IMG/VR virus record: IMGVR_UViG_3300040781_000154 | Coordinates: 1-46,655 of that record | Source of the DNA: a virus | Length of the DNA stretch: 46,655 nucleotides | Direction: 5' to 3' (one strand) | Shown here: in pieces, positions 1 through 46,655 of the stretch | Position numbering within the stretch: the stretch's first letter is position 1 | Layout of the letters: the number at the start of each line of letters is the position of its first letter | Position numbers and translations under genes: made by a program | The notes under the pieces: model-generated | Told to the model about the DNA's origin: nothing | The model's database searches: none | Seen by the model: only the letters and a program-made list of their open reading frames with translations

Positions 1-767
1 GCGGTCGGTCCAAGTCGGCTTACCTCGCCGCGCCGTATTCAGACGTGAGGGATTACCGCGAATCGTCTACGCTTACCTCGCAACAGCTCGCTGAGCAAGA
101 GCTGCCTTCGGGCTGGAGCCTAACGTGGGCTGCTCCTTCTTGGATCATCCCGGCTGACGCGTTCCAGTACACGGGCCTGACGCCGATTGCGGCAATCGCT
201 AAAATTGCAGAGGCAGGCGGCGGGTACATCCAAAGCGATCTTACGTTGAACCGACTGCACATCAAGCAGCGTTACCCATTTGCGCCGTGGACGTGGGATC
301 TAGAGACGCCCGACTTCGCAGTGCCTAAGGACATCATCCTCCAGCGGTCGAGCACCAAGAAGCCGGGACTCGGTAAGAACGGTGTCTACGTCCACGGCGA
401 AGTCGGAGGCGTGTTGGCACTGGTGAGGAGAAACGGCACTGCGGGCGATAAGCTACTCGGTACAATCGTTGATCCGCTCATCTCCGATACGCTTCCGGCT
501 CGTCATCGAGGAATCAACGCGTTGGCCGGTGCGATGCGCCAGTCTACCGAGACGCACGAACTTCCGCTTGACGGAGCACTTGGTGGGCTTATCCTCCCAG
601 GGAGCCTGCTCGGCGTAGGCGCCCAAGTTAGTGGGTCGTTTGTCAAAGAATGGACGGGGATGGTGAACGGCGTGACTGTTACGGCGAATGCAGCTCGCGC
701 CGGGGATCGTGGAGTCAATCTCCGGGTTCGCCAGCAACTCAACGTAGAGCGTTTCTTCGAGGACTAA
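1..767 (+). CDS. Tail-tip/hub-like protein, C-terminal part (5' end outside window)
   Basis: The frame is open from base 3 and ends at TAA (765-767), giving about 254 residues without a start codon. It follows the last tail genes in a circular reading and precedes a 75-aa tail-assembly-like gene. The content (GRSKSAYLAAPYSD near the left edge, many small beta-prone stretches, a C-terminal VNGVTVTAN...LNVERFFED) fits the C-terminal half of a siphophage tail-tip protein. The right edge of the window holds an open frame, 45538-46655, that ends in a similar tail-protein context (WRMLVDGWSLTEAAL). I infer that both are one gene of about 625-630 residues. Direct joining of the window ends is out of frame (see findings). 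The function is inferred from position only. Confidence 0.75.
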   Translation, partial: GRSKSAYLAAPYSDVRDYRESSTLTSQQLAEQELPSGWSLTWAAPSWIIPADAFQYTGLTPIAAIAKIAEAGGGYIQSDLTLNRLHIKQRYPFAPWTWDLETPDFAVPKDIILQRSSTKKPGLGKNGVYVHGEVGGVLALVRRNGTAGDKLLGTIVDPLISDTLPARHRGINALAGAMRQSTETHELPLDGALGGLILPGSLLGVGAQVSGSFVKEWTGMVNGVTVTANAARAGDRGVNLRVRQQLNVERFFED

Positions 768-770
768 TTC

Positions 771-998
771 ATGGCCAACGTATTCAAGCAGCTTCGCAGT
801 CTCATACCGCAAGACGTCACGCAAGTCGGCTCAGTCGTCTCATCTAGTCTGGATGGCACGAGCCTCATCAATCTGGTAGGTGGCGGGGAAGTACGAGTTG
901 CCGGCACAGGATTCTCCAACGGCACGCCCGTCTTCATCAGGGGTGGGCGCATAGTCAGTCAAGCGCCTAGTCTCACGGAGATCCCGATCGACGTGTAG
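771..998 (+). CDS. Small tail-tip-associated protein (75 aa)
   Basis: A 75-residue protein preceded by GAGGACTAATTC before the ATG, so it has a good ribosome-binding site and sits 3 bp after the tail-tip gene stop. It is Gly- and Val-rich with a probable small beta-barrel pattern (GSVVSSSLDGTSLINLVGGGEVRVAGTG, then GTPVFIRGGRIVSQAPSL, given here in parts). Small proteins of this kind close the tail operon in several Proteobacterial siphophages, downstream of the tail-tip gene. No enzymatic motif is visible. It is the last gene of the rightward late operon, and the next 0.5 kb is non-coding. Confidence 0.8.
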   Translation: MANVFKQLRSLIPQDVTQVGSVVSSSLDGTSLINLVGGGEVRVAGTGFSNGTPVFIRGGRIVSQAPSLTEIPIDV

Positions 999-1365
999 TG
1001 CCCGGTGGACGATAATTTGCGACTCTCTAATTACGCCCTCGTCGCTTGGCCTCATGATCCTCCGCTGAAAAGCACATAGGGGACGGCTGATCTTCGACAT
1101 CATCGCTGTGCAGCTACGCGGACCGAGCATCGTAGCTCTTAGGATAAGGGCAACCCAACGCACTCAGCAATAGTACCTCACACCCTCCGGCCTAGATATA
1201 GGCCTTTCGCTGAGCAAAATGGTCAAATCTGGACTACTTGGAGATGATTCTAGGGGGGTGGCCCGTAGGGTAATATAGGTTTGATCCGGCTATCGTCTGA
1301 GGGCATCTGAGAGCCTCGGACGGATCCATGCCCTTACTATCTACCGAAACTAATGCATCAGGCAT
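999..1365. other. Non-coding stretch between convergent late (+) and early (-) operons
   Basis: No convincing gene is seen on either strand; the open frames crossing it lack ribosome-binding sites and family features. It contains a perfect inverted repeat GGCCTA-GATA-TAGGCC (1189-1204) followed by TTT, a weak candidate for the late-operon terminator. It also has a G-run with an AT-rich follow-up (around 1251-1278). The region could hold the late terminator or a packaging/cohesive-end site, but the sequence alone does not decide. Confidence 0.5.
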
Positions 1366-1394
1366 AAAAAAAGGCGGCCTCCGAAGAGACCGCC
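1366..1394 (-). terminator. Rho-independent terminator of the leftward operon
   Basis: Read on the minus strand, a long GC-rich stem (1373-1394, GGCGGTCTC / GAGGCCGCC) closed by a TTCG tetraloop is followed directly by seven T (1366-1372). It lies about 115 bp beyond the last leftward gene and is the best intrinsic terminator of the window. Confidence 0.9.
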
Positions 1395-1508
1395 TTACCC
1401 GTCTGCGACGCGAGTGGGCGGCTCGCTAACCGGGGAAGGACGAACAACCCCTGTCTGTGTCCATTATACCCACCTGACGATAGGGATAATACAAGCGCGG
1501 GCGCCTGC

Positions 1509-2084
1509 TTACATCAAAACCTCAAGTTGCTCGAATACGCTTTTCCACGCGCCATTCTTCGTGCCTCGCTTGTACGTACACTTCGCGATCTCATCATCGC
1601 CGTCGGTGCATGTGACCGCGCCGCCTGTTTCGGTGAGCTCGTAGCCCATCGACTCAGCTAACTTTCTGACTTCACGTCGGGCGGCATCGCCCTCCTTGGC
1701 GGTGACGTTCTCCTCGCCTGCGGGTACTTTACTCATGGGAGCTCCTTCTTTCTTCGCTGGTTTTGCTGGTGGTTTAGACGACGTTGTCGCCGGTGGATCT
1801 TCGCCGGTCCCGACGCGAATCACATCAGGATCGGCAAGAAGTGTCTCAAGGTAATCTTCCCAGTCGTAGCCAGGGAGCATCATCGTGGCGATGCCGCGAA
1901 GACCGTGAAGCTCGTTGAGCAGCGCGCATTCGATGTAGCGCGTGCGCTGCGTGATGTGAAGCCCGTTAGCCTCGGCTTTCTTGACGTCCTTGAGGATGTG
2001 CGGCCGTTCCTCTTTGAGGTTGGTGACCATACGTGTGAACTCTTTCGTCCACTTGTGCGTGTGCGGGTCTCGATGCTCAGCCAT
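1509..2084 (-). CDS. Hypothetical early protein with Pro/Lys linker (191 aa)
   Basis: A 191-residue protein of unknown function and the last gene of the leftward arm. Residues 1-90 are predicted mainly helical (HKWTKEFTRMVTNLKEE...). A low-complexity linker with a TSSKPPAKPAKKEG stretch lies near residues 100-115. The C-terminal 60 residues form a small alpha/beta segment with VTCTDGDDEIAKCTYKRG, two Cys and many charges. The linker suggests two separately folding parts. The ATG lies 2 bp downstream of the stop codon of the 53-aa gene before it, so the two genes are probably co-translated from the degenerate promoter cassette at 2296-2326. No family was recognised. Confidence 0.75.
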   Translation of the reverse strand: MAEHRDPHTHKWTKEFTRMVTNLKEERPHILKDVKKAEANGLHITQRTRYIECALLNELHGLRGIATMMLPGYDWEDYLETLLADPDVIRVGTGEDPPATTSSKPPAKPAKKEGAPMSKVPAGEENVTAKEGDAARREVRKLAESMGYELTETGGAVTCTDGDDEIAKCTYKRGTKNGAWKSVFEQLEVLM

Positions 2085-2238
2085 TGCGGGCTACTCGCTC
2101 TGTGTCAATACGATCGACGACCGCCTCGAAGCAGAAGTCCGTGGCTTCCTTGCGTGAGGCGCCGTAGCCGAGATAGATCCTGCCGTTGAGCCGAAGAGTG
2201 ACGTGCCACGTCCCGTCTGAAGAGAGTTGTGCTTTCAT
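2077..2238 (-). CDS. Small protein, 53 aa, easily overlooked
   Basis: ATG at 2236-2238 is preceded by AGGACGGCACT, an acceptable ribosome-binding site, and the frame ends with TGA at 2077-2079, just before the ATG of the next gene. The product (starting MKAQLSSDGTWHVTLRLNGR) has a strand-strand-helix look: WHVTLRLNGRIYLGYG, then a charged helix SRKEATDFCFEAVVDRIDTE. This resembles the small AP2/Arm-type or dsRBD-like DNA- or RNA-binding folds, but the match is only by pattern. It directly follows a promoter cassette with its own leader hairpin, which supports expression. Confidence 0.7.
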   Translation of the reverse strand: MKAQLSSDGTWHVTLRLNGRIYLGYGASRKEATDFCFEAVVDRIDTERVARNG

Positions 2239-2266
2239 AGTGCCGTCCTGTATGTTGGTTTGAAAA

Positions 2267-2326
2267 GCGCGGCGACCACCGCCACGCGTTTGTCTATTCT
2301 ACCGTGAAAACTCACGAAGTGATACA
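2267..2326 (-). promoter_or_regulatory. Degenerate middle-promoter cassette with leader hairpin
   Basis: On the minus strand TAGAAT (2296-2301) is preceded by a TGTATC box (2321-2326) and CTTCGTGAG-like half-sites in altered spacing. A leader hairpin follows at 2267-2287 with an 8-bp stem (GCGTGGCG / CGCCGCGC, one G-U pair). It starts right after the stop codon of the gene at 2333. It is a divergent member of the cassette family. Confidence 0.6.
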
Positions 2327-2332
2327 GCCGCC

Positions 2333-2779
2333 CTAGTCAAGGCGGCCTGCGCACGTCGGGCCAAGGCCCATTTGGATGCTGCTGGGAACCGTGAGCGCCC
2401 GACCACAACGACCGCAAGTTCCTTCGTGCCAGAACTGCGCCTGCGCGATGCGCTCATCGTCGTCAGCTTTCCAGCGGCCGATGTACCACTCCAACGCCTT
2501 GAACGCAGGATGCTCGGCGTTGCCTTTGCGGCCGGCGGTGAGGTTCAAGTTGCTGCGCGGCATGAAGCCGATGTACTCGTACGAGTTCTCGTTGTCGGAG
2601 CCGACCAGCACCTTGACGAAGATGAGGCTGTCGTCATCGCTGCGCGAGAGCTTGAACGTGTAGCGCGCTGAGCGGCCGACGAGAGTCAACTTGCCCTTGC
2701 CGCCGTAGAGGTAGGCGATTGAGGCGGTGGGACCGAGCAGGCCGCGACGTTCTTCTTGGATTTCGACTTGAGCATTCAT
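2333..2779 (-). CDS. DUF6011-like zinc-motif protein (148 aa)
   Basis: The start is ATG at 2779, chosen because AAAGGACGAAACC lies directly upstream; an in-frame upstream ATG lies inside the promoter leader. The C-terminus holds CGRCGRALTVPSSIQMGLGP followed by TCAGRL, a four-Cys pattern matching DUF6011-type zinc-binding tails found in many phage and actinobacterial proteins. The first 100 residues form a beta-rich region (YLYGGKGKLTLVGRSARYTF, then SYEYIGFM). A role in nucleic-acid binding is possible but not shown. The gene forms its own transcription unit from the cassette at 2828-2870. Confidence 0.8.
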   Translation of the reverse strand: MNAQVEIQEERRGLLGPTASIAYLYGGKGKLTLVGRSARYTFKLSRSDDDSLIFVKVLVGSDNENSYEYIGFMPRSNLNLTAGRKGNAEHPAFKALEWYIGRWKADDDERIAQAQFWHEGTCGRCGRALTVPSSIQMGLGPTCAGRLD

Positions 2780-2800
2780 GGTTTCGTCCTTTGTGGTAGT

Positions 2801-2870
2801 GGGGACCATTCCCCGATTCACATGAACATTCTACGGCCAATTCGTGAAGTTGTACACTGTTTTTCGCGAA
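2801..2870 (-). promoter_or_regulatory. Middle-promoter cassette (copy 2)
   Basis: Minus strand: half-site TTCGCGAA (2863-2870), AAACA, GTGTAC box (2852-2857), half-site within the spacer (2841-2848), 18-bp spacer, -10 TAGAAT (2828-2833), leader hairpin GGGG/CCCC (2801-2814). The half-sites are 22 bp apart. The outer half-site touches the stop codon of the polymerase gene. Confidence 0.8.
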
Positions 2871-4919
2871 TTATTTTCTGTACCTGTAAGCGAGGTAGCC
2901 TTCGGCCTTGAGAGGGAGACGCCGCGGGAGCGCGTTCGTCCAGTCAGGTTGTATCACCATGAGCTCGACGAACTTGTCCAGCGGCATGAAGTCCGGGCGT
3001 TGACTGCTGAGCACTTCGTCATGCACGTTGAGGAGAACGCGGAACATCGCTTCGTACAATGTCTCTTGGCTGAACATGAGCAAGTCACGAGCCGTTGCCT
3101 GTACGATGTTTTCGATGATCTTGCTAGGCGTCATGTTCTGACGAACCCACTGGCTCCTCGCGTTCTCAGCCATTATCGTAGTCGTGTAGATGTCTTCGCC
3201 CCACGGCGCTTTGACCCACTCGTTCTTCGGGGCGTAGTAGGCGAGGAATCTCCCTGAGTGCAGGCGGATCCACAAGTAGCCATGAGCGACCTGGAAACGC
3301 AGGCCCTTGTACTCCATCGTCTTGCCGGGCTTATCGACCGCCTTGATGATCGTGTCTTTGAGGTCGTACCACGATTGGGCTGTGACTTTATACTGCTGGC
3401 GGAATTCCTTGACATTTTGCTTCGCCTGAGCGACCGTCATCGGGATGCCTTTCTGCTGGTTCGTGGCGTGGATCGTTTTCCATCCTGCGCCGAACATCGC
3501 GCCAAGGATCGTTGCCTTGGATTCTGTCCGAATCACGTCGGTCACCTCATCGATGCCGATGTTGAATTGCTTGGCGGCGAACGCCCGGTATTGGTCAACG
3601 CCGTTTTCGAATACGTCGAGCCCGACCGGATCCTGACAGAGCCAGACCGTCACGATGTTCTCAACACTGGAGAAGTCAGCGCAGTAGAACACCTCGCCGT
3701 CGGGCGGCACGATCATCGCCCGCAAGAGTTGCTTCGCGATGTCGAATGGCGTGCCCCCGTATATCGTCAAGGCCGCTTCGTAGTTCCCGGTCTTGATGTA
3801 CTCGATGCAGTCGTCAAGGATGTTGAGACTTTTGCTGAGCGAGTCCCGCGGGAAGTTGTGCAGCTGAAGTCCTGCACCACCATTGCGCCCCGTCGTTGCT
3901 CGGTGGTAGACCATATTGTTGTGCGACTTGCCGTTCCACGCTACGTGGTTCATCGCGTCGAACTTCTTGGTCGAGACTTGGCTGAGCTCTTGCCGGATGA
4001 TCAAGAACTCACGAGCATCAGGATCTATGTCCTCGTTGGTCAGGGCCGCGGCGATGTCGTCCTTGGTGTATCCCTCCAGTTGCACGCCTCGGGTCTCAAG
4101 CCATTCCATCGCCTTGTCACGCTGACCGTCGGTCTGCAAGGCTCCGCCTGTCAGTTCCCGGAGTTGTTCGGTCCGCTTTTCTCTCCACCATGAGAGCATG
4201 CTGCGAATCGCCTGAAACGCGTCGACGTCGAGGTTGATCCCTTCTTCATTCATCTTGCACGTCATGCGCCACGTGCGATCTTCGCCTGACCGGAATTCAG
4301 GTCGGGGAAGCGCGGCAAAGATCTGGCACTCGACGATGACGTCGTCGGCGCAGTACGACGCGAACTTGCGAGCCTCATCAGGAAAGTCCGCCATGCGGTT
4401 GCGGGTGGACTTGTCCTTCTTGGTGGGCTTGCGCGGCTTGGAGAACTTGTTGATGAGGCGCGTGCCGCTGGTGTCCTTCTGCTTCGCCAGCTTGAGCGCC
4501 TTGGCGCATTTATCCAGCGCGCCGGGGAGAGCGTGGATCCGACAAAGCGCGCCGGTGTCGCACCATGATTCGAACGGGACCTCATCCCAACCCAGGGAAG
4601 GGACGGCGACGTGATTCCAGATCGCCCTGTCGAACTCGCTGTTGAAAGCCCGAATGACCCAGCCTCTGGCAATGTAGGTGAAAAGTTCGACCGGTGGCGG
4701 ATCGCCTTCAACCCACTTGTGCACCGTCTTGCCTTCGTCGGCGGTCCAGCATAGAATCAAGATCTCGGTCGATGGGTCCATGGCGTATCGCCACGAGCCC
4801 GCTTTCTTGACGTCGATTTCCGAGTACGTCTCGAAGTCGATCGACAGCATCTTCCCCGGGATCAACCGAAGCTTAGAGTCAGGGACCTCAAAGAGGCCCC
4901 TCCTAGTTGCTGATGTCAT
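2871..4919 (-). CDS. DNA polymerase, family A, with 3'-5' exonuclease domain
   Basis: 682 residues. The N-terminal 3'-5' exonuclease shows Exo I DFETYSEID (D28, E30), Exo II FNSEFD (N93, D97) and Exo III YCADD (189-193). The polymerase domain carries the TTGRNGG...NFPR segment (342-358), motif A ADFSSVE (D415), motif B RTESKATILGAMFGAG (R464, K468) and motif C VHDEV (H633-D634-E635). Motif A is the viral type (ADFS.xE) rather than the DYSQIE of Pol I. No 5' nuclease domain is present. It is presumably the replicative enzyme that copies, and here must accept, modified dNTPs. ATG 4919 is favoured by AAGGATCGCT upstream. No promoter lies in the 12-bp gap before it, so it is co-transcribed with the 71-aa gene. 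Confidence 0.95.
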   Translation of the reverse strand: MTSATRRGLFEVPDSKLRLIPGKMLSIDFETYSEIDVKKAGSWRYAMDPSTEILILCWTADEGKTVHKWVEGDPPPVELFTYIARGWVIRAFNSEFDRAIWNHVAVPSLGWDEVPFESWCDTGALCRIHALPGALDKCAKALKLAKQKDTSGTRLINKFSKPRKPTKKDKSTRNRMADFPDEARKFASYCADDVIVECQIFAALPRPEFRSGEDRTWRMTCKMNEEGINLDVDAFQAIRSMLSWWREKRTEQLRELTGGALQTDGQRDKAMEWLETRGVQLEGYTKDDIAAALTNEDIDPDAREFLIIRQELSQVSTKKFDAMNHVAWNGKSHNNMVYHRATTGRNGGAGLQLHNFPRDSLSKSLNILDDCIEYIKTGNYEAALTIYGGTPFDIAKQLLRAMIVPPDGEVFYCADFSSVENIVTVWLCQDPVGLDVFENGVDQYRAFAAKQFNIGIDEVTDVIRTESKATILGAMFGAGWKTIHATNQQKGIPMTVAQAKQNVKEFRQQYKVTAQSWYDLKDTIIKAVDKPGKTMEYKGLRFQVAHGYLWIRLHSGRFLAYYAPKNEWVKAPWGEDIYTTTIMAENARSQWVRQNMTPSKIIENIVQATARDLLMFSQETLYEAMFRVLLNVHDEVLSSQRPDFMPLDKFVELMVIQPDWTNALPRRLPLKAEGYLAYRYRK

Positions 4920-4931
4920 AGCGATCCTTGT

Positions 4932-5147
4932 TTAGGCTTCGATGATTTCGACGCTTCCCATTTGGCAGGCGTCGGCGAATTCTCGGAGCTGGCGGTTTTG
5001 GCCGTAGAACCTGACGTAGGGGTTGCCGCCTGCAGGTCCGACCGGTTGAAGAGTGAGCATGCGAACCGAGTGCTTGTCGAGCGTTTCGAGCAACTGGCAA
5101 AAGTCGGTGTTGTACGCGATGTCGATATCGAAGTAGAAGTCAAACAT
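4932..5147 (-). CDS. Hypothetical early protein (71 aa)
   Basis: The start is ATG 5147, 8 nt after AAAGGA in the cassette leader; the longer in-frame start lies inside the leader. The product (MFDFYFDIDIAYNTDFCQLL at its N-terminus) looks like a compact alpha/beta protein ending in two helices and VEIIEA. No family was recognised. It is the first gene of a two-gene unit with the DNA polymerase and is 12 bp upstream of it, so it may serve polymerase expression or function, which is only a guess from position. Confidence 0.75.
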   Translation of the reverse strand: MFDFYFDIDIAYNTDFCQLLETLDKHSVRMLTLQPVGPAGGNPYVRFYGQNRQLREFADACQMGSVEIIEA

Positions 5148-5168
5148 AGTTTCGTCCTTTGAGGTTAG

Positions 5169-5242
5169 AGGCGAAGGCGACGGGCCTTCACCTAACTTCA
5201 TTCTATCGAGAATTCACGAGCCTGTACACTGTTTTTCGCGAA
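5169..5242 (-). promoter_or_regulatory. Middle-promoter cassette (copy 3)
   Basis: Minus strand: TTCGCGAA (5235-5242), GTGTAC (5224-5229), CTCGTGAA-type half-site (5213-5220), TAGAAT (5200-5205), leader hairpin AGGTGAAGG / CCTTCGCCT (5169-5193, one wobble pair). The upstream half of the promoter is embedded in the last codons of the gene at 5214. Confidence 0.8.
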
Positions 5243-5471
5243 CTTGCTCGTTGCCCCAGACGGCGACATAGATGAGAAGTCCGCCGTCCTCCTGCTCGTA
5301 GACGAGGAACTCGCCGGTGTTTTCGATGAGTGCGAAGTCACACCCGTTGCCCAAATTCTCTTGGCAGACGAGCGCACGTGGAGGATTGCTCGGGTCAATG
5401 CCCAGGGAGAGGATGTCTGACGTGTAGCGATAGGGCAAGTCATACGTGATCTGATCTTTGCTTATGAGCAT
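5214..5471 (-). CDS. Hypothetical early protein (85 aa)
   Basis: 85 residues with a strong AGGAGG four bases before the ATG. Predicted largely beta (FALIENTGEFLVYEQEDGG, then LLIYVAVWG), with no recognised family. It lies downstream of an intrinsic terminator (5491-5510) and has no cassette of its own, so its expression depends on read-through from the preceding gene. Its last six codons double as part of the next promoter cassette (GTGTAC and the outer half-site), an economical overlap of coding and regulatory sequence. Confidence 0.7.
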   Translation of the reverse strand: MLISKDQITYDLPYRYTSDILSLGIDPSNPPRALVCQENLGNGCDFALIENTGEFLVYEQEDGGLLIYVAVWGNEQVREKQCTGS

Positions 5472-5490
5472 GGCGCCTCCTGCTGGCGTG

Positions 5491-5510
5491 AAAAAAGGGG
5501 CCGAAGCCCC
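5491..5510 (-). terminator. UUCG-loop intrinsic terminator
   Basis: Minus strand GGGGC-TTCG-GCCCC (5497-5510) followed by six T (5491-5496), 7 bp after the stop codon of the gene at 5517. It separates that gene from the 85-aa gene downstream. Confidence 0.9.
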
Positions 5511-5516
5511 GATCCC

Positions 5517-5804
5517 TTAGTGTGTGTAGAACCCATCGAGTCCGAACATTACGTACCCGCCGTTTCCAGCCGAGTTGACGATGTGGTTGATGTCAAATGA
5601 TACCACAAACTTGTCGACTGAGGGGATGTTGACGACGAGATAGCGAGCGTCGCGAGCGTTGATGTTCCAGTATTCGACCAGCTTCGCTGCCGCTTTTTCC
5701 GCTGCCTTCTCGGCGGCCTTTTCGCTCTTGTACATTTTGCAAGGCGTCTTGGTTTCGGTCAGTCGGGCTTCAACTCGTGCGATGAGGTTTTTAACTGTGT
5801 TCAT
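5517..5804 (-). CDS. Hypothetical early protein (95 aa)
   Basis: Start ATG 5804, eight bases after AAAGGA. The protein begins MNTVKNLIARVEARLTETK, a helix, followed by a Lys/Ala/Glu-rich stretch with the repeat EKAAEKAAEKAAAK (approx. residues 28-42), then a beta-rich end (ARYLVVNIPSVDKFVVSF). This type of small phage protein with a helix and a beta-hairpin tail is seen in early regions of other phages, but its function is unknown. It is a single-gene unit with promoter cassette copy 4 upstream and a UUCG terminator downstream. Confidence 0.75.
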   Translation of the reverse strand: MNTVKNLIARVEARLTETKTPCKMYKSEKAAEKAAEKAAAKLVEYWNINARDARYLVVNIPSVDKFVVSFDINHIVNSAGNGGYVMFGLDGFYTH

Positions 5805-5832
5805 GATTTCGTCCTTTCTGGTTTCTGCTTTT

Positions 5833-5902
5833 GGGGACCATCCCCGTTTGCATGAGACCATTCTACTGCTACTTCGTGAAGTCGTACACTGTTTTTCACG
5901 AA
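5833..5902 (-). promoter_or_regulatory. Middle-promoter cassette (copy 4)
   Basis: Minus strand: TTCGTGAA (5895-5902), GTGTAC (5884-5889), TTCACGAA (5873-5880), TAGAAT (5860-5865), leader hairpin GGGG/CCCC (5833-5845). Half-sites are 22 bp apart and in inverted orientation. The outer one overlaps the TGA stop of the gene at 5896. Confidence 0.85.
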
Positions 5903-6117
5903 AAAGGGTAATTATTTTCGCGGTGCCAGCGATTCGCGTATCGGAATAAGCCCTTGCGGGTGATCGGGCACTTGCCTCGGCGGAAATTGCGGCACATGGT
6001 GGAGAACTGGTGCGTGTCGAAGTAGAGCACTATCCACTCAGGTCGGTCGGGCGGAGACCCGTCGTCTTCGATGACGCATACCCAGTAGGGCTGGTAGCGG
6101 CGAAAGCGGTATTTCAT
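5896..6117 (-). CDS. Hypothetical basic protein (73 aa)
   Basis: 73 residues, rich in Arg, Trp and Tyr (MKYRFRRYQPYWVCVIEDDG at the start, GLFRYANRWHRENNYPFS at the end). The strongly basic, aromatic composition would suit binding to nucleic acid, but there is no family match. The start follows AAAGGACGAAGTC. It is the second gene after 6163-6426, separated by an intercistronic GGGGCC-TTCG-GGCCCC hairpin (6141-6156) without a T-run. Its TGA is part of the next cassette half-site. Confidence 0.7.
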   Translation of the reverse strand: MKYRFRRYQPYWVCVIEDDGSPPDRPEWIVLYFDTHQFSTMCRNFRRGKCPITRKGLFRYANRWHRENNYPFS

Positions 6118-6140
6118 GACTTCGTCCTTTCGGTTGAGGA

Positions 6141-6156
6141 GGGGCCCGAAGGCCCC
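6141..6156 (-). promoter_or_regulatory. Intercistronic hairpin without T-run
   Basis: Minus strand GGGGCC-TTCG-GGCCCC between two leftward genes, followed by TCCTCAACC and the AAAGGACGA ribosome-binding site. Without a T-run it is more likely an mRNA-processing or stabilising element than a terminator. The same arrangement recurs at 14932-14945. Confidence 0.6.
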
Positions 6157-6162
6157 GGTTGA

Positions 6163-6426
6163 TTATGCCACTCGCTTGCCGTTGAAGAACATGCCGATGG
6201 GAGAGTGGACCAGAAGGCCGCAGTCTTCCATGATTTCGAGCGGCGCCTTGCGGTCATTTTCCAGCTTGGCGAAGTATTCCTCGGGGGTGAAGTACTTGGT
6301 CAGGGCCCGCTTGAACATCCCCATCTTGATGGGCGCGCCGCGATATTTGAACCGAGCGACGAATCGACCTTTGTAAGTGAGGTAGCCGCCTGAGAAGTTG
6401 AAATCGTCTTTAGTCCATGTGCTCAT
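6163..6426 (-). CDS. Hypothetical early protein (87 aa)
   Basis: The second of two close ATGs (6426) is eight bases from AAAGGA, the spacing used by the other cassette genes; the first ATG is only two bases away. The protein has aromatic and basic residues in the N-terminal 40 (FSGGYLTYKGRFVARFKYRG) and a helical middle with PEEYFAKLENDRKA. No family was recognised. It is expressed from cassette copy 5 and followed after an intercistronic hairpin by the 73-aa gene. Confidence 0.72.
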   Translation of the reverse strand: MSTWTKDDFNFSGGYLTYKGRFVARFKYRGAPIKMGMFKRALTKYFTPEEYFAKLENDRKAPLEIMEDCGLLVHSPIGMFFNGKRVA

Positions 6427-6453
6427 TTTCATCGTCCTTTCTGGTTTTGCCTT

Positions 6454-6522
6454 GGGGCCGTTCCCCGTTGGCATGAGACCATTCTACCGCTTCTCGCGAA
6501 GTAGTACACTGTTTTTCGTGAA
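6454..6522 (-). promoter_or_regulatory. Middle-promoter cassette (copy 5)
   Basis: Minus strand: TTCACGAA (6515-6522), GTGTAC (6504-6509), TTCGCGAG (6493-6500), 17-bp spacer, TAGAAT (6481-6486), leader hairpin GGGG/CCCC (6454-6466). Half-site spacing is 22 bp. Confidence 0.85.
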
Positions 6523-6555
6523 AAAGTTGAAAAAGAATTAGGGGCCGAAGCCCCC
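6522..6555 (-). terminator. UUCG-loop intrinsic terminator
   Basis: Minus strand GGGGC-TTCG-GCCCC (6541-6554) followed by TAATTCTTTTTC, 8 bp after the stop codon of the 138-aa gene. The T-run is interrupted, so termination may be partial. It abuts cassette copy 5. Confidence 0.75.
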
Positions 6556-6562
6556 GAGCGCC

Positions 6563-6979
6563 TCAGGCCTGAGCCATCCAGCGCTTTGCGGCCCGACGGT
6601 TCGGCGCGCCCATCGCCATCGCCTGCTGGATCCAACGCTCCTGCTCTTCGGCCTCGCGTTGCTTGGCTCGCTCTTCGTACTCGAGCTCCTCGACGATGCG
6701 GGCGCACCACTTGTCGTATTCCTCGATCAGCTCGTTGGTGGTCATCAGGCTGATGTCCAACCGGTAGCGCACGCCCATCACCTCTTTGGAGGCGTCGCTG
6801 ATGCCGCCGTAGATCCCGTTGCGGAACTCGCTCATCTCCCAGTACATGGGCTCGTTCAGGAGGAGCGCCTTCTCGGCTTCGGCTTCCTCAACGGTGGCGT
6901 AAGCGCCTTGGCCTACGAGGCGATCCGTCTCGTCGCACTTCATCCATACGTTGTGTTCGGTCTGAGTGATTGTGATCAT
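6563..6979 (-). CDS. Hypothetical early protein with charged helix (138 aa)
   Basis: 138 residues. The N-terminal 40 residues look like a small alpha/beta unit (MITITQTEHNVWMKCDETD, then ATVEEAEAEKALLL). A long charged helix follows (EELEYEERAKQREAEEQERW, approx. residues 97-116) and a short basic tail (NRRAAKRWMAQA). The helix may form a coiled coil, so self-association is possible. No family was recognised. The start follows AAAGGACGAAATC. It is the second gene of a unit with the 62-aa gene 30 bp upstream and is followed by a UUCG terminator. Confidence 0.75.
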   Translation of the reverse strand: MITITQTEHNVWMKCDETDRLVGQGAYATVEEAEAEKALLLNEPMYWEMSEFRNGIYGGISDASKEVMGVRYRLDISLMTTNELIEEYDKWCARIVEELEYEERAKQREAEEQERWIQQAMAMGAPNRRAAKRWMAQA

Positions 6980-7008
6980 GATTTCGTCCTTTCTGGTTGG
7001 GTTAGGGA

Positions 7009-7197
7009 TTAAGCGATTTCAGTGCAGAGGGTAGATACTTGTCGCTGGCTGACTTGGCCCAAGGTGATCAGACGCTCGACGCCAGTGTTCCAGTTGTGAA
7101 GAGCGACGATGCGCTTTTCGTTGCTGACCAGAATCGTCTGGATGAAGGTGTATTGGTCAGCGATTTTTTCGACTTGCTTGATAGTGGTGATTTTCAT
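7009..7197 (-). CDS. Hypothetical early protein (62 aa)
   Basis: 62 residues starting MKITTIKQVEKIADQYTFIQ, with the ATG eight bases after AAAGGA. A helix is followed by a beta-rich part (TILVSNEKRIVALHNWNTG) and a hydrophilic C-terminus. No family was recognised. It is the first gene after cassette copy 6 and shares its unit with the 138-aa gene downstream. Confidence 0.72.
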   Translation of the reverse strand: MKITTIKQVEKIADQYTFIQTILVSNEKRIVALHNWNTGVERLITLGQVSQRQVSTLCTEIA

Positions 7198-7216
7198 GAT
7201 TTCGTCCTTTCCGGTT

Positions 7217-7286
7217 GGGGGTCATTCCCCGTTTGCATGTGATCATTCTACTGCTTCTCGCGAAGTAGTACACTGTTTTTCACGAA
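7217..7286 (-). promoter_or_regulatory. Middle-promoter cassette (copy 6)
   Basis: Minus strand: TTCGTGAA (7279-7286), GTGTAC (7268-7273), TTCGCGAG (7257-7264), 17-bp spacer, TAGAAT (7245-7250), leader hairpin GGGG/CCCC (7217-7230). Its upstream edge is only 7 bp from the T-run of the preceding gene's terminator. Confidence 0.85.
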
Positions 7287-7293
7287 AAAGATG

Positions 7294-7317
7294 AAAAAAA
7301 AGGAGCCCGAAGGCTCC
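7294..7317 (-). terminator. UUCG-loop intrinsic terminator
   Basis: Minus strand GGAGCC-TTCG-GGCTCC (7302-7317) followed by eight T (7294-7301), 24 bp after the DUF932 gene stop. A textbook intrinsic terminator placed directly against the next promoter cassette. Confidence 0.92.
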
Positions 7318-7341
7318 AAGGGGCTGGCAGGCCCTGGGTTG

Positions 7342-8229
7342 TCAGGCGGCGAGTGCCAGTGTCTTCTTAAAGGTCGGTGAGACCAGCGTCTCCCGGACTC
7401 GCTCCTCGCGGCGGAACTTTGCAGCCGCTGCGTTCTCGTGCGACTTCTTATCCACGTCCCAGTGAGTGGAGAAGTGCGTCAGGGTATTGTACAACGCCCA
7501 ACCGGTCGTGCCCATCGTTGTTTTGTGAGTGACCCATGACTCGAAGAGAGCCTTCATCGCCCGAGGCATGTCGTCCTTGTTGCTGGGCAGACCGAGCCGC
7601 TTCGCTTCCGTGTTACGGCTGGCGTGAGCCAACGCGTCGTACGCCTGTGAGTCGGTTACCTTGGCGACGCGCAGCTTTTCGAACCACTCACGTGATTGCT
7701 CGAATGAGTCCAGCACTCGGGAGATGTGCTTGCCCGCCAGCTTCACATCGAGGCTAGGAACGTGCTTCGACTTGAAGTAGCTGATGTTGTCCCCCATGAC
7801 TTGCCCGTTAGAGCAGACGAAGCGGTAACCGCCGGCCTGAACGCTGAACGCCGTTGACCCGTCATACGAGTTCTTAGCGATGATGCGCAGCGCGGTGGGG
7901 TCGTTCTCACCGATTTGGATCTGGTGAGCGGGGAGGATCAGCTGGGCGAATGTGCGTGCGCCTTCGTGGCTGAACTCGGTTTCGACCTTGGCGCCGTCGA
8001 GGTTCAAATCAGAGCGACCGAGGATGTCGACGAATGAAGTGAACACCTCCTCGTTGGTCACGGTCTTGTACTTCTCACCAACCACTGCGATGGGCTGGCC
8101 CGTCTCGGCGGCGACGATTACCTTCTTGCCGGGGACCTGAATGCCGCCCATGGTCGTGAGGCGTTCTTCGCGTACCTTGAAGAAAGAAGACGAGAGGGAT
8201 TCGGTGATTGCGTTGAGTGCAGCTGTCAT
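7342..8229 (-). CDS. DUF932 phage/plasmid-like protein (295 aa)
   Basis: Start ATG 8229 after AAAAGGACTATGAC. The protein shows the DUF932 layout: an N-terminal part with VPGKKVIVAAETGQPIAVVG and KYKTVTNEEVFTSFVDIL, a central beta region with AGGYRFVCSNGQVMGDNISY and a helical C-terminus (GTTGWALYNTLTHFSTHW). The TGWALYNTLTHFSTH stretch is typical of this family, which occurs on many phages and conjugative plasmids and has no established biochemical role. It has its own promoter cassette (copy 7) and a strong terminator, so it is one transcription unit. Confidence 0.88.
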   Translation of the reverse strand: MTAALNAITESLSSSFFKVREERLTTMGGIQVPGKKVIVAAETGQPIAVVGEKYKTVTNEEVFTSFVDILGRSDLNLDGAKVETEFSHEGARTFAQLILPAHQIQIGENDPTALRIIAKNSYDGSTAFSVQAGGYRFVCSNGQVMGDNISYFKSKHVPSLDVKLAGKHISRVLDSFEQSREWFEKLRVAKVTDSQAYDALAHASRNTEAKRLGLPSNKDDMPRAMKALFESWVTHKTTMGTTGWALYNTLTHFSTHWDVDKKSHENAAAAKFRREERVRETLVSPTFKKTLALAA

Positions 8230-8259
8230 GTCATAGTCCTTTTGGTTTGGTTCGGATCC

Positions 8260-8327
8260 GGAGACCATTCCCCGATTCACGAGCCCATACTACTATGACT
8301 TCGTGAGTTAGTACACTACTTTGCGAA
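8260..8327 (-). promoter_or_regulatory. Middle-promoter cassette (copy 7, partly degenerate)
   Basis: Minus strand: GTGTAC (8311-8316), half-site CTCACGAA (8300-8307), 18-bp spacer, -10 TAGTAT (8287-8292), weak GGGG/CTCC leader hairpin (8260-8273). The outer half-site is degenerate (TTCGCAAA, 8320-8327). The box GTGTAC forms the last sense codons and stop of the deaminase gene. Confidence 0.7.
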
Positions 8328-8754
8328 CCCACTCGCGAGCATTTTCGCCACTTGCCAACCATAGCTCTCGCGCGTGGATGTGAGTGTACTCGTCAGCGTA
8401 GACGATCCTCTTGGCTGAGGTGTTCATCAGCAGCTTAACGCAGCCGACGCAAGGCGAGGTCGTGCAGTAGACGGACCAGATCTGGTGGACGTCGCTACAC
8501 TGGAGAAGCGCGTTGGCCTCGGCATGTATTGCCTCGCATAATTCTAGGCCGGTGCCTGAGGGCAAATGGGCGCCCGGACAGGCCCTGTCTATACAGTGCG
8601 TCTGGCCTGCCGCGACGCCGTTGTACCCGGTAGCGAGCACGTGGAGCCGCTCGTTAATCAGGATGCACCCTACTTCCCGCCTCCGGCACGTAGCCCGCGT
8701 AGCAACCTCTCTAGCCAGCCTGAGGAAGTACGTATCGACATCTGGCCTGCTCAT
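8308..8754 (-). CDS. dCMP deaminase
   Basis: 148 residues from the ATG at 8754, which overlaps the stop of a 31-aa membrane-peptide gene (ATGA). Zinc-binding and catalytic residues of the cytidine/deoxycytidylate deaminase fold are present: HAEAN (H77, E79) and SPCVGC (C102, C105). A second Cys/His cluster (QTHCIDRACPGAH, 51-63, and C73) resembles the extra zinc site of T4-type dCMP deaminases. The enzyme turns dCMP into dUMP for thymidylate synthesis. In a phage that seems to replace cytosine it would also help drain unmodified dCMP. It is the last gene of a long overlapping run of genes from 13266 downwards. Confidence 0.93.
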   Translation of the reverse strand: MSRPDVDTYFLRLAREVATRATCRRREVGCILINERLHVLATGYNGVAAGQTHCIDRACPGAHLPSGTGLELCEAIHAEANALLQCSDVHQIWSVYCTTSPCVGCVKLLMNTSAKRIVYADEYTHIHARELWLASGENAREWVRKVVY

Positions 8755-8846
8755 GCCAGCCACCGGAAAAAGACGACCAGAGCCGCCGTGAGGGCTATCG
8801 TGGCGAGTAGTCCTAGCATCGGCTCGCTGTGCTCATTGAGATCCAT
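8751..8846 (-). CDS. 31-aa single-span membrane peptide (overlooked small gene)
   Basis: ATG at 8844-8846 is preceded by GGGAGGACGGACG, a very strong ribosome-binding site. The frame ends in TGA at 8751-8753 and overlaps the dCMP deaminase start as ATGA. The product begins MDLNEHSEPML and continues as one hydrophobic segment, GLLATIALTAALVVFF, ending RWLA. The first codons overlap the end of the lipoprotein gene by 14 bp, so it is translationally coupled on both sides. Function unknown. Being next to a lipoprotein gene it may act with it at the inner membrane, which is an inference from position. Confidence 0.7.
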   Translation of the reverse strand: MDLNEHSEPMLGLLATIALTAALVVFFRWLA

Positions 8847-9123
8847 CGTCCGTCCTCCCTTCGGGGTGATCCTCAGGTCGGTACCTGTTGGCGAGATAGT
8901 AGGCGTGCTGCCCGCACTCCGAGATCACTTCGGCTGAATCGTTGTAGTGCCCGGCGCGGACAGTCTCTTTCGCCAGTTGCATGCACTGGACGAAAAGGCG
9001 CTCCCGGTATGCGCCGTAGCCTCTTTGGCGTGTCGGGTTGGTGTTCTCGCCGCAAGCAGTCAGTAACACGATCAGCAGCACTACGAGAATCGAGATCAAT
9101 GTGGATCGTCTAAACATAGTCAT
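8833..9123 (-). CDS. Small early lipoprotein (96 aa)
   Basis: Begins MTMFRRSTLISILVVLLIVL followed by LTAC-GENTN: positively charged n-region, hydrophobic core and lipobox L-T-A-C, so the mature protein should be lipidated at Cys and facing the periplasm or outer membrane. The mature part (about 70 residues) holds two more Cys (VQCMQLAKE, ISECGQHAYYLANRY) that could form a disulphide. Early-expressed phage lipoproteins often block superinfection or phage receptors (T5 Llp is an example), so that is a reasonable hypothesis, not shown here. The ATG overlaps the previous stop (TGATG). Confidence 0.78.
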   Translation of the reverse strand: MTMFRRSTLISILVVLLIVLLTACGENTNPTRQRGYGAYRERLFVQCMQLAKETVRAGHYNDSAEVISECGQHAYYLANRYRPEDHPEGRTDDGSQ

Positions 9124-9326
9124 CACCTGTCGAACATCTGCGAAAGCACGTGCTTCGCTCCTCTGTCAAACGGCGTGGGATCCATCGGGTCGTTAACGTG
9201 GTCCCAGGCCTCATGAGCGAGTCCTTCTGCCATTTGCTCCTGCGCCCACTCTACGCCTGCCAGCCACTCTTTTTTGTAGTTGCGGTTGCGGTACCAGTGG
9301 ACAAATCCTCGTATGAAATTGATCAT
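9123..9326 (-). CDS. Hypothetical early protein (67 aa)
   Basis: 67 residues starting MINFIRGFVHWYRNRNYKKE, an amphipathic/aromatic N-terminal helix, then WLAGVEWAQEQMAEG and a DHVNDPMDPTPFDRGA stretch. The end (VLSQMFDR) is followed by the lipoprotein start with a TGATG overlap. No family was recognised. It belongs to the tightly packed run of small genes 8308-10174. Confidence 0.7.
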   Translation of the reverse strand: MINFIRGFVHWYRNRNYKKEWLAGVEWAQEQMAEGLAHEAWDHVNDPMDPTPFDRGAKHVLSQMFDR

Positions 9327-9517
9327 AGCGAAATGTCCATGATCGCGTCACGAAGTTCTTCGGTGCGCTCGCCTTTGTTGAACCTGTCGCGACACGGCGT
9401 GATTGCGAAAGCCATAGCGAACAGTCCTGCCGACCCGGTTTCGGCGTAAGCTTTTTCGCAAGCTTCTAAGCGCTCTTCGACTGCTACCCAGTCTATGTTG
9501 TGGATGTCGTTTTTCAT
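9323..9517 (-). CDS. Hypothetical early protein (64 aa)
   Basis: Start ATG 9517 overlaps the stop of the SEC-C gene (ATGA). The product begins MKNDIHNIDWVAVEERLEAC and is predicted all-helical (ACEKAYAETGSAGLFAMAFA, ERTEELRDAIMD). No family was recognised. Overlapping stops and starts on both sides indicate translational coupling inside the operon. Confidence 0.68.
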   Translation of the reverse strand: MKNDIHNIDWVAVEERLEACEKAYAETGSAGLFAMAFAITPCRDRFNKGERTEELRDAIMDISL

Positions 9518-9738
9518 CAGGCATACCCGCTCCAGCAGCATCGTTTGAACTTTTTACCGGACCCACAGACGCAGGGCTTGTTGCGCATGCTGTTCTTGCG
9601 TCGCTTCGCCCCCATCGGCTGCAGTTCTTCGAACTCGCGTTCGCTTAAGGGGAGCAGTCTCCGGCCCTCGCTTTCGGCGCGGCGCGCAGCTGCGGCTAAT
9701 CCTACGCCTTGATGAATCGTTCCTCGTTTTACGTCCAT
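9517..9738 (-). CDS. SEC-C motif protein (73 aa)
   Basis: 73 residues with a basic helical N-terminus (AAAARRAESEGRRLLPLSER) and a C-terminal SEC-C zinc-binding motif, RNKPCVCGSGKKFKRCC. SEC-C motifs bind Zn through CxC...CC, as at the C-terminus of SecA and in many small prokaryotic proteins. Here it makes up almost the whole second half of the protein. The role in the phage is unknown; protein-protein or protein-nucleic acid contact is likely. Part of the early operon. Confidence 0.82.
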   Translation of the reverse strand: MDVKRGTIHQGVGLAAAARRAESEGRRLLPLSEREFEELQPMGAKRRKNSMRNKPCVCGSGKKFKRCCWSGYA

Positions 9739-9747
9739 AGCGATCTC

Positions 9748-9999
9748 CTAGTTAATTTCATGCGCCGGCACGTCCGGCATCCCTTGACTCCAATGCTCAA
9801 GCAAAGCCTTCAGAGCGTCAGCGACCGCCTTGCGCTCGCAGTTCGATATATAGCTGCATCGGCTGTCGTCAGTCGTCTGGAAAACGACTAGCGCGAACCC
9901 AATGTCGTCGCGGCCTGATACTTTTTGCAGATCGCGGCTTATCCGCTTCGCGAGTGTTTGAAGCTGCTTCGACACAGCTCGGTCTGTCTGGTTAGTCAT
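9748..9999 (-). CDS. Conserved-looking small phage protein (83 aa)
   Basis: 83 residues. The middle (DDIGFALVVFQTTDD, then SRCSYISNCERKAVADALKA) resembles a family of small phage and prophage proteins I recall as hypothetical, in which a beta-strand pair GF.LVVF is followed by YISN and a helix. The first 30 residues are helical and basic. No enzymatic residues are obvious. It is located 2 bp from the zinc-ribbon gene in the early operon. Confidence 0.72.
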   Translation of the reverse strand: MTNQTDRAVSKQLQTLAKRISRDLQKVSGRDDIGFALVVFQTTDDSRCSYISNCERKAVADALKALLEHWSQGMPDVPAHEIN

Positions 10000-10000
10000 G

Positions 10001-10174
10001 CTATTTCGCCCTCGGCCAGTAGTCTACCAGAATGTGACCGCACTCTTCGCATTGTTCGGTGCTGACGGTCTCGATGATTCCCATGTGACCGCACTCCGGG
10101 CATTGCTGGTCCTTATGCGTGACGAGGATTCTGCCCGTGTCGATCGTGCCTGTGTCGTTCTGTCGGTACGTCAT
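10001..10174 (-). CDS. Zinc-ribbon protein (57 aa)
   Basis: ATG 10174 overlaps the stop of the hydroxymethylase-like gene (ATGA). The product has two CxxC knuckles, QCPECGHMG and QCEECGHIL, separated by 13 residues, which is a classic zinc ribbon, preceded by MTYRQNDTGTIDTGRILVTH. A longer open frame continues upstream over the hydroxymethylase gene but is only its shadow. Zinc ribbons of this size usually bind nucleic acid or act in transcription complexes. Nothing more specific can be said. Confidence 0.75.
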   Translation of the reverse strand: MTYRQNDTGTIDTGRILVTHKDQQCPECGHMGIIETVSTEQCEECGHILVDYWPRAK

Positions 10175-10968
10175 CCTCTGCGCTCCTGCATCCACGCCGC
10201 GAAAGGGTACTCTTCGTGACAGTAGTTCGTATCGCCTGTAGTAAGAAACGCGAACTCGACCGGATCGCGTGCTCGCGGCATCGGGATTTCGGTGTAGCCG
10301 TCGACGCCGTCTTGGACCAGCATGCTCAACATCTCGAAGTGCCGCTCGTAGACGTGGAACGAATCGACCTTGTGGGTGTAGGTGCCCATCGTCAAATCGG
10401 GATACGCCCTCTTGCGTAGCGCAGCCAGCACCGCCTCTTGGAGAAGTGAGAAACAGAAGACGTCGTTGGTCATGCCGAAGATCGCATCGTTGCTTCGCAT
10501 CGAGACAGACATTTTCAGCGTGCCATTTCGGATCCTGAAGTTGAGACCGTAGGTGCACACCACGTCGGGATTGTCCTCGCGCAAGTGACCGCGGTTGAGC
10601 AGAACCATGCACGCCCGCCGGGAATCGGCATCGCGCATCAGCTCTTCGACGACCCATGCGAACTGACGCTGGCCGAAGATGTATTGCCCGTAGTTGGAGT
10701 TGAATCCCAGGTCCCTGGGATCTTTGATCTTCGCCCACATGGTGGCGTGCTTTTCGATGCTGGTGTCGTAGCGATCACCTCGCAGATACCAGAGGAACTC
10801 TTCGATGCAGTACGCAAGGTTGAGACCGCGAGCACGAAACGAAGTAAGACGCTCGTAGGGTGCCAGCGTGAATTGATAGTCCTCGAGCTCGAGTATCGAC
10901 TGACCTCTGGGTGAGCACGGTCGACCATGTTCAAGCAGATCTTCGTAAACTCTTAAAAAGTTCGACAT
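10171..10968 (-). CDS. Thymidylate-synthase-fold deoxycytidylate hydroxymethylase (predicted)
   Basis: 265 residues with the thymidylate synthase fold: phosphate-binding SRR (116-118), catalytic Cys138 in DVVCTYGLNF, the RSND segment (158-161) and a C-terminal YTHKVDSFHVYERH. A gapless alignment to E. coli ThyA from Cys146 puts Asp169 (in GMTNDVF) where ThyA has Asn177. Asn177 selects dUMP; Asp at this position is the hallmark of enzymes acting on dCMP, as in T4 gp42. I therefore predict 5-hydroxymethyl-dCMP formation with methylene-tetrahydrofolate. It overlaps the kinase gene by 38 bp and lies in one cluster with a MazG-like pyrophosphatase. A strict dUMP hydroxymethylase or methylase is the alternative. 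Confidence 0.85.
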   Translation of the reverse strand: MSNFLRVYEDLLEHGRPCSPRGQSILELEDYQFTLAPYERLTSFRARGLNLAYCIEEFLWYLRGDRYDTSIEKHATMWAKIKDPRDLGFNSNYGQYIFGQRQFAWVVEELMRDADSRRACMVLLNRGHLREDNPDVVCTYGLNFRIRNGTLKMSVSMRSNDAIFGMTNDVFCFSLLQEAVLAALRKRAYPDLTMGTYTHKVDSFHVYERHFEMLSMLVQDGVDGYTEIPMPRARDPVEFAFLTTGDTNYCHEEYPFAAWMQERRG

Positions 10969-11461
10969 TGAGCAAGTCCTCTTCGGAATCCTGGGTGTAA
11001 TCGTACCGCACGACGTTCGCGTTTCGGTACAGCGTAGAATCGAATGTCGCGTCGTAAAGAATGCGTAGTCTCTCCAAGCTGGCTTCGATGTCAGCGACGT
11101 ATTCCGGTGTGTCGTACACCTCGGGCTCGTGCTTGACTTTGTCTAGATCGCCGACGCGACAATAGATGATAAGCGGCGCCACTTCGTCGAGGAGCTTGCG
11201 CTGCGCCTCGTAGTATTCCACATCCGATACGAGTTGCCGGCCGAACACTAGACCGTAGATCGGCTCGCTGATTTGCGTGACGCGATCCTGAATGCAAGGG
11301 AGCTGCGCGCGTTTGAAGCACTCGTCCATGTCGGCACGAACGCCTCCGGGCGTGCCGGCGGATCGACCTATCGCGAAGATCGCCAGCTTAGGGAATATGG
11401 TTGCAAGCCGAATCGACAATGAGCTCTTGCCCATGCCGTCTGGTCCTTCAAGTATGATCAT
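10931..11461 (-). CDS. Deoxynucleoside monophosphate kinase (P-loop)
   Basis: 176 residues from ATG 11461; a longer frame exists but the P-loop protein starts here (MIILEGPDGMGKSS, Walker A GPDGMGKS at residues 6-13). QDRVTQISEP (58-67) matches the DR-containing nucleotide-binding segment of thymidylate-type kinases. The start lies 14 bp inside the pyrophosphatase gene, and the end overlaps the hydroxymethylase-like gene, so all three are translationally coupled. In this context the substrate is probably a modified deoxynucleoside monophosphate such as 5-hydroxymethyl-dCMP, like T4 gp1, but dTMP or dGMP are possible. Confidence 0.87.
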   Translation of the reverse strand: MIILEGPDGMGKSSLSIRLATIFPKLAIFAIGRSAGTPGGVRADMDECFKRAQLPCIQDRVTQISEPIYGLVFGRQLVSDVEYYEAQRKLLDEVAPLIIYCRVGDLDKVKHEPEVYDTPEYVADIEASLERLRILYDATFDSTLYRNANVVRYDYTQDSEEDLLNVELFKSLRRSA

Positions 11462-11825
11462 TGGGTTGCGTCCAGGGAGAGAGGTCCGGGGATTCCCAGC
11501 CCTCAGGTTTACGGAGATCGAGCTCGAACCCACCGCGCTTGCCATTGGGCCCGAGCTCTTTCTTCATGTTGGCAAGGACGACTTCCCGGAACCCATCCAT
11601 CGGCAGGCCTTGGCGTTCAAGCGTACCGATGACAAACACCAGCAGATCCAACAGAGCGTCGTACTCGTCTTCGAGGTCGTCGGCGAGTAGATACTCAGTC
11701 GCCTCTTCGATGAAGCACGCAAAACGGAATCGCTTCTCGTCGAGTTCGAGATTGCGCGGCCCGCCTTCGTACTGGATACCGAAGAGACGATGCTGGTCCT
11801 TGACGAGGTTCAGTAAGTCGTCCAT
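11448..11825 (-). CDS. MazG-like all-alpha NTP pyrophosphohydrolase (candidate dCTPase)
   Basis: 125 residues with the metal-binding pattern of all-alpha NTP pyrophosphatases: FIEEATEYL (E40, E41, E44) and DEYDALLDLL (D56, D60). These enzymes cut NTPs or dNTPs to the monophosphate and pyrophosphate. Located directly before a nucleotide kinase and a dCMP-type hydroxymethylase, it may play the role of T4 gp56, removing dCTP and providing dCMP. The substrate cannot be read from sequence. The C-terminal 35 residues (PNGKRGGFELDLRKPEGWES) form a hydrophilic tail. Confidence 0.82.
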   Translation of the reverse strand: MDDLLNLVKDQHRLFGIQYEGGPRNLELDEKRFRFACFIEEATEYLLADDLEDEYDALLDLLVFVIGTLERQGLPMDGFREVVLANMKKELGPNGKRGGFELDLRKPEGWESPDLSPWTQPNDHT

Positions 11826-11829
11826 GGGG

Positions 11830-12141
11830 TTACGCCGCTTTCTTCTTGGGCGCGACGTAGGCGTTGAGCAGTCCGGCGTCGTACGCGTCGGCGATCATGT
11901 TCTGAGCCGTCGCAGCCGAGTCGGCCACTTTCACGATCGTGGTCAGGAACAGACTGATCTGCCCTTTGCGCACGAACCCCTCGCCTGATGCCAGGGCGAT
12001 TACCTTGGCGGCATGCACGACGTGCTCGTCAGGAGTCGACGGCGCTTTGCCACCGCCCTTGACAGTGAGCTTCGCCGGGATCTTGCCTTCATCTGCAGTC
12101 GCTGCGTCGGCTGCCTTGGGTGCTGCTTTCTTCTTAGCCAT
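11830..12141 (-). CDS. Small Lys/Ala-rich early protein (103 aa)
   Basis: 103 residues with a good ribosome-binding site (AAGGAGATTCTC before the ATG). The N-terminus is a low-complexity basic Ala segment (MAKKKAAPKAADAATADEGK), then a compact helical part (HVVHAAKVIALASGEGFVRK) and a basic end (APKKKAA). The basic ends and position next to a ssDNA-binding protein suggest DNA association. No family was recognised. Confidence 0.72.
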   Translation of the reverse strand: MAKKKAAPKAADAATADEGKIPAKLTVKGGGKAPSTPDEHVVHAAKVIALASGEGFVRKGQISLFLTTIVKVADSAATAQNMIADAYDAGLLNAYVAPKKKAA

Positions 12142-12189
12142 GAGAATCTCCTTGAGTCAGTGGCTTCTTACAATTACCCGGGATGGGTA

Positions 12190-12768
12190 CTACTTACGAC
12201 GGCCCGACGGGCGCGCCTTCTTTCGACCTGCCGACTTGACGTCAGCGAAGTCATCTTCCGCGGCAGGCGCAGTGGCACCTAGAGGCTCGTCGTCTCTTAC
12301 CTTCATGACGTTGTCGAGCGAGAAGGTCACACCTTTGCCGCCTGTCTTGTGCTCCCACGCGTAGGGCCGAATCGAACACCGGTACCACGCGCCGCTGTAC
12401 AGTTCCTCTTGCTGGTCCATCTCATCGATGGCGTCGAGGTCGGCGTCGACGATACCCGGCTTGCGCTTGTTGCCGAGGTTGACGCAGACCATACCGTCGA
12501 ACTCGCCTGCCTCGCTAATGTCCTCGCCATCGCGCAGCGGACTGCGAAGCTTGCGAGGCACTTCACCGAATTTCTCCTCGGCGACCTCGTCTACCCAGTC
12601 TTCGAGCAGTTCGATGTACTCGCCTTGCTCAGGGTCTTCGGGGTCGAGGACCATCAACAGCGAGTACTTAAGGTCGGCATCTTCGGAGATGCGGTCGGGT
12701 TTAGCCAAGTGCACGAAGCTGGCTCGGAACTCCGGCGTGTGCCGGCGTGGATCTTTGGGGTCTGACAT
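12190..12768 (-). CDS. Enc34-type single-stranded DNA-binding protein (DUF2815)
   Basis: 192 residues matching DUF2815/Enc34 ssDNA-binding proteins: EFRASFVHLAKPDRI near the N-terminus, KYSLLMVLDPEDPE, a central acidic region with LRDGEDI, then YSGAWYRCSIRPYAWE and GVTFSLDNVMKVRDDEPLG. The C-terminus is acidic then basic (GRKKARPSGRRK). Family members are OB-fold ssDNA-binding proteins used in phage replication. The ribosome-binding site is AGGAG seven bases before ATG. A hairpin (12787-12816) separates it from the upstream HTH gene. Confidence 0.9.
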   Translation of the reverse strand: MSDPKDPRRHTPEFRASFVHLAKPDRISEDADLKYSLLMVLDPEDPEQGEYIELLEDWVDEVAEEKFGEVPRKLRSPLRDGEDISEAGEFDGMVCVNLGNKRKPGIVDADLDAIDEMDQQEELYSGAWYRCSIRPYAWEHKTGGKGVTFSLDNVMKVRDDEPLGATAPAAEDDFADVKSAGRKKARPSGRRK

Positions 12769-12786
12769 TTGCAGTCTCCTGAACGT

Positions 12787-12816
12787 AAAGAAGGACCCGT
12801 CGTGATGACCGGGCCC
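12787..12816 (-). terminator. Terminator-like hairpin
   Basis: Minus strand GGGCCCG / CGGGTCC (7 bp, one wobble) with a 10-nt loop, followed by TTCTTT. Located 13 bp after the stop codon at 12829. The T-run is short, so it may attenuate rather than end transcription into the SSB gene. Confidence 0.6.
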
Positions 12817-12828
12817 GGGGTTGTGGCC

Positions 12829-13266
12829 TTATGCGCGGCCGGCTTTTTGGACGCTGTAGAGGCGGGTGGCGCCGTCTCGCGTTTGCTTGAGTACCTCGTC
12901 ACTGGCAAGGCCGAACTTCTCACCGCGGTTGCGGATCAAGTAGAGGTCGCCCGTGATGTTCTTGTAGCTGGTGCCGAAGTGCTCGACCAAGAAGTTGACT
13001 GACGCCGGCCGTGATCGGATGATCTCGACAACCTGGGCGGTGCGGCCCGGCGTTTTCTTGGACTTAGGCTTCGCAGCAGGAGCCTCTTCTTCAGCCTGTA
13101 CTTCCTCGGCTTCGGGGGCTTCGTCCGGCAGCTCGGCGATGAGCTTTTCCAGTCGGGCGATGCCTTTGGCTTTGCTGTCAAACTTCTTAATCGACTTGCC
13201 GGTCAGCTCTTGGTAGAGGTCAACGAGGCCAGCCATGGTGAGAAGATTCAGGTCAATTGTTTTCAT
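12829..13266 (-). CDS. Putative DNA-binding protein with helix-turn-helix-like C-terminus (145 aa)
   Basis: 145 residues. An N-terminal helical part (LLTMAGLVDLYQELTGKSIK, KGIARLEKLIAEL) is linked by an acidic, Pro/Ala/Lys-rich stretch (approx. residues 48-72) to a C-terminal winged-HTH-like domain (GRTAQVVEIIRSRPASVNFL, HFGTSYKNITGDLYLIRNRG). The NITGDLYLIR region looks like a recognition helix. Such proteins are common near the SSB gene in related phages and may regulate transcription. As the only clear HTH-like protein of the early arm, it is a candidate reader of the cassette operators. The start follows AAAGGACGAAATC behind two tandem promoter cassettes. Confidence 0.72.
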   Translation of the reverse strand: MKTIDLNLLTMAGLVDLYQELTGKSIKKFDSKAKGIARLEKLIAELPDEAPEAEEVQAEEEAPAAKPKSKKTPGRTAQVVEIIRSRPASVNFLVEHFGTSYKNITGDLYLIRNRGEKFGLASDEVLKQTRDGATRLYSVQKAGRA

Positions 13267-13294
13267 GATTTCGTCCTTTCTTTTTCGGTTAGTG

Positions 13295-13357
13295 GAGGCC
13301 TTCGCCTCACCTGTTTAATTGTACTGCTCATCGTGAGCTTGTACACTTTTTTGTGAT
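13295..13357 (-). promoter_or_regulatory. Middle-promoter cassette (copy 8, proximal of tandem pair)
   Basis: Minus strand: GTGTAC (13341-13346), CTCACGAT half-site (13330-13337), 17-bp spacer, -10 TACAAT (13318-13323), leader hairpin GAGGC-GAAG-GCCTC (13295-13308), whose stem differs from the usual GGGG/CCCC but still pairs. The outer half-site is degenerate. It lies downstream of copy 9, so the 12829 gene has two promoters in series. Confidence 0.7.
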
Positions 13358-13383
13358 TGGGTGGTTGCCCCGATCACATAAAC

Positions 13384-13426
13384 ATTCTACTGCTACTTCG
13401 TGAAAGTGTACACTGTTTTTCGTGAA
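13384..13426 (-). promoter_or_regulatory. Middle-promoter cassette (copy 9, distal of tandem pair)
   Basis: Minus strand: TTCACGAA (13419-13426), GTGTAC (13408-13413), TTCACGAA (13397-13404), 18-bp spacer, TAGAAT (13384-13389). Half-sites are 22 bp apart. No gene and no clear leader hairpin lie between it and copy 8, suggesting loss of an intervening gene or duplication of the promoter. Confidence 0.8.
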
Positions 13427-13432
13427 ATAGTT

Positions 13433-13460
13433 GAAAAAAGTTGAGGGGCCCGGAGGCCCC
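13433..13460 (-). terminator. Intrinsic terminator after the DUF2786 gene
   Basis: Minus strand GGGGCC-TCCG-GGCCCC (13445-13460) followed by TCAACTTTTTTC, 6 bp from the DUF2786 gene stop. Directly followed by promoter cassette copy 9. Confidence 0.85.
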
Positions 13461-13466
13461 GTGGGA

Positions 13467-14189
13467 TCATGCCAGCCGGCGAGTATTCGCTGAGCTGTTG
13501 CCTACGCCTTGGCGGATGCGAACGTTGCTGCCGTCCTGTGTTCCGCGCTGGCGGTGGTGGTTGGCTCGAGCTCGGCGAGTGCTGTTCTGGTACTTGACGT
13601 TGAACTTCTTCGCCACGATGTCACGCTTGACGATCATGAGCTCAGTGCCGGTGGACACCTCGCGCTCGGCCTCTGCCTTCTCGCGGATCATTTCGCGGAT
13701 CACTTGGAGGATGCCGGCCGCCAGCCCGTTGCGGTAGTCGTTGGTGTCGGCCCGCGTCAAGTGAGGGTTGTCGCGCTTGTACTTCGCTGAGAGCAACTCG
13801 ACCTGAGAGCAGATGTAGTCGAAGACGTAGCCGCACACCTCAGGATCGCTGTCGACGCCCAGGAACTCGGCGACCTTCTCGATCGCGTTGGGACCCGTGC
13901 CGTAGCGGCTCGTGTAGCGAACGTGGCAGTCGTGGAGTTCAGCGACCGGGACCAGCAGCATCGTGTACCAAGCCGGGATCCGACCGTAGCCGCGCTCGGC
14001 CTGTTGGGTGGTGGTGTCGTCCTGCGTGACGCCCTCTTTAAGACGTACCGCCGAGCTATCCAAGTTGTACTTCTGCATCAGCTTGCTGGCACGCGTCGCT
14101 GCGATGGCGGCTTCATGCGGGCTCGAGGAGTCTTCGCTCATCGCCAGCAGCTTGCGGATGCGGTCAAGAATCTTTGCTTTGTTTTCCAT
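13467..14189 (-). CDS. DUF2786-containing protein (240 aa)
   Basis: Start ATG 14189 after AAAGGACGAAATC. Residues 4-45 (ILDRIRKLLAMSEDSSSPHE, then AAIAATRASKLMQKYNLD) are the DUF2786 motif, a helical segment seen in phage and plasmid proteins. The middle is helical with HDCHVRYTSRYGTG. The C-terminus is strongly basic (NSTRRARANHHRQRGT, then VRIRQGVG), suggesting nucleic-acid contact. The biochemical role of DUF2786 proteins is not established. It is a single-gene unit with its own cassette and terminator. Confidence 0.85.
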   Translation of the reverse strand: MENKAKILDRIRKLLAMSEDSSSPHEAAIAATRASKLMQKYNLDSSAVRLKEGVTQDDTTTQQAERGYGRIPAWYTMLLVPVAELHDCHVRYTSRYGTGPNAIEKVAEFLGVDSDPEVCGYVFDYICSQVELLSAKYKRDNPHLTRADTNDYRNGLAAGILQVIREMIREKAEAEREVSTGTELMIVKRDIVAKKFNVKYQNSTRRARANHHRQRGTQDGSNVRIRQGVGNSSANTRRLA

Positions 14190-14215
14190 GATTTCGTCCT
14201 TTCTGGTTCCTGCAC

Positions 14216-14285
14216 CGAGGCCCTTCCTCGATTGCATGAACTTATTCTACTGCGATCTCACGAGTTGTACACTGTTTTTCGTGAT
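14216..14285 (-). promoter_or_regulatory. Middle-promoter cassette (copy 10)
   Basis: Minus strand: ATCACGAA (14278-14285), GTGTAC (14267-14272), CTCGTGAG half-site (14257-14264), 17-bp spacer, TAGAAT (14244-14249), leader hairpin CGAGG / CCTCG (14216-14230), a fully changed stem relative to the common GGGG/CCCC. Confidence 0.8.
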
Positions 14286-14286
14286 T

Positions 14287-14772
14287 TTATTTTCCGACCG
14301 CGACGGCGGGCCACTCCATCTCGCCGAGGCCCAACGCGTCCAGCAGCATCTCGGGGTCTCGATGGTAATTGGTGAGAATGTCCCATGTGCCGAAGTGACT
14401 GGTCAGCGCCACGTGCTTGCTCGGGGAGAAGACGAAGCCCATGTACTGCGCCTCTTCACTCGCGCCCCACGTCGGGTCGTGGATCTTATTACAGCGGACG
14501 TCTAGGACCCATGCGTGCTCGACGACGATGGGTACGTCTCTGCCCGCGTAGGCCAGTCCTTCGACGTAGTGGAAGTCGGGAGACCGCATCGCCAGCTCGC
14601 CTGCGTTGACGTAGCACTCTTTCATAGGGCCTCGTTCGACGTCACACTTGACGCCTTTCCACACTCTTCCCTGAGCCGCCAGAATCGCTCTCATTGAGCG
14701 CGAGTAGTCTATGCCTAGCTTTGCCCATTGGTCCAGCTCGTGTTGGACGTGAGCCCTTATGCCTTCTTGCAT
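14287..14772 (-). CDS. Possible transglutaminase-like cysteine protein (161 aa)
   Basis: Start ATG 14772 after GAGGATGACGTC, 16 bp inside the 49-aa gene. The order ECYVNAGELA (Cys), then VVEHAWVLD (His) and HDPTW (Asp) is the Cys-His-Asp order of transglutaminase-like cysteine enzymes, where HAW and DPT are the usual signatures. In between is YVEGLAYAG. The match is by motif only; the catalytic Cys region is less typical, and the family I recall for this pattern in phages is annotated as hypothetical. It could be a peptidase or an inactive relative. It ends directly at cassette copy 10. Confidence 0.72.
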   Translation of the reverse strand: MQEGIRAHVQHELDQWAKLGIDYSRSMRAILAAQGRVWKGVKCDVERGPMKECYVNAGELAMRSPDFHYVEGLAYAGRDVPIVVEHAWVLDVRCNKIHDPTWGASEEAQYMGFVFSPSKHVALTSHFGTWDILTNYHRDPEMLLDALGLGEMEWPAVAVGK

Positions 14773-14906
14773 GACGTCATCCTCACATACTCTTCGACGC
14801 ACCGGTTGACTCGCTCGTTCTGCTCTCGGGCGTAGATCGCCTGAATGGCGCGTCGCTGCTCTTCTCTGCGCTTCTCAAGAAGTCGCTCTCGTTCTAAGTC
14901 TTTCAT
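14757..14906 (-). CDS. Charged helical protein (49 aa)
   Basis: Start ATG 14906, with AAAGGACGAGCACG upstream. The product (MKDLERERLLEKRREEQRRA, then IQAIYAREQNERVNRCVEEY) is one long charged helix, probably coiled coil. It is translationally coupled to the next gene by a 16-bp overlap. An intercistronic UUCG hairpin precedes it. No family was recognised. Confidence 0.65.
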   Translation of the reverse strand: MKDLERERLLEKRREEQRRAIQAIYAREQNERVNRCVEEYVRMTSCKKA

Positions 14907-14931
14907 CGTGCTCGTCCTTTCGGTTGGTGGT

Positions 14932-14945
14932 GGGGCCGAAGCCCC
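14932..14945 (-). promoter_or_regulatory. Intercistronic UUCG hairpin without T-run
   Basis: Minus strand GGGGC-TTCG-GCCCC, 7 bp after the stop codon of the gene at 14953, followed by ACCACC and the next ribosome-binding site. It matches the hairpin at 6141-6156 in position and lack of a T-run. Confidence 0.6.
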
Positions 14946-14952
14946 GGGAGGA

Positions 14953-15183
14953 TTAGTACTCGATGTCGCCGTCGATGATGGTCGCCAGCCAGAGGTCATT
15001 CTCGGTCAGCTCTTTGGCGTGGGCCCGGGCCAGTTCTTCTGTTTCCCAGGAGCTCACCAGTCCCCAGTCAGCGCCCGCCATGATGTGGGCTTGGCTGTTG
15101 ACACAGCTGTAAACTCGAAAGCGCATGACGCGTGAGTGAGGGTTGCTGCGAATGTTCTTCTCAGTAGTGCGAATGCTTTCCAT
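14953..15183 (-). CDS. Hypothetical early protein (76 aa)
   Basis: The second of two close ATGs (15183) has the eight-base spacing to AAAGGA used by other cassette genes. The product (MESIRTTEKNIRSNPHSRVM at the start) has a beta-rich core (RFRVYSCVNSQAHIMAGADW) and a helix SWETEELARAHAKEL. The ends DLWLATIIDGDIEY suggest a small alpha/beta fold. No family was recognised. First gene of cassette copy 11. Confidence 0.72.
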   Translation of the reverse strand: MESIRTTEKNIRSNPHSRVMRFRVYSCVNSQAHIMAGADWGLVSSWETEELARAHAKELTENDLWLATIIDGDIEY

Positions 15184-15209
15184 GATCATCGTCCTTTCTG
15201 GTTTTGCTT

Positions 15210-15276
15210 GGGGCCTTTCCCCGTTGCATGTGATCATTCTACTGCTTTTCACGAAGTTGTACACTAATTTCGCGAA
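15210..15276 (-). promoter_or_regulatory. Middle-promoter cassette (copy 11)
   Basis: Minus strand: TTCGCGAA (15269-15276), GTGTAC (15259-15264), TTCGTGAA (15248-15255), 17-bp spacer, TAGAAT (15236-15241), leader hairpin GGGG/CCCC (15210-15222). The outer half-site abuts the stop codon of the gene at 15277. Confidence 0.83.
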
Positions 15277-15453
15277 TTATTTTTCGTCTTCTTTTCTCCT
15301 GTGTCGGTCAAATCTTTCTAGGCACCTCTCCGCCACATCCTTCGCTTCGTTAAGTCTATCAGACAATTCTGAGCGGAGCTGCCGATTCTCCTGCTCTTGC
15401 TGTCGTTTTTGCTTGAAGCATTTTGCGTGTTCGTCTTCGGCGTAGGTTGTCAT
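15277..15453 (-). CDS. Small coiled-coil protein (58 aa)
   Basis: Start ATG 15453, 10 bp after the DUF2800 gene stop, with GAGGTAGACGAC upstream. The product (MTTYAEDEHAKCFKQKRQQE, then QENRQLRSELSDRLNEAKD) is one long charged helix with heptad-like Leu spacing ending in FDRHRRKEDEK. Function unknown. Last gene of the operon that starts at 22701. Confidence 0.68.
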   Translation of the reverse strand: MTTYAEDEHAKCFKQKRQQEQENRQLRSELSDRLNEAKDVAERCLERFDRHRRKEDEK

Positions 15454-15463
15454 GTCGTCTACC

Positions 15464-16612
15464 TCACTTCTTCGCGGACTCGAAATCTTTCTTTGCGTTG
15501 TCTGCCGTGTCGTAGTCTTGGCGGGTGCTGTTCTCGTCAACGACGATCGGGCCTCCCTCCTGCTTCTTAATCAACTTCTCGAGCTCGACAGGGTCGCGGC
15601 CTTTTTCCTTGAACAGCTTCTCCATCTCGCTCACGCTGCGGGGCTTCTCAACGACCTGCCACGTCTTGGGCACTTTCAGGTCAGCGAACTTCTTGACCAT
15701 CGTCTCCTCGCTAAATTTCCAGAGGCGACGCGTGTTCCCTTTGGCGAGACGTTTGCCTTTCACCTTCTTGCCTTCCAGCAAGCGTCTCTCGACCTCGCCT
15801 TCGACAGCGCTGATGAACGCCTTGAGCTGTGGAACCATTGCTGCTTTTTCGGCCAGTGTTTTCGACGCCATTCGTTTGATCCCCTTGAAGTCGTCAGCCG
15901 CCGCGTTAGTGGCGACCTCTTCTATCTTAGGACATAAGCTTGCGGCTGGGCACCAGCGGCAATTGTCCTCGCTCGGCACGAATCGCACGACACCTTTCTC
16001 GATGTCTTCGATCGTCTTGATGACTTCGCCCTCGAACGCTTTGATCTTTTTCAGCGGCACCTGTTGGAGGGCGAATACATTGTGCGGTGGCTGGCAGATA
16101 CCGACCTCGATCGACCGGATGTCATGGATCACCTCAACGTCGCGGATCACGCCTGCCGCGTATATTGCCAGCTGCGAGTTGTTCACTGGCGAGACTTTCT
16201 GGCCGGCGCCCGTCTTCAGGTCGATGATCTTGATGTCAGCAACCCTGGGATCGCTCAGGTCCGGCGTGATGATGACGACGTCTGCCGTGCCCCAGCAATC
16301 ATCGAGCACTCGAGCCTTGTGCTCCACGAGCAGTTCTGAGTGCGGCTCGACATGCTTGTGCACGAAGTCAATGTAGGGTTTGACGATCTCGTCGATCTGC
16401 TGGCGAGTGATCTTCACGCCGTTAAACGTCTTGCCTGCGGCCGACGCCAGTTTAAGCTTGCCGAGCAACACCTTCTCTCCGACTTCATGGAGAGCGGTAC
16501 CGAGTTCTGATGCGGCCGAAGAGCTGCGGGTGAGACCCGAGACATCGATCTTCATCGACGCCGTGCACGAGAGCCATCGGCTCGAGGCACTTGGAGAATA
16601 AAATGCATGCAT
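15464..16612 (-). CDS. DUF2800 RecB-like PD-(D/E)XK nuclease (382 aa)
   Basis: Start ATG 16612 after AGAGGACTCTCCC; a longer frame upstream is unlikely. The protein begins MHAFYSPSASSRWLSCTAS, the typical DUF2800 opening. The PD-(D/E)XK core is ELLVEHKARVLDDCWGTADV (E97, D111) and ADIKIIDLKTGAG (D131, K133), then NSQLAIYA. A Cys cluster (CRWCPAASLCP, near residue 230) is like the RecB-family Fe-S or zinc cluster. These are exonuclease-type enzymes of phage recombination or replication. It follows the SNF2 helicase after a small hairpin. Confidence 0.9.
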   Translation of the reverse strand: MHAFYSPSASSRWLSCTASMKIDVSGLTRSSSAASELGTALHEVGEKVLLGKLKLASAAGKTFNGVKITRQQIDEIVKPYIDFVHKHVEPHSELLVEHKARVLDDCWGTADVVIITPDLSDPRVADIKIIDLKTGAGQKVSPVNNSQLAIYAAGVIRDVEVIHDIRSIEVGICQPPHNVFALQQVPLKKIKAFEGEVIKTIEDIEKGVVRFVPSEDNCRWCPAASLCPKIEEVATNAAADDFKGIKRMASKTLAEKAAMVPQLKAFISAVEGEVERRLLEGKKVKGKRLAKGNTRRLWKFSEETMVKKFADLKVPKTWQVVEKPRSVSEMEKLFKEKGRDPVELEKLIKKQEGGPIVVDENSTRQDYDTADNAKKDFESAKK

Positions 16613-16626
16613 GGGAGAGTCCTCTA

Positions 16627-16656
16627 AAAGTGTGCGCCCCGGAATCCCAGGGCGCG
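16627..16656 (-). terminator. Hairpin with short T-run between helicase and nuclease genes
   Basis: Minus strand GCGCCC...GGGCGC (16635-16656) with extra inner GG/CC pairs, followed by ACACTTTT. There is no promoter for the nuclease gene downstream, so it is more likely an attenuator or stability element than a full stop. Confidence 0.55.
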
Positions 16657-16662
16657 ACAGGG

Positions 16663-18495
16663 TTATGCGGCTTCGGCGATTGCCTCGTCGCACATTTCCA
16701 TGAACTCTTCGTACATGTCCTCCTCGAGTTCAGACACCTTGGCGACGTCAAACTCGCCCAGGATTTCGTTGAGCTCTTCGCGGCTGGTCGCCTTCAGAGT
16801 TTCACTGGCTTTCGCTCGTACTTTATCGAACGGCTTCTCTTCGTCGTCGGCTGAGACTTTGCGACGTGTGCGGCGAGTCGGCTTGGCCTCTTCTTCCTCT
16901 TCATCGTCTTCGGCTTTCTTGGCGGCTCGTCGACGTCGGGTTGGTTTCGGCTCATCCTCTTCCTCCTCGTCTTTCTTGGCACTACGGCGAGTGCGACGCT
17001 TGGGCTTTTCTTCCTCCTCGTCTTCGTCTTTCTTCGCGCTGCGGCGAGTACGGCGCTTCGGCGTTTCCTCTTCTTCCTCTTCGCCTTCGCCGTCGAACGG
17101 AATCTCCGCGTCTACCTCGGGCTCTTTCTTGGCTCGACGTGAGCGACGGGGTTTAGGCTTTTCTTCGGCCTCCTCTGTGGCGTCGTCCAGAAGTGTATCA
17201 ATCTCATCGGCCGCGTTACGCAGCATGAGGCTCAGTCGTGTGACAAGTTCGTTTATTTCCATAGTAGGCAACTCGCTCTCTTGTAAAAGTTGGGATGTAA
17301 CACTTTGCTTCTCTAACGCCCGCTTCACCTGATACTCGTCAATCGATCCTCGGATCGTTACGATGTCAGCCTCCACGGTTCCTGTCTGCCCAATCCGATG
17401 AGCGCGATCGGTTGCTTGGTCAATATCACCCGGCACCCAACTGCTCTCGGCGAGCAAAACTCTTTGTGCTGCGGTCAGTGTCAACCCGACACCTCCCGCG
17501 CTAATTCCTATGACGATAAGTCGGCACTCGTCCTGATTCTGAAATATCCTCTCAGCCTCCTTCTTCTTGGCGTTGGAGACGCCTCCCATAATACCGACTA
17601 CACCTAGGGATGAATACTTTTCGAGAAGCGGCTCGAGCATTTCTGCTCGGTGGTGGCCGAACACGATCAGCTTGTCGTCTCTCGTTGCGAAGTGGTGATC
17701 GATGATCTCGCATACGGCGGGGAACTTCACCATGGCGTGCAGTCGCATCACAGTGGACAACGCCTCGAACGCCACATCAGGCGCGACGTTCTTGAACTCC
17801 TCGAGGTCGTACTCTTTCTCTTCCGGCGGCAACTCCAGATCCAGCGAGAGGACGCGGTAGTGCTTGGGCGGCAATTGCTTGAGCACATTCTTCTTGGTGA
17901 AGCGGATCATATGCGGCGCGATGATGTCTCGCAACTGATCGAGGTTTGAGGCGCCGTTGACATCGAGCCCGTAGCTGGTTTTTCTGGCGGCACAGAACCT
18001 GTGAACGAAACTGTAGTAGCCGCGGTCGTACGCGCCAATGGCATCGAGAATCGGATAGATCTCAACCGGGCGTGACGGGATCGGCGTGCCTGACAGCAGC
18101 ATCACTTTCTGGATGCACTCGATTTCAGCGATGACCGCCTTCGTGCGCTTGGCGTCGAGGTTCTTCGCGTAGTGGAACTCGTCGACAATGAACGTCTGCG
18201 CCTGAGCGACGTCGAGATCCAGATTGATCAAGAAGTGATAGCTCATAATGAAGACGTCAGCCGCTAAGAACAAATCGGCTTGATCTTTAACGATGACCGG
18301 CTTGAGCCCACACTCGACAGCTTCGTCGAACCAGTTGTACTGCAAGAAAGCCGGGCAGACAATCGTGGCTGGTGGATCCAGTGCACGCATCGCGACCATT
18401 GTCTTACCCAACCCCTGCTCAAGGCAGAGGAGGGTAACGTCACGCTTCCGAGCTTGGTCTATCGCGTACTGCTGGAAGCGGTACGGCTTTTTCAT
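16663..18495 (-). CDS. SNF2-type helicase with repetitive acidic/basic tail (610 aa)
   Basis: Helicase core: Walker A EQGLGKT (K31), motif II VDEFH (104-108, DEAH-like), LSGTPI (134-139), and motif VI QATDRAHRIGQ in the second lobe, typical of SNF2 enzymes. From about residue 445 to 555 the chain is low complexity: blocks like KRRTRRSAKKDE alternate with EEEE runs, about five times. It ends with a small helical module (ASETLKATSREELNEILGEF, then DVAKVSELEEDMYEEFMEM). Such end modules occur on phage nucleic-acid-binding proteins. The start overlaps the carbamoyltransferase stop (ATGA). It probably acts on DNA in replication or recombination. Confidence 0.93.
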   Translation of the reverse strand: MKKPYRFQQYAIDQARKRDVTLLCLEQGLGKTMVAMRALDPPATIVCPAFLQYNWFDEAVECGLKPVIVKDQADLFLAADVFIMSYHFLINLDLDVAQAQTFIVDEFHYAKNLDAKRTKAVIAEIECIQKVMLLSGTPIPSRPVEIYPILDAIGAYDRGYYSFVHRFCAARKTSYGLDVNGASNLDQLRDIIAPHMIRFTKKNVLKQLPPKHYRVLSLDLELPPEEKEYDLEEFKNVAPDVAFEALSTVMRLHAMVKFPAVCEIIDHHFATRDDKLIVFGHHRAEMLEPLLEKYSSLGVVGIMGGVSNAKKKEAERIFQNQDECRLIVIGISAGGVGLTLTAAQRVLLAESSWVPGDIDQATDRAHRIGQTGTVEADIVTIRGSIDEYQVKRALEKQSVTSQLLQESELPTMEINELVTRLSLMLRNAADEIDTLLDDATEEAEEKPKPRRSRRAKKEPEVDAEIPFDGEGEEEEEETPKRRTRRSAKKDEDEEEEKPKRRTRRSAKKDEEEEDEPKPTRRRRAAKKAEDDEEEEEAKPTRRTRRKVSADDEEKPFDKVRAKASETLKATSREELNEILGEFDVAKVSELEEDMYEEFMEMCDEAIAEAA

Positions 18496-20120
18496 ACAAA
18501 GCAGTAAGTCGAGAAGGCCGGCTGCTTAAGCGTATGACGCGTCAGCCATGTCGCGTGCACTCGTCGTAGTCCCGCAATGTCGAAGATGATCGGATCACCG
18601 TGAAGGTTCAAGCTGGTGTTGATCAAGCACTCGTAGTTGACCATCTCCAGAAGAGCCACCATCGTCGCGTCTGTCATGACGTCGACAATCTGCGGTCGCC
18701 CGGTATAAGCCTCGCCATCCTTGAGCGCAGCGCCTGAGACTTCCTCGCCTTTCCCATGCTGAAACTCATGAGCGCAGACCATGAATCTGTCGGTGCCGAT
18801 GACGCTTGTCAGTATCTTCTTGTCGAAGAGCCTGCGCGATGCGCCGTGTGTCATCACAGGAGCCATCGGCATGACCGTGTTGCGGTCGTTAAGGTCATTG
18901 ATCGCCTCGACGTGCTTCATCGTGGGAGGCGCGAGAGTAGTCGTCTTGCATAGCGCCCTGGGCCCGAACTCCATCTCGCCTCGCATGATGTTAACGATCT
19001 CACCTCTGTTCAGCTTGTCCGCGATTTCCTTGATGACGTAAGGGAACTCTTTCTGCTTGAAGACTTGGAAGTTCGTCATGCCTAGCTGGTCCATCGGTGT
19101 GATCGTGTCAGGCCTTGTGCCCCAGCACAGATCGCCGAAGCGGAAACGGCCTTTGCCGGCGTACTCACGATACGCTCCGATCGCTGCGCCTTGGTCACCA
19201 GCCAGAGGCATGACGCTGAAGCGGTCCATGTACTTGGCGATGCGGCCGTTTAGGCGGACATTGTAGAAGCAGCCACCGGCGACCATGAGGTTCGTGATCT
19301 TGTGCTTGGAAATGATGTCGAACACGTACTTCTCGAGGACAAACTGGAGGAACCAGCCCATCTCCTCACGCGTAAACTTCATCTTACGAAACGCGTTGAT
19401 GAAACGCTTCTGCTTCACCTCCATGAGCCGCTCGAGGTTGATGGGATACTTCATCTCAACGTTCTCGATGTTCTCGTACTCATAGTCCTTCATGAACGAC
19501 TCGGCGCAGATCCGGACGTAGTCAAGGCGGTCCTTGTCGACCCGCGCTCGATAGCCGAGGTACTTGTAGACGTCGTTGATGCCGTCCATACCCTGGGACT
19601 CGGCAGCATACTGGAACATCAGGCCCATCGAGTGTTCGTATCCCTGCTGGCGCTCTATGAGCTCAGGGACGTTGTCCTCGTTGATGCGGTAGAGGCTCAT
19701 GACTTCTTCGTTGGTGCCGAAGCCGTCGATGACGAGTGTGTGCCATCGGGTATCGACCGCCATGAACTCCTCGGTGAATGCCAGTGCGCTCCACGCGTGC
19801 ATGTCGTGATGGGTCAGGCCGTTGGCTTCGGCATAGACCGCGTTAGGGCACAGCTGGCGGAACAGGCCGTAGTTCCAATACTTGCTCTCGTGATTCATGT
19901 CAAAGCCGTTGAACCACGAACTGACGAAGAAGGTCTTGACTTGGCTCAGATCGATGTGCTTACCAATCTCGATGATTGCCTTATGGGGGAATGACGAATC
20001 GCTCTTGATGCGAGTCAGTCGCTCCTCCTCATATCCGATGGGCTCACCCGATCTGGTCTCCACTGCGATGGCGCTCGCGTTGTGGCCCAGGGTTAGCAGC
20101 ATTGCGTATTCTTTTTTCAT
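18492..20120 (-). CDS. NodU/TobZ-type carbamoyltransferase (predicted DNA-base modifying enzyme)
   Basis: 542 residues from ATG 20120, six bases after AGAGGA. N-terminal Kae1-like domain: LTLGHNASAIAV (8-19), YEEERLTRIKSDSSFP, the metal-binding THHDMHA (103-109) and DGFGTNEE (132-139). Then AGGCFYNVRLNG and PLAGDQGAAIGA. C-terminal YrdC-like domain with GEMEFGPRAL (381-390) and NTSLNLHGDP (501-510). Family members move a carbamoyl group from carbamoyl phosphate to a hydroxyl group. In this phage the likely target is 5-hydroxymethylcytosine in DNA or as nucleotide. The segment after GPRAL is CKTTTLAPP, unlike the usual GNRSILADPR. It sits inside the replication operon, overlapping the SNF2 gene. 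Confidence 0.92.
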   Translation of the reverse strand: MKKEYAMLLTLGHNASAIAVETRSGEPIGYEEERLTRIKSDSSFPHKAIIEIGKHIDLSQVKTFFVSSWFNGFDMNHESKYWNYGLFRQLCPNAVYAEANGLTHHDMHAWSALAFTEEFMAVDTRWHTLVIDGFGTNEEVMSLYRINEDNVPELIERQQGYEHSMGLMFQYAAESQGMDGINDVYKYLGYRARVDKDRLDYVRICAESFMKDYEYENIENVEMKYPINLERLMEVKQKRFINAFRKMKFTREEMGWFLQFVLEKYVFDIISKHKITNLMVAGGCFYNVRLNGRIAKYMDRFSVMPLAGDQGAAIGAYREYAGKGRFRFGDLCWGTRPDTITPMDQLGMTNFQVFKQKEFPYVIKEIADKLNRGEIVNIMRGEMEFGPRALCKTTTLAPPTMKHVEAINDLNDRNTVMPMAPVMTHGASRRLFDKKILTSVIGTDRFMVCAHEFQHGKGEEVSGAALKDGEAYTGRPQIVDVMTDATMVALLEMVNYECLINTSLNLHGDPIIFDIAGLRRVHATWLTRHTLKQPAFSTYCFV

Positions 20121-20149
20121 GGCGCGTCCTCTTAGTTGTCGCGTAGTCA

Positions 20150-22519
20150 TCATACACCGGTCACGTAGTAAACGCGACTCTTGTGAATTCGTTCAATAAG
20201 TTTTTGCTCAACGGCTGCTCTGATCGCATTCTGGATTTGCCGTTCAGTGTAGTCTAGGAACTCGTCGTGCAGTTCAGAGTAGGGAATCTCCCTCGGGAAC
20301 TCGTTGTTGACGTACTCTTGGATCTGCTGCATTATTTCATCGGTGTTACCTCGCTTCGTGTCTGACCGTATCGTCTCTCGCATCTCTTCATGGAACGCCT
20401 CGACCTCCATCGAGTCCGGGGCGATCAGCCCGTCGACGAACCAGATGTACCACTGGCCGCCCACGTTCTCCTGATGCAGTTGCCCGCTGTTGAGCATTGT
20501 CTGCATCGCCTCGTCAAAGGTGCGCTCGTGGTTATTGAACTGCTCGCGGAAGTACGTCTTGAAGTTGCGCGTTGTCCAGTAGGCCTTCTGCATTGAGTTG
20601 AGCGTGATGTGCTCGGTGATGCTAGAGGTGAGATGGTCGACGGCGCTCTGTCTGTTGCTGTCCTCGAGGTGGGTCTCGACGATGCGTTCCCATGCATCGG
20701 CATCTCGCCCCTCGTCGCATCGCTCATAGAGGTGAATGTCGCGTTGGCGCAAGGGCGTCGAAAACCCGGGGACGTATTCGGGATCGATCTCAACGCCCTC
20801 GAAGACGTAGCTGGTTTTGTCGGTGAACATGTTCGACTTGGCTGTGGCTAGGATCGTATGATGCTCGACGTAGTGCGGCAAGAGGTAGGTGACATGTCGC
20901 GCGACGGTGGTGTGTGCGATTGAGCCGGTCACCTTGTCAAGGCCTCGCCCACCGCTCTTGTTGAAGTGGGTGATGCCTAGGACGCATAGATCGTATTTTT
21001 CGGCTAGTCGGTTGAGCGGTGCGAGCGCTTGGTTCATGCTGGTCGTGTTGTGCGAGTCACTGTCTTGGTTGTGGAGGATGAACATCGTGATCGGGTCGAA
21101 TATGACGAGCTTCGTATGCGGGTACTTGATGCAGACGTCCTCAAGCTGGCGAAGGCCGTCGGTCACGCTAAATCCCTTGAGCTCTTGTTTGCCGCCTTTG
21201 CGTTCGCGGACCAAGCCCGCTCGGTAGACGTGGAATCTGCTCAGGTCGGCTTTAGCGAGTTTCAGCTTGGGGAGGATGGATTGCCTGATGCGCTCCTCGA
21301 CTGAGAAGTAGATGACGTCACCCGGTTCGCGCTTGACGGGATTGTCGTGATCGCCCATGAACGTGTCGCCTCTGGTAATAGCTGCGGCGAACTGCATGAT
21401 GAGCGTCGACTTACCTAAGCCCTGTCGGCCAGCCATGACTGCGTATGCGCCCTTGGGCAACACGTCTTTATAGAACCACTCGTCTGGCTCGATGTCGTCG
21501 TAGCTCAGAGGCTCCTCGACCAGATGCCAGTCGAACTTCGTCTTGTCAAAGTTCTTGTCCGGGGGCGGCAGGTCCTTGAAGTCATCCTCGGGTGAGACGT
21601 GGTTGAGTTTATCGAGCACGTTGGAGGTGAGCTGAGGATTGTGCTCTTTGGCCTGCAAAACCAGACTGCCGAATCCCCGCATCTCCCCTTGATAGTTTCC
21701 GATCGATTCCCATTTCGCGTCGGTGTAGTCTACGTCATAGAGGGCATTCATCATCGACCAGTCGTGGAAGAGTTGCCGGCCTTCTTCGCTCCCGTGCGTT
21801 GAGCGGTGAATCGCGCACCCGATTGCGAACCACTCGTCGTAGTCGGTGTCATCAGTGTTGGGAATGGCGGTGAGTAGATGAGCGACGAGGTCGGGATCAA
21901 TAGTCTCTTCTTCGTCGTGGACGGTTGACTTGTTCGACTTATTGGACGAGTTGCGTGTCAAGAGTTGCTCGAGCTCAGGCGTCCAGAACGGTATGTCGTC
22001 CGGCATGTTAGTGAATTCGTAAGGCCGGCCGGTGGTGGGGTGTATAGAGGCAGGGATGACGACCTGCTGATTGACAATAATGTCAACGCCTTCGCCGTAG
22101 CGCTTCTGAAGCTGGGATCGCGTAACGAGTGCGTCGGCCGGCTTGCGGAAGTAGAGGTGAAATCCGCCTCGCGATGATGCGACCTTTGGGATGGTATCGA
22201 GGGGCGGTAGTAAGTCTTTGAATTTGTCGAACGTGGCGAGGCCGTCTTTCCCATGCATGTCAACATCTATAATCAGATGCTCCCCTGTGGGCGCCCATCC
22301 TAAATTGTGTCCTTGACGAACTGCGCGATACGCCTGCCTGAATGTCAGCCCATCGCTTTCACGCCATCCGGAGTCAGCAGGTGCCTTTGGGTCTCCCTGG
22401 GATCCATCTGCCTTGCGAAGTTTGACGAGCCTGTGGTTATGGCTTAAGTGCCAATCGATCGACCTCTTGAATTCGTGTGTTAGAAGATCAGCGTCTTCGC
22501 GCTTGCTCTTTGAGTTCAC
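20150..22519 (-). CDS. Primase-polymerase/helicase fusion (789 aa)
   Basis: An N-terminal prim-pol domain with HLIIDVDMHGK (D85, D87), SSRGGFHLYF (115-124) and EGVDIIV (D146), then a PriCT-2-like helical region (YDEWFAIGCAIHR, approx. residues 227-280). A RecA/RepA-like ATPase follows: Walker A GRQGLGKST (364-372), Walker B VIFDPITMF, and GITHFNKSGGRG. The last 150 residues contain helical, winged-HTH-like parts. The protein should prime and unwind DNA at the fork. The start is a GTG that overlaps the stop of the small membrane gene (GTGA). It lies beside the iteron region, as expected for an origin-acting protein. Confidence 0.95.
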   Translation of the reverse strand: MNSKSKREDADLLTHEFKRSIDWHLSHNHRLVKLRKADGSQGDPKAPADSGWRESDGLTFRQAYRAVRQGHNLGWAPTGEHLIIDVDMHGKDGLATFDKFKDLLPPLDTIPKVASSRGGFHLYFRKPADALVTRSQLQKRYGEGVDIIVNQQVVIPASIHPTTGRPYEFTNMPDDIPFWTPELEQLLTRNSSNKSNKSTVHDEEETIDPDLVAHLLTAIPNTDDTDYDEWFAIGCAIHRSTHGSEEGRQLFHDWSMMNALYDVDYTDAKWESIGNYQGEMRGFGSLVLQAKEHNPQLTSNVLDKLNHVSPEDDFKDLPPPDKNFDKTKFDWHLVEEPLSYDDIEPDEWFYKDVLPKGAYAVMAGRQGLGKSTLIMQFAAAITRGDTFMGDHDNPVKREPGDVIYFSVEERIRQSILPKLKLAKADLSRFHVYRAGLVRERKGGKQELKGFSVTDGLRQLEDVCIKYPHTKLVIFDPITMFILHNQDSDSHNTTSMNQALAPLNRLAEKYDLCVLGITHFNKSGGRGLDKVTGSIAHTTVARHVTYLLPHYVEHHTILATAKSNMFTDKTSYVFEGVEIDPEYVPGFSTPLRQRDIHLYERCDEGRDADAWERIVETHLEDSNRQSAVDHLTSSITEHITLNSMQKAYWTTRNFKTYFREQFNNHERTFDEAMQTMLNSGQLHQENVGGQWYIWFVDGLIAPDSMEVEAFHEEMRETIRSDTKRGNTDEIMQQIQEYVNNEFPREIPYSELHDEFLDYTERQIQNAIRAAVEQKLIERIHKSRVYYVTGV

Positions 22520-22701
22520 ATGTGCCCCTTGCCTCTGCGGTCCGTCCTATTGTGTCGTCGCCCGCTGCCGGGCCTCTTCCTGCGGCGTCTCTGTTTCTTG
22601 CGACGCTCGAACTTATGTTCAATGAGCCAATGCATGCAATAACAGACGGCGAGCGTAGTAATCGCTATCAACGCGAAGGCAATCAATTCATAGTAATTCA
22701 C
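22516..22701 (-). CDS. Small membrane protein, first gene of replication operon (61 aa)
   Basis: GTG 22701 is preceded by AAGGACGATCGCTGCT. The product begins MNYYELIAFALIAITTLAVC, a single transmembrane span, then HWLIEHKFERRKKQRRRRKR, a strongly basic cytoplasmic tail. The stop codon overlaps the GTG of the primase-helicase. A longer frame from an upstream ATG includes the promoter and is rejected. It could tether replication proteins or DNA to the membrane through the basic tail, which is inference from charge and position. Confidence 0.7.
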   Translation of the reverse strand: MNYYELIAFALIAITTLAVCYCMHWLIEHKFERRKKQRRRRKRPGSGRRHNRTDRRGKGHM

Positions 22702-22749
22702 AGCAGCGATCGTCCTTGCTTGGTTGTGAAAATACCGCAGGGGGTCTGG

Positions 22750-22778
22750 ACTATATACGTCCCCGTCGCACCTGTAAA
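22750..22778 (-). promoter_or_regulatory. Strong sigma70-type early promoter
   Basis: Minus strand TTTACA (22773-22778), exactly 17 bp, then TATAGT (22750-22755); each box matches consensus in five of six positions. It should start the leftward replication operon at about 22743, 40 bp before the small membrane gene. It lacks the GTGTAC box of the cassette promoters. Confidence 0.8.
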
Positions 22779-22811
22779 TCAGTCTTCTACAGCGCCTGCG
22801 CCTCAAGTGCA

Positions 22812-22828
22812 AAGTAGCTTACTTGCAC
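22812..22828 (+). repeat. Iteron a: AAGTAGCTTACTTGCAC
   Basis: 17-bp repeat, direct orientation. Its core AAGTA-GCT-TACTT is an inverted repeat. Located 34 bp upstream of the -35 box of the leftward promoter. With iteron e it shares a 20-bp identity (22809-22828 and 23235-23254). Confidence 0.9.
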
Positions 22829-22938
22829 CCTTTTTGAGCACTTCGTCATTCACGAGTTTCTAGCCAAAAATAGGCCTCAAAAGCGCTAAAAACTCATGAA
22901 CGAACGGTGAATCTACCCCCTTAGGGATTGATATTGGA

Positions 22939-22972
22939 CAGGTGGTGCAAGTAAGCTACTTTTCTAGAGTTT
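22939..22972. repeat. Left arm of 34-bp perfect inverted repeat
   Basis: Contains iteron b and its flanks (CAGGTG before, TTCTAGAGTTT after). It is the exact reverse complement of 23133-23166. Weaker symmetry extends out to about 22916 and 23187 (CCCCTTAGGG-type ends). Confidence 0.9.
22945..22961 (-). repeat. Iteron b, inverted orientation
   Basis: GTGCAAGTAAGCTACTT on the plus strand, identical to iteron a in reverse complement. Lies within the left arm of the 34-bp inverted repeat. Confidence 0.9.
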
Positions 22973-23083
22973 TGAAAGTGCGTTGAGAGAGGCGTTGAGA
23001 TGATAAAAACTCATGAAAATAGGCCAACGCGTCCCAATAAAAAAAGTGAACAATATCAACAACATAACATAATTAGATATAGG

Positions 23084-23100
23084 GTGCAAGTAAGCTACTT
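23084..23100 (-). repeat. Iteron c, inverted orientation
   Basis: GTGCAAGTAAGCTACTT on the plus strand, directly after the most AT-rich part of the region (23042-23082). Confidence 0.9.
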
Positions 23101-23132
23101 CTCTCTCTACAAGACATCGTTGCATTGGTTAG

Positions 23133-23166
23133 AAACTCTAGAAAAGTAGCTTACTTGCACCACCTG
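23133..23166. repeat. Right arm of 34-bp perfect inverted repeat
   Basis: Exact reverse complement of 22939-22972, containing iteron d. The two arms enclose 160 bp with the AT-rich core and iteron c. Confidence 0.9.
23144..23160 (+). repeat. Iteron d, direct orientation
   Basis: AAGTAGCTTACTTGCAC, identical to iteron a, within the right arm of the inverted repeat. Confidence 0.9.
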
Positions 23167-23237
23167 ATCGATATCTCCCCCTAAGGGCTATTTGGGCCTG
23201 TTTGGGGTCGAAAGCGTCATTTGGGCGACGAAAGGCA

Positions 23238-23254
23238 AAGTAGCTTACTTGCAC
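23238..23254 (+). repeat. Iteron e, direct orientation
   Basis: AAGTAGCTTACTTGCAC, ending at the base before the putative -35 box of the rightward promoter at 23255-23284. Confidence 0.9.
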
Positions 23255-23284
23255 TTCAAAAGGGCGCGGGGGAGCTACTATGAT
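23255..23284 (+). promoter_or_regulatory. Putative rightward promoter
   Basis: TTCAAA (23255-23260), 18 bp, TATGAT (23279-23284), 35 bp upstream of the nuclease ATG. The match is moderate (4/6 and 5/6). Iteron e touches its -35 box, so a protein bound there could activate or repress. Confidence 0.5.
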
Positions 23285-23318
23285 AAGATGCACTTTTGAA
23301 GCATGACGGGCATGCGAA

Positions 23319-23816
23319 ATGGCCATAATCAAGGCACGACCAAAAGTGCGCACTGCAGCAGGCAAAGCGACTGCTGCACCTCGTAAGAAGGGACCGCGTA
23401 AGAAGGGAAAGCAGATGCAGTTCCCTGAGTTCCAAGTGCAGGTCGAGTTCGTCTCGCTCATGCGTATGTATTATCCCGACCTCTTGATGTTCGCAGTGCC
23501 TAACGGTGGGAAGCGCAGCATCCAAGATGCGAGACGATTCAAAGCCATGGGCGTGCTCGCGGGTGTGTCAGACATCTGTGTGCTCGAGCCCAATGGCGTG
23601 TACGCAGGTCTGTGGATCGAGTTCAAAGCCCCGGGCAAGGTCAAGCAGTTGAGCGCAGACCAGAAGGAGTTCGGTCAGAAGGTACTCGATCGAGGGTTTG
23701 AGTTCATCACGTTCGACAACGCCGTGCTCGCACTGATCTATGTGGAGGGCTACATAGGGGTCGAGCAGAGCAAGCGAGTAGGCGGTAAGGTTACGACTCA
23801 GCCGACGTCAGCGTGA
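23319..23816 (+). CDS. VRR-NUC domain nuclease (165 aa)
   Basis: Residues 1-32 are a basic leader (AAPRKKGPRKKGKQ). Then the VRR-NUC fold: FAVPNGGKRS (58-67), FKAMGVLAGVSDI (D85), LWIEFKAPG (E101, K103) and LSADQKEF (Q115). These are PD-(D/E)XK nucleases, some with Holliday-junction or flap activity. First gene of the rightward arm. ATG 23319 has a poor ribosome-binding site, while Met33 (23415) has a good one (AAGGGAAAGCAG), so the shorter form starting MQFPEFQVQ may be the main product. Confidence 0.9.
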   Translation: MAIIKARPKVRTAAGKATAAPRKKGPRKKGKQMQFPEFQVQVEFVSLMRMYYPDLLMFAVPNGGKRSIQDARRFKAMGVLAGVSDICVLEPNGVYAGLWIEFKAPGKVKQLSADQKEFGQKVLDRGFEFITFDNAVLALIYVEGYIGVEQSKRVGGKVTTQPTSA

Positions 23817-23839
23817 TGTATACACGGCTGCTAGAATGG

Positions 23840-23845
23840 TATAGT
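23840..23845 (+). promoter_or_regulatory. Possible -10 box before lysis genes
   Basis: TATAGT with a nearby TAGAAT (23832-23837) in the 87-bp gap after the nuclease gene. The -35 region (TGTATA at 23817-23822, 17 bp upstream) is a weak match. Only suggestive. Confidence 0.3.
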
Positions 23846-23903
23846 CCGCGCCTACGTATATCGGCTATCCCGCCCTCACTCAACCTGTAGAGGTCCCCGC
23901 CCT

Positions 23904-24305
23904 ATGACTGACGAGCATCCGTCTCAGCCAGAGTTTCCGCAATTTCCACATCCTGAGCGCAGATCATTAGATCCACGCATCGACACTATCGCGGCTCAGG
24001 TCGGGCTGACTGATCATAGGGTCGCTAACATGGAGCACACGATGACGCTGATGCAGACGTCATTAGCTGATCTGTCTAAGGCGATGATCAATATCGCCAG
24101 AGTCGAAGAGCGGTTGGCTGCTAGCCACGACCAGCTCACTCGTATGGACCAACGCCTCGCAACGGTAGAGGCCGCATCCGTCGTATCTAGGGGCAGCGCT
24201 GAAGGCGTGGCCGAACGGAGCCGATGGCTAGAGCGTGCGTTCTGGGTCGTGATGGTGGCTGCTACCTCGTATCTCATCGGCGAACTCGGAGCGCACGCTG
24301 CATGA
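23904..24305 (+). CDS. Coiled-coil membrane protein, XhlA/holin-associated type (133 aa)
   Basis: Residues 1-30 are Pro-rich and hydrophilic. Residues 40-100 form a coiled coil (NMEHTMTLMQTSLADLSKAM, RVEERLAASHDQLTRMDQRL). The end is one transmembrane segment (RAFWVVMVAATSYLIGELGA). This layout, coiled coil then C-terminal span, resembles XhlA-like lysis proteins and sits directly before an endolysin-like gene with an ATGA overlap. A role as holin or holin partner is therefore likely but not certain. Confidence 0.8.
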   Translation: MTDEHPSQPEFPQFPHPERRSLDPRIDTIAAQVGLTDHRVANMEHTMTLMQTSLADLSKAMINIARVEERLAASHDQLTRMDQRLATVEAASVVSRGSAEGVAERSRWLERAFWVVMVAATSYLIGELGAHAA

Positions 24306-24775
24306 GTCTAGCCGACATCAGCACCGTAGGCATCAGCCCTGCTCTTGCTCTACTGCCTGAGCGTATGGACAGTGTGTCTGCTCGGCGTATGCTGTTGGCT
24401 ATCGGACTACAGGAGTCTGAGTTCGTGCACCGCAGACAGATGAGCGGTCCTGCTCGGGGCTACTGGCAGTTCGAACTCTCAGGAGTTGAGGGCGTCTTAT
24501 CCCATCACTCTAGCGCTGAGTATGCTATCGGCTTCTGTCGTGTACTCAACTACGAACCCGATGTGCACGAGATCTACGGTGCACTCGAAGACAACGACGT
24601 ATTGGCTGCTGGCTTTGCACGTCTGTTGCTATGGAGATTACCCGATCCTCTGCCGACCAACGCGACTGACGGATGGAACCAATACATCGAGACGTGGCGC
24701 CCAGGTAAACCTCGAAGAAGCAAGTGGCAAAACAACTGGGCCACTGCGATTCGCGAAATACAAACACGCGAATGA
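24302..24775 (+). CDS. Endolysin-like protein, lysozyme-like fold (157 aa)
   Basis: Start ATG 24302 overlaps the previous stop. The protein has ALLPERMDSVSARRMLLAIG, LQESEFVHRRQMSGPARGYW with the catalytic-type Glu in QES, then FELSGVEGVLSHHSS and FARLLLWRLPDPLP, and ends ETWRPGKPRRSKW. This matches a family of phage and prophage lytic-enzyme-like proteins common in Burkholderia and Pseudomonas phages. No signal peptide is present, so it needs a holin. The exact bond cut is unknown. Confidence 0.82.
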   Translation: MSLADISTVGISPALALLPERMDSVSARRMLLAIGLQESEFVHRRQMSGPARGYWQFELSGVEGVLSHHSSAEYAIGFCRVLNYEPDVHEIYGALEDNDVLAAGFARLLLWRLPDPLPTNATDGWNQYIETWRPGKPRRSKWQNNWATAIREIQTRE

Positions 24776-24944
24776 GGTTCGGGTCATGAGAAAGTCAAAA
24801 CTTTTTTCTCGAAAACTCGGTTCCTTTCTGGGCATTCGAACATGCCACGGGGACGAGGAATCGTGGCCGTTAAGAGATTTTTCGCTGAATTCAGCGGTGT
24901 TGAACTACAATTTTCAGGATTCGAAATGACGTGAGAGGAAAATC
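24776..24944. other. 169-bp region before terminase: candidate cohesive-end/packaging site
   Basis: A short, lower-GC stretch upstream of the Nu1-type small terminase gene, the place where lambda-type phages keep cos. It contains a perfect 14-bp palindrome, CGCTGAATTCAGCG (24883-24896), and a TACAAT box (24906-24911). A 48-codon frame also spans most of it. No direct proof of a packaging role can be read. Confidence 0.35.
24786..24929 (+). CDS. Possible 47-48 aa small protein
   Basis: ATG 24786 after GAGGTTCGGGTC; frame ends at TGA 24927-24929, 15 bp before the small terminase ATG. The product (MRKSKLFSRKLGSFLGIRTC at the start) is basic in the first half and polar in the second, with no family match. 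Codon use is less GC-rich than neighbours, and it overlaps the candidate packaging site, so it may not be real. Confidence 0.35.
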   Translation: MRKSKLFSRKLGSFLGIRTCHGDEESWPLRDFSLNSAVLNYNFQDSK

Positions 24945-25478
24945 ATGACCGCAGCAGCATCGACGAACGCACCTGCGATCCCATCGATACGCCGAATGAA
25001 CAAGCAGCAAGTGTCTGCGTTCTTCGATATTTCGATGACGGGTCTCAATAATTGGATCAGACGAGGATGCCCGGCCGTGCACCGAGGCTCGGGGCGTGCA
25101 GATCCTTGGATATTCGACGCGCTTGAAGTCGCCGAATGGAGATTTGCTGGTCAGTCACGCGCTGCGAACAACGATTCTCCTGAAGATTACCCGCCCAATG
25201 AGCGCAAGGCGTGGTACGAGTCGGAACTGAAGCGCCAGCAACTCGACGCGTCGATGCGCAAACTCATTCCCATTGAAGAAGTCGAGCAGGTTATCGCGAC
25301 GAGCTTCTCCGCTATCGCCCAGGGATTGCAAAGTCTGCCCGACACCGTTGAGCGTCGGACCGGTTGCGATCCCGATCTGGTTTTAGAAATCCAAAAAATC
25401 GTCGAGAGCGAGATGGACGCGTTGGCGGATAAGCTTGCGATCATCGGCCCGACAGACGAGGGCGACGCTGATGAGTGA
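24945..25478 (+). CDS. terS: Terminase small subunit, Nu1-like
   Basis: 177 residues after AGAGGAAAATC. N-terminal winged-HTH-like DNA-binding part: RRMNKQQVSAFFDISMTGLN, NWIRRGCPAVHRGSG, then WIFDALEVAEWRF. This resembles lambda gpNu1/DUF1441, in which the HTH selects the packaging site. The middle and C-terminus are helical (NERKAWYESELKRQQLDAS, EVEQVIATSFSAIAQGL) for oligomerisation and large-subunit contact. The stop overlaps the large-subunit ATG (ATGAGTGA). Confidence 0.92.
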   Translation: MTAAASTNAPAIPSIRRMNKQQVSAFFDISMTGLNNWIRRGCPAVHRGSGRADPWIFDALEVAEWRFAGQSRAANNDSPEDYPPNERKAWYESELKRQQLDASMRKLIPIEEVEQVIATSFSAIAQGLQSLPDTVERRTGCDPDLVLEIQKIVESEMDALADKLAIIGPTDEGDADE

Positions 25479-27540
25479 AGCTAACGCTCGAGGCTCGGCG
25501 TGGCCGGTAGTACGAGATGCCGCTCACGCATTCCGCCCACCGCGTCGAATCCCGGTGTCGAAGTCCGCATCGCAGAGTCTGAAGATCGTGCAGCCCGGTG
25601 GCTATACGGGATTCTGGTCTGCAACCGAGACGCCTTACATCGTCGAGCCTATGGATCTGCTGGCGTCTCGCAACCACGAAGCTGTCGTGTTCGCCGGACC
25701 CGCTCGATCGGGCAAGACGATGGGACTGGTCGACGGCTTTATGACGCACACGGTCGTCTGCGACCCGGGTGACTTCCTGATTGTGCAGATGACGCAGGAC
25801 AAGGCGCGGGACTTCAGTAAGACGCGAGTCGATCGGGCGATACGCCATTCGCCTGCGCTCAAGGAGCTGATGTCGTACGCGCACAATGACAACACGCATG
25901 ACAAGTTGTTTCGTCACGGCATGTGGCTTAAGATCGGCTGGCCGACCGCTTCGCAGTTAGCGAGTTCGGATTACCGCTACGTCGTGCTGACGGACTACGA
26001 CCGTATGCCGGACAACATCGAGGGCGAAGGCAGTCCGTTCCAGCTCGCGTTGAAGCGGACCACGACGTTCTTGTCTCGCGGCATGTGCATGGCGGAGTCT
26101 TCCCCGGGACGCGAGGTACTCGATCCCGATTGGGAACGCGATCCCAAGACGCCTCACGCCGCGCCGCCGACTAAAGGCATTCTCGATCTTTACAATCAAG
26201 GTGACCGTCGACGCCTGTATTGGAAATGCCCGCAAGAGGCGTGCGGCGAGTGGTTCCAACCGATCCTTGAAAACTTCAGCATCGAGATGGCTGCGGTGTT
26301 TTGTCCGCATTGCGGCACGACGCTTGACCAGAGTGACAAGACGCCTTTGAACCTCAACGCGCGATGGATACCTGAGGGCCTTCACCTCGATGCGAATGAC
26401 GAGTATAGCGGTGAGGCACGCAAGTCGAAGATCGCAAGCTTCTGGATGGAAGGGCCCGCTGCCGCTTACCAGAATTGGGAGAGTCTGGCGACTCGCCTGA
26501 AGCGGGCCGAAGAAGTATTCCAGACAAGTCAGAACCAAGAGGCGCTCATCTCTGCGTTCAACATCGACTGGGGTCGGCCTTACATCAATCGCGTGTCGAC
26601 GAATCGGCGGTCGAGTTCGGCGCTGATGAATCGAGCGGAGACGACGCCTCGCCGAGTGGTACCCAAAGGCGTGCGCTTTCTCATCGCGACTGTCGATGTG
26701 CAGGGCGGTCAAGACCGACGCTTCGTGGTGCAGGTCCATGGATTTGGCAAGGACAAAGAGACGTGGCTCATCGATCGCTTCAACATCGCCGAAGATAACG
26801 GCCGACAGATCGAGCCCGCCAGCCGGCCGGAGGATTGGGATCTGATTACGAAGGACGTGCTGCATCGATCCTACAAGCTCGCGTACGATGAGAACCGACG
26901 CATGCAGATCTTATGCGTGGGCGTCGACACGGGTGGCGAGGCGAAAGAGGAGACGAGTGTGAGCTCGCAGGCGTATGACTGGTACCGGCGTCTGAGTCGA
27001 GACGGTCTGTCAAAGCGGGCCGTACTTCTCAAAGGCGGAAGCACGAACGTCCAATCGCGAGTGCGTAAGTCGTATCCGGACAACACGGGTAGGAAGAACA
27101 GAACGCAGACTGCTCGAGGCGATGTGCCGATCTACATTCTCGCTACTGACATGTTGAAGGACACCGTCGCTGCAATGCTCGATCGCGAGGAGCCGGGTGC
27201 CGGCTACCTCCACGTGCCTTCGTGGGTGCAGCGGTGGTGGTACGAAGAGCTCACATACGAGCAGAAGGATTCTGTCTCTGGGAAGTGGAAGAAGCCCGGG
27301 AAAAAGCCGAACGAGGCTTTCGACTTGATGGCGTACTCGCTCGCGGTGCACATCATCGTTGGAGCTGAGAAGATCAATTGGGAGAACCCGCCAGTCTACG
27401 CCAAGGATCCTGAGCTCGACGACAACGCGCTCGTCTGCACGCAAGATGAGCACGAGCGAGCCAAGGAATTACGAGAACAAGGCGCAAGCAGCAAAGCCGC
27501 TCCCCGGCGCAGAAAGCGAGTCGTCCAAAGCCGTCTCTGA
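25471..27540 (+). CDS. terL: Terminase large subunit, GpA family
   Basis: 689 residues from ATG 25471, overlapping the small subunit gene; a longer frame begins inside that gene and is unlikely. ATPase: Walker A GPARSGKT (76-83), then VVLTDYDRMP as the Walker B region. A central four-Cys zinc-like element (CPQEACGEWF, FCPHCG) is typical of GpA terminases. Nuclease domain with IATVDVQGG, CVGVDTGG and NEAFDLMAYSLA. The C-terminus is basic (APRRRKRVVQS). GpA enzymes usually cut at cos sites, so the virion DNA probably has cohesive ends. Confidence 0.96.
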   Translation: MSEANARGSAWPVVRDAAHAFRPPRRIPVSKSASQSLKIVQPGGYTGFWSATETPYIVEPMDLLASRNHEAVVFAGPARSGKTMGLVDGFMTHTVVCDPGDFLIVQMTQDKARDFSKTRVDRAIRHSPALKELMSYAHNDNTHDKLFRHGMWLKIGWPTASQLASSDYRYVVLTDYDRMPDNIEGEGSPFQLALKRTTTFLSRGMCMAESSPGREVLDPDWERDPKTPHAAPPTKGILDLYNQGDRRRLYWKCPQEACGEWFQPILENFSIEMAAVFCPHCGTTLDQSDKTPLNLNARWIPEGLHLDANDEYSGEARKSKIASFWMEGPAAAYQNWESLATRLKRAEEVFQTSQNQEALISAFNIDWGRPYINRVSTNRRSSSALMNRAETTPRRVVPKGVRFLIATVDVQGGQDRRFVVQVHGFGKDKETWLIDRFNIAEDNGRQIEPASRPEDWDLITKDVLHRSYKLAYDENRRMQILCVGVDTGGEAKEETSVSSQAYDWYRRLSRDGLSKRAVLLKGGSTNVQSRVRKSYPDNTGRKNRTQTARGDVPIYILATDMLKDTVAAMLDREEPGAGYLHVPSWVQRWWYEELTYEQKDSVSGKWKKPGKKPNEAFDLMAYSLAVHIIVGAEKINWENPPVYAKDPELDDNALVCTQDEHERAKELREQGASSKAAPRRRKRVVQSRL

Positions 27541-27642
27541 AGTAGGTGTATTTTTTAGTTGTTGTGCTATATGATCCAGTTGTGGTATGCGCACGTGCGT
27601 GGCCCAACAGCTTTTCTTATAACCGGTTGAGAGGATCGAACG

Positions 27643-28185
27643 ATGGCTGAAGATGTAGTAACACCGTATGAGATCAAACAAATGGAGAACAGCGACCTCG
27701 CTGGTCTTGTCGAGAAGATTGACGAGTCGATCTTTGAACTTCTGCTTGCGCAATCGAGCGGACTGACCGCTTGGCGTGAGGCTGATCGTACTCGGGTGAC
27801 TGCGTATCTCGATCGAGTCGAGCGGTACTTCAACTGGGTTATCTCTGAGCCTGAGACCGATTCACCTCAGACGCATCCGATGATGTACCCGATCGAGTAC
27901 CTGTCGAACGCTGAGACGACTCCTGATGGCAAGCCGCTCATTCAGACTCCTGAGAACAAGGGTCTGCGCGATTGCATTCGCCTGATGCGAGTGTGGATGG
28001 CTGAGATGTCCAAGTCAGCATCGCGTCGTGCGCCTAACGGGATCATCGGCCCGGATCAAGCTCGCTTCAAGGCTCATCTCACGAAGATCCGTAGCTTCTT
28101 GACCGGATACATCGATGAGACTCTGCCGGTAGATCTGCCGGAGTCGAACCCTTCGAGCCCAATGTCGGGCCAGGGCTTCAGCTAA
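27643..28185 (+). CDS. Hypothetical virion-region protein (180 aa)
   Basis: 180 residues with a good ribosome-binding site (GAGAGGATCGAACG). N-terminal helices MAEDVVTPYEIKQMENSDLA, ESIFELLLAQSSGLTAW and VTAYLDRVERYFNWV, then a Pro-rich loop (SEPETDSPQTHPMMYPIEYL) and a helical second half with GLRDCIRLMRVWMAEMSKSA and FKAHLTKIRSFLTGYI. It ends with a Ser/Pro/Gly-rich tail. No family was recognised. Located between terminase and the second lysis group; the 100-bp gap upstream contains an AT-rich TATATGAT stretch that may be a promoter. Confidence 0.75.
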   Translation: MAEDVVTPYEIKQMENSDLAGLVEKIDESIFELLLAQSSGLTAWREADRTRVTAYLDRVERYFNWVISEPETDSPQTHPMMYPIEYLSNAETTPDGKPLIQTPENKGLRDCIRLMRVWMAEMSKSASRRAPNGIIGPDQARFKAHLTKIRSFLTGYIDETLPVDLPESNPSSPMSGQGFS

Positions 28186-28191
28186 ACGACG

Positions 28192-28467
28192 ATGATGATT
28201 GTCGTCGCAACAGAACTGCTAAGGGTGACGCGCCACGGCGTGGCGCCCTTAGTTATTTTGCTCGTCGAGCGAGGTATCTTGCCCGAGTCCGTGCAAAAAG
28301 ACGTCGTCGAGTTCTTCGCTATTATCGTAAGCTTTGGACTCGCGTATGGCTGGAGCTGGTACAATGATAAGCGCCGTAAAGATAGCGCTAAACTGGATTC
28401 TGAACAATCAGGCGGTCCAGTGGGCGCTGGGAATTCTAGTTGCGATGGGAGCTCTGAAGGCTCGTGA
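28192..28467 (+). CDS. Holin-like small membrane protein (91 aa)
   Basis: 91 residues with two hydrophobic segments: GVAPLVILLVERGILPESVQ (approx. 16-35) and FFAIIVSFGLAYGWSWY (41-57), then a hydrophilic tail. Size and topology fit a small class II holin, and it directly precedes the spanin-like genes. The ribosome-binding site is weak. Two ATG codons stand side by side. Codons 10-20 form a strong terminator-like hairpin (28219-28259). The tail overlaps the next gene by over 100 bp. Confidence 0.65.
   Translation: MMIVVATELLRVTRHGVAPLVILLVERGILPESVQKDVVEFFAIIVSFGLAYGWSWYNDKRRKDSAKLDSEQSGGPVGAGNSSCDGSSEGS
28219..28259 (+). other. Terminator-like hairpin inside holin-like gene
   Basis: CTAAGG...CCTTAG outer stem with an inner perfect stem GCGCCAC-GGC-GTGGCGC, followed by TTATTTTG. 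It has the form of an intrinsic terminator but lies in coding sequence, so it may attenuate or fold to limit translation of the holin-like gene. Confidence 0.55.
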
Positions 28468-28621
28468 CTGGACCCAACGTAGAGAAGGTCGGAAGCTTGA
28501 GCGTGAAGATGCTGAAGAAGACGACGCTGAGTTGGCAGATGATATTCGTCGTCGTGCTCGTGCTGCTCGCGGTGAGCGGGTGCAGCTGGACGAAGATGAC
28601 GACACGGGGTACCGCGATTGA
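28364..28621 (+). CDS. Inner-membrane spanin (Rz-like, 85 aa)
   Basis: ATG 28364 after GGAGCTGGTACA. N-terminal transmembrane anchor (NQAVQWALGILVAMGALKA) followed by a highly charged helical periplasmic part (RREGRKLEREDAEEDDAELA, DDIRRRARAARGERVQ). This is the i-spanin plan. It overlaps the holin-like gene upstream and the lipoprotein gene downstream in another frame, as Rz and Rz1 do. It should link inner and outer membranes at lysis. Confidence 0.8.
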   Translation: MISAVKIALNWILNNQAVQWALGILVAMGALKARDWTQRREGRKLEREDAEEDDAELADDIRRRARAARGERVQLDEDDDTGYRD

Positions 28622-28751
28622 AGCGGTGTGCTTGGAATGGGGAGGCAGTCTTCCTACTCGCTCACGCGAAGACACTGAGCAGACACAGATAGAGATCGGA
28701 ACGGCGTATCGAGTTTATCGAGCCGTGTGCAAAGACATTGAGGACAACTGA
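28509..28751 (+). CDS. Outer-membrane lipoprotein spanin (Rz1-like, 80 aa)
   Basis: Start ATG 28509, giving MLKKTTLSWQMIFVVVLVLL then AVSGC: an ideal lipoprotein signal peptide with Cys25. The mature part (SWTKMTTRGTAIEAVCLEWG, GSLPTRSREDTEQTQIEIGT) has two further Cys and is like lipoproteins found next to Rz in Pseudomonas phages. The first 113 bp overlap the Rz-like gene in a different frame. Codons extend 15 upstream to GTG 28464, less likely as start. Its stop overlaps the next ATG (TGATG). Confidence 0.82.
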   Translation: MLKKTTLSWQMIFVVVLVLLAVSGCSWTKMTTRGTAIEAVCLEWGGSLPTRSREDTEQTQIEIGTAYRVYRAVCKDIEDN

Positions 28752-29119
28752 TGTACATCTCTATCACGGCGATTCCCGAAGGCTCTTTCGAGCTGAGGAT
28801 ATTCGACGACGGTCACAACGAGAACAGCGATCCGATCGACACGGTCTGCGTGCTGAAAAAACTCAGCGAGACCGAGTGCGAAGTCAGTATGGCGAAGGGA
28901 CATCTTTACAATCAAGTCAACGAAGAAATTGGACTAATCGCGTATCGCATGGGGTACAATGTGCTGAAGTTTAAGGCGCTACGCGGTGTGAAAGTTTCTC
29001 GGTACGCCGTAGAGGTCAGCGAAGACGACAGCTTCACGCACTACGAAGTTGATCTGCTGGCGGCGGCGTCTAAGCTGGGCGTACAGCGCAGCACAATAGT
29101 TGAGGATATAACGTCGTGA
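28751..29119 (+). CDS. Hypothetical protein upstream of head-tail joining gene (122 aa)
   Basis: 122 residues, beta-rich at the N-terminus (MYISITAIPEGSFELRIFDD) and with a mixed second half (LRGVKVSRYAVEVSEDDSFT). An acidic, Ile/Val-rich protein without recognised family. It is between the spanin genes and a gpW-like gene with overlapping stops and starts on both sides, so it belongs to the late operon. Confidence 0.75.
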   Translation: MYISITAIPEGSFELRIFDDGHNENSDPIDTVCVLKKLSETECEVSMAKGHLYNQVNEEIGLIAYRMGYNVLKFKALRGVKVSRYAVEVSEDDSFTHYEVDLLAAASKLGVQRSTIVEDITS

Positions 29120-29322
29120 CATTAGAGGAATTGAAAGAAGCCCGGTCACGGCTGATTGCCGGACAGCACGTCGTGTCGTTCCGTTCAGCGAACGGCAAGT
29201 CAGTGACGTATAACGCGGGCGACCTCGATAAGCTGGAAGCTATGATTCGAGCTGAGACGATCAGAGCGAGCGGTAAGCCGAAATCTCGCAGTCGTCAAAT
29301 GATCTCATCGAAGGGGCTATGA
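29116..29322 (+). CDS. gpW-like head-tail joining protein (68 aa)
   Basis: GTG start overlaps the previous stop (GTGA). The product (MTLEELKEARSRLIAGQHVV, then SFRSANGKSVTYNAGDLDKL, EAMIRAE) fits the gpW fold: helix, two strands (VVSFR.NGK.V.Y), helix, with a basic tail. gpW joins the portal to the tail in lambda-type phages. Its position directly before the portal gene agrees. Confidence 0.88.
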   Translation: MTLEELKEARSRLIAGQHVVSFRSANGKSVTYNAGDLDKLEAMIRAETIRASGKPKSRSRQMISSKGL

Positions 29323-29323
29323 C

Positions 29324-30835
29324 ATGACAGTTCAAATGGCAAAGCCTCGAGTAAGGATTCGCAACGGTGAGCTGGTCCCCGGCGCGCCTTCGGTCATGGC
29401 TAAGTACGAAGGCGGCTCGACCGCTCCTCGTCTGCGCTACCGTGGATCCACTCTTACTGGTCCGAATTCGCCGATAGCTAACTCGCTCTCGACGCTTCAG
29501 GCTCGAAGCCACAATCTAATTCGCAACAACGCTTACGCGTCCGGCGCTCAAGAGAGCTACGTGTCCAACCTCGTCGGATCTGGTATCCGGCCGAAGTGGA
29601 ACGATCCAGACGTGCAGGCTTTGTGGGACAGCTGGGCACACGTAGCGGACGCCGATCAACTCGGCTCGTTCTATGCTCTTCAGTCTCTTGCGGCTTCCGG
29701 GCAGTTCGGGTCAGGGGAGGCGTTCGGTCGGTTCCGGTACCGTCGCATGGAGGACGGCCTCCCGGTTCCGATGCAGATCCAGCTTATCGAGTCTGCCCAT
29801 CTTGATCACACGTACTCTCGTCTGTTCCAGAATCGGTTGATCAAGATGGGCATCGAGTTCGACGGCATTGGACGCAGGCGGGCTTATCACTTCTGGCAAT
29901 ACCATCCGCATGAGAAGTTGACAGCGCAGTTCAATCAGCGAAGCGCAGTGCCTGCATCGGAAGTCGTGCACATGTTTCGGCGTACGCGGCCGGGACAGCT
30001 TCGCGGAGTCCCGGAACTCACGTCTGTTATCCTGCGGCTCTACGAGATCGATGCGATGCAGGACGCGTTGCTGGCTCGACAGAAGTTCGCTCAGCTCTTC
30101 GGCGCATTCGTTAAGCGCACGGGGGATTCGGCCCTGGGAGACGAAGCAGGTGAGTTCTTCGGCACGCAGGTCAGCATGGGCGAAGAGGAGCCGCTCACTG
30201 AGTTCGTGCCCGGCGCCATACACTACTTAGAGTCAGGCGAAGAGGTAACGTTCTCCGATCCGCCTGATATTGGCAGCTCGTATGAAAGCTGGTTGAGCAC
30301 AGAGCTGCGAGCTGTAGCGAAGGGCGCGGGCATCACTTACGAGCAGCTCACAGGCGATCTGACAAAGGTCAACTACAGCTCCATACGAGCAGGCCTGTTG
30401 GAATTCCGTCGCAGGGTAGAGGCGTTACAGGCGCACCTGATGGTGTCCCAGTTCTGCCGGCCCATTGCGGCTAAGTGGCTCGACCTTGCAGTCGCTACTC
30501 GGCGCGTCAACTTGCCGAATTACGCGACGCAGCGAGAACAGTATCTGGCGATCGATTGGATCGCTCCTCGCTGGCAATGGGTCGATCCGCTCAAAGAGAC
30601 GACTGCGGACATCCTTGAGATTCGAGCAGGTCTATCACCGCGAAGCGAGAAAGCTGCGGAGCGTGGTTGGTCACTCGAAGACATTGATAAAGCGATCGAG
30701 GCGTCTAATGCAAGCGCCGACTCACACGGTTTGATTCTCGATTCGGATCCGAGACGAACTGCGAAGACGGGTGTGGCCGTAATACGAGACGACCCAACCG
30801 ATCCTGAAAACGCGACTAGTCAAGACGAGGAGTAA
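29324..30835 (+). CDS. Portal protein, lambda gpB family (503 aa)
   Basis: The family signature is clear: SLQARSHNLIRNNAYASGA-type opening (around residue 60, given here approximately), YVSNLVGSGIRPKW, ASGQFGSGEAFGRFRYRR, a LIESAHLDHT segment, VVHMFRRTRPGQLRGVPELT, and GITYEQLTGDLTKVNYSS near residue 340. The C-terminus is acidic. The portal forms the dodecameric ring for DNA entry. ATG 29324 follows AAGGGGCTATGAC; Met5 is an alternative start. Confidence 0.95.
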   Translation: MTVQMAKPRVRIRNGELVPGAPSVMAKYEGGSTAPRLRYRGSTLTGPNSPIANSLSTLQARSHNLIRNNAYASGAQESYVSNLVGSGIRPKWNDPDVQALWDSWAHVADADQLGSFYALQSLAASGQFGSGEAFGRFRYRRMEDGLPVPMQIQLIESAHLDHTYSRLFQNRLIKMGIEFDGIGRRRAYHFWQYHPHEKLTAQFNQRSAVPASEVVHMFRRTRPGQLRGVPELTSVILRLYEIDAMQDALLARQKFAQLFGAFVKRTGDSALGDEAGEFFGTQVSMGEEEPLTEFVPGAIHYLESGEEVTFSDPPDIGSSYESWLSTELRAVAKGAGITYEQLTGDLTKVNYSSIRAGLLEFRRRVEALQAHLMVSQFCRPIAAKWLDLAVATRRVNLPNYATQREQYLAIDWIAPRWQWVDPLKETTADILEIRAGLSPRSEKAAERGWSLEDIDKAIEASNASADSHGLILDSDPRRTAKTGVAVIRDDPTDPENATSQDEE

Positions 30836-30838
30836 GTC

Positions 30839-31969
30839 ATGAAGAACTGGTTTAGAGCAATGGTGCAGAACAACGTCGGCCAGATCGTCATTGACGGTCC
30901 GATCGGCTTCGATTGGTGGGACGGATCCGGGACAACTAGCTCCGGGTTCATGAACGCTATCAAAGAACTCGGTGAGGTCAATGAGATCGTCATCGACATG
31001 AATAGCCCGGGCGGTGCAGTGTCGGATGGCTTGACCATTGCGAACTACTTGCGCAACCACGACGCGAAGGTCGTCGTCAACGTATTGGGTCAGGCGTCCA
31101 GCATCGCGAGTGTGATTACTGCGGCGGCCGATGAAGTGCGTATGGGCCTTGGCGCCTACATGTTCATTCACAACCCGTTCACGGTTGCTGTCGGCAACGC
31201 CGATCAACTGCGAGCCTTGGCGACAGATCTCGATACGATCGCCGCGGGTATCGTTGACACGTACGTTGCGAGAGTCGGTGAAGATCGACGCGCAGAGATC
31301 GAAGAGCTGATCGCTGGCACTGACGGCGACGGCACGCTTCTTTCTGCCGAGATGGCGATGGAGCTCGGACTGGCTGATTCGATGTTGGAGGTGAAAGCCG
31401 CTGCGTCGATGACAGGCTTGTCTGACGCGCTTAATCACGCGAAGACCGAAGCGCAGAATCTGATCTCGCATCAGAACGGTAGCGAGCTGTTGACTCCCAT
31501 GGACGCTTTCACGATCGCATTCGACTGCGACGCGGAGTACGTCGAGGAGAATCTCAACGACCTCGCAACACAGATCATGGCTTGGCGAGAAGCAGAGTCG
31601 GCGGAAGTTACCGTCGAGAGTCTGACCGCCAGCTACCCTGACGTCGTTCAGGCTATTGGGGAAAGCGCAGTCAACGCGCTAGGCCCAAGGCCGAACGCAG
31701 AAGAAGTCGTCGCAACCGAGAGAAGTCGAGTGCTCGCGATTGTTGACACCTGCAACGCCACTAATCAGCAGAAGCTTATCCATAAGCTTGTTGAGAACGG
31801 TACGCAGGAGACGCAAGCGATTGAGTACATCACGGACATCGCTGCGGCGGCAGACCCGGGAATTCATAATTCTCATTCGCCCGAAGGCGGGCAGCCGCCG
31901 GCGCTCGACACCTCGTCGATCTACGCCCGGCGTAAATCAAAAGCTCTTAAAAGGGAGATACCCTCATGA
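30839..31969 (+). CDS. ClpP-like head maturation protease with scaffold-like C-terminus (376 aa)
   Basis: Protease domain: IVIDMNSPGGAVSDG (oxyanion-hole Gly-Gly), VLGQASSIASVI (catalytic Ser88) and AYMFIHNP (catalytic His111), the S49/ClpP-type head protease of lambda-like phages. The second half (residues about 200-376) is helical and acidic with a Pro/Ser-rich end (NSHSPEGGQPPALD) and a basic tail, as expected for a fused scaffold. Its stop overlaps the decoration gene. It should process the procapsid. Confidence 0.93.
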   Translation: MKNWFRAMVQNNVGQIVIDGPIGFDWWDGSGTTSSGFMNAIKELGEVNEIVIDMNSPGGAVSDGLTIANYLRNHDAKVVVNVLGQASSIASVITAAADEVRMGLGAYMFIHNPFTVAVGNADQLRALATDLDTIAAGIVDTYVARVGEDRRAEIEELIAGTDGDGTLLSAEMAMELGLADSMLEVKAAASMTGLSDALNHAKTEAQNLISHQNGSELLTPMDAFTIAFDCDAEYVEENLNDLATQIMAWREAESAEVTVESLTASYPDVVQAIGESAVNALGPRPNAEEVVATERSRVLAIVDTCNATNQQKLIHKLVENGTQETQAIEYITDIAAAADPGIHNSHSPEGGQPPALDTSSIYARRKSKALKREIPS

Positions 31970-32322
31970 TGACTACAGAATCCCGCCATCCGGGAGAACA
32001 CATTGTGTCCGAAGCGAATGGTGCTCGTTCACGTGAGCAAGGCGTCCTGACTTCAGGTGAAAACCTCGAAGCCGGTGCTGTCGTTGCGACCGTAGGCGGC
32101 AAGTACGTGGAACTCGACCCTGCTGCCGCTACTGGCGCCGAAGTAGCGGTTGGAGTTCTGTTCGCTGCAGTCGATGCTAGCGCGGCCGATGCAGATTGCC
32201 TCGTCCACGTTCGCGATTGTGAAGTGGACGGAAACGCCCTGGGATGGCCTGCTGGCATCACCAGTGGAGAAATTGATACCGCGACTGCCGAACTGGCCGC
32301 TCTCGGTATCATCGTTCGCTAA
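31966..32322 (+). CDS. Head decoration protein, gpD-like (118 aa)
   Basis: 118 residues with the HDPD-family layout: REQGVLTSGENLEAGAVVAT, a variable beta region, then AVGVLFAAVDASAADADCLV and a C-terminal LVHVRDCEVDGNALGW. gpD trimers stabilise the expanded capsid in lambda. Located between the protease and major capsid genes, as in lambda. Two ATG codons stand at the start (31966 and 31969). Confidence 0.92.
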   Translation: MMTTESRHPGEHIVSEANGARSREQGVLTSGENLEAGAVVATVGGKYVELDPAAATGAEVAVGVLFAAVDASAADADCLVHVRDCEVDGNALGWPAGITSGEIDTATAELAALGIIVR

Positions 32323-32360
32323 TTGCAGCGATTAACTCGTAACACAAAGGAGAAAACGTA

Positions 32361-33353
32361 ATGGGTCCTTTCGATTCCGACATCTTTACGCTGCAGTCAT
32401 TGACGGCGGCGATCAACGAGGTTGAATATGCCCCTCGCCGACTCGGCGAGATGGGCCTGTTCAGCGAAGAAGGTATCATGACCACTTCAGTGGTTGTGGA
32501 AAAGTCTGGCCGTCAACTGGGTCTGGTTCCCTCGCGTGAGCGTGGTGCCCCGGGTCAAGTCATCGGCGCTGACAAGCGGACGGGTGTGACGTTCACGGCG
32601 GTCCACCTGCCGACCGTGGCGACGATCCTTGCTGACGAGGTGCAGAACGTTCGCGCCTTCGGAAGTGAAGATCAGACACAAGCCATGCAGAACGTGGTCA
32701 ACACGCGTCTTGCGAAGATGGCGCAGCGACTTGAAGTCACCACCGAGTTCCATCGGGTGGGCGCGGTACGCGGTCAGATTCTGGACGCGGACGCCACGAC
32801 TGTGCTGGTCGATCTGTACAGCGCTTTCGGCATTACTCAGACTTCGGTCAACATGGTGCTCGACACCGCGACGACCAAAGTTCAAGAGAAGTGTCTGGAC
32901 GTACTCGAGGCGATCGAGGTCGGCCTGGGCGACATGCCTTTCACGGGTGTGACGGTAATGTGCGGCTCCAGCTTCTGGCGCAAGCTCATTGGTCACGCCA
33001 AGGTCGAAGAGGCGTACAAGTACCAGCAGTCAGAGCGCCTGCGCGCCGATGGCCGCGAGTCATTCAGCTTCGGCGGTCTGAACTTCGAGCGCTACCGCGG
33101 TGGCGTTGGTGGTACTCCGTTCATCCCGGCAACTGTGGCATACGCAGTTCCCATGGGCGCTCCGGACATGTTTATCAGCCGCTTCGCTCCTGCGAACTAC
33201 GCGGATACGGTGAACACGATCGGTCTGCCGATGTACGCCAGCACGGATGAGCTGGGCCACAACAAGGGCGTCGAGCTGGAAGGGCAGTCTAACCCCATCC
33301 ACTTGAACACGCGTCCTCAAGCGGTCATCAAGCTTAACGAGCACAACGGTTAA
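32361..33353 (+). CDS. Major capsid protein, gpE family (330 aa)
   Basis: 330 residues after AAAGGAGAAAACGTA. Family features: DIFTLQSLTAAINEVEYAPR at the N-terminus, a GLVPSRERGAPG loop, FTAVHLPTVATILADEVQNV, LAKMAQRLEVTTEFHRVGAV, and FERYRGGVGGTPFIP followed by MFISRFAPANYADTVNTIG. The HK97-like capsid fold in gpE form. The Shine-Dalgarno is the best in the operon, in line with high expression. Confidence 0.95.
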   Translation: MGPFDSDIFTLQSLTAAINEVEYAPRRLGEMGLFSEEGIMTTSVVVEKSGRQLGLVPSRERGAPGQVIGADKRTGVTFTAVHLPTVATILADEVQNVRAFGSEDQTQAMQNVVNTRLAKMAQRLEVTTEFHRVGAVRGQILDADATTVLVDLYSAFGITQTSVNMVLDTATTKVQEKCLDVLEAIEVGLGDMPFTGVTVMCGSSFWRKLIGHAKVEEAYKYQQSERLRADGRESFSFGGLNFERYRGGVGGTPFIPATVAYAVPMGAPDMFISRFAPANYADTVNTIGLPMYASTDELGHNKGVELEGQSNPIHLNTRPQAVIKLNEHNG

Positions 33354-33358
33354 GTCGG

Positions 33359-33670
33359 GTGACTATTGACGAAATCGAGGCGGCGGCGAACAGAGCACAT
33401 TTCGCCGCTCGCTTCATTCCGGCTACGTATCAGGCTCCGGGCGAGTCTGTCACCTCCGTCAATATCGATATCGATAGAAGCGCGAAGGTGATGGACGACC
33501 GCGGAGTCGTCTACGAAGATCGGTGTGAAATCTCGATTATCGTTGAAGAAGTAGGAGAAGGAGAGCGCGGCGCCAGGGTGGACACAGGACGTCCTGACGA
33601 CGCGTGGATCCTTATGGATCCCATAGGCAATGACGGGTACGAAGCCCGATGGATAGCGGTTAGAGACTGA
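33359..33670 (+). CDS. Probable head-tail connector protein (103 aa)
   Basis: GTG start 6 bp after the capsid gene. The product has an N-terminal helical part (MTIDEIEAAANRAHFAARFI) and a beta barrel-like remainder (VTSVNIDIDRSAKVMDDRGV, RCEISIIVEEVGE). Size and place between the capsid and gpZ-like genes suggest a gpFII-type connector, though the motif match is weak. The stop overlaps the next ATG (TGATG). Confidence 0.7.
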   Translation: MTIDEIEAAANRAHFAARFIPATYQAPGESVTSVNIDIDRSAKVMDDRGVVYEDRCEISIIVEEVGEGERGARVDTGRPDDAWILMDPIGNDGYEARWIAVRD

Positions 33671-34290
33671 TGGCGAACACGTCCTTCGAAGATCTACCGC
33701 GATTCTCGGAAGCGCTATCGCGCATTCCCCTTGTCACATTGGATCTTGCCTCGAAAGCTCTTAACAGGGCGGCCGAGTACGCTCGCGAAGAGGGCGTGAA
33801 TACACTCGCGAAGCGCTACAATTTAGAGCGCTCGTATATCGAAAGCAACCTCAACGTCAGAGGACAAGCTTCGAGAACAGATTTGACGGCTCGAATAGTA
33901 GGGAACAATCGAGCTGTTCTCGCTCCTCGTTATGGGGCGAGGCCGAAGACAGTAGGGGCGCCGGGCGCGAAAGGCAACGCCAAGGCAGGAATCCCCGCCG
34001 GACAAAAAGGCGCAGGCTCGACTGCGTGGTCCGTACTGAGAGGCGGCGGTGGTAAATCATGGGAGCGGGCTTTCTTTATCCGTCTCCCTGGGAGTGGAGC
34101 ATGGGCCCTAGTGGCTCGTTACGGTTCGGGCTATTCGTTAAGCTCGAAGCAAGATTGGAAGAAGAATCTGGATGTGGTCAACTCATTGAGTGTGGGCCAG
34201 ATGTGGAGATACGAGAGAGACCAAGTCGCGCCGCAGGCTATGGCGCTGGCGTCTGAGTTTTTCCTCGAAGGGATACTGAAAGAGCTATGA
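33670..34290 (+). CDS. Minor tail protein gpZ-like (206 aa)
   Basis: 206 residues. Family-like features: ALSRIPLVTLDLASKALNRA, AAEYAREEGVNTLAKRYNLE then IESNLNVRGQASRTDLTARI, a Gly/Lys-rich loop (approx. residues 95-120), and RAFFIRLPGSGAWALVARYG. gpZ connects the tail tube to the head in lambda-like phages. The stop overlaps the gpU-like gene by 4 bp. Confidence 0.82.
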   Translation: MANTSFEDLPRFSEALSRIPLVTLDLASKALNRAAEYAREEGVNTLAKRYNLERSYIESNLNVRGQASRTDLTARIVGNNRAVLAPRYGARPKTVGAPGAKGNAKAGIPAGQKGAGSTAWSVLRGGGGKSWERAFFIRLPGSGAWALVARYGSGYSLSSKQDWKKNLDVVNSLSVGQMWRYERDQVAPQAMALASEFFLEGILKEL

Positions 34291-34751
34291 CTGCTTCATC
34301 TACATTGTTCTCTCGAGAGCTAGTCACTACGCTGGAGACTATTCTTACGAGTGCGGGATACTTGACGGATCTCGGCCAGAGTGTCCATCGCGGATTCTTC
34401 GCTCACGTGCTAAATTCGAAAGACGCGGCTTTCCCCGCTATCGTGATTCACCCTGGAGTCGAGGAAGTCTCCAGCGTGCACGGTACTGGCGAGAAGGCTA
34501 TCGTCGTATTCACAGTTCCGATGGTCATGGCCGTCGAGCTAAGTACAGATGCGAGTGGCTACGAGCAACTGCAGGCGTGCGCGTACGATGTGCGCAAAGC
34601 CTTGATGGTGAATCGTGAAGCCCTTGCTCAACTAGGTCAGCGAGACTCTCTCGAAGTGGGAGCAGTTGAGCCTGATATATCGCGCGATTCACGTTTCGCT
34701 CTGGCCGCGATGACTGTAAGCATCTCCTTCGTGGAGACGTATAAACTTTGA
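34287..34751 (+). CDS. Tail terminator, gpU-like (154 aa)
   Basis: 154 residues with an alpha/beta pattern common to tail terminators: N-terminal helix (TLFSRELVTTLETILTSAG), AAFPAIVIHPGVEEV, then strand-rich KAIVVFTVPMVMAVELSTDA, a helix EQLQACAYDVRKAL and a final strand AAMTVSISFVETYKL. Position between the gpZ-like and major tail genes supports it. The family link is by pattern. Confidence 0.78.
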   Translation: MTASSTLFSRELVTTLETILTSAGYLTDLGQSVHRGFFAHVLNSKDAAFPAIVIHPGVEEVSSVHGTGEKAIVVFTVPMVMAVELSTDASGYEQLQACAYDVRKALMVNREALAQLGQRDSLEVGAVEPDISRDSRFALAAMTVSISFVETYKL

Positions 34752-34772
34752 AAACTCTGAGGAGTAAGTAAC

Positions 34773-35540
34773 ATGACAACTGCAAGCACTACTCGAGGCT
34801 ACAAAGGTCGGGGCCGATTCACATTGCGCCCTCTGGCTGGTGGCCGCCCTTTCGAACTGGGCAACGTCGTAACCCTTGACGAGTCCGTAGAGGTCGATCG
34901 TTCAGGCCGTCAGAACTATCAGGATCCGGCGGGTGGTGAGCTCGACGTTGAAGAGACCATCACGTCGTTCACCTTTGAGGCGACGGCCGATGACATCTCT
35001 CCTGCGAACATCGCTCTGGCGTTCCGCGGTACTTCCGAGGAGTTGCCTTCCCTGGCAATCACAGGCGAGACTCAAAACGCGTGGGCGGGTCACCGTATCG
35101 CGTTTAACTCTCTCCCTGATCCGAGCGAAGCGATCACGGTCGAGTGGGACGACGGCGGCACGCCGACTGCTCTGGTCGCGGGTACTGATTACGAGCGCAC
35201 TCCGCACGGCATCATCATGCTGCCGACCACGACTCTGACGTTCACGAATGACGATCCGATCGAGCTGACAGTAGGCTACACCCGCAACCCGCAGTACTTG
35301 ATCCAAGCCCTGGTCTCCAGTGGTCAAGAGTACGAGGTAATCTGGCACGGCCTGAACGCAGTAGACGGTGGCAACCCGATCACGTCTCGCTACTTCCGGG
35401 TGAAGTTCTCGCCGACTTCTGGATTCAGCCGCCATGGTGGTGACGACTTCGGTCAGCTGACTCTTTCGGGTTCGGTGCTGGCGGATAACTCTCGCGTAGG
35501 CGCGGGCCTGTCCAAGTACCTCGAAACGGCGATGATCTAA
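34773..35540 (+). CDS. Major tail tube protein (255 aa)
   Basis: 255 residues after GAGGAGTAAGTAAC. Beta-rich with GRGRFTLRPLAGGRPFELGN, VEVDRSGRQNYQDPAGG, a central domain (YERTPHGIIMLPTTTLTF) and NPITSRYFRVKFSPTSGFS. The end has FGQLTLSGSVLADNS. The tube-protein fold and its position before the tape measure fit. A terminator follows (35570-35596). Confidence 0.88.
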   Translation: MTTASTTRGYKGRGRFTLRPLAGGRPFELGNVVTLDESVEVDRSGRQNYQDPAGGELDVEETITSFTFEATADDISPANIALAFRGTSEELPSLAITGETQNAWAGHRIAFNSLPDPSEAITVEWDDGGTPTALVAGTDYERTPHGIIMLPTTTLTFTNDDPIELTVGYTRNPQYLIQALVSSGQEYEVIWHGLNAVDGGNPITSRYFRVKFSPTSGFSRHGGDDFGQLTLSGSVLADNSRVGAGLSKYLETAMI

Positions 35541-35569
35541 TCGGGATCGTCAGTATGCACCACACATAG

Positions 35570-35596
35570 CAGCCCGGCGTATGTCGGGCTGTTTTT
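35570..35596 (+). terminator. Intrinsic terminator after the tail tube gene
   Basis: CAGCCCG (35570-35576), 8-nt loop, CGGGCTG (35585-35591), then TTTTT (35592-35596). It should reduce transcription into the tape measure gene and keep tube protein in excess. Confidence 0.9.
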
Positions 35597-35624
35597 ATCG
35601 CCGATGAAGAAAGGGTCCTAGCCG

Positions 35625-38600
35625 ATGGCCTTCAAAGAACAGATAGTTGAGCTAGTACTCAGAGCCCGTGATTCGATGTCGAAGGGCACGAACGCGGCGG
35701 CCAAGTCTGTTGAAGAACTCGCCGGAAACGCTGAAGGACTACAAGACAAGCTCAAGGTGCTCGAAGATCAGGGCACCCTAATACGACAATTCACGAATGC
35801 TTCGAAGGCAGTAGACAAAGCTGCCTCCTCGTACGAAAAAGCTCAAGCGCAAACTACCCGCCTCGGGGAAAAGATAGAAGCTACGGCCGGCGTCGCACGA
35901 CGTCAAGCGGTCGAGTTTGAACTCGCTCAGAAAGCTGTCGGCAGCGCCGAGACCGACTACCGTAGAGCGGAAGCTACACTGGCGAGTCTGGCCGATGAGA
36001 TCGCTCGGACTGGTGTCGCTACCGAGGATCAAGCTAAAGAGTTTGAGCGGGCCTCGAAGCTAGTCGATCGAACAGGGACGGCGTACCAAAAAGCCGAACT
36101 GCGTCTCGACGCTCTGTCCGACAAGATGGATCGGACGGCTAACCTCACCGACCGACAAGCGAAAGAGTTCGAAGACGCACAAAAGGCGGTAGCCGCTGCG
36201 GAGCGAGAGTATAAGCGCGCAGAAGGCACCCTGGGAACTCTAGCCAATGAGGCGCAAGCCGCCGGCATCGACATTGGGAACCTAGGCGAAGCGCAAAAAG
36301 AAAATTCGAGAGAGACTGCTAAAGCAGCACGAGCTCTTGAAGACTACAACACAGAACTTGACGACGGCAACACGAAGCTCGGATCATTCCGAGAACGCCT
36401 CAGCAGCGGTGTCGGCGTCTTCGCGGCGTGGGGCGCGGCCGCTGCTGCGGCGGGTGCGGCTCTCGCAGTTGGAACGCTGGCACGATTCACCGCCAGTCAA
36501 GCCGATCTAGCACGACAAACTCTCGCCAGCGCCAATGCGTTCGGCATTTCCGTTGAGGCGCTACAGACGTGGCAGGCGGCGAGCAGACAGGTCGGCATAG
36601 AAGGCGATAAGGTCGCCGACATCATGAAAGACGTTGCCGAGAAAATCGGTGACGCATACCTGACAGGCGGAGGCGAAGCACGCGACGTCATTCAGGGTCT
36701 CGGCCTTGACATCGAAAAGCTGATCAACCTCTCGCCTGACGAGCAGATCCTAGCGATTGCGAGAGAGCTGGACGGCATGCCTAAGGCGGGTCAGATCCAG
36801 ATCCTCGAGGCCTTGGCGAGTGACGCCTCTCTACTCCTGCCGCTGCTGGACAACAATGCCGCTAAACTTCGAGAATTCGGTGAGATAGCCGCGGCACGAA
36901 ATCAGATCTTCACTAAAGAAGAGCTCGAACAGCTCGCCGAGGTCAACAAAACTTTCGGCCGTATCACCGCGCAGGTCTCCACGTTCGCTAAGCGGGTCGC
37001 CATATCTCTAGCGCCTGCCTTTAACGAAGCGGGCGAGGCGATCGACAAAGCGCTGGCCGACACGCCGGAACTGCTCGACAAGATCACCGGCTTCTTGACC
37101 ACACTGGTGACTAAGTTCACAGACTTCGCCACTAACGTTGTCGACGAAGGCAGTGCTGTCCGCAACACGATCACGTCGATCATCGAGACTGCTAAGGGAA
37201 TCGCCAACGTATTCGAGGCGGGCTTCCGAGGCGTGCAGGCTTTTGCGGCCGGCTCTCTCGAGGTCATTGCCCGCACAGCGTTTTCGATTCAGTCTCTGAT
37301 CACTAAGACAACTCGCGGTCTGAATCAAATCGGGATCGCGTCTGACGAATCCGTGCAGGCGGCGGAAGCGCGTCTTGCCAACCTCGGCTTAGTCGTTCAG
37401 GATCTCGAGGCGCAGGCTAACTCGTACAAGCAGCAAATGAAGGATGCCGGCAGTTCCGCTGTCACGGCGTTCGGTGCGGCTTCTGACGCCGCCGAAAACG
37501 CGGCAGCCTCGACTGCGCAAGCTGCGGCGAGCGCGCTGAAGCTAGACACCGCAAGTAAGAAAGTCGACGAGACTATAAAGAAGCAGGCGGTTAACCAGCA
37601 AGAGCTGTCTCGACAAATCATCGCGACTGCCGAAGCTGCAGAAGCCGCATTCGCCGTCTGGCAGCAAGATCCTACTGAAGAGAACCTGCAAAAGTATCAG
37701 GCACTGAAAGCTGCGCTCGCGGAACTTCAAGAGTCTCTCAGGAACACTGATCTTAATCTGCCCGACCCGCCTGACACGTCTGACGTCAAGGACTACGTCG
37801 ACAACCTTAAGAACGCCGGCGATGAGACGCAGAAGGTTGGTCAGGAGTCGGAGCGCACTTACAAGCAAGTCGTCATACTTGGAGAGAAGTCCAAGGAGAC
37901 CGGCGAGCAAATGGAAGAGGCCGGGTCGAAAGGCAGCGCGGCGTTTGCCGTATTATCTGGGGCGATTTCCGGATACCTCCAGCAGATGGCACAGCTTAGT
38001 GTTCAGGCTCGAGACCAGTTCATCTCGTTCGCCTCTGGGACTAAGGTCGCGACCGCTTCAACTGACGAGCTGACAAGCCGGATCGGAGAGCTGGACACTA
38101 GGCTGCAAGAGCTGCGGTTCAATAACCTGCGAACTGTGGACGCGACCGGCCTTCAAGGTGTGCTCAACAAACTCGGCACGAGTGCAGCGCTTGTCGAGAA
38201 GCAGTTCCTACAGCAAAAGCTGGCGCTACGGGATTTGGGTACGGCGTACGACGAAGGTCGAATCAAGACAGTCAACTTCATCAGCTCGACAGAAAACGCG
38301 CTCAGATCGGCGACGCTACTCGATGAGCAGACGCTTTCGCAATTCCGAGGAGCGATCGATCAAGCTCGTGCAGCCATGGAGTCGTTGCGTGATGAGACGC
38401 AAGGTACGGTCAGCACATTGCAAGACGAGTTGGATCGGCTACAGGGAAACACCGCTGCGATCGAAGAGCGCCGATTCCAAGAGCAGATTCGCGATCTACA
38501 AGATCGGCTTGAGCTCGCACAGAGAACAGGCGACGCTGAATCTATAGCGAATGCGAAAGAAGCGCTCGCTCTGGCGCAACAGATCAAGAGCGTGAAAGAC

Positions 38601-38831
38601 GAAGAGATCAGAGCGGCTCAAGCAGAACGGGCGGCTCAGCAACGCGATCGCCAAGTGCAGAGTCAGTCAAGAACAACGACGACGAGCTCTCCGACACGCG
38701 ATGGCGGTACGGTCACCCTCAACCTCCAGTCTGGCGGGCAGCCTGTCGGCACGCTTTCAGGGGTCGACGCAGGTGAAGCCCAACAGTTGCTCGATGCGCT
38801 TCAGCGTGCCGGGCTCAGCGTAGCAGGATAA
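35625..38831 (+). CDS. Tail tape measure protein (1068 aa)
   Basis: 1068 residues. Residues 20-245 are coiled coil with a repeat of about 45-50 residues seen roughly three times (RRQAVEFELAQKAVGSAETD, EDQAKEFERASKLVDRTGTA, DRQAKEFEDAQKAVAAAERE). A Gly/Ala-rich hydrophobic segment follows (FAAWGAAAAAAGAALAVGTL, approx. 265-284), then a helical middle, further coiled coil at 930-1010 and a Ser/Thr/Gly-rich C-terminus. It sets tail length; at about 0.15 nm per residue the tail would be near 160 nm. No chaperone genes with a frameshift lie before it. Confidence 0.95.
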   Translation: MAFKEQIVELVLRARDSMSKGTNAAAKSVEELAGNAEGLQDKLKVLEDQGTLIRQFTNASKAVDKAASSYEKAQAQTTRLGEKIEATAGVARRQAVEFELAQKAVGSAETDYRRAEATLASLADEIARTGVATEDQAKEFERASKLVDRTGTAYQKAELRLDALSDKMDRTANLTDRQAKEFEDAQKAVAAAEREYKRAEGTLGTLANEAQAAGIDIGNLGEAQKENSRETAKAARALEDYNTELDDGNTKLGSFRERLSSGVGVFAAWGAAAAAAGAALAVGTLARFTASQADLARQTLASANAFGISVEALQTWQAASRQVGIEGDKVADIMKDVAEKIGDAYLTGGGEARDVIQGLGLDIEKLINLSPDEQILAIARELDGMPKAGQIQILEALASDASLLLPLLDNNAAKLREFGEIAAARNQIFTKEELEQLAEVNKTFGRITAQVSTFAKRVAISLAPAFNEAGEAIDKALADTPELLDKITGFLTTLVTKFTDFATNVVDEGSAVRNTITSIIETAKGIANVFEAGFRGVQAFAAGSLEVIARTAFSIQSLITKTTRGLNQIGIASDESVQAAEARLANLGLVVQDLEAQANSYKQQMKDAGSSAVTAFGAASDAAENAAASTAQAAASALKLDTASKKVDETIKKQAVNQQELSRQIIATAEAAEAAFAVWQQDPTEENLQKYQALKAALAELQESLRNTDLNLPDPPDTSDVKDYVDNLKNAGDETQKVGQESERTYKQVVILGEKSKETGEQMEEAGSKGSAAFAVLSGAISGYLQQMAQLSVQARDQFISFASGTKVATASTDELTSRIGELDTRLQELRFNNLRTVDATGLQGVLNKLGTSAALVEKQFLQQKLALRDLGTAYDEGRIKTVNFISSTENALRSATLLDEQTLSQFRGAIDQARAAMESLRDETQGTVSTLQDELDRLQGNTAAIEERRFQEQIRDLQDRLELAQRTGDAESIANAKEALALAQQIKSVKDEEIRAAQAERAAQQRDRQVQSQSRTTTTSSPTRDGGTVTLNLQSGGQPVGTLSGVDAGEAQQLLDALQRAGLSVAG

Positions 38832-38835
38832 GAAA

Positions 38836-39234
38836 ATGACAGTATCGATCGACGGCATCTTACTCCCCGAAGATATTCAGTGGATAGACGAGTTCACCGG
38901 CTTTGGCGTTGGGCAGGTCATTACGCCTACCCTGACAGGCGCCCTGTTGGTCGAGGAGACGACTCAGCCGGCAGGACGACAGATCACCCTAGCCACCGGA
39001 CCGGATGTGTGGGTGCGCAAGTCTGTGGTCCTCCAGCTGGAGACTCTTGTCGCTGCGCCTCTGGCTTCTGACACGTCGCTGCCCTTAGTCTGGGGCGATG
39101 GGCGAACTTTCGATGTCGTGTTCGATCGCAGTCGAGGTCCGGGTATGCGAGCCGTTGAGATGAAGCGGCTGGCCGCCGGGGTACAGACCAATGACCACTG
39201 GTATACAATTGAGCTCAATCTTTTAACCGTATAA
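38836..39234 (+). CDS. Tail assembly-type protein (132 aa)
   Basis: 132 residues after GGATAAGAAA. Mostly beta: MTVSIDGILLPEDIQWIDEF, then QITLATGPDVWVRKSVVLQL and FDVVFDRSRGPGMRAVEMKR. Small proteins of this type follow the tape measure in some siphophages and probably form part of the distal tail. No specific family was recognised. It has 4-bp and 16-bp gaps to its neighbours. Confidence 0.78.
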   Translation: MTVSIDGILLPEDIQWIDEFTGFGVGQVITPTLTGALLVEETTQPAGRQITLATGPDVWVRKSVVLQLETLVAAPLASDTSLPLVWGDGRTFDVVFDRSRGPGMRAVEMKRLAAGVQTNDHWYTIELNLLTV

Positions 39235-39250
39235 AACGGGGCACTTATTC

Positions 39251-42200
39251 ATGGCAATCAATCCCGAAGATGTAAAGCTGTACGAGAGCCAAGTGCTCAG
39301 CGATGAAGACGATGGCGGTGGGCGCGCGACCGGTGTCGAGATCATCGACGGCCAGATCAATAACCTCTTCCCTGACATATCGCGACTTGACAGAACGCTA
39401 GGCGACGTCGCGCTGCGTAAAGCGTTTCTCGGTATCGCGACCAACAACCAAGACGTCTACCTCGGCGCGCACGCCATCATCGTCGAGCCGCCGGCAGACC
39501 CCAACGTCAGCGTCGTCATGTTCGACGCCGGCAGCGAGAGCGACGAGCGCATTGACGCGCAGAACCGAGTTGAGAGTTACGTGGTGCGAGGTTCACTTGC
39601 GCAATGGGATCTTTTAGGCAACCAGTTCGAAGGACAGCGGACTCTTGTCGGCTTCCAGCGAGAAGAGCAGCCGATCCCTGAAGTCGGTGACGTGTTCTTG
39701 CTCGATGACGTTGACGCGGGCAACATTCAGTACGTTCGCATCACCGAAGTAGAGACTAATGTCCAAGAGTTCAGCGTAATTCTAGGCAACTCTTCGGTCG
39801 TCAACTTCATTCGACGTCGCCTTGATCTTGGGATTAGCGCGCCGCTGCGGTTCACATTCCCTGGGGGCGAAGTTTATCCTGACGGCCCGCTAGGTTATCA
39901 CGCCGACGTGAACGGGACTGAGGTCGCAGACGCGGCCCGATACTGGGGCGTCACTAAATCAGATGCTGAGATTGCTCCCGGGGACTTGACGATACGGGCG
40001 AAAAGCATATACGCTAACCTCGTGCCGAGCGCGCAAGCGGAAGCGCCAATCGTCGATGCTAGCTTTTTTCAGGAGCCTACGGATGTGAGAGCGGCTGCTG
40101 CAGCGAACTTGACCGCAGCCGTGTCGTTTTCTTACGTGACTTCGACGTCTGTCTTGGGGTACCTCATTCGACCTGCTGTGAGAGGGAGCGTGTCGATCTC
40201 ACTTTCGGGTAGTAACTATTCGGACCGAGGCGATGGCGTTTTGGAAAGAATAAGCGGCGCCGCCCCGTTTGCCGAACTCACGATAGACTACACTACAGGA
40301 AACATCGAGGGCGTTCGCACAAGCGGAACTGCGACTGTCGCGTCTGTCATAACAGGCACCGCGACGTACCGCCCCGGCGTCCCATTTTCTGGACTGCGTC
40401 TGTCTTCCGCCACGCCTATCGACATCAACAATCGAGGCTTCAACTACATCGAGACTTTCCCTGCCAGTAAGCCTCGCCCTGGATCTTTGCTGATCAGCTA
40501 TCGCGCACTCGGCAAGTGGTACACTGTACGAGATCGCGGAAACGGTGTGCTCGAAGGATTCGGTAGTGGCGCTATCAATTTTACGACGGGCACGTACAAC
40601 GTAACTCTGGACGCACTTCCCGACGTCGGCAGCACGATCATCGTGGAGTATGTCGCGGACTACGCCGATCAAGTCAGCGAGCGAAGCGGGTCTGTTTCGA
40701 AGAACGGATCGATTACAATTCAGGCGACTGCGGCCGAAGGGATGGACCCCGGCAGCGTTGTGGTCACGTACACCGCAGGCGGTATCGCCAAAACTCTGAA
40801 CGACGTCGCTAACGTAGGCGAACTTGCCGGCGATGGCACCGGCACAGTGGACTACGCTGCGGGCACAGTTACGTTCGAGCCGAGCATAACGCCTGACGAC
40901 GCGACTAACGTTACGCTTGATTACGATAAGCTAGGGTCGAACACCTACATTGACGCGGCCCCTACAATTTCGGCGGGAGTCGCTAACGGCACGATTCCGG
41001 GCGGGCCTTTTGTGCCCGGCACGATTGTTGCGCGATTTCTGTACAGACTCACCCGGGCGGGCTCAGTAGGAAACTCAACGTTTCTTGAGCGTGAAATCCA
41101 AGACGACGGGGCGGGCGGTTGGAAAGGTGGTTGGACTGGCACCATCGATTACACTACCGGCGCATACTCGCTAGGCATCAACACATTGTACACGAGAAAC
41201 GGAATCAGAGTGAGCTCGTATTGGGACGCCACGAACAGGGTCAACGTTCGGACAGAAACTCCGTACTCATTCTCTTCAGAGACTGAGCTTTCAGGGCCGA
41301 TCAATTTTGACTTTACGCCTGCTTCGGCGAGCGCTGTGTCGGGAAGCGATTCGCAACCCGTCACAAGCATCGCCTTTGACTTGTTCGATGATTTTGAATC
41401 GCTTATCCCGGGGGGTCTGCTTTTCGACTTTAATGGCAGCCGATACTTCGATCGCGACGGAATACTTTACACAAACTTCGTAAGTCAGACGGGAGCGGCC
41501 AGCGCTGTAGGCACTGTCAATTATAGTGACGGCACGATCAGTCTAGATACTTGGCCGGATAACGCTGTCCCTGGATTGACTATCGTCGCAGCGGCGACAA
41601 CGACAGCTGAGATTATCGCATCGAACGTCGCGTTTAGAACTGGAGGCGCGCCGCTCAGGCCTCAAAGCTTGTTGATCACCGTCACCGATGAAGAAGGCAA
41701 CATCATTAACGAGACCGCTGCTCTCGATGGAACCATTACGGGCGCTGCAGTTACCGGGACGGTGAACGTAGAGACGGGCGTCGTAGATCTTCAGTTCACG
41801 GATGGCGTTGACGAGATATACGTGTATCCGGAGACGGGCCGCTACAGCGCAGTCGTTGTCAGCTTCTTGCCGCTAGACGCTGAGATTATCGGTCTAGATC
41901 CCGTGCGACTGCCAAGCGACGGTCGGGTTCCCGTATTTCGTGAAGGCGACGTCATCGTGTTGAGCCACACTATCGAGACTAACATCGGTACCCCGGTGGC
42001 TGACGACGTCGAAACTCTTTCGCGTACTAATCAAGCGGCGATTGAAGTAGTCGACTCAGCGGGAGTTCTGCTGGATCCGGCGATGTACACGGTAGACAAG
42101 GACGCGGGTACAGTTACATTCGCTAACCCGCTCACCCTTCAGGCCGAGAACCTCGCCGTGCTCACGCCGCCTATGATCATCAAAGATCGTATCGAACACA

Positions 42201-42763
42201 TGAGCGTAGTCAATGACGTACAGATTAGCGGCGAGCTTTCATTTATCGCGCCCGTCGCGCATACGTTTCCCGCCGACGACACTATAATCAGTAGCGCTAA
42301 AGTTTGGGGCGACATCAACTCTCGCGCCTTCGACTTCTTCACGCAGCGCACTTGGAACAGCGGCGCGCCTAACTGGACAGGCGATCGAATCGGTGACGAC
42401 ACCACGGCGAACTATAACATCGTCGACAACCCTCTGGAGATTGCCAACGACGGAGCCATCACAGAGAAGTGGGCTATCGTGTTCACAAGCGCGACGACCT
42501 TCAACGTAGTTGGAGAGACTCTGGGTATTATCGCCACAGGCAGCACAGGGGTCGACCTCGCTCCTACCAACCCGAACACGGGCACGCCGTACTTCGTAAT
42601 GCGTAATGCAGGTTGGGGATCTGGATGGGCTTCGGGCAACGCCGTGCGATTCAATACAGAAGGCTGTCTCGCCCCTGTGTGGTTGTGCAGAACTGTGTTG
42701 TCGGGAGGCGCGACTGAGGACGATGATCAGTTCGTGCTCCAAGTGAGAGGAGATGCTGACTGA
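39251..42763 (+). CDS. Large distal-tail protein with repeated beta modules (1170 aa)
   Basis: N-terminal 200 residues look conserved among siphophage tail proteins I recall (KLYESQVLSDEDDGGGRATG, INNLFPDISRLDRTLGDVAL, then LGAHAIIVEPPADPNVSVVM). From about residue 300 onward short beta modules repeat: FAELTIDYTTGNIEG, GAINFTTGTYNVTL, GTVDYAAGTVTFEP, GTIDYTTGAYSLG, GTVNYSDGTISLD, GTVNVETGVVDLQ and DKDAGTVTFANP. They look like Ig-like or beta-sandwich units. The role is baseplate or side structure of the tail end. Its stop overlaps the next ATG (TGATG). Confidence 0.85.
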   Translation: MAINPEDVKLYESQVLSDEDDGGGRATGVEIIDGQINNLFPDISRLDRTLGDVALRKAFLGIATNNQDVYLGAHAIIVEPPADPNVSVVMFDAGSESDERIDAQNRVESYVVRGSLAQWDLLGNQFEGQRTLVGFQREEQPIPEVGDVFLLDDVDAGNIQYVRITEVETNVQEFSVILGNSSVVNFIRRRLDLGISAPLRFTFPGGEVYPDGPLGYHADVNGTEVADAARYWGVTKSDAEIAPGDLTIRAKSIYANLVPSAQAEAPIVDASFFQEPTDVRAAAAANLTAAVSFSYVTSTSVLGYLIRPAVRGSVSISLSGSNYSDRGDGVLERISGAAPFAELTIDYTTGNIEGVRTSGTATVASVITGTATYRPGVPFSGLRLSSATPIDINNRGFNYIETFPASKPRPGSLLISYRALGKWYTVRDRGNGVLEGFGSGAINFTTGTYNVTLDALPDVGSTIIVEYVADYADQVSERSGSVSKNGSITIQATAAEGMDPGSVVVTYTAGGIAKTLNDVANVGELAGDGTGTVDYAAGTVTFEPSITPDDATNVTLDYDKLGSNTYIDAAPTISAGVANGTIPGGPFVPGTIVARFLYRLTRAGSVGNSTFLEREIQDDGAGGWKGGWTGTIDYTTGAYSLGINTLYTRNGIRVSSYWDATNRVNVRTETPYSFSSETELSGPINFDFTPASASAVSGSDSQPVTSIAFDLFDDFESLIPGGLLFDFNGSRYFDRDGILYTNFVSQTGAASAVGTVNYSDGTISLDTWPDNAVPGLTIVAAATTTAEIIASNVAFRTGGAPLRPQSLLITVTDEEGNIINETAALDGTITGAAVTGTVNVETGVVDLQFTDGVDEIYVYPETGRYSAVVVSFLPLDAEIIGLDPVRLPSDGRVPVFREGDVIVLSHTIETNIGTPVADDVETLSRTNQAAIEVVDSAGVLLDPAMYTVDKDAGTVTFANPLTLQAENLAVLTPPMIIKDRIEHMSVVNDVQISGELSFIAPVAHTFPADDTIISSAKVWGDINSRAFDFFTQRTWNSGAPNWTGDRIGDDTTANYNIVDNPLEIANDGAITEKWAIVFTSATTFNVVGETLGIIATGSTGVDLAPTNPNTGTPYFVMRNAGWGSGWASGNAVRFNTEGCLAPVWLCRTVLSGGATEDDDQFVLQVRGDAD

Positions 42764-45528
42764 TGTATGATCTCGACTACGATCCTCACTGGGACAACGT
42801 AGACTTTTACCTGCCTGTAAAATCGGAGTCGCCTGCTCTGGAGGTTTTTCGAGGCATCGCCGATAGTGATTGGGTCCCTACCACAGCGACGCTCACGGTT
42901 AGCACCTCCTTCCCTGGCGGCGCGGATCGAAGCCTTGCTGGCGCGGGCGACACGGCTGCGAGGGTTAATACGTACGTTCGCAATGACGAGCTAGAGCTCA
43001 GCGGCGAATGGACTGTCGAGTGGCACGCCCGCTCGCCCACCACCCGGACAAACTGGCTGGAATTTTTTAGTGCTGCTAACGCCAGAGTCGGCACCAGCTT
43101 TATGCGAGAGTTCGGCCCAGGAGCAACGCTGATCGCTTTCGGCGGTTCAGTAAATGGCGCCGGCGCATGGCTTGCAGGGCAAGGAGCGCCTCAGCATATT
43201 CTTTGTCAGCTTCGGGTCGACGGAGCGACGACTTACCTTGAAGCCTTTGTGGACGGCGTCCGACGATTTCAGGTTATAGACCCGGACCCGGCGAGCCAAG
43301 GGTTCACGGGCTTCATAAAGACCATGCATATCGGGCAGGCGTTCCCTGGTGCAACGCGCTGGCTTGCCGGCGTCATGGACAACATCCGGATCACGAAGGA
43401 CGTTGCTCGCGCTGTTGGCGGCGCGGATTTCACGCCGCCAATTATCGGCAGCACCTACCCTACTGTCGGGCCTCCGGATTTTACCAGCGGTCTAGTCAGC
43501 GGAGTCGTTAACGTCAACGGGTCGCCCGCCATCCGCGAGTTGATAGCGATTACTTGGGCGAAACAGACATACGTCGAAGACGGGAACACGGTCGTACAGC
43601 GTAGAATAGTCGGTTCGACAATCAGCGACGAGTTCGGCGCGTACGAAATAAACACCGGAACTTTTATCGAAGAAGTCATCATTCTTGCTCTGGAAAATTA
43701 CGGGCAGGTATGGCAACCTAATCGCGCGCTAGAAGTCGGTGACCGAATTAGACCGACCCAGCCGAACCAGAACGGCTACGTCTACGAGGTTACGCTCGCC
43801 GGCTCGAGCGGTACAGAAGAGCCTACGTGGATCGTGCCTACTGAATCTGTCAACACGCAGACGATCGGAGCGTGCACGGCGCTTGCGCTACCGCTCTACT
43901 GGTCAGTTGCGCACGCTCCTGTCGTCCCGGAACCGCAGGGCGCTCTACCGTGGGCGCCGACTGACGCGCCGCTCATACAGCTGATCGATCCGAGCGATGA
44001 AGAAGCAGGGCACACGTTGGTCGGCGTGAACTACAGCGTCATGGTAGACACCAGCGGCAACGGCAGGAACTTTATCCAGAACACCGACACGCTTCGCCCT
44101 CAGAGGTTGCCCGACTGGATCGGCGCCAACGTCGGAATGACATTTACGACTCGCCGCTGGATGGACGCGCCATTTCCGGACAACACCGCGGACTTTGCGA
44201 TTGTCCTGCTCTTAAAGCGTGACGCTGTGACGATAAACGGAGCGGGCAATCTAAGCATCTACAACGCTATCGCGTCAGCGAGTTCGGTTGAAGCGTCACG
44301 CTACACGCAGGCGGCCTACAACGGCACGGCGTTTTTCAGCTCGCCTAACATTGGGGGCGCGAGTCTTACCGGGCCCGCAGTCGATAGTGATCCGCATATT
44401 GTGGTTCACCGAGTCAGGATGGGAGGAACGAGCGAATACCGGCACGACGGTGCCTTGGTAGACAGCGCCGATACTTCTGCGCAGGTTCCTGTCAATGGAG
44501 TGACAAATCGGATCGGGCAGCACCGTTGGGGCAATGACGCCTTTTTCATGATCGGCACGATCGGATTTTACGCGATCATGCAAGCGCCGTCGGAGTTAGA
44601 CGTACAAAGAATGGAAGGCTACCTCGCTCACCGATTTGATCTGACCGCTGTGCTTCCTGTCGATCATCCGTTCAAGATCAACCCGCCGACCAATGCGGCT
44701 CCGGCCTTGTGGACGCCAGAGCAGCTTACCGATCTCGCAGTCTGGCTTGACGCAAGCGACGAAACTACGGTCACTCAGGCAGCAGGCGTGGTCAGTCAGT
44801 GGAACGACAAATCGGCAAATCTGTTTACATTCCAGAATCCGACCGCGCCTAGCGCGCCGAGCGTCGGGGCTTTGCTCAATGGTAACCCCGTCATCGACTT
44901 TGACGGCACTGACGATGTTCTAGTGTCTCAGCAGGCGGCGGCGCAATTCGCGTTCTTAAACGAGTTAACTCCCGTACATCTCTTTTGTGTGTTCAAGCCC
45001 GGCAACGGCGCCGATGTGAATGCGCTTATGGGCATAGTCAACACGGGTCGGAACTCTTCGGCTACCAGAGGGTATAGCTTCAACTTCGATGATCGAGCCG
45101 CGCAGTCGCGAAACAACGCGATCCTTTCGTTTATCTCGGGCGGTCCTGGACCGACAGCACCGATTGACGCGACATTCCTCGACACGGCGCCTGCTAATAC
45201 TTACACTCTAGCGGCCGTGCGGACCGACGTTGACGCAGTCGCGGCGCAGAGAAGTAGTCTATGGGTGAACGGTGAGGCGACAGCTCGGCAGACTAACGCC
45301 AAGACCGAGACGATGACCCTAGGCAATCCTGTGCATCCGCTTACGCTGGGGGCAATGGGCGATCTTTCTTTCTTCTTCGAAGGACAGATAGCCGAAATCA
45401 TCATTGTCGATGGAGACCTTACCGACGCCGAGCGGAATCGCGTCGAAGGATACCTCGCTTGGAAGTGGGGGCAACAAGCGAACCTCCCCGTGTCGCACCC
45501 GCACGCCGACGCTGCGCCGACAGTCTAG
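42763..45528 (+). CDS. Tail fibre/receptor-binding protein with lectin-like domains (921 aa)
   Basis: 921 residues. At least three concanavalin/LamG-like beta-jelly-roll parts: residues 30-220 (SGEWTVEWHARSPTTRTNWL, VDGVRRFQVIDPDP, ATRWLAGVMDNIRITKDVA), residues 400-620 (FAIVLLLKRDAVTINGAGNL, MIGTIGFYAIMQAPSELDVQ) and residues 640-915 (LTDLAVWLDASDETTVTQAA, GNPVIDFDGTDDVLVS, EGQIAEIIIVDGDL). Both later parts end with a RMEGYLAHRF / RVEGYLAWKW helix. Such domains bind glycans, so this is the best candidate host-recognition protein. Confidence 0.85.
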   Translation: MYDLDYDPHWDNVDFYLPVKSESPALEVFRGIADSDWVPTTATLTVSTSFPGGADRSLAGAGDTAARVNTYVRNDELELSGEWTVEWHARSPTTRTNWLEFFSAANARVGTSFMREFGPGATLIAFGGSVNGAGAWLAGQGAPQHILCQLRVDGATTYLEAFVDGVRRFQVIDPDPASQGFTGFIKTMHIGQAFPGATRWLAGVMDNIRITKDVARAVGGADFTPPIIGSTYPTVGPPDFTSGLVSGVVNVNGSPAIRELIAITWAKQTYVEDGNTVVQRRIVGSTISDEFGAYEINTGTFIEEVIILALENYGQVWQPNRALEVGDRIRPTQPNQNGYVYEVTLAGSSGTEEPTWIVPTESVNTQTIGACTALALPLYWSVAHAPVVPEPQGALPWAPTDAPLIQLIDPSDEEAGHTLVGVNYSVMVDTSGNGRNFIQNTDTLRPQRLPDWIGANVGMTFTTRRWMDAPFPDNTADFAIVLLLKRDAVTINGAGNLSIYNAIASASSVEASRYTQAAYNGTAFFSSPNIGGASLTGPAVDSDPHIVVHRVRMGGTSEYRHDGALVDSADTSAQVPVNGVTNRIGQHRWGNDAFFMIGTIGFYAIMQAPSELDVQRMEGYLAHRFDLTAVLPVDHPFKINPPTNAAPALWTPEQLTDLAVWLDASDETTVTQAAGVVSQWNDKSANLFTFQNPTAPSAPSVGALLNGNPVIDFDGTDDVLVSQQAAAQFAFLNELTPVHLFCVFKPGNGADVNALMGIVNTGRNSSATRGYSFNFDDRAAQSRNNAILSFISGGPGPTAPIDATFLDTAPANTYTLAAVRTDVDAVAAQRSSLWVNGEATARQTNAKTETMTLGNPVHPLTLGAMGDLSFFFEGQIAEIIIVDGDLTDAERNRVEGYLAWKWGQQANLPVSHPHADAAPTV

Positions 45529-45537
45529 GCCTAAACC

Positions 45538-46655
45538 GTGACTTACATCATCCCGGATCCGAGAGCGGCGAGCTTCAATCTTACCCGGGGCGGCTACATC
45601 ATCCCGGATCCGAGAGCAGTAAACTTCGATCTCAACGCAGGAGACGAAGCGCCGCAGCCCTCTCGCGTTCCCGGTGTTATCGCTTCATTCGGTACACCTT
45701 GGAGAAAGAAGCCGCCCGTTAAACAGGCGATCGCCTCGATCGGTTATAACGAAGCCCCTGAGCGCCGTATATCTCGAGCGCTTAACGCGAGTAGCGCTAG
45801 TAAGCAACTCGAGCCTCGGACTCGCGCGCCTTTCAACAAGGCGACTTCTCTACCTCGTAGAGCTACTACGCCTTGGGGTCGGCCGCAAAAACGCGAAGAG
45901 CTCATCACAGCTAAATTCGCTAACGGCAGACCGAGAGATGAAGCTAGTCGTCAGTCGGCTTGGGCGAAGGCGGGCACGATTCTCGATCCGTATGTCCGCG
46001 GTCTACATGAGAATGGTCATCCCAGAGACATCCAACCCAAGGGGCGATGGTACGAGACAGACCTTTACGGCCGAGGCGTGCCCGCCGTCGAGGCCGATTG
46101 GAGACGAGGTAGTTCGTACGTCTCGCCGATCGCCGCGTTGCTGGACATCAATACTGTGGTTCCCCGCACAGAGAACCCGGCGGACTTCATCATCGATACC
46201 ACGCAGGCTGAGCCGGAAGCACGCATCGCGCCGACAGATCTGAAGTTCGCTTCTCCCGCCGGCGTCGCGGTACATCGAGACAGTAGCCCGAGACTACCTT
46301 GGGGGCCGGGCGGATTCAGGGACACTACGCTTCGGTTCGAGTACCCGGTCGACACCAGCCCTATCATTATTCCGGGAGTCACCTTCCCGATCCCAGTTCG
46401 GAGGTTATACGTTGTGAGCAATAGTGCACAGATCGTAAGAGTGAGCGATGGACGCGATGTGCCCGCTCAGTCAGTAAGCATATCAACTTCGGTCGATGAC
46501 TTCGCATGGACGATGTCAGCGTCTCTCAGCGGTGCTGCCGCGCTTGCTCTGGTGGAAGGGACCGACGCGGCGCCCGTTGAGGTCGACGTCACGATCAACG
46601 GGACGACTTGGCGGATGCTGGTCGACGGCTGGTCTCTCACTGAAGCGGCGTTGAC
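45538..46655 (+). CDS. Tail-tip/hub-like protein, N-terminal part (3' end outside window)
   Basis: GTG 45538 begins 372 codons with no stop before the window edge. The N-terminus repeats GYIIPDPRAxxFxL twice, encoded by a near-identical 24-bp DNA repeat (45542-45566 and 45596-45619). Residues 45-200 are basic and low in hydrophobic content; residues 220-372 are beta-rich (IIPGVTFPIPVRRLYVVSNS, VEVDVTINGTTWRMLVDGW). The 1-767 frame looks like its continuation. A tail-tip function is inferred from place in the operon. Confidence 0.78.
   Translation, partial: MTYIIPDPRAASFNLTRGGYIIPDPRAVNFDLNAGDEAPQPSRVPGVIASFGTPWRKKPPVKQAIASIGYNEAPERRISRALNASSASKQLEPRTRAPFNKATSLPRRATTPWGRPQKREELITAKFANGRPRDEASRQSAWAKAGTILDPYVRGLHENGHPRDIQPKGRWYETDLYGRGVPAVEADWRRGSSYVSPIAALLDINTVVPRTENPADFIIDTTQAEPEARIAPTDLKFASPAGVAVHRDSSPRLPWGPGGFRDTTLRFEYPVDTSPIIIPGVTFPIPVRRLYVVSNSAQIVRVSDGRDVPAQSVSISTSVDDFAWTMSASLSGAAALALVEGTDAAPVEVDVTINGTTWRMLVDGWSLTEAAL

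Follow-up and report, generated by a model that had tools for sequence, protein, structure and literature searches.

The closest described system to the locus analyzed here was reported by Yang et al. (eLife 2021; PMC8670742), who expressed one carbamoyltransferase (CT) from an environmental sewage phage and observed the in vitro conversion of 5-hydroxymethylcytosine (5hmC) into 5-carbamoyloxymethylcytosine. That enzyme accepts 5hmC in single-stranded DNA and 5hmdCTP, as well as RNA at low yield; its activity is several-fold lower on double-stranded DNA, and 5mdCTP and 5hmdUTP are not used (PMC8670742). In the literature searched, 5-carbamoyloxymethylcytosine appears only as the in vitro product of this sewage-contig enzyme, with no report of it from real phage DNA. 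Further points of comparison are provided by phage T4, in which the cap is glucose instead of the carbamoyl group predicted here; by MilA, the CMP hydroxymethylase of mildiomycin biosynthesis, whose product is a hydroxymethylated cytosine nucleotide; and by the TobZ, NodU and cyanophage Nol proteins, of which TobZ and NodU act on sugars. Both the chemistry and the CT association are already published, and the locus described here is another case. Our own additions are the occurrence of the complete module in cultured phages of Xanthomonas and Acinetobacter, a negative control and a set of clade-diagnostic residues.

The window, by which we mean the whole stretch of DNA analyzed, is a 46,655-base virus record whose right part encodes a terminase, a portal, a head maturation protease, a major head protein, tail proteins and a tape-measure protein, and whose left part carries replication and nucleotide-metabolism genes on the minus strand. 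No close DNA relatives were found in the phage collection searched. We consider it very probable (roughly 85%), judging from sequence, that this phage carries a pathway to 5hmC and then to a carbamoyl-capped cytosine, 5-carbamoyloxymethylcytosine, in its DNA. A first-pass annotation had predicted this modified base from five genes, all of which correspond to minus-strand open reading frames with the left ends it gave (8308, 10171, 10931, 11448 and 18492), and its prediction was borne out at every step open to testing by sequence. The MazG, kinase and thymidylate synthase (TS)-fold genes overlap one another's ends, in the manner of a co-translated trio, and a gap of about 6.7 kb, occupied by replication genes, lies between this trio and the CT gene. 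Between the CT gene and the rest of the pathway there is also a SNF2-type helicase gene (16663-18495, minus strand), in whose product acidic and basic repeats (RRTRRSAKKDEEEE-like) alternate over a long C-terminal stretch. The family A DNA polymerase gene (2871-4919, minus strand; PF00476, E 9e-16; phrog_17, E 1.6e-84) is regarded here as context and not as a pathway enzyme.

The predicted 5hmC O-carbamoyltransferase is encoded at 18492-20120 on the minus strand, within an open reading frame that extends to 20153. The start at 20120, which agrees with the end coordinate of the first-pass annotation, is preceded by an AAGAGGA ribosome-binding site, while the ATG at 20153 lacks one; residues are numbered here from the latter. 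The protein comprises an N-terminal Kae1-like domain (PF02543, E 3.4e-15) and a C-terminal YrdC-like domain (PF16861, E 2.1e-23), as does the tested sewage-phage enzyme, and it matches phrog_1601 (E 3.3e-59). Its metal ligands are H115, H119, D143 and D320, accompanied by a conserved His24; the four ligands are invariant in the alignment and, together with Arg418, are shared with TobZ, NodU and Nol. The protein, initially described as a NodU/TobZ-type carbamoyltransferase, belongs to their superfamily but to a separate clade. In a maximum-likelihood tree, the window CT and the tested enzyme fall within one 67-member clade (support 100/100) with a long stem of 1.54 changes per column, and TobZ, Nol from P-SSM2 and two further sequences (L069 and L070) lie outside it. 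With a single-sequence query, no close protein relatives of the window CT were found in viral contigs, and an alignment query was needed.

The TobZ numbering used here was fixed by its metal ligands, which we take to be H114, H118, D137 and D338, and W408, R418, G421 and R423 then also coincide with the residues so named. Positions 408, 421 and 423 were singled out by the authors of the eLife study (PMC8670742); they are Ile, Cys and Thr in the window CT, as in the tested enzyme, and Trp, Gly and Arg in TobZ. Thr in place of TobZ Arg423 and Asn in place of Lys443 occur in 67/67 members of the clade, the active tested enzyme included, and this pair (around residues 399-424 of the window CT) constitutes a simple diagnostic of the clade. 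Clade membership and residues support the assignment of the 18492 protein as a putative 5hmC O-carbamoyltransferase. The two enzymes are 37-38% identical in a pairwise comparison with the sequence printed in PMC8670742, which is the virome association study to which the first-pass annotation had correctly referred. Beyond this distance (37% identity), the window differs from the tested system in its overlapping MazG-kinase-TS trio set apart from the CT by replication genes, but it shares with it the TS, PRA-PH and dCMP deaminase partners.

The TS-fold gene at 10171-10968 (minus strand; PF00303, E 5.2e-18) encodes a predicted dCMP hydroxymethylase. Its key residues are the nucleophile Cys138, Glu57, Ser91-Asn92-Tyr93, Asp135, Thr139 and Asp169, the last of which aligns with ThyA Asn177, as had been proposed at the outset, and with Asp179 of T4 gp42. 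The published signature of hydroxymethylation combines a Ser-x-Tyr motif with an Asp located three positions ahead of the catalytic Cys (PMC6400193); the window enzyme has both, as Ser91-x-Tyr93 (T4 Ser94-x-Tyr96) and Asp135-V-V-Cys138 (T4 Asp145). The C-terminal tail of ThyA is absent, the protein ending in AAWMQERRG and not in a PVAI-like sequence. The same TS fold, nucleophile (Cys148 in T4), signature residues and missing tail characterize T4 gp42, but the two proteins are only 24% identical and belong to different TS-fold lineages, the window enzyme being structurally nearer to MilA. Indeed, MilA is the nearest solved structure both by sequence (E 1e-21, followed by T4 gp42 at E 3e-13, both above true thymidylate synthases among PDB matches) and by fold, the AlphaFold2 model (pLDDT 96) being nearest to MilA and also matching other TS-fold entries. 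MilA favours CMP, a preference attributed to Ala176 and Lys133 (PMC5175136), whereas the window enzyme carries Ser159 and Arg118, the type found in deoxynucleotide-specific enzymes. Taken together, Asp169, the Asp135/Ser91/Tyr93 signature, Ser159/Arg118 and the missing tail predict an enzyme that would convert dCMP to 5hm-dCMP, as opposed to dUMP to dTMP or dCMP to 5-methyl-dCMP. The initial annotation had likewise foreseen a hydroxymethylase acting on dCMP, and the signs of this that can be read from the protein agree.

The remaining three genes encode a pyrophosphatase, a kinase and a deaminase. The MazG/PRA-PH all-alpha nucleotide pyrophosphatase (11448-11825, minus strand; PF01503, E 4.9e-6) has DR2231-like pyrophosphatases and 3nl9 as its relatives in the PDB, and its conserved metal-binding acids (E40, E41, E44, D56 and D60) are invariant in a 23-sequence alignment. 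The P-loop nucleotide kinase occupies 10931-11461 of the listed open reading frame 10931-11545 (minus strand; phrog_761 'thymidylate kinase', E 2.4e-11), its start being placed, from sequence and relatives, at an internal ATG at 11461 (MIILEGPDGMGKSS). The model of this kinase (pLDDT 94) is nearest to YorR, thymidylate kinases and deoxynucleoside kinases, a fold that suits a nucleotide kinase role. The dCMP deaminase (8308-8763, minus strand; PF00383, E 4.9e-19; phrog_174, E 2.8e-36) displays the zinc motifs HAE and PCxxC in its translation. The first-pass annotation had stated that these genes and the TS-fold gene mirror T4 gp56, gp1, gp42 and cd. As pathway logic this holds; as ancestry it does not for MazG and the kinase, hhalign giving a probability of 6.1% over 36 columns for MazG against the dCTPase gp56, and of 5.5%, confined to the P-loop region, for the kinase against the dNMP kinase gp1. 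The roles expected in the pathway are alike, but the similarity amounts to the P-loop or to a short weak match, and the two window proteins are probably functional analogues, not detectable homologues, of gp56 and gp1. Since specificity is unreadable from sequence in both cases, we infer their substrates: the MazG-like enzyme would hydrolyse dCTP to dCMP, and the kinase would phosphorylate hydroxymethyl-dCMP.

The genomic context of the CT clade provides a further line of evidence. Searching with CT peptides only, by means of a query seeded from TS-bearing phages, we found 59 viral loci; in 54 of them a TS homologue carrying Asp at the ThyA 177 position lies near the CT, Asn177 being found in none (0/59). 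The five remaining loci are short or edge-cut stretches, with the exception of L049. Asp is present at both 143 and 177 in all 73 CT-linked TS homologues. A kinase occurs in 34/59 loci, a deaminase in 35/59 and a MazG gene in 26/59, and the order CT-MazG-kinase-TS-deaminase is seen in 25/59, so that the five genes originally singled out as a set are kept together in relatives. A control set of 80 loci with Nol-type CT, searched with the same profiles, yielded no TS, kinase or deaminase genes and a single MazG gene. Among loci of at least 13 kb, a TS gene is found in 50/51, against 0/41 in the control. The linkage of TS and CT (54/59 versus 0/80) is not due to chance. The corresponding Fisher value (1.8e-25) overstates the evidence and is only indicative, because the loci are phylogenetically non-independent and phages with a TS gene served as seeds for the CT query; more weight attaches to the absence of TS from the control. 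In a quick TS-fold tree, T4 gp42 lies among the partners of the CT clade (with those of L019, L034 and L066), a placement suggesting that more than one hydroxymethylase lineage has been a partner of the CT.

The CT clade extends to cultured phages: Xp15 of Xanthomonas, three Acinetobacter phages (Effie, HHU4 and MD-2021a), and phages of Bacteroides fragilis, with six records. Xp15, Effie, HHU4 and MD-2021a all preserve the gene order CT, MazG, kinase, TS, deaminase. The four Bacteroides fragilis records looked at directly, of the six, contain a CT and two hydroxymethylase homologues; in BF503P1 there is no profile match for MazG, kinase or deaminase, and the gene beside the CT encodes a P-loop AAA_28 protein. 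Most module genes in the cultured phages are annotated as hypothetical. The Acinetobacter phages also possess an ordinary ThyA with Asn177 and His147 (L003:2318, L004:1947 and L006:2368, plus strand), and Xp15 has a gene annotated as a thymidylate synthase complementing protein (L002:3202, plus strand); neither type turned up in those window proteins that were scanned. The literature searched, which included few subscription papers, gave no measurements of modified DNA for Xp15 or for the Acinetobacter phages and no follow-up on 5-carbamoyloxymethylcytosine.

Several loci also harbor unusual TS-fold genes. A paralogue adjoining the CT on the plus strand (L005:16504-17310, L017:12413, L019:12460, L020:12395, L022:6139, L024:11599, L026:12416 and L031:12461) keeps Cys146, Asp143 and Asp177, with the catalytic Glu58 replaced by Met, Ile or Leu, Trp80 by Tyr and, often, Asn at 169; a canonical hydroxymethylase is located further along in most of these loci, and the paralogue may be an inactive partner subunit or have a different activity. 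In a second group (L023:9213, L028:9210, L030:9174, L057:7806 and L063:9024, plus strand), the sole TS near the CT precedes it and has Gln for Glu58 and Glu for Asp169, pointing either to altered chemistry or to substitution by another residue. In L018:11760, L027:11841 and L042:12571 (plus strand), the canonical hydroxymethylase has beside it a second TS-fold gene that is highly divergent: Glu58 is replaced by Lys and, in two of the three, Thr147 by Leu. Finally, the same CT and TS pair is found on contigs assigned to MAGs of Patescibacteria, Acidimicrobiia and Epsilonproteobacteria (L066, L067 and L068), which may be phage contigs inside MAG bins.

In the pathway that we propose, the MazG-like enzyme would empty the dCTP pool into dCMP, and the TS-fold enzyme would add a hydroxymethyl group from methylene-tetrahydrofolate at C5 of dCMP, with Asp169 selecting cytosine, and with Asp135 and Ser91/Tyr93 positioning the attacking water and blocking the hydride transfer that would make a methyl group. 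The phage kinase and then the host NDP kinase would yield hydroxymethyl-dCTP. The CT would use host carbamoyl phosphate together with ATP to form carbamoyl-AMP, and would carbamoylate the 5-hydroxymethyl group at one of two stages, in hydroxymethyl-dCTP prior to replication or in single-stranded DNA at the fork, while the dCMP deaminase would divert dCMP to dUMP for dTMP. The family A DNA polymerase would have to use the modified dCTP, and the product would presumably resist host restriction enzymes that read cytosine. The hydroxymethylation and carbamoyl-transfer steps of this predicted scheme are supported at the residue and clade levels; dCTP removal, kinase and deaminase steps are proposed from family and gene neighbourhood. 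Points that weigh against the scheme are the modest identity of the CT to the tested enzyme (37%), the distance of the CT gene from the MazG-kinase-TS trio, and the lack of homology of MazG and the kinase to gp56 and gp1.

The generic nature of the Pfam and NCBIfam models, and an NCBIfam match of the window CT to NodU, would fit a CT that decorates a sugar, a tail protein or a host surface molecule, after the fashion of NodU and the antibiotic carbamoyltransferases, leaving phage DNA with bare 5hmC. This appears very unlikely, for the clade excludes TobZ and Nol, the residues at 408, 421 and 423 are those of the validated enzyme, and the Asp177 TS genes that accompany this CT in nearly all loci are absent from every Nol-type one. 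It is also conceivable that the TS-fold enzyme is a dCMP methylase like that of Xanthomonas phage XP12, with the CT acting on something unrelated, given that Asp at ThyA 177 alone confers dCMP preference and hence suits a methylase too (PMC8670742). The presence of Asp135 and Ser91-x-Tyr93, the lack of the ThyA tail and the universal Asp143/Asp177 pairing in CT-linked homologues argue against a methylase, in a comparison that uses published residues; the tested member of the CT clade is, moreover, inactive on 5-methyl-dCTP (PMC8670742), and we deem this alternative extremely improbable.

Small genes without assigned function between 8833 and 10000 could, on the other hand, point to a 5hmC-derived cytosine modification other, or further, than carbamoyloxymethyl. 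Neither a glycosyltransferase nor any other recognised base-modifying enzyme turned up in the window proteins that were scanned, and we see in this option the faintest of prospects. Carbamoylation of 5hmC is the reading that we favor. An extended form of it, which we advance tentatively and at somewhat short of even odds, is that carbamoylation takes place on hydroxymethyl-dCTP, ahead of replication, whereupon a family A polymerase would put 5-carbamoyloxymethylcytosine in place of nearly all cytosines, and that the CT is a portable cap that has been combined with several separate lineages of dCMP hydroxymethylase, including a T4 gp42-like one, as a widespread alternative to T4 glucosylation.

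The window thus represents a 46.7 kb phage record containing the whole predicted pathway, the enzymes of which are possible tools to protect or mark 5hmC. Moreover, several cultured phages share these genes, and the existence of the modification, its extent, its timing and its effect on restriction are consequently directly testable.
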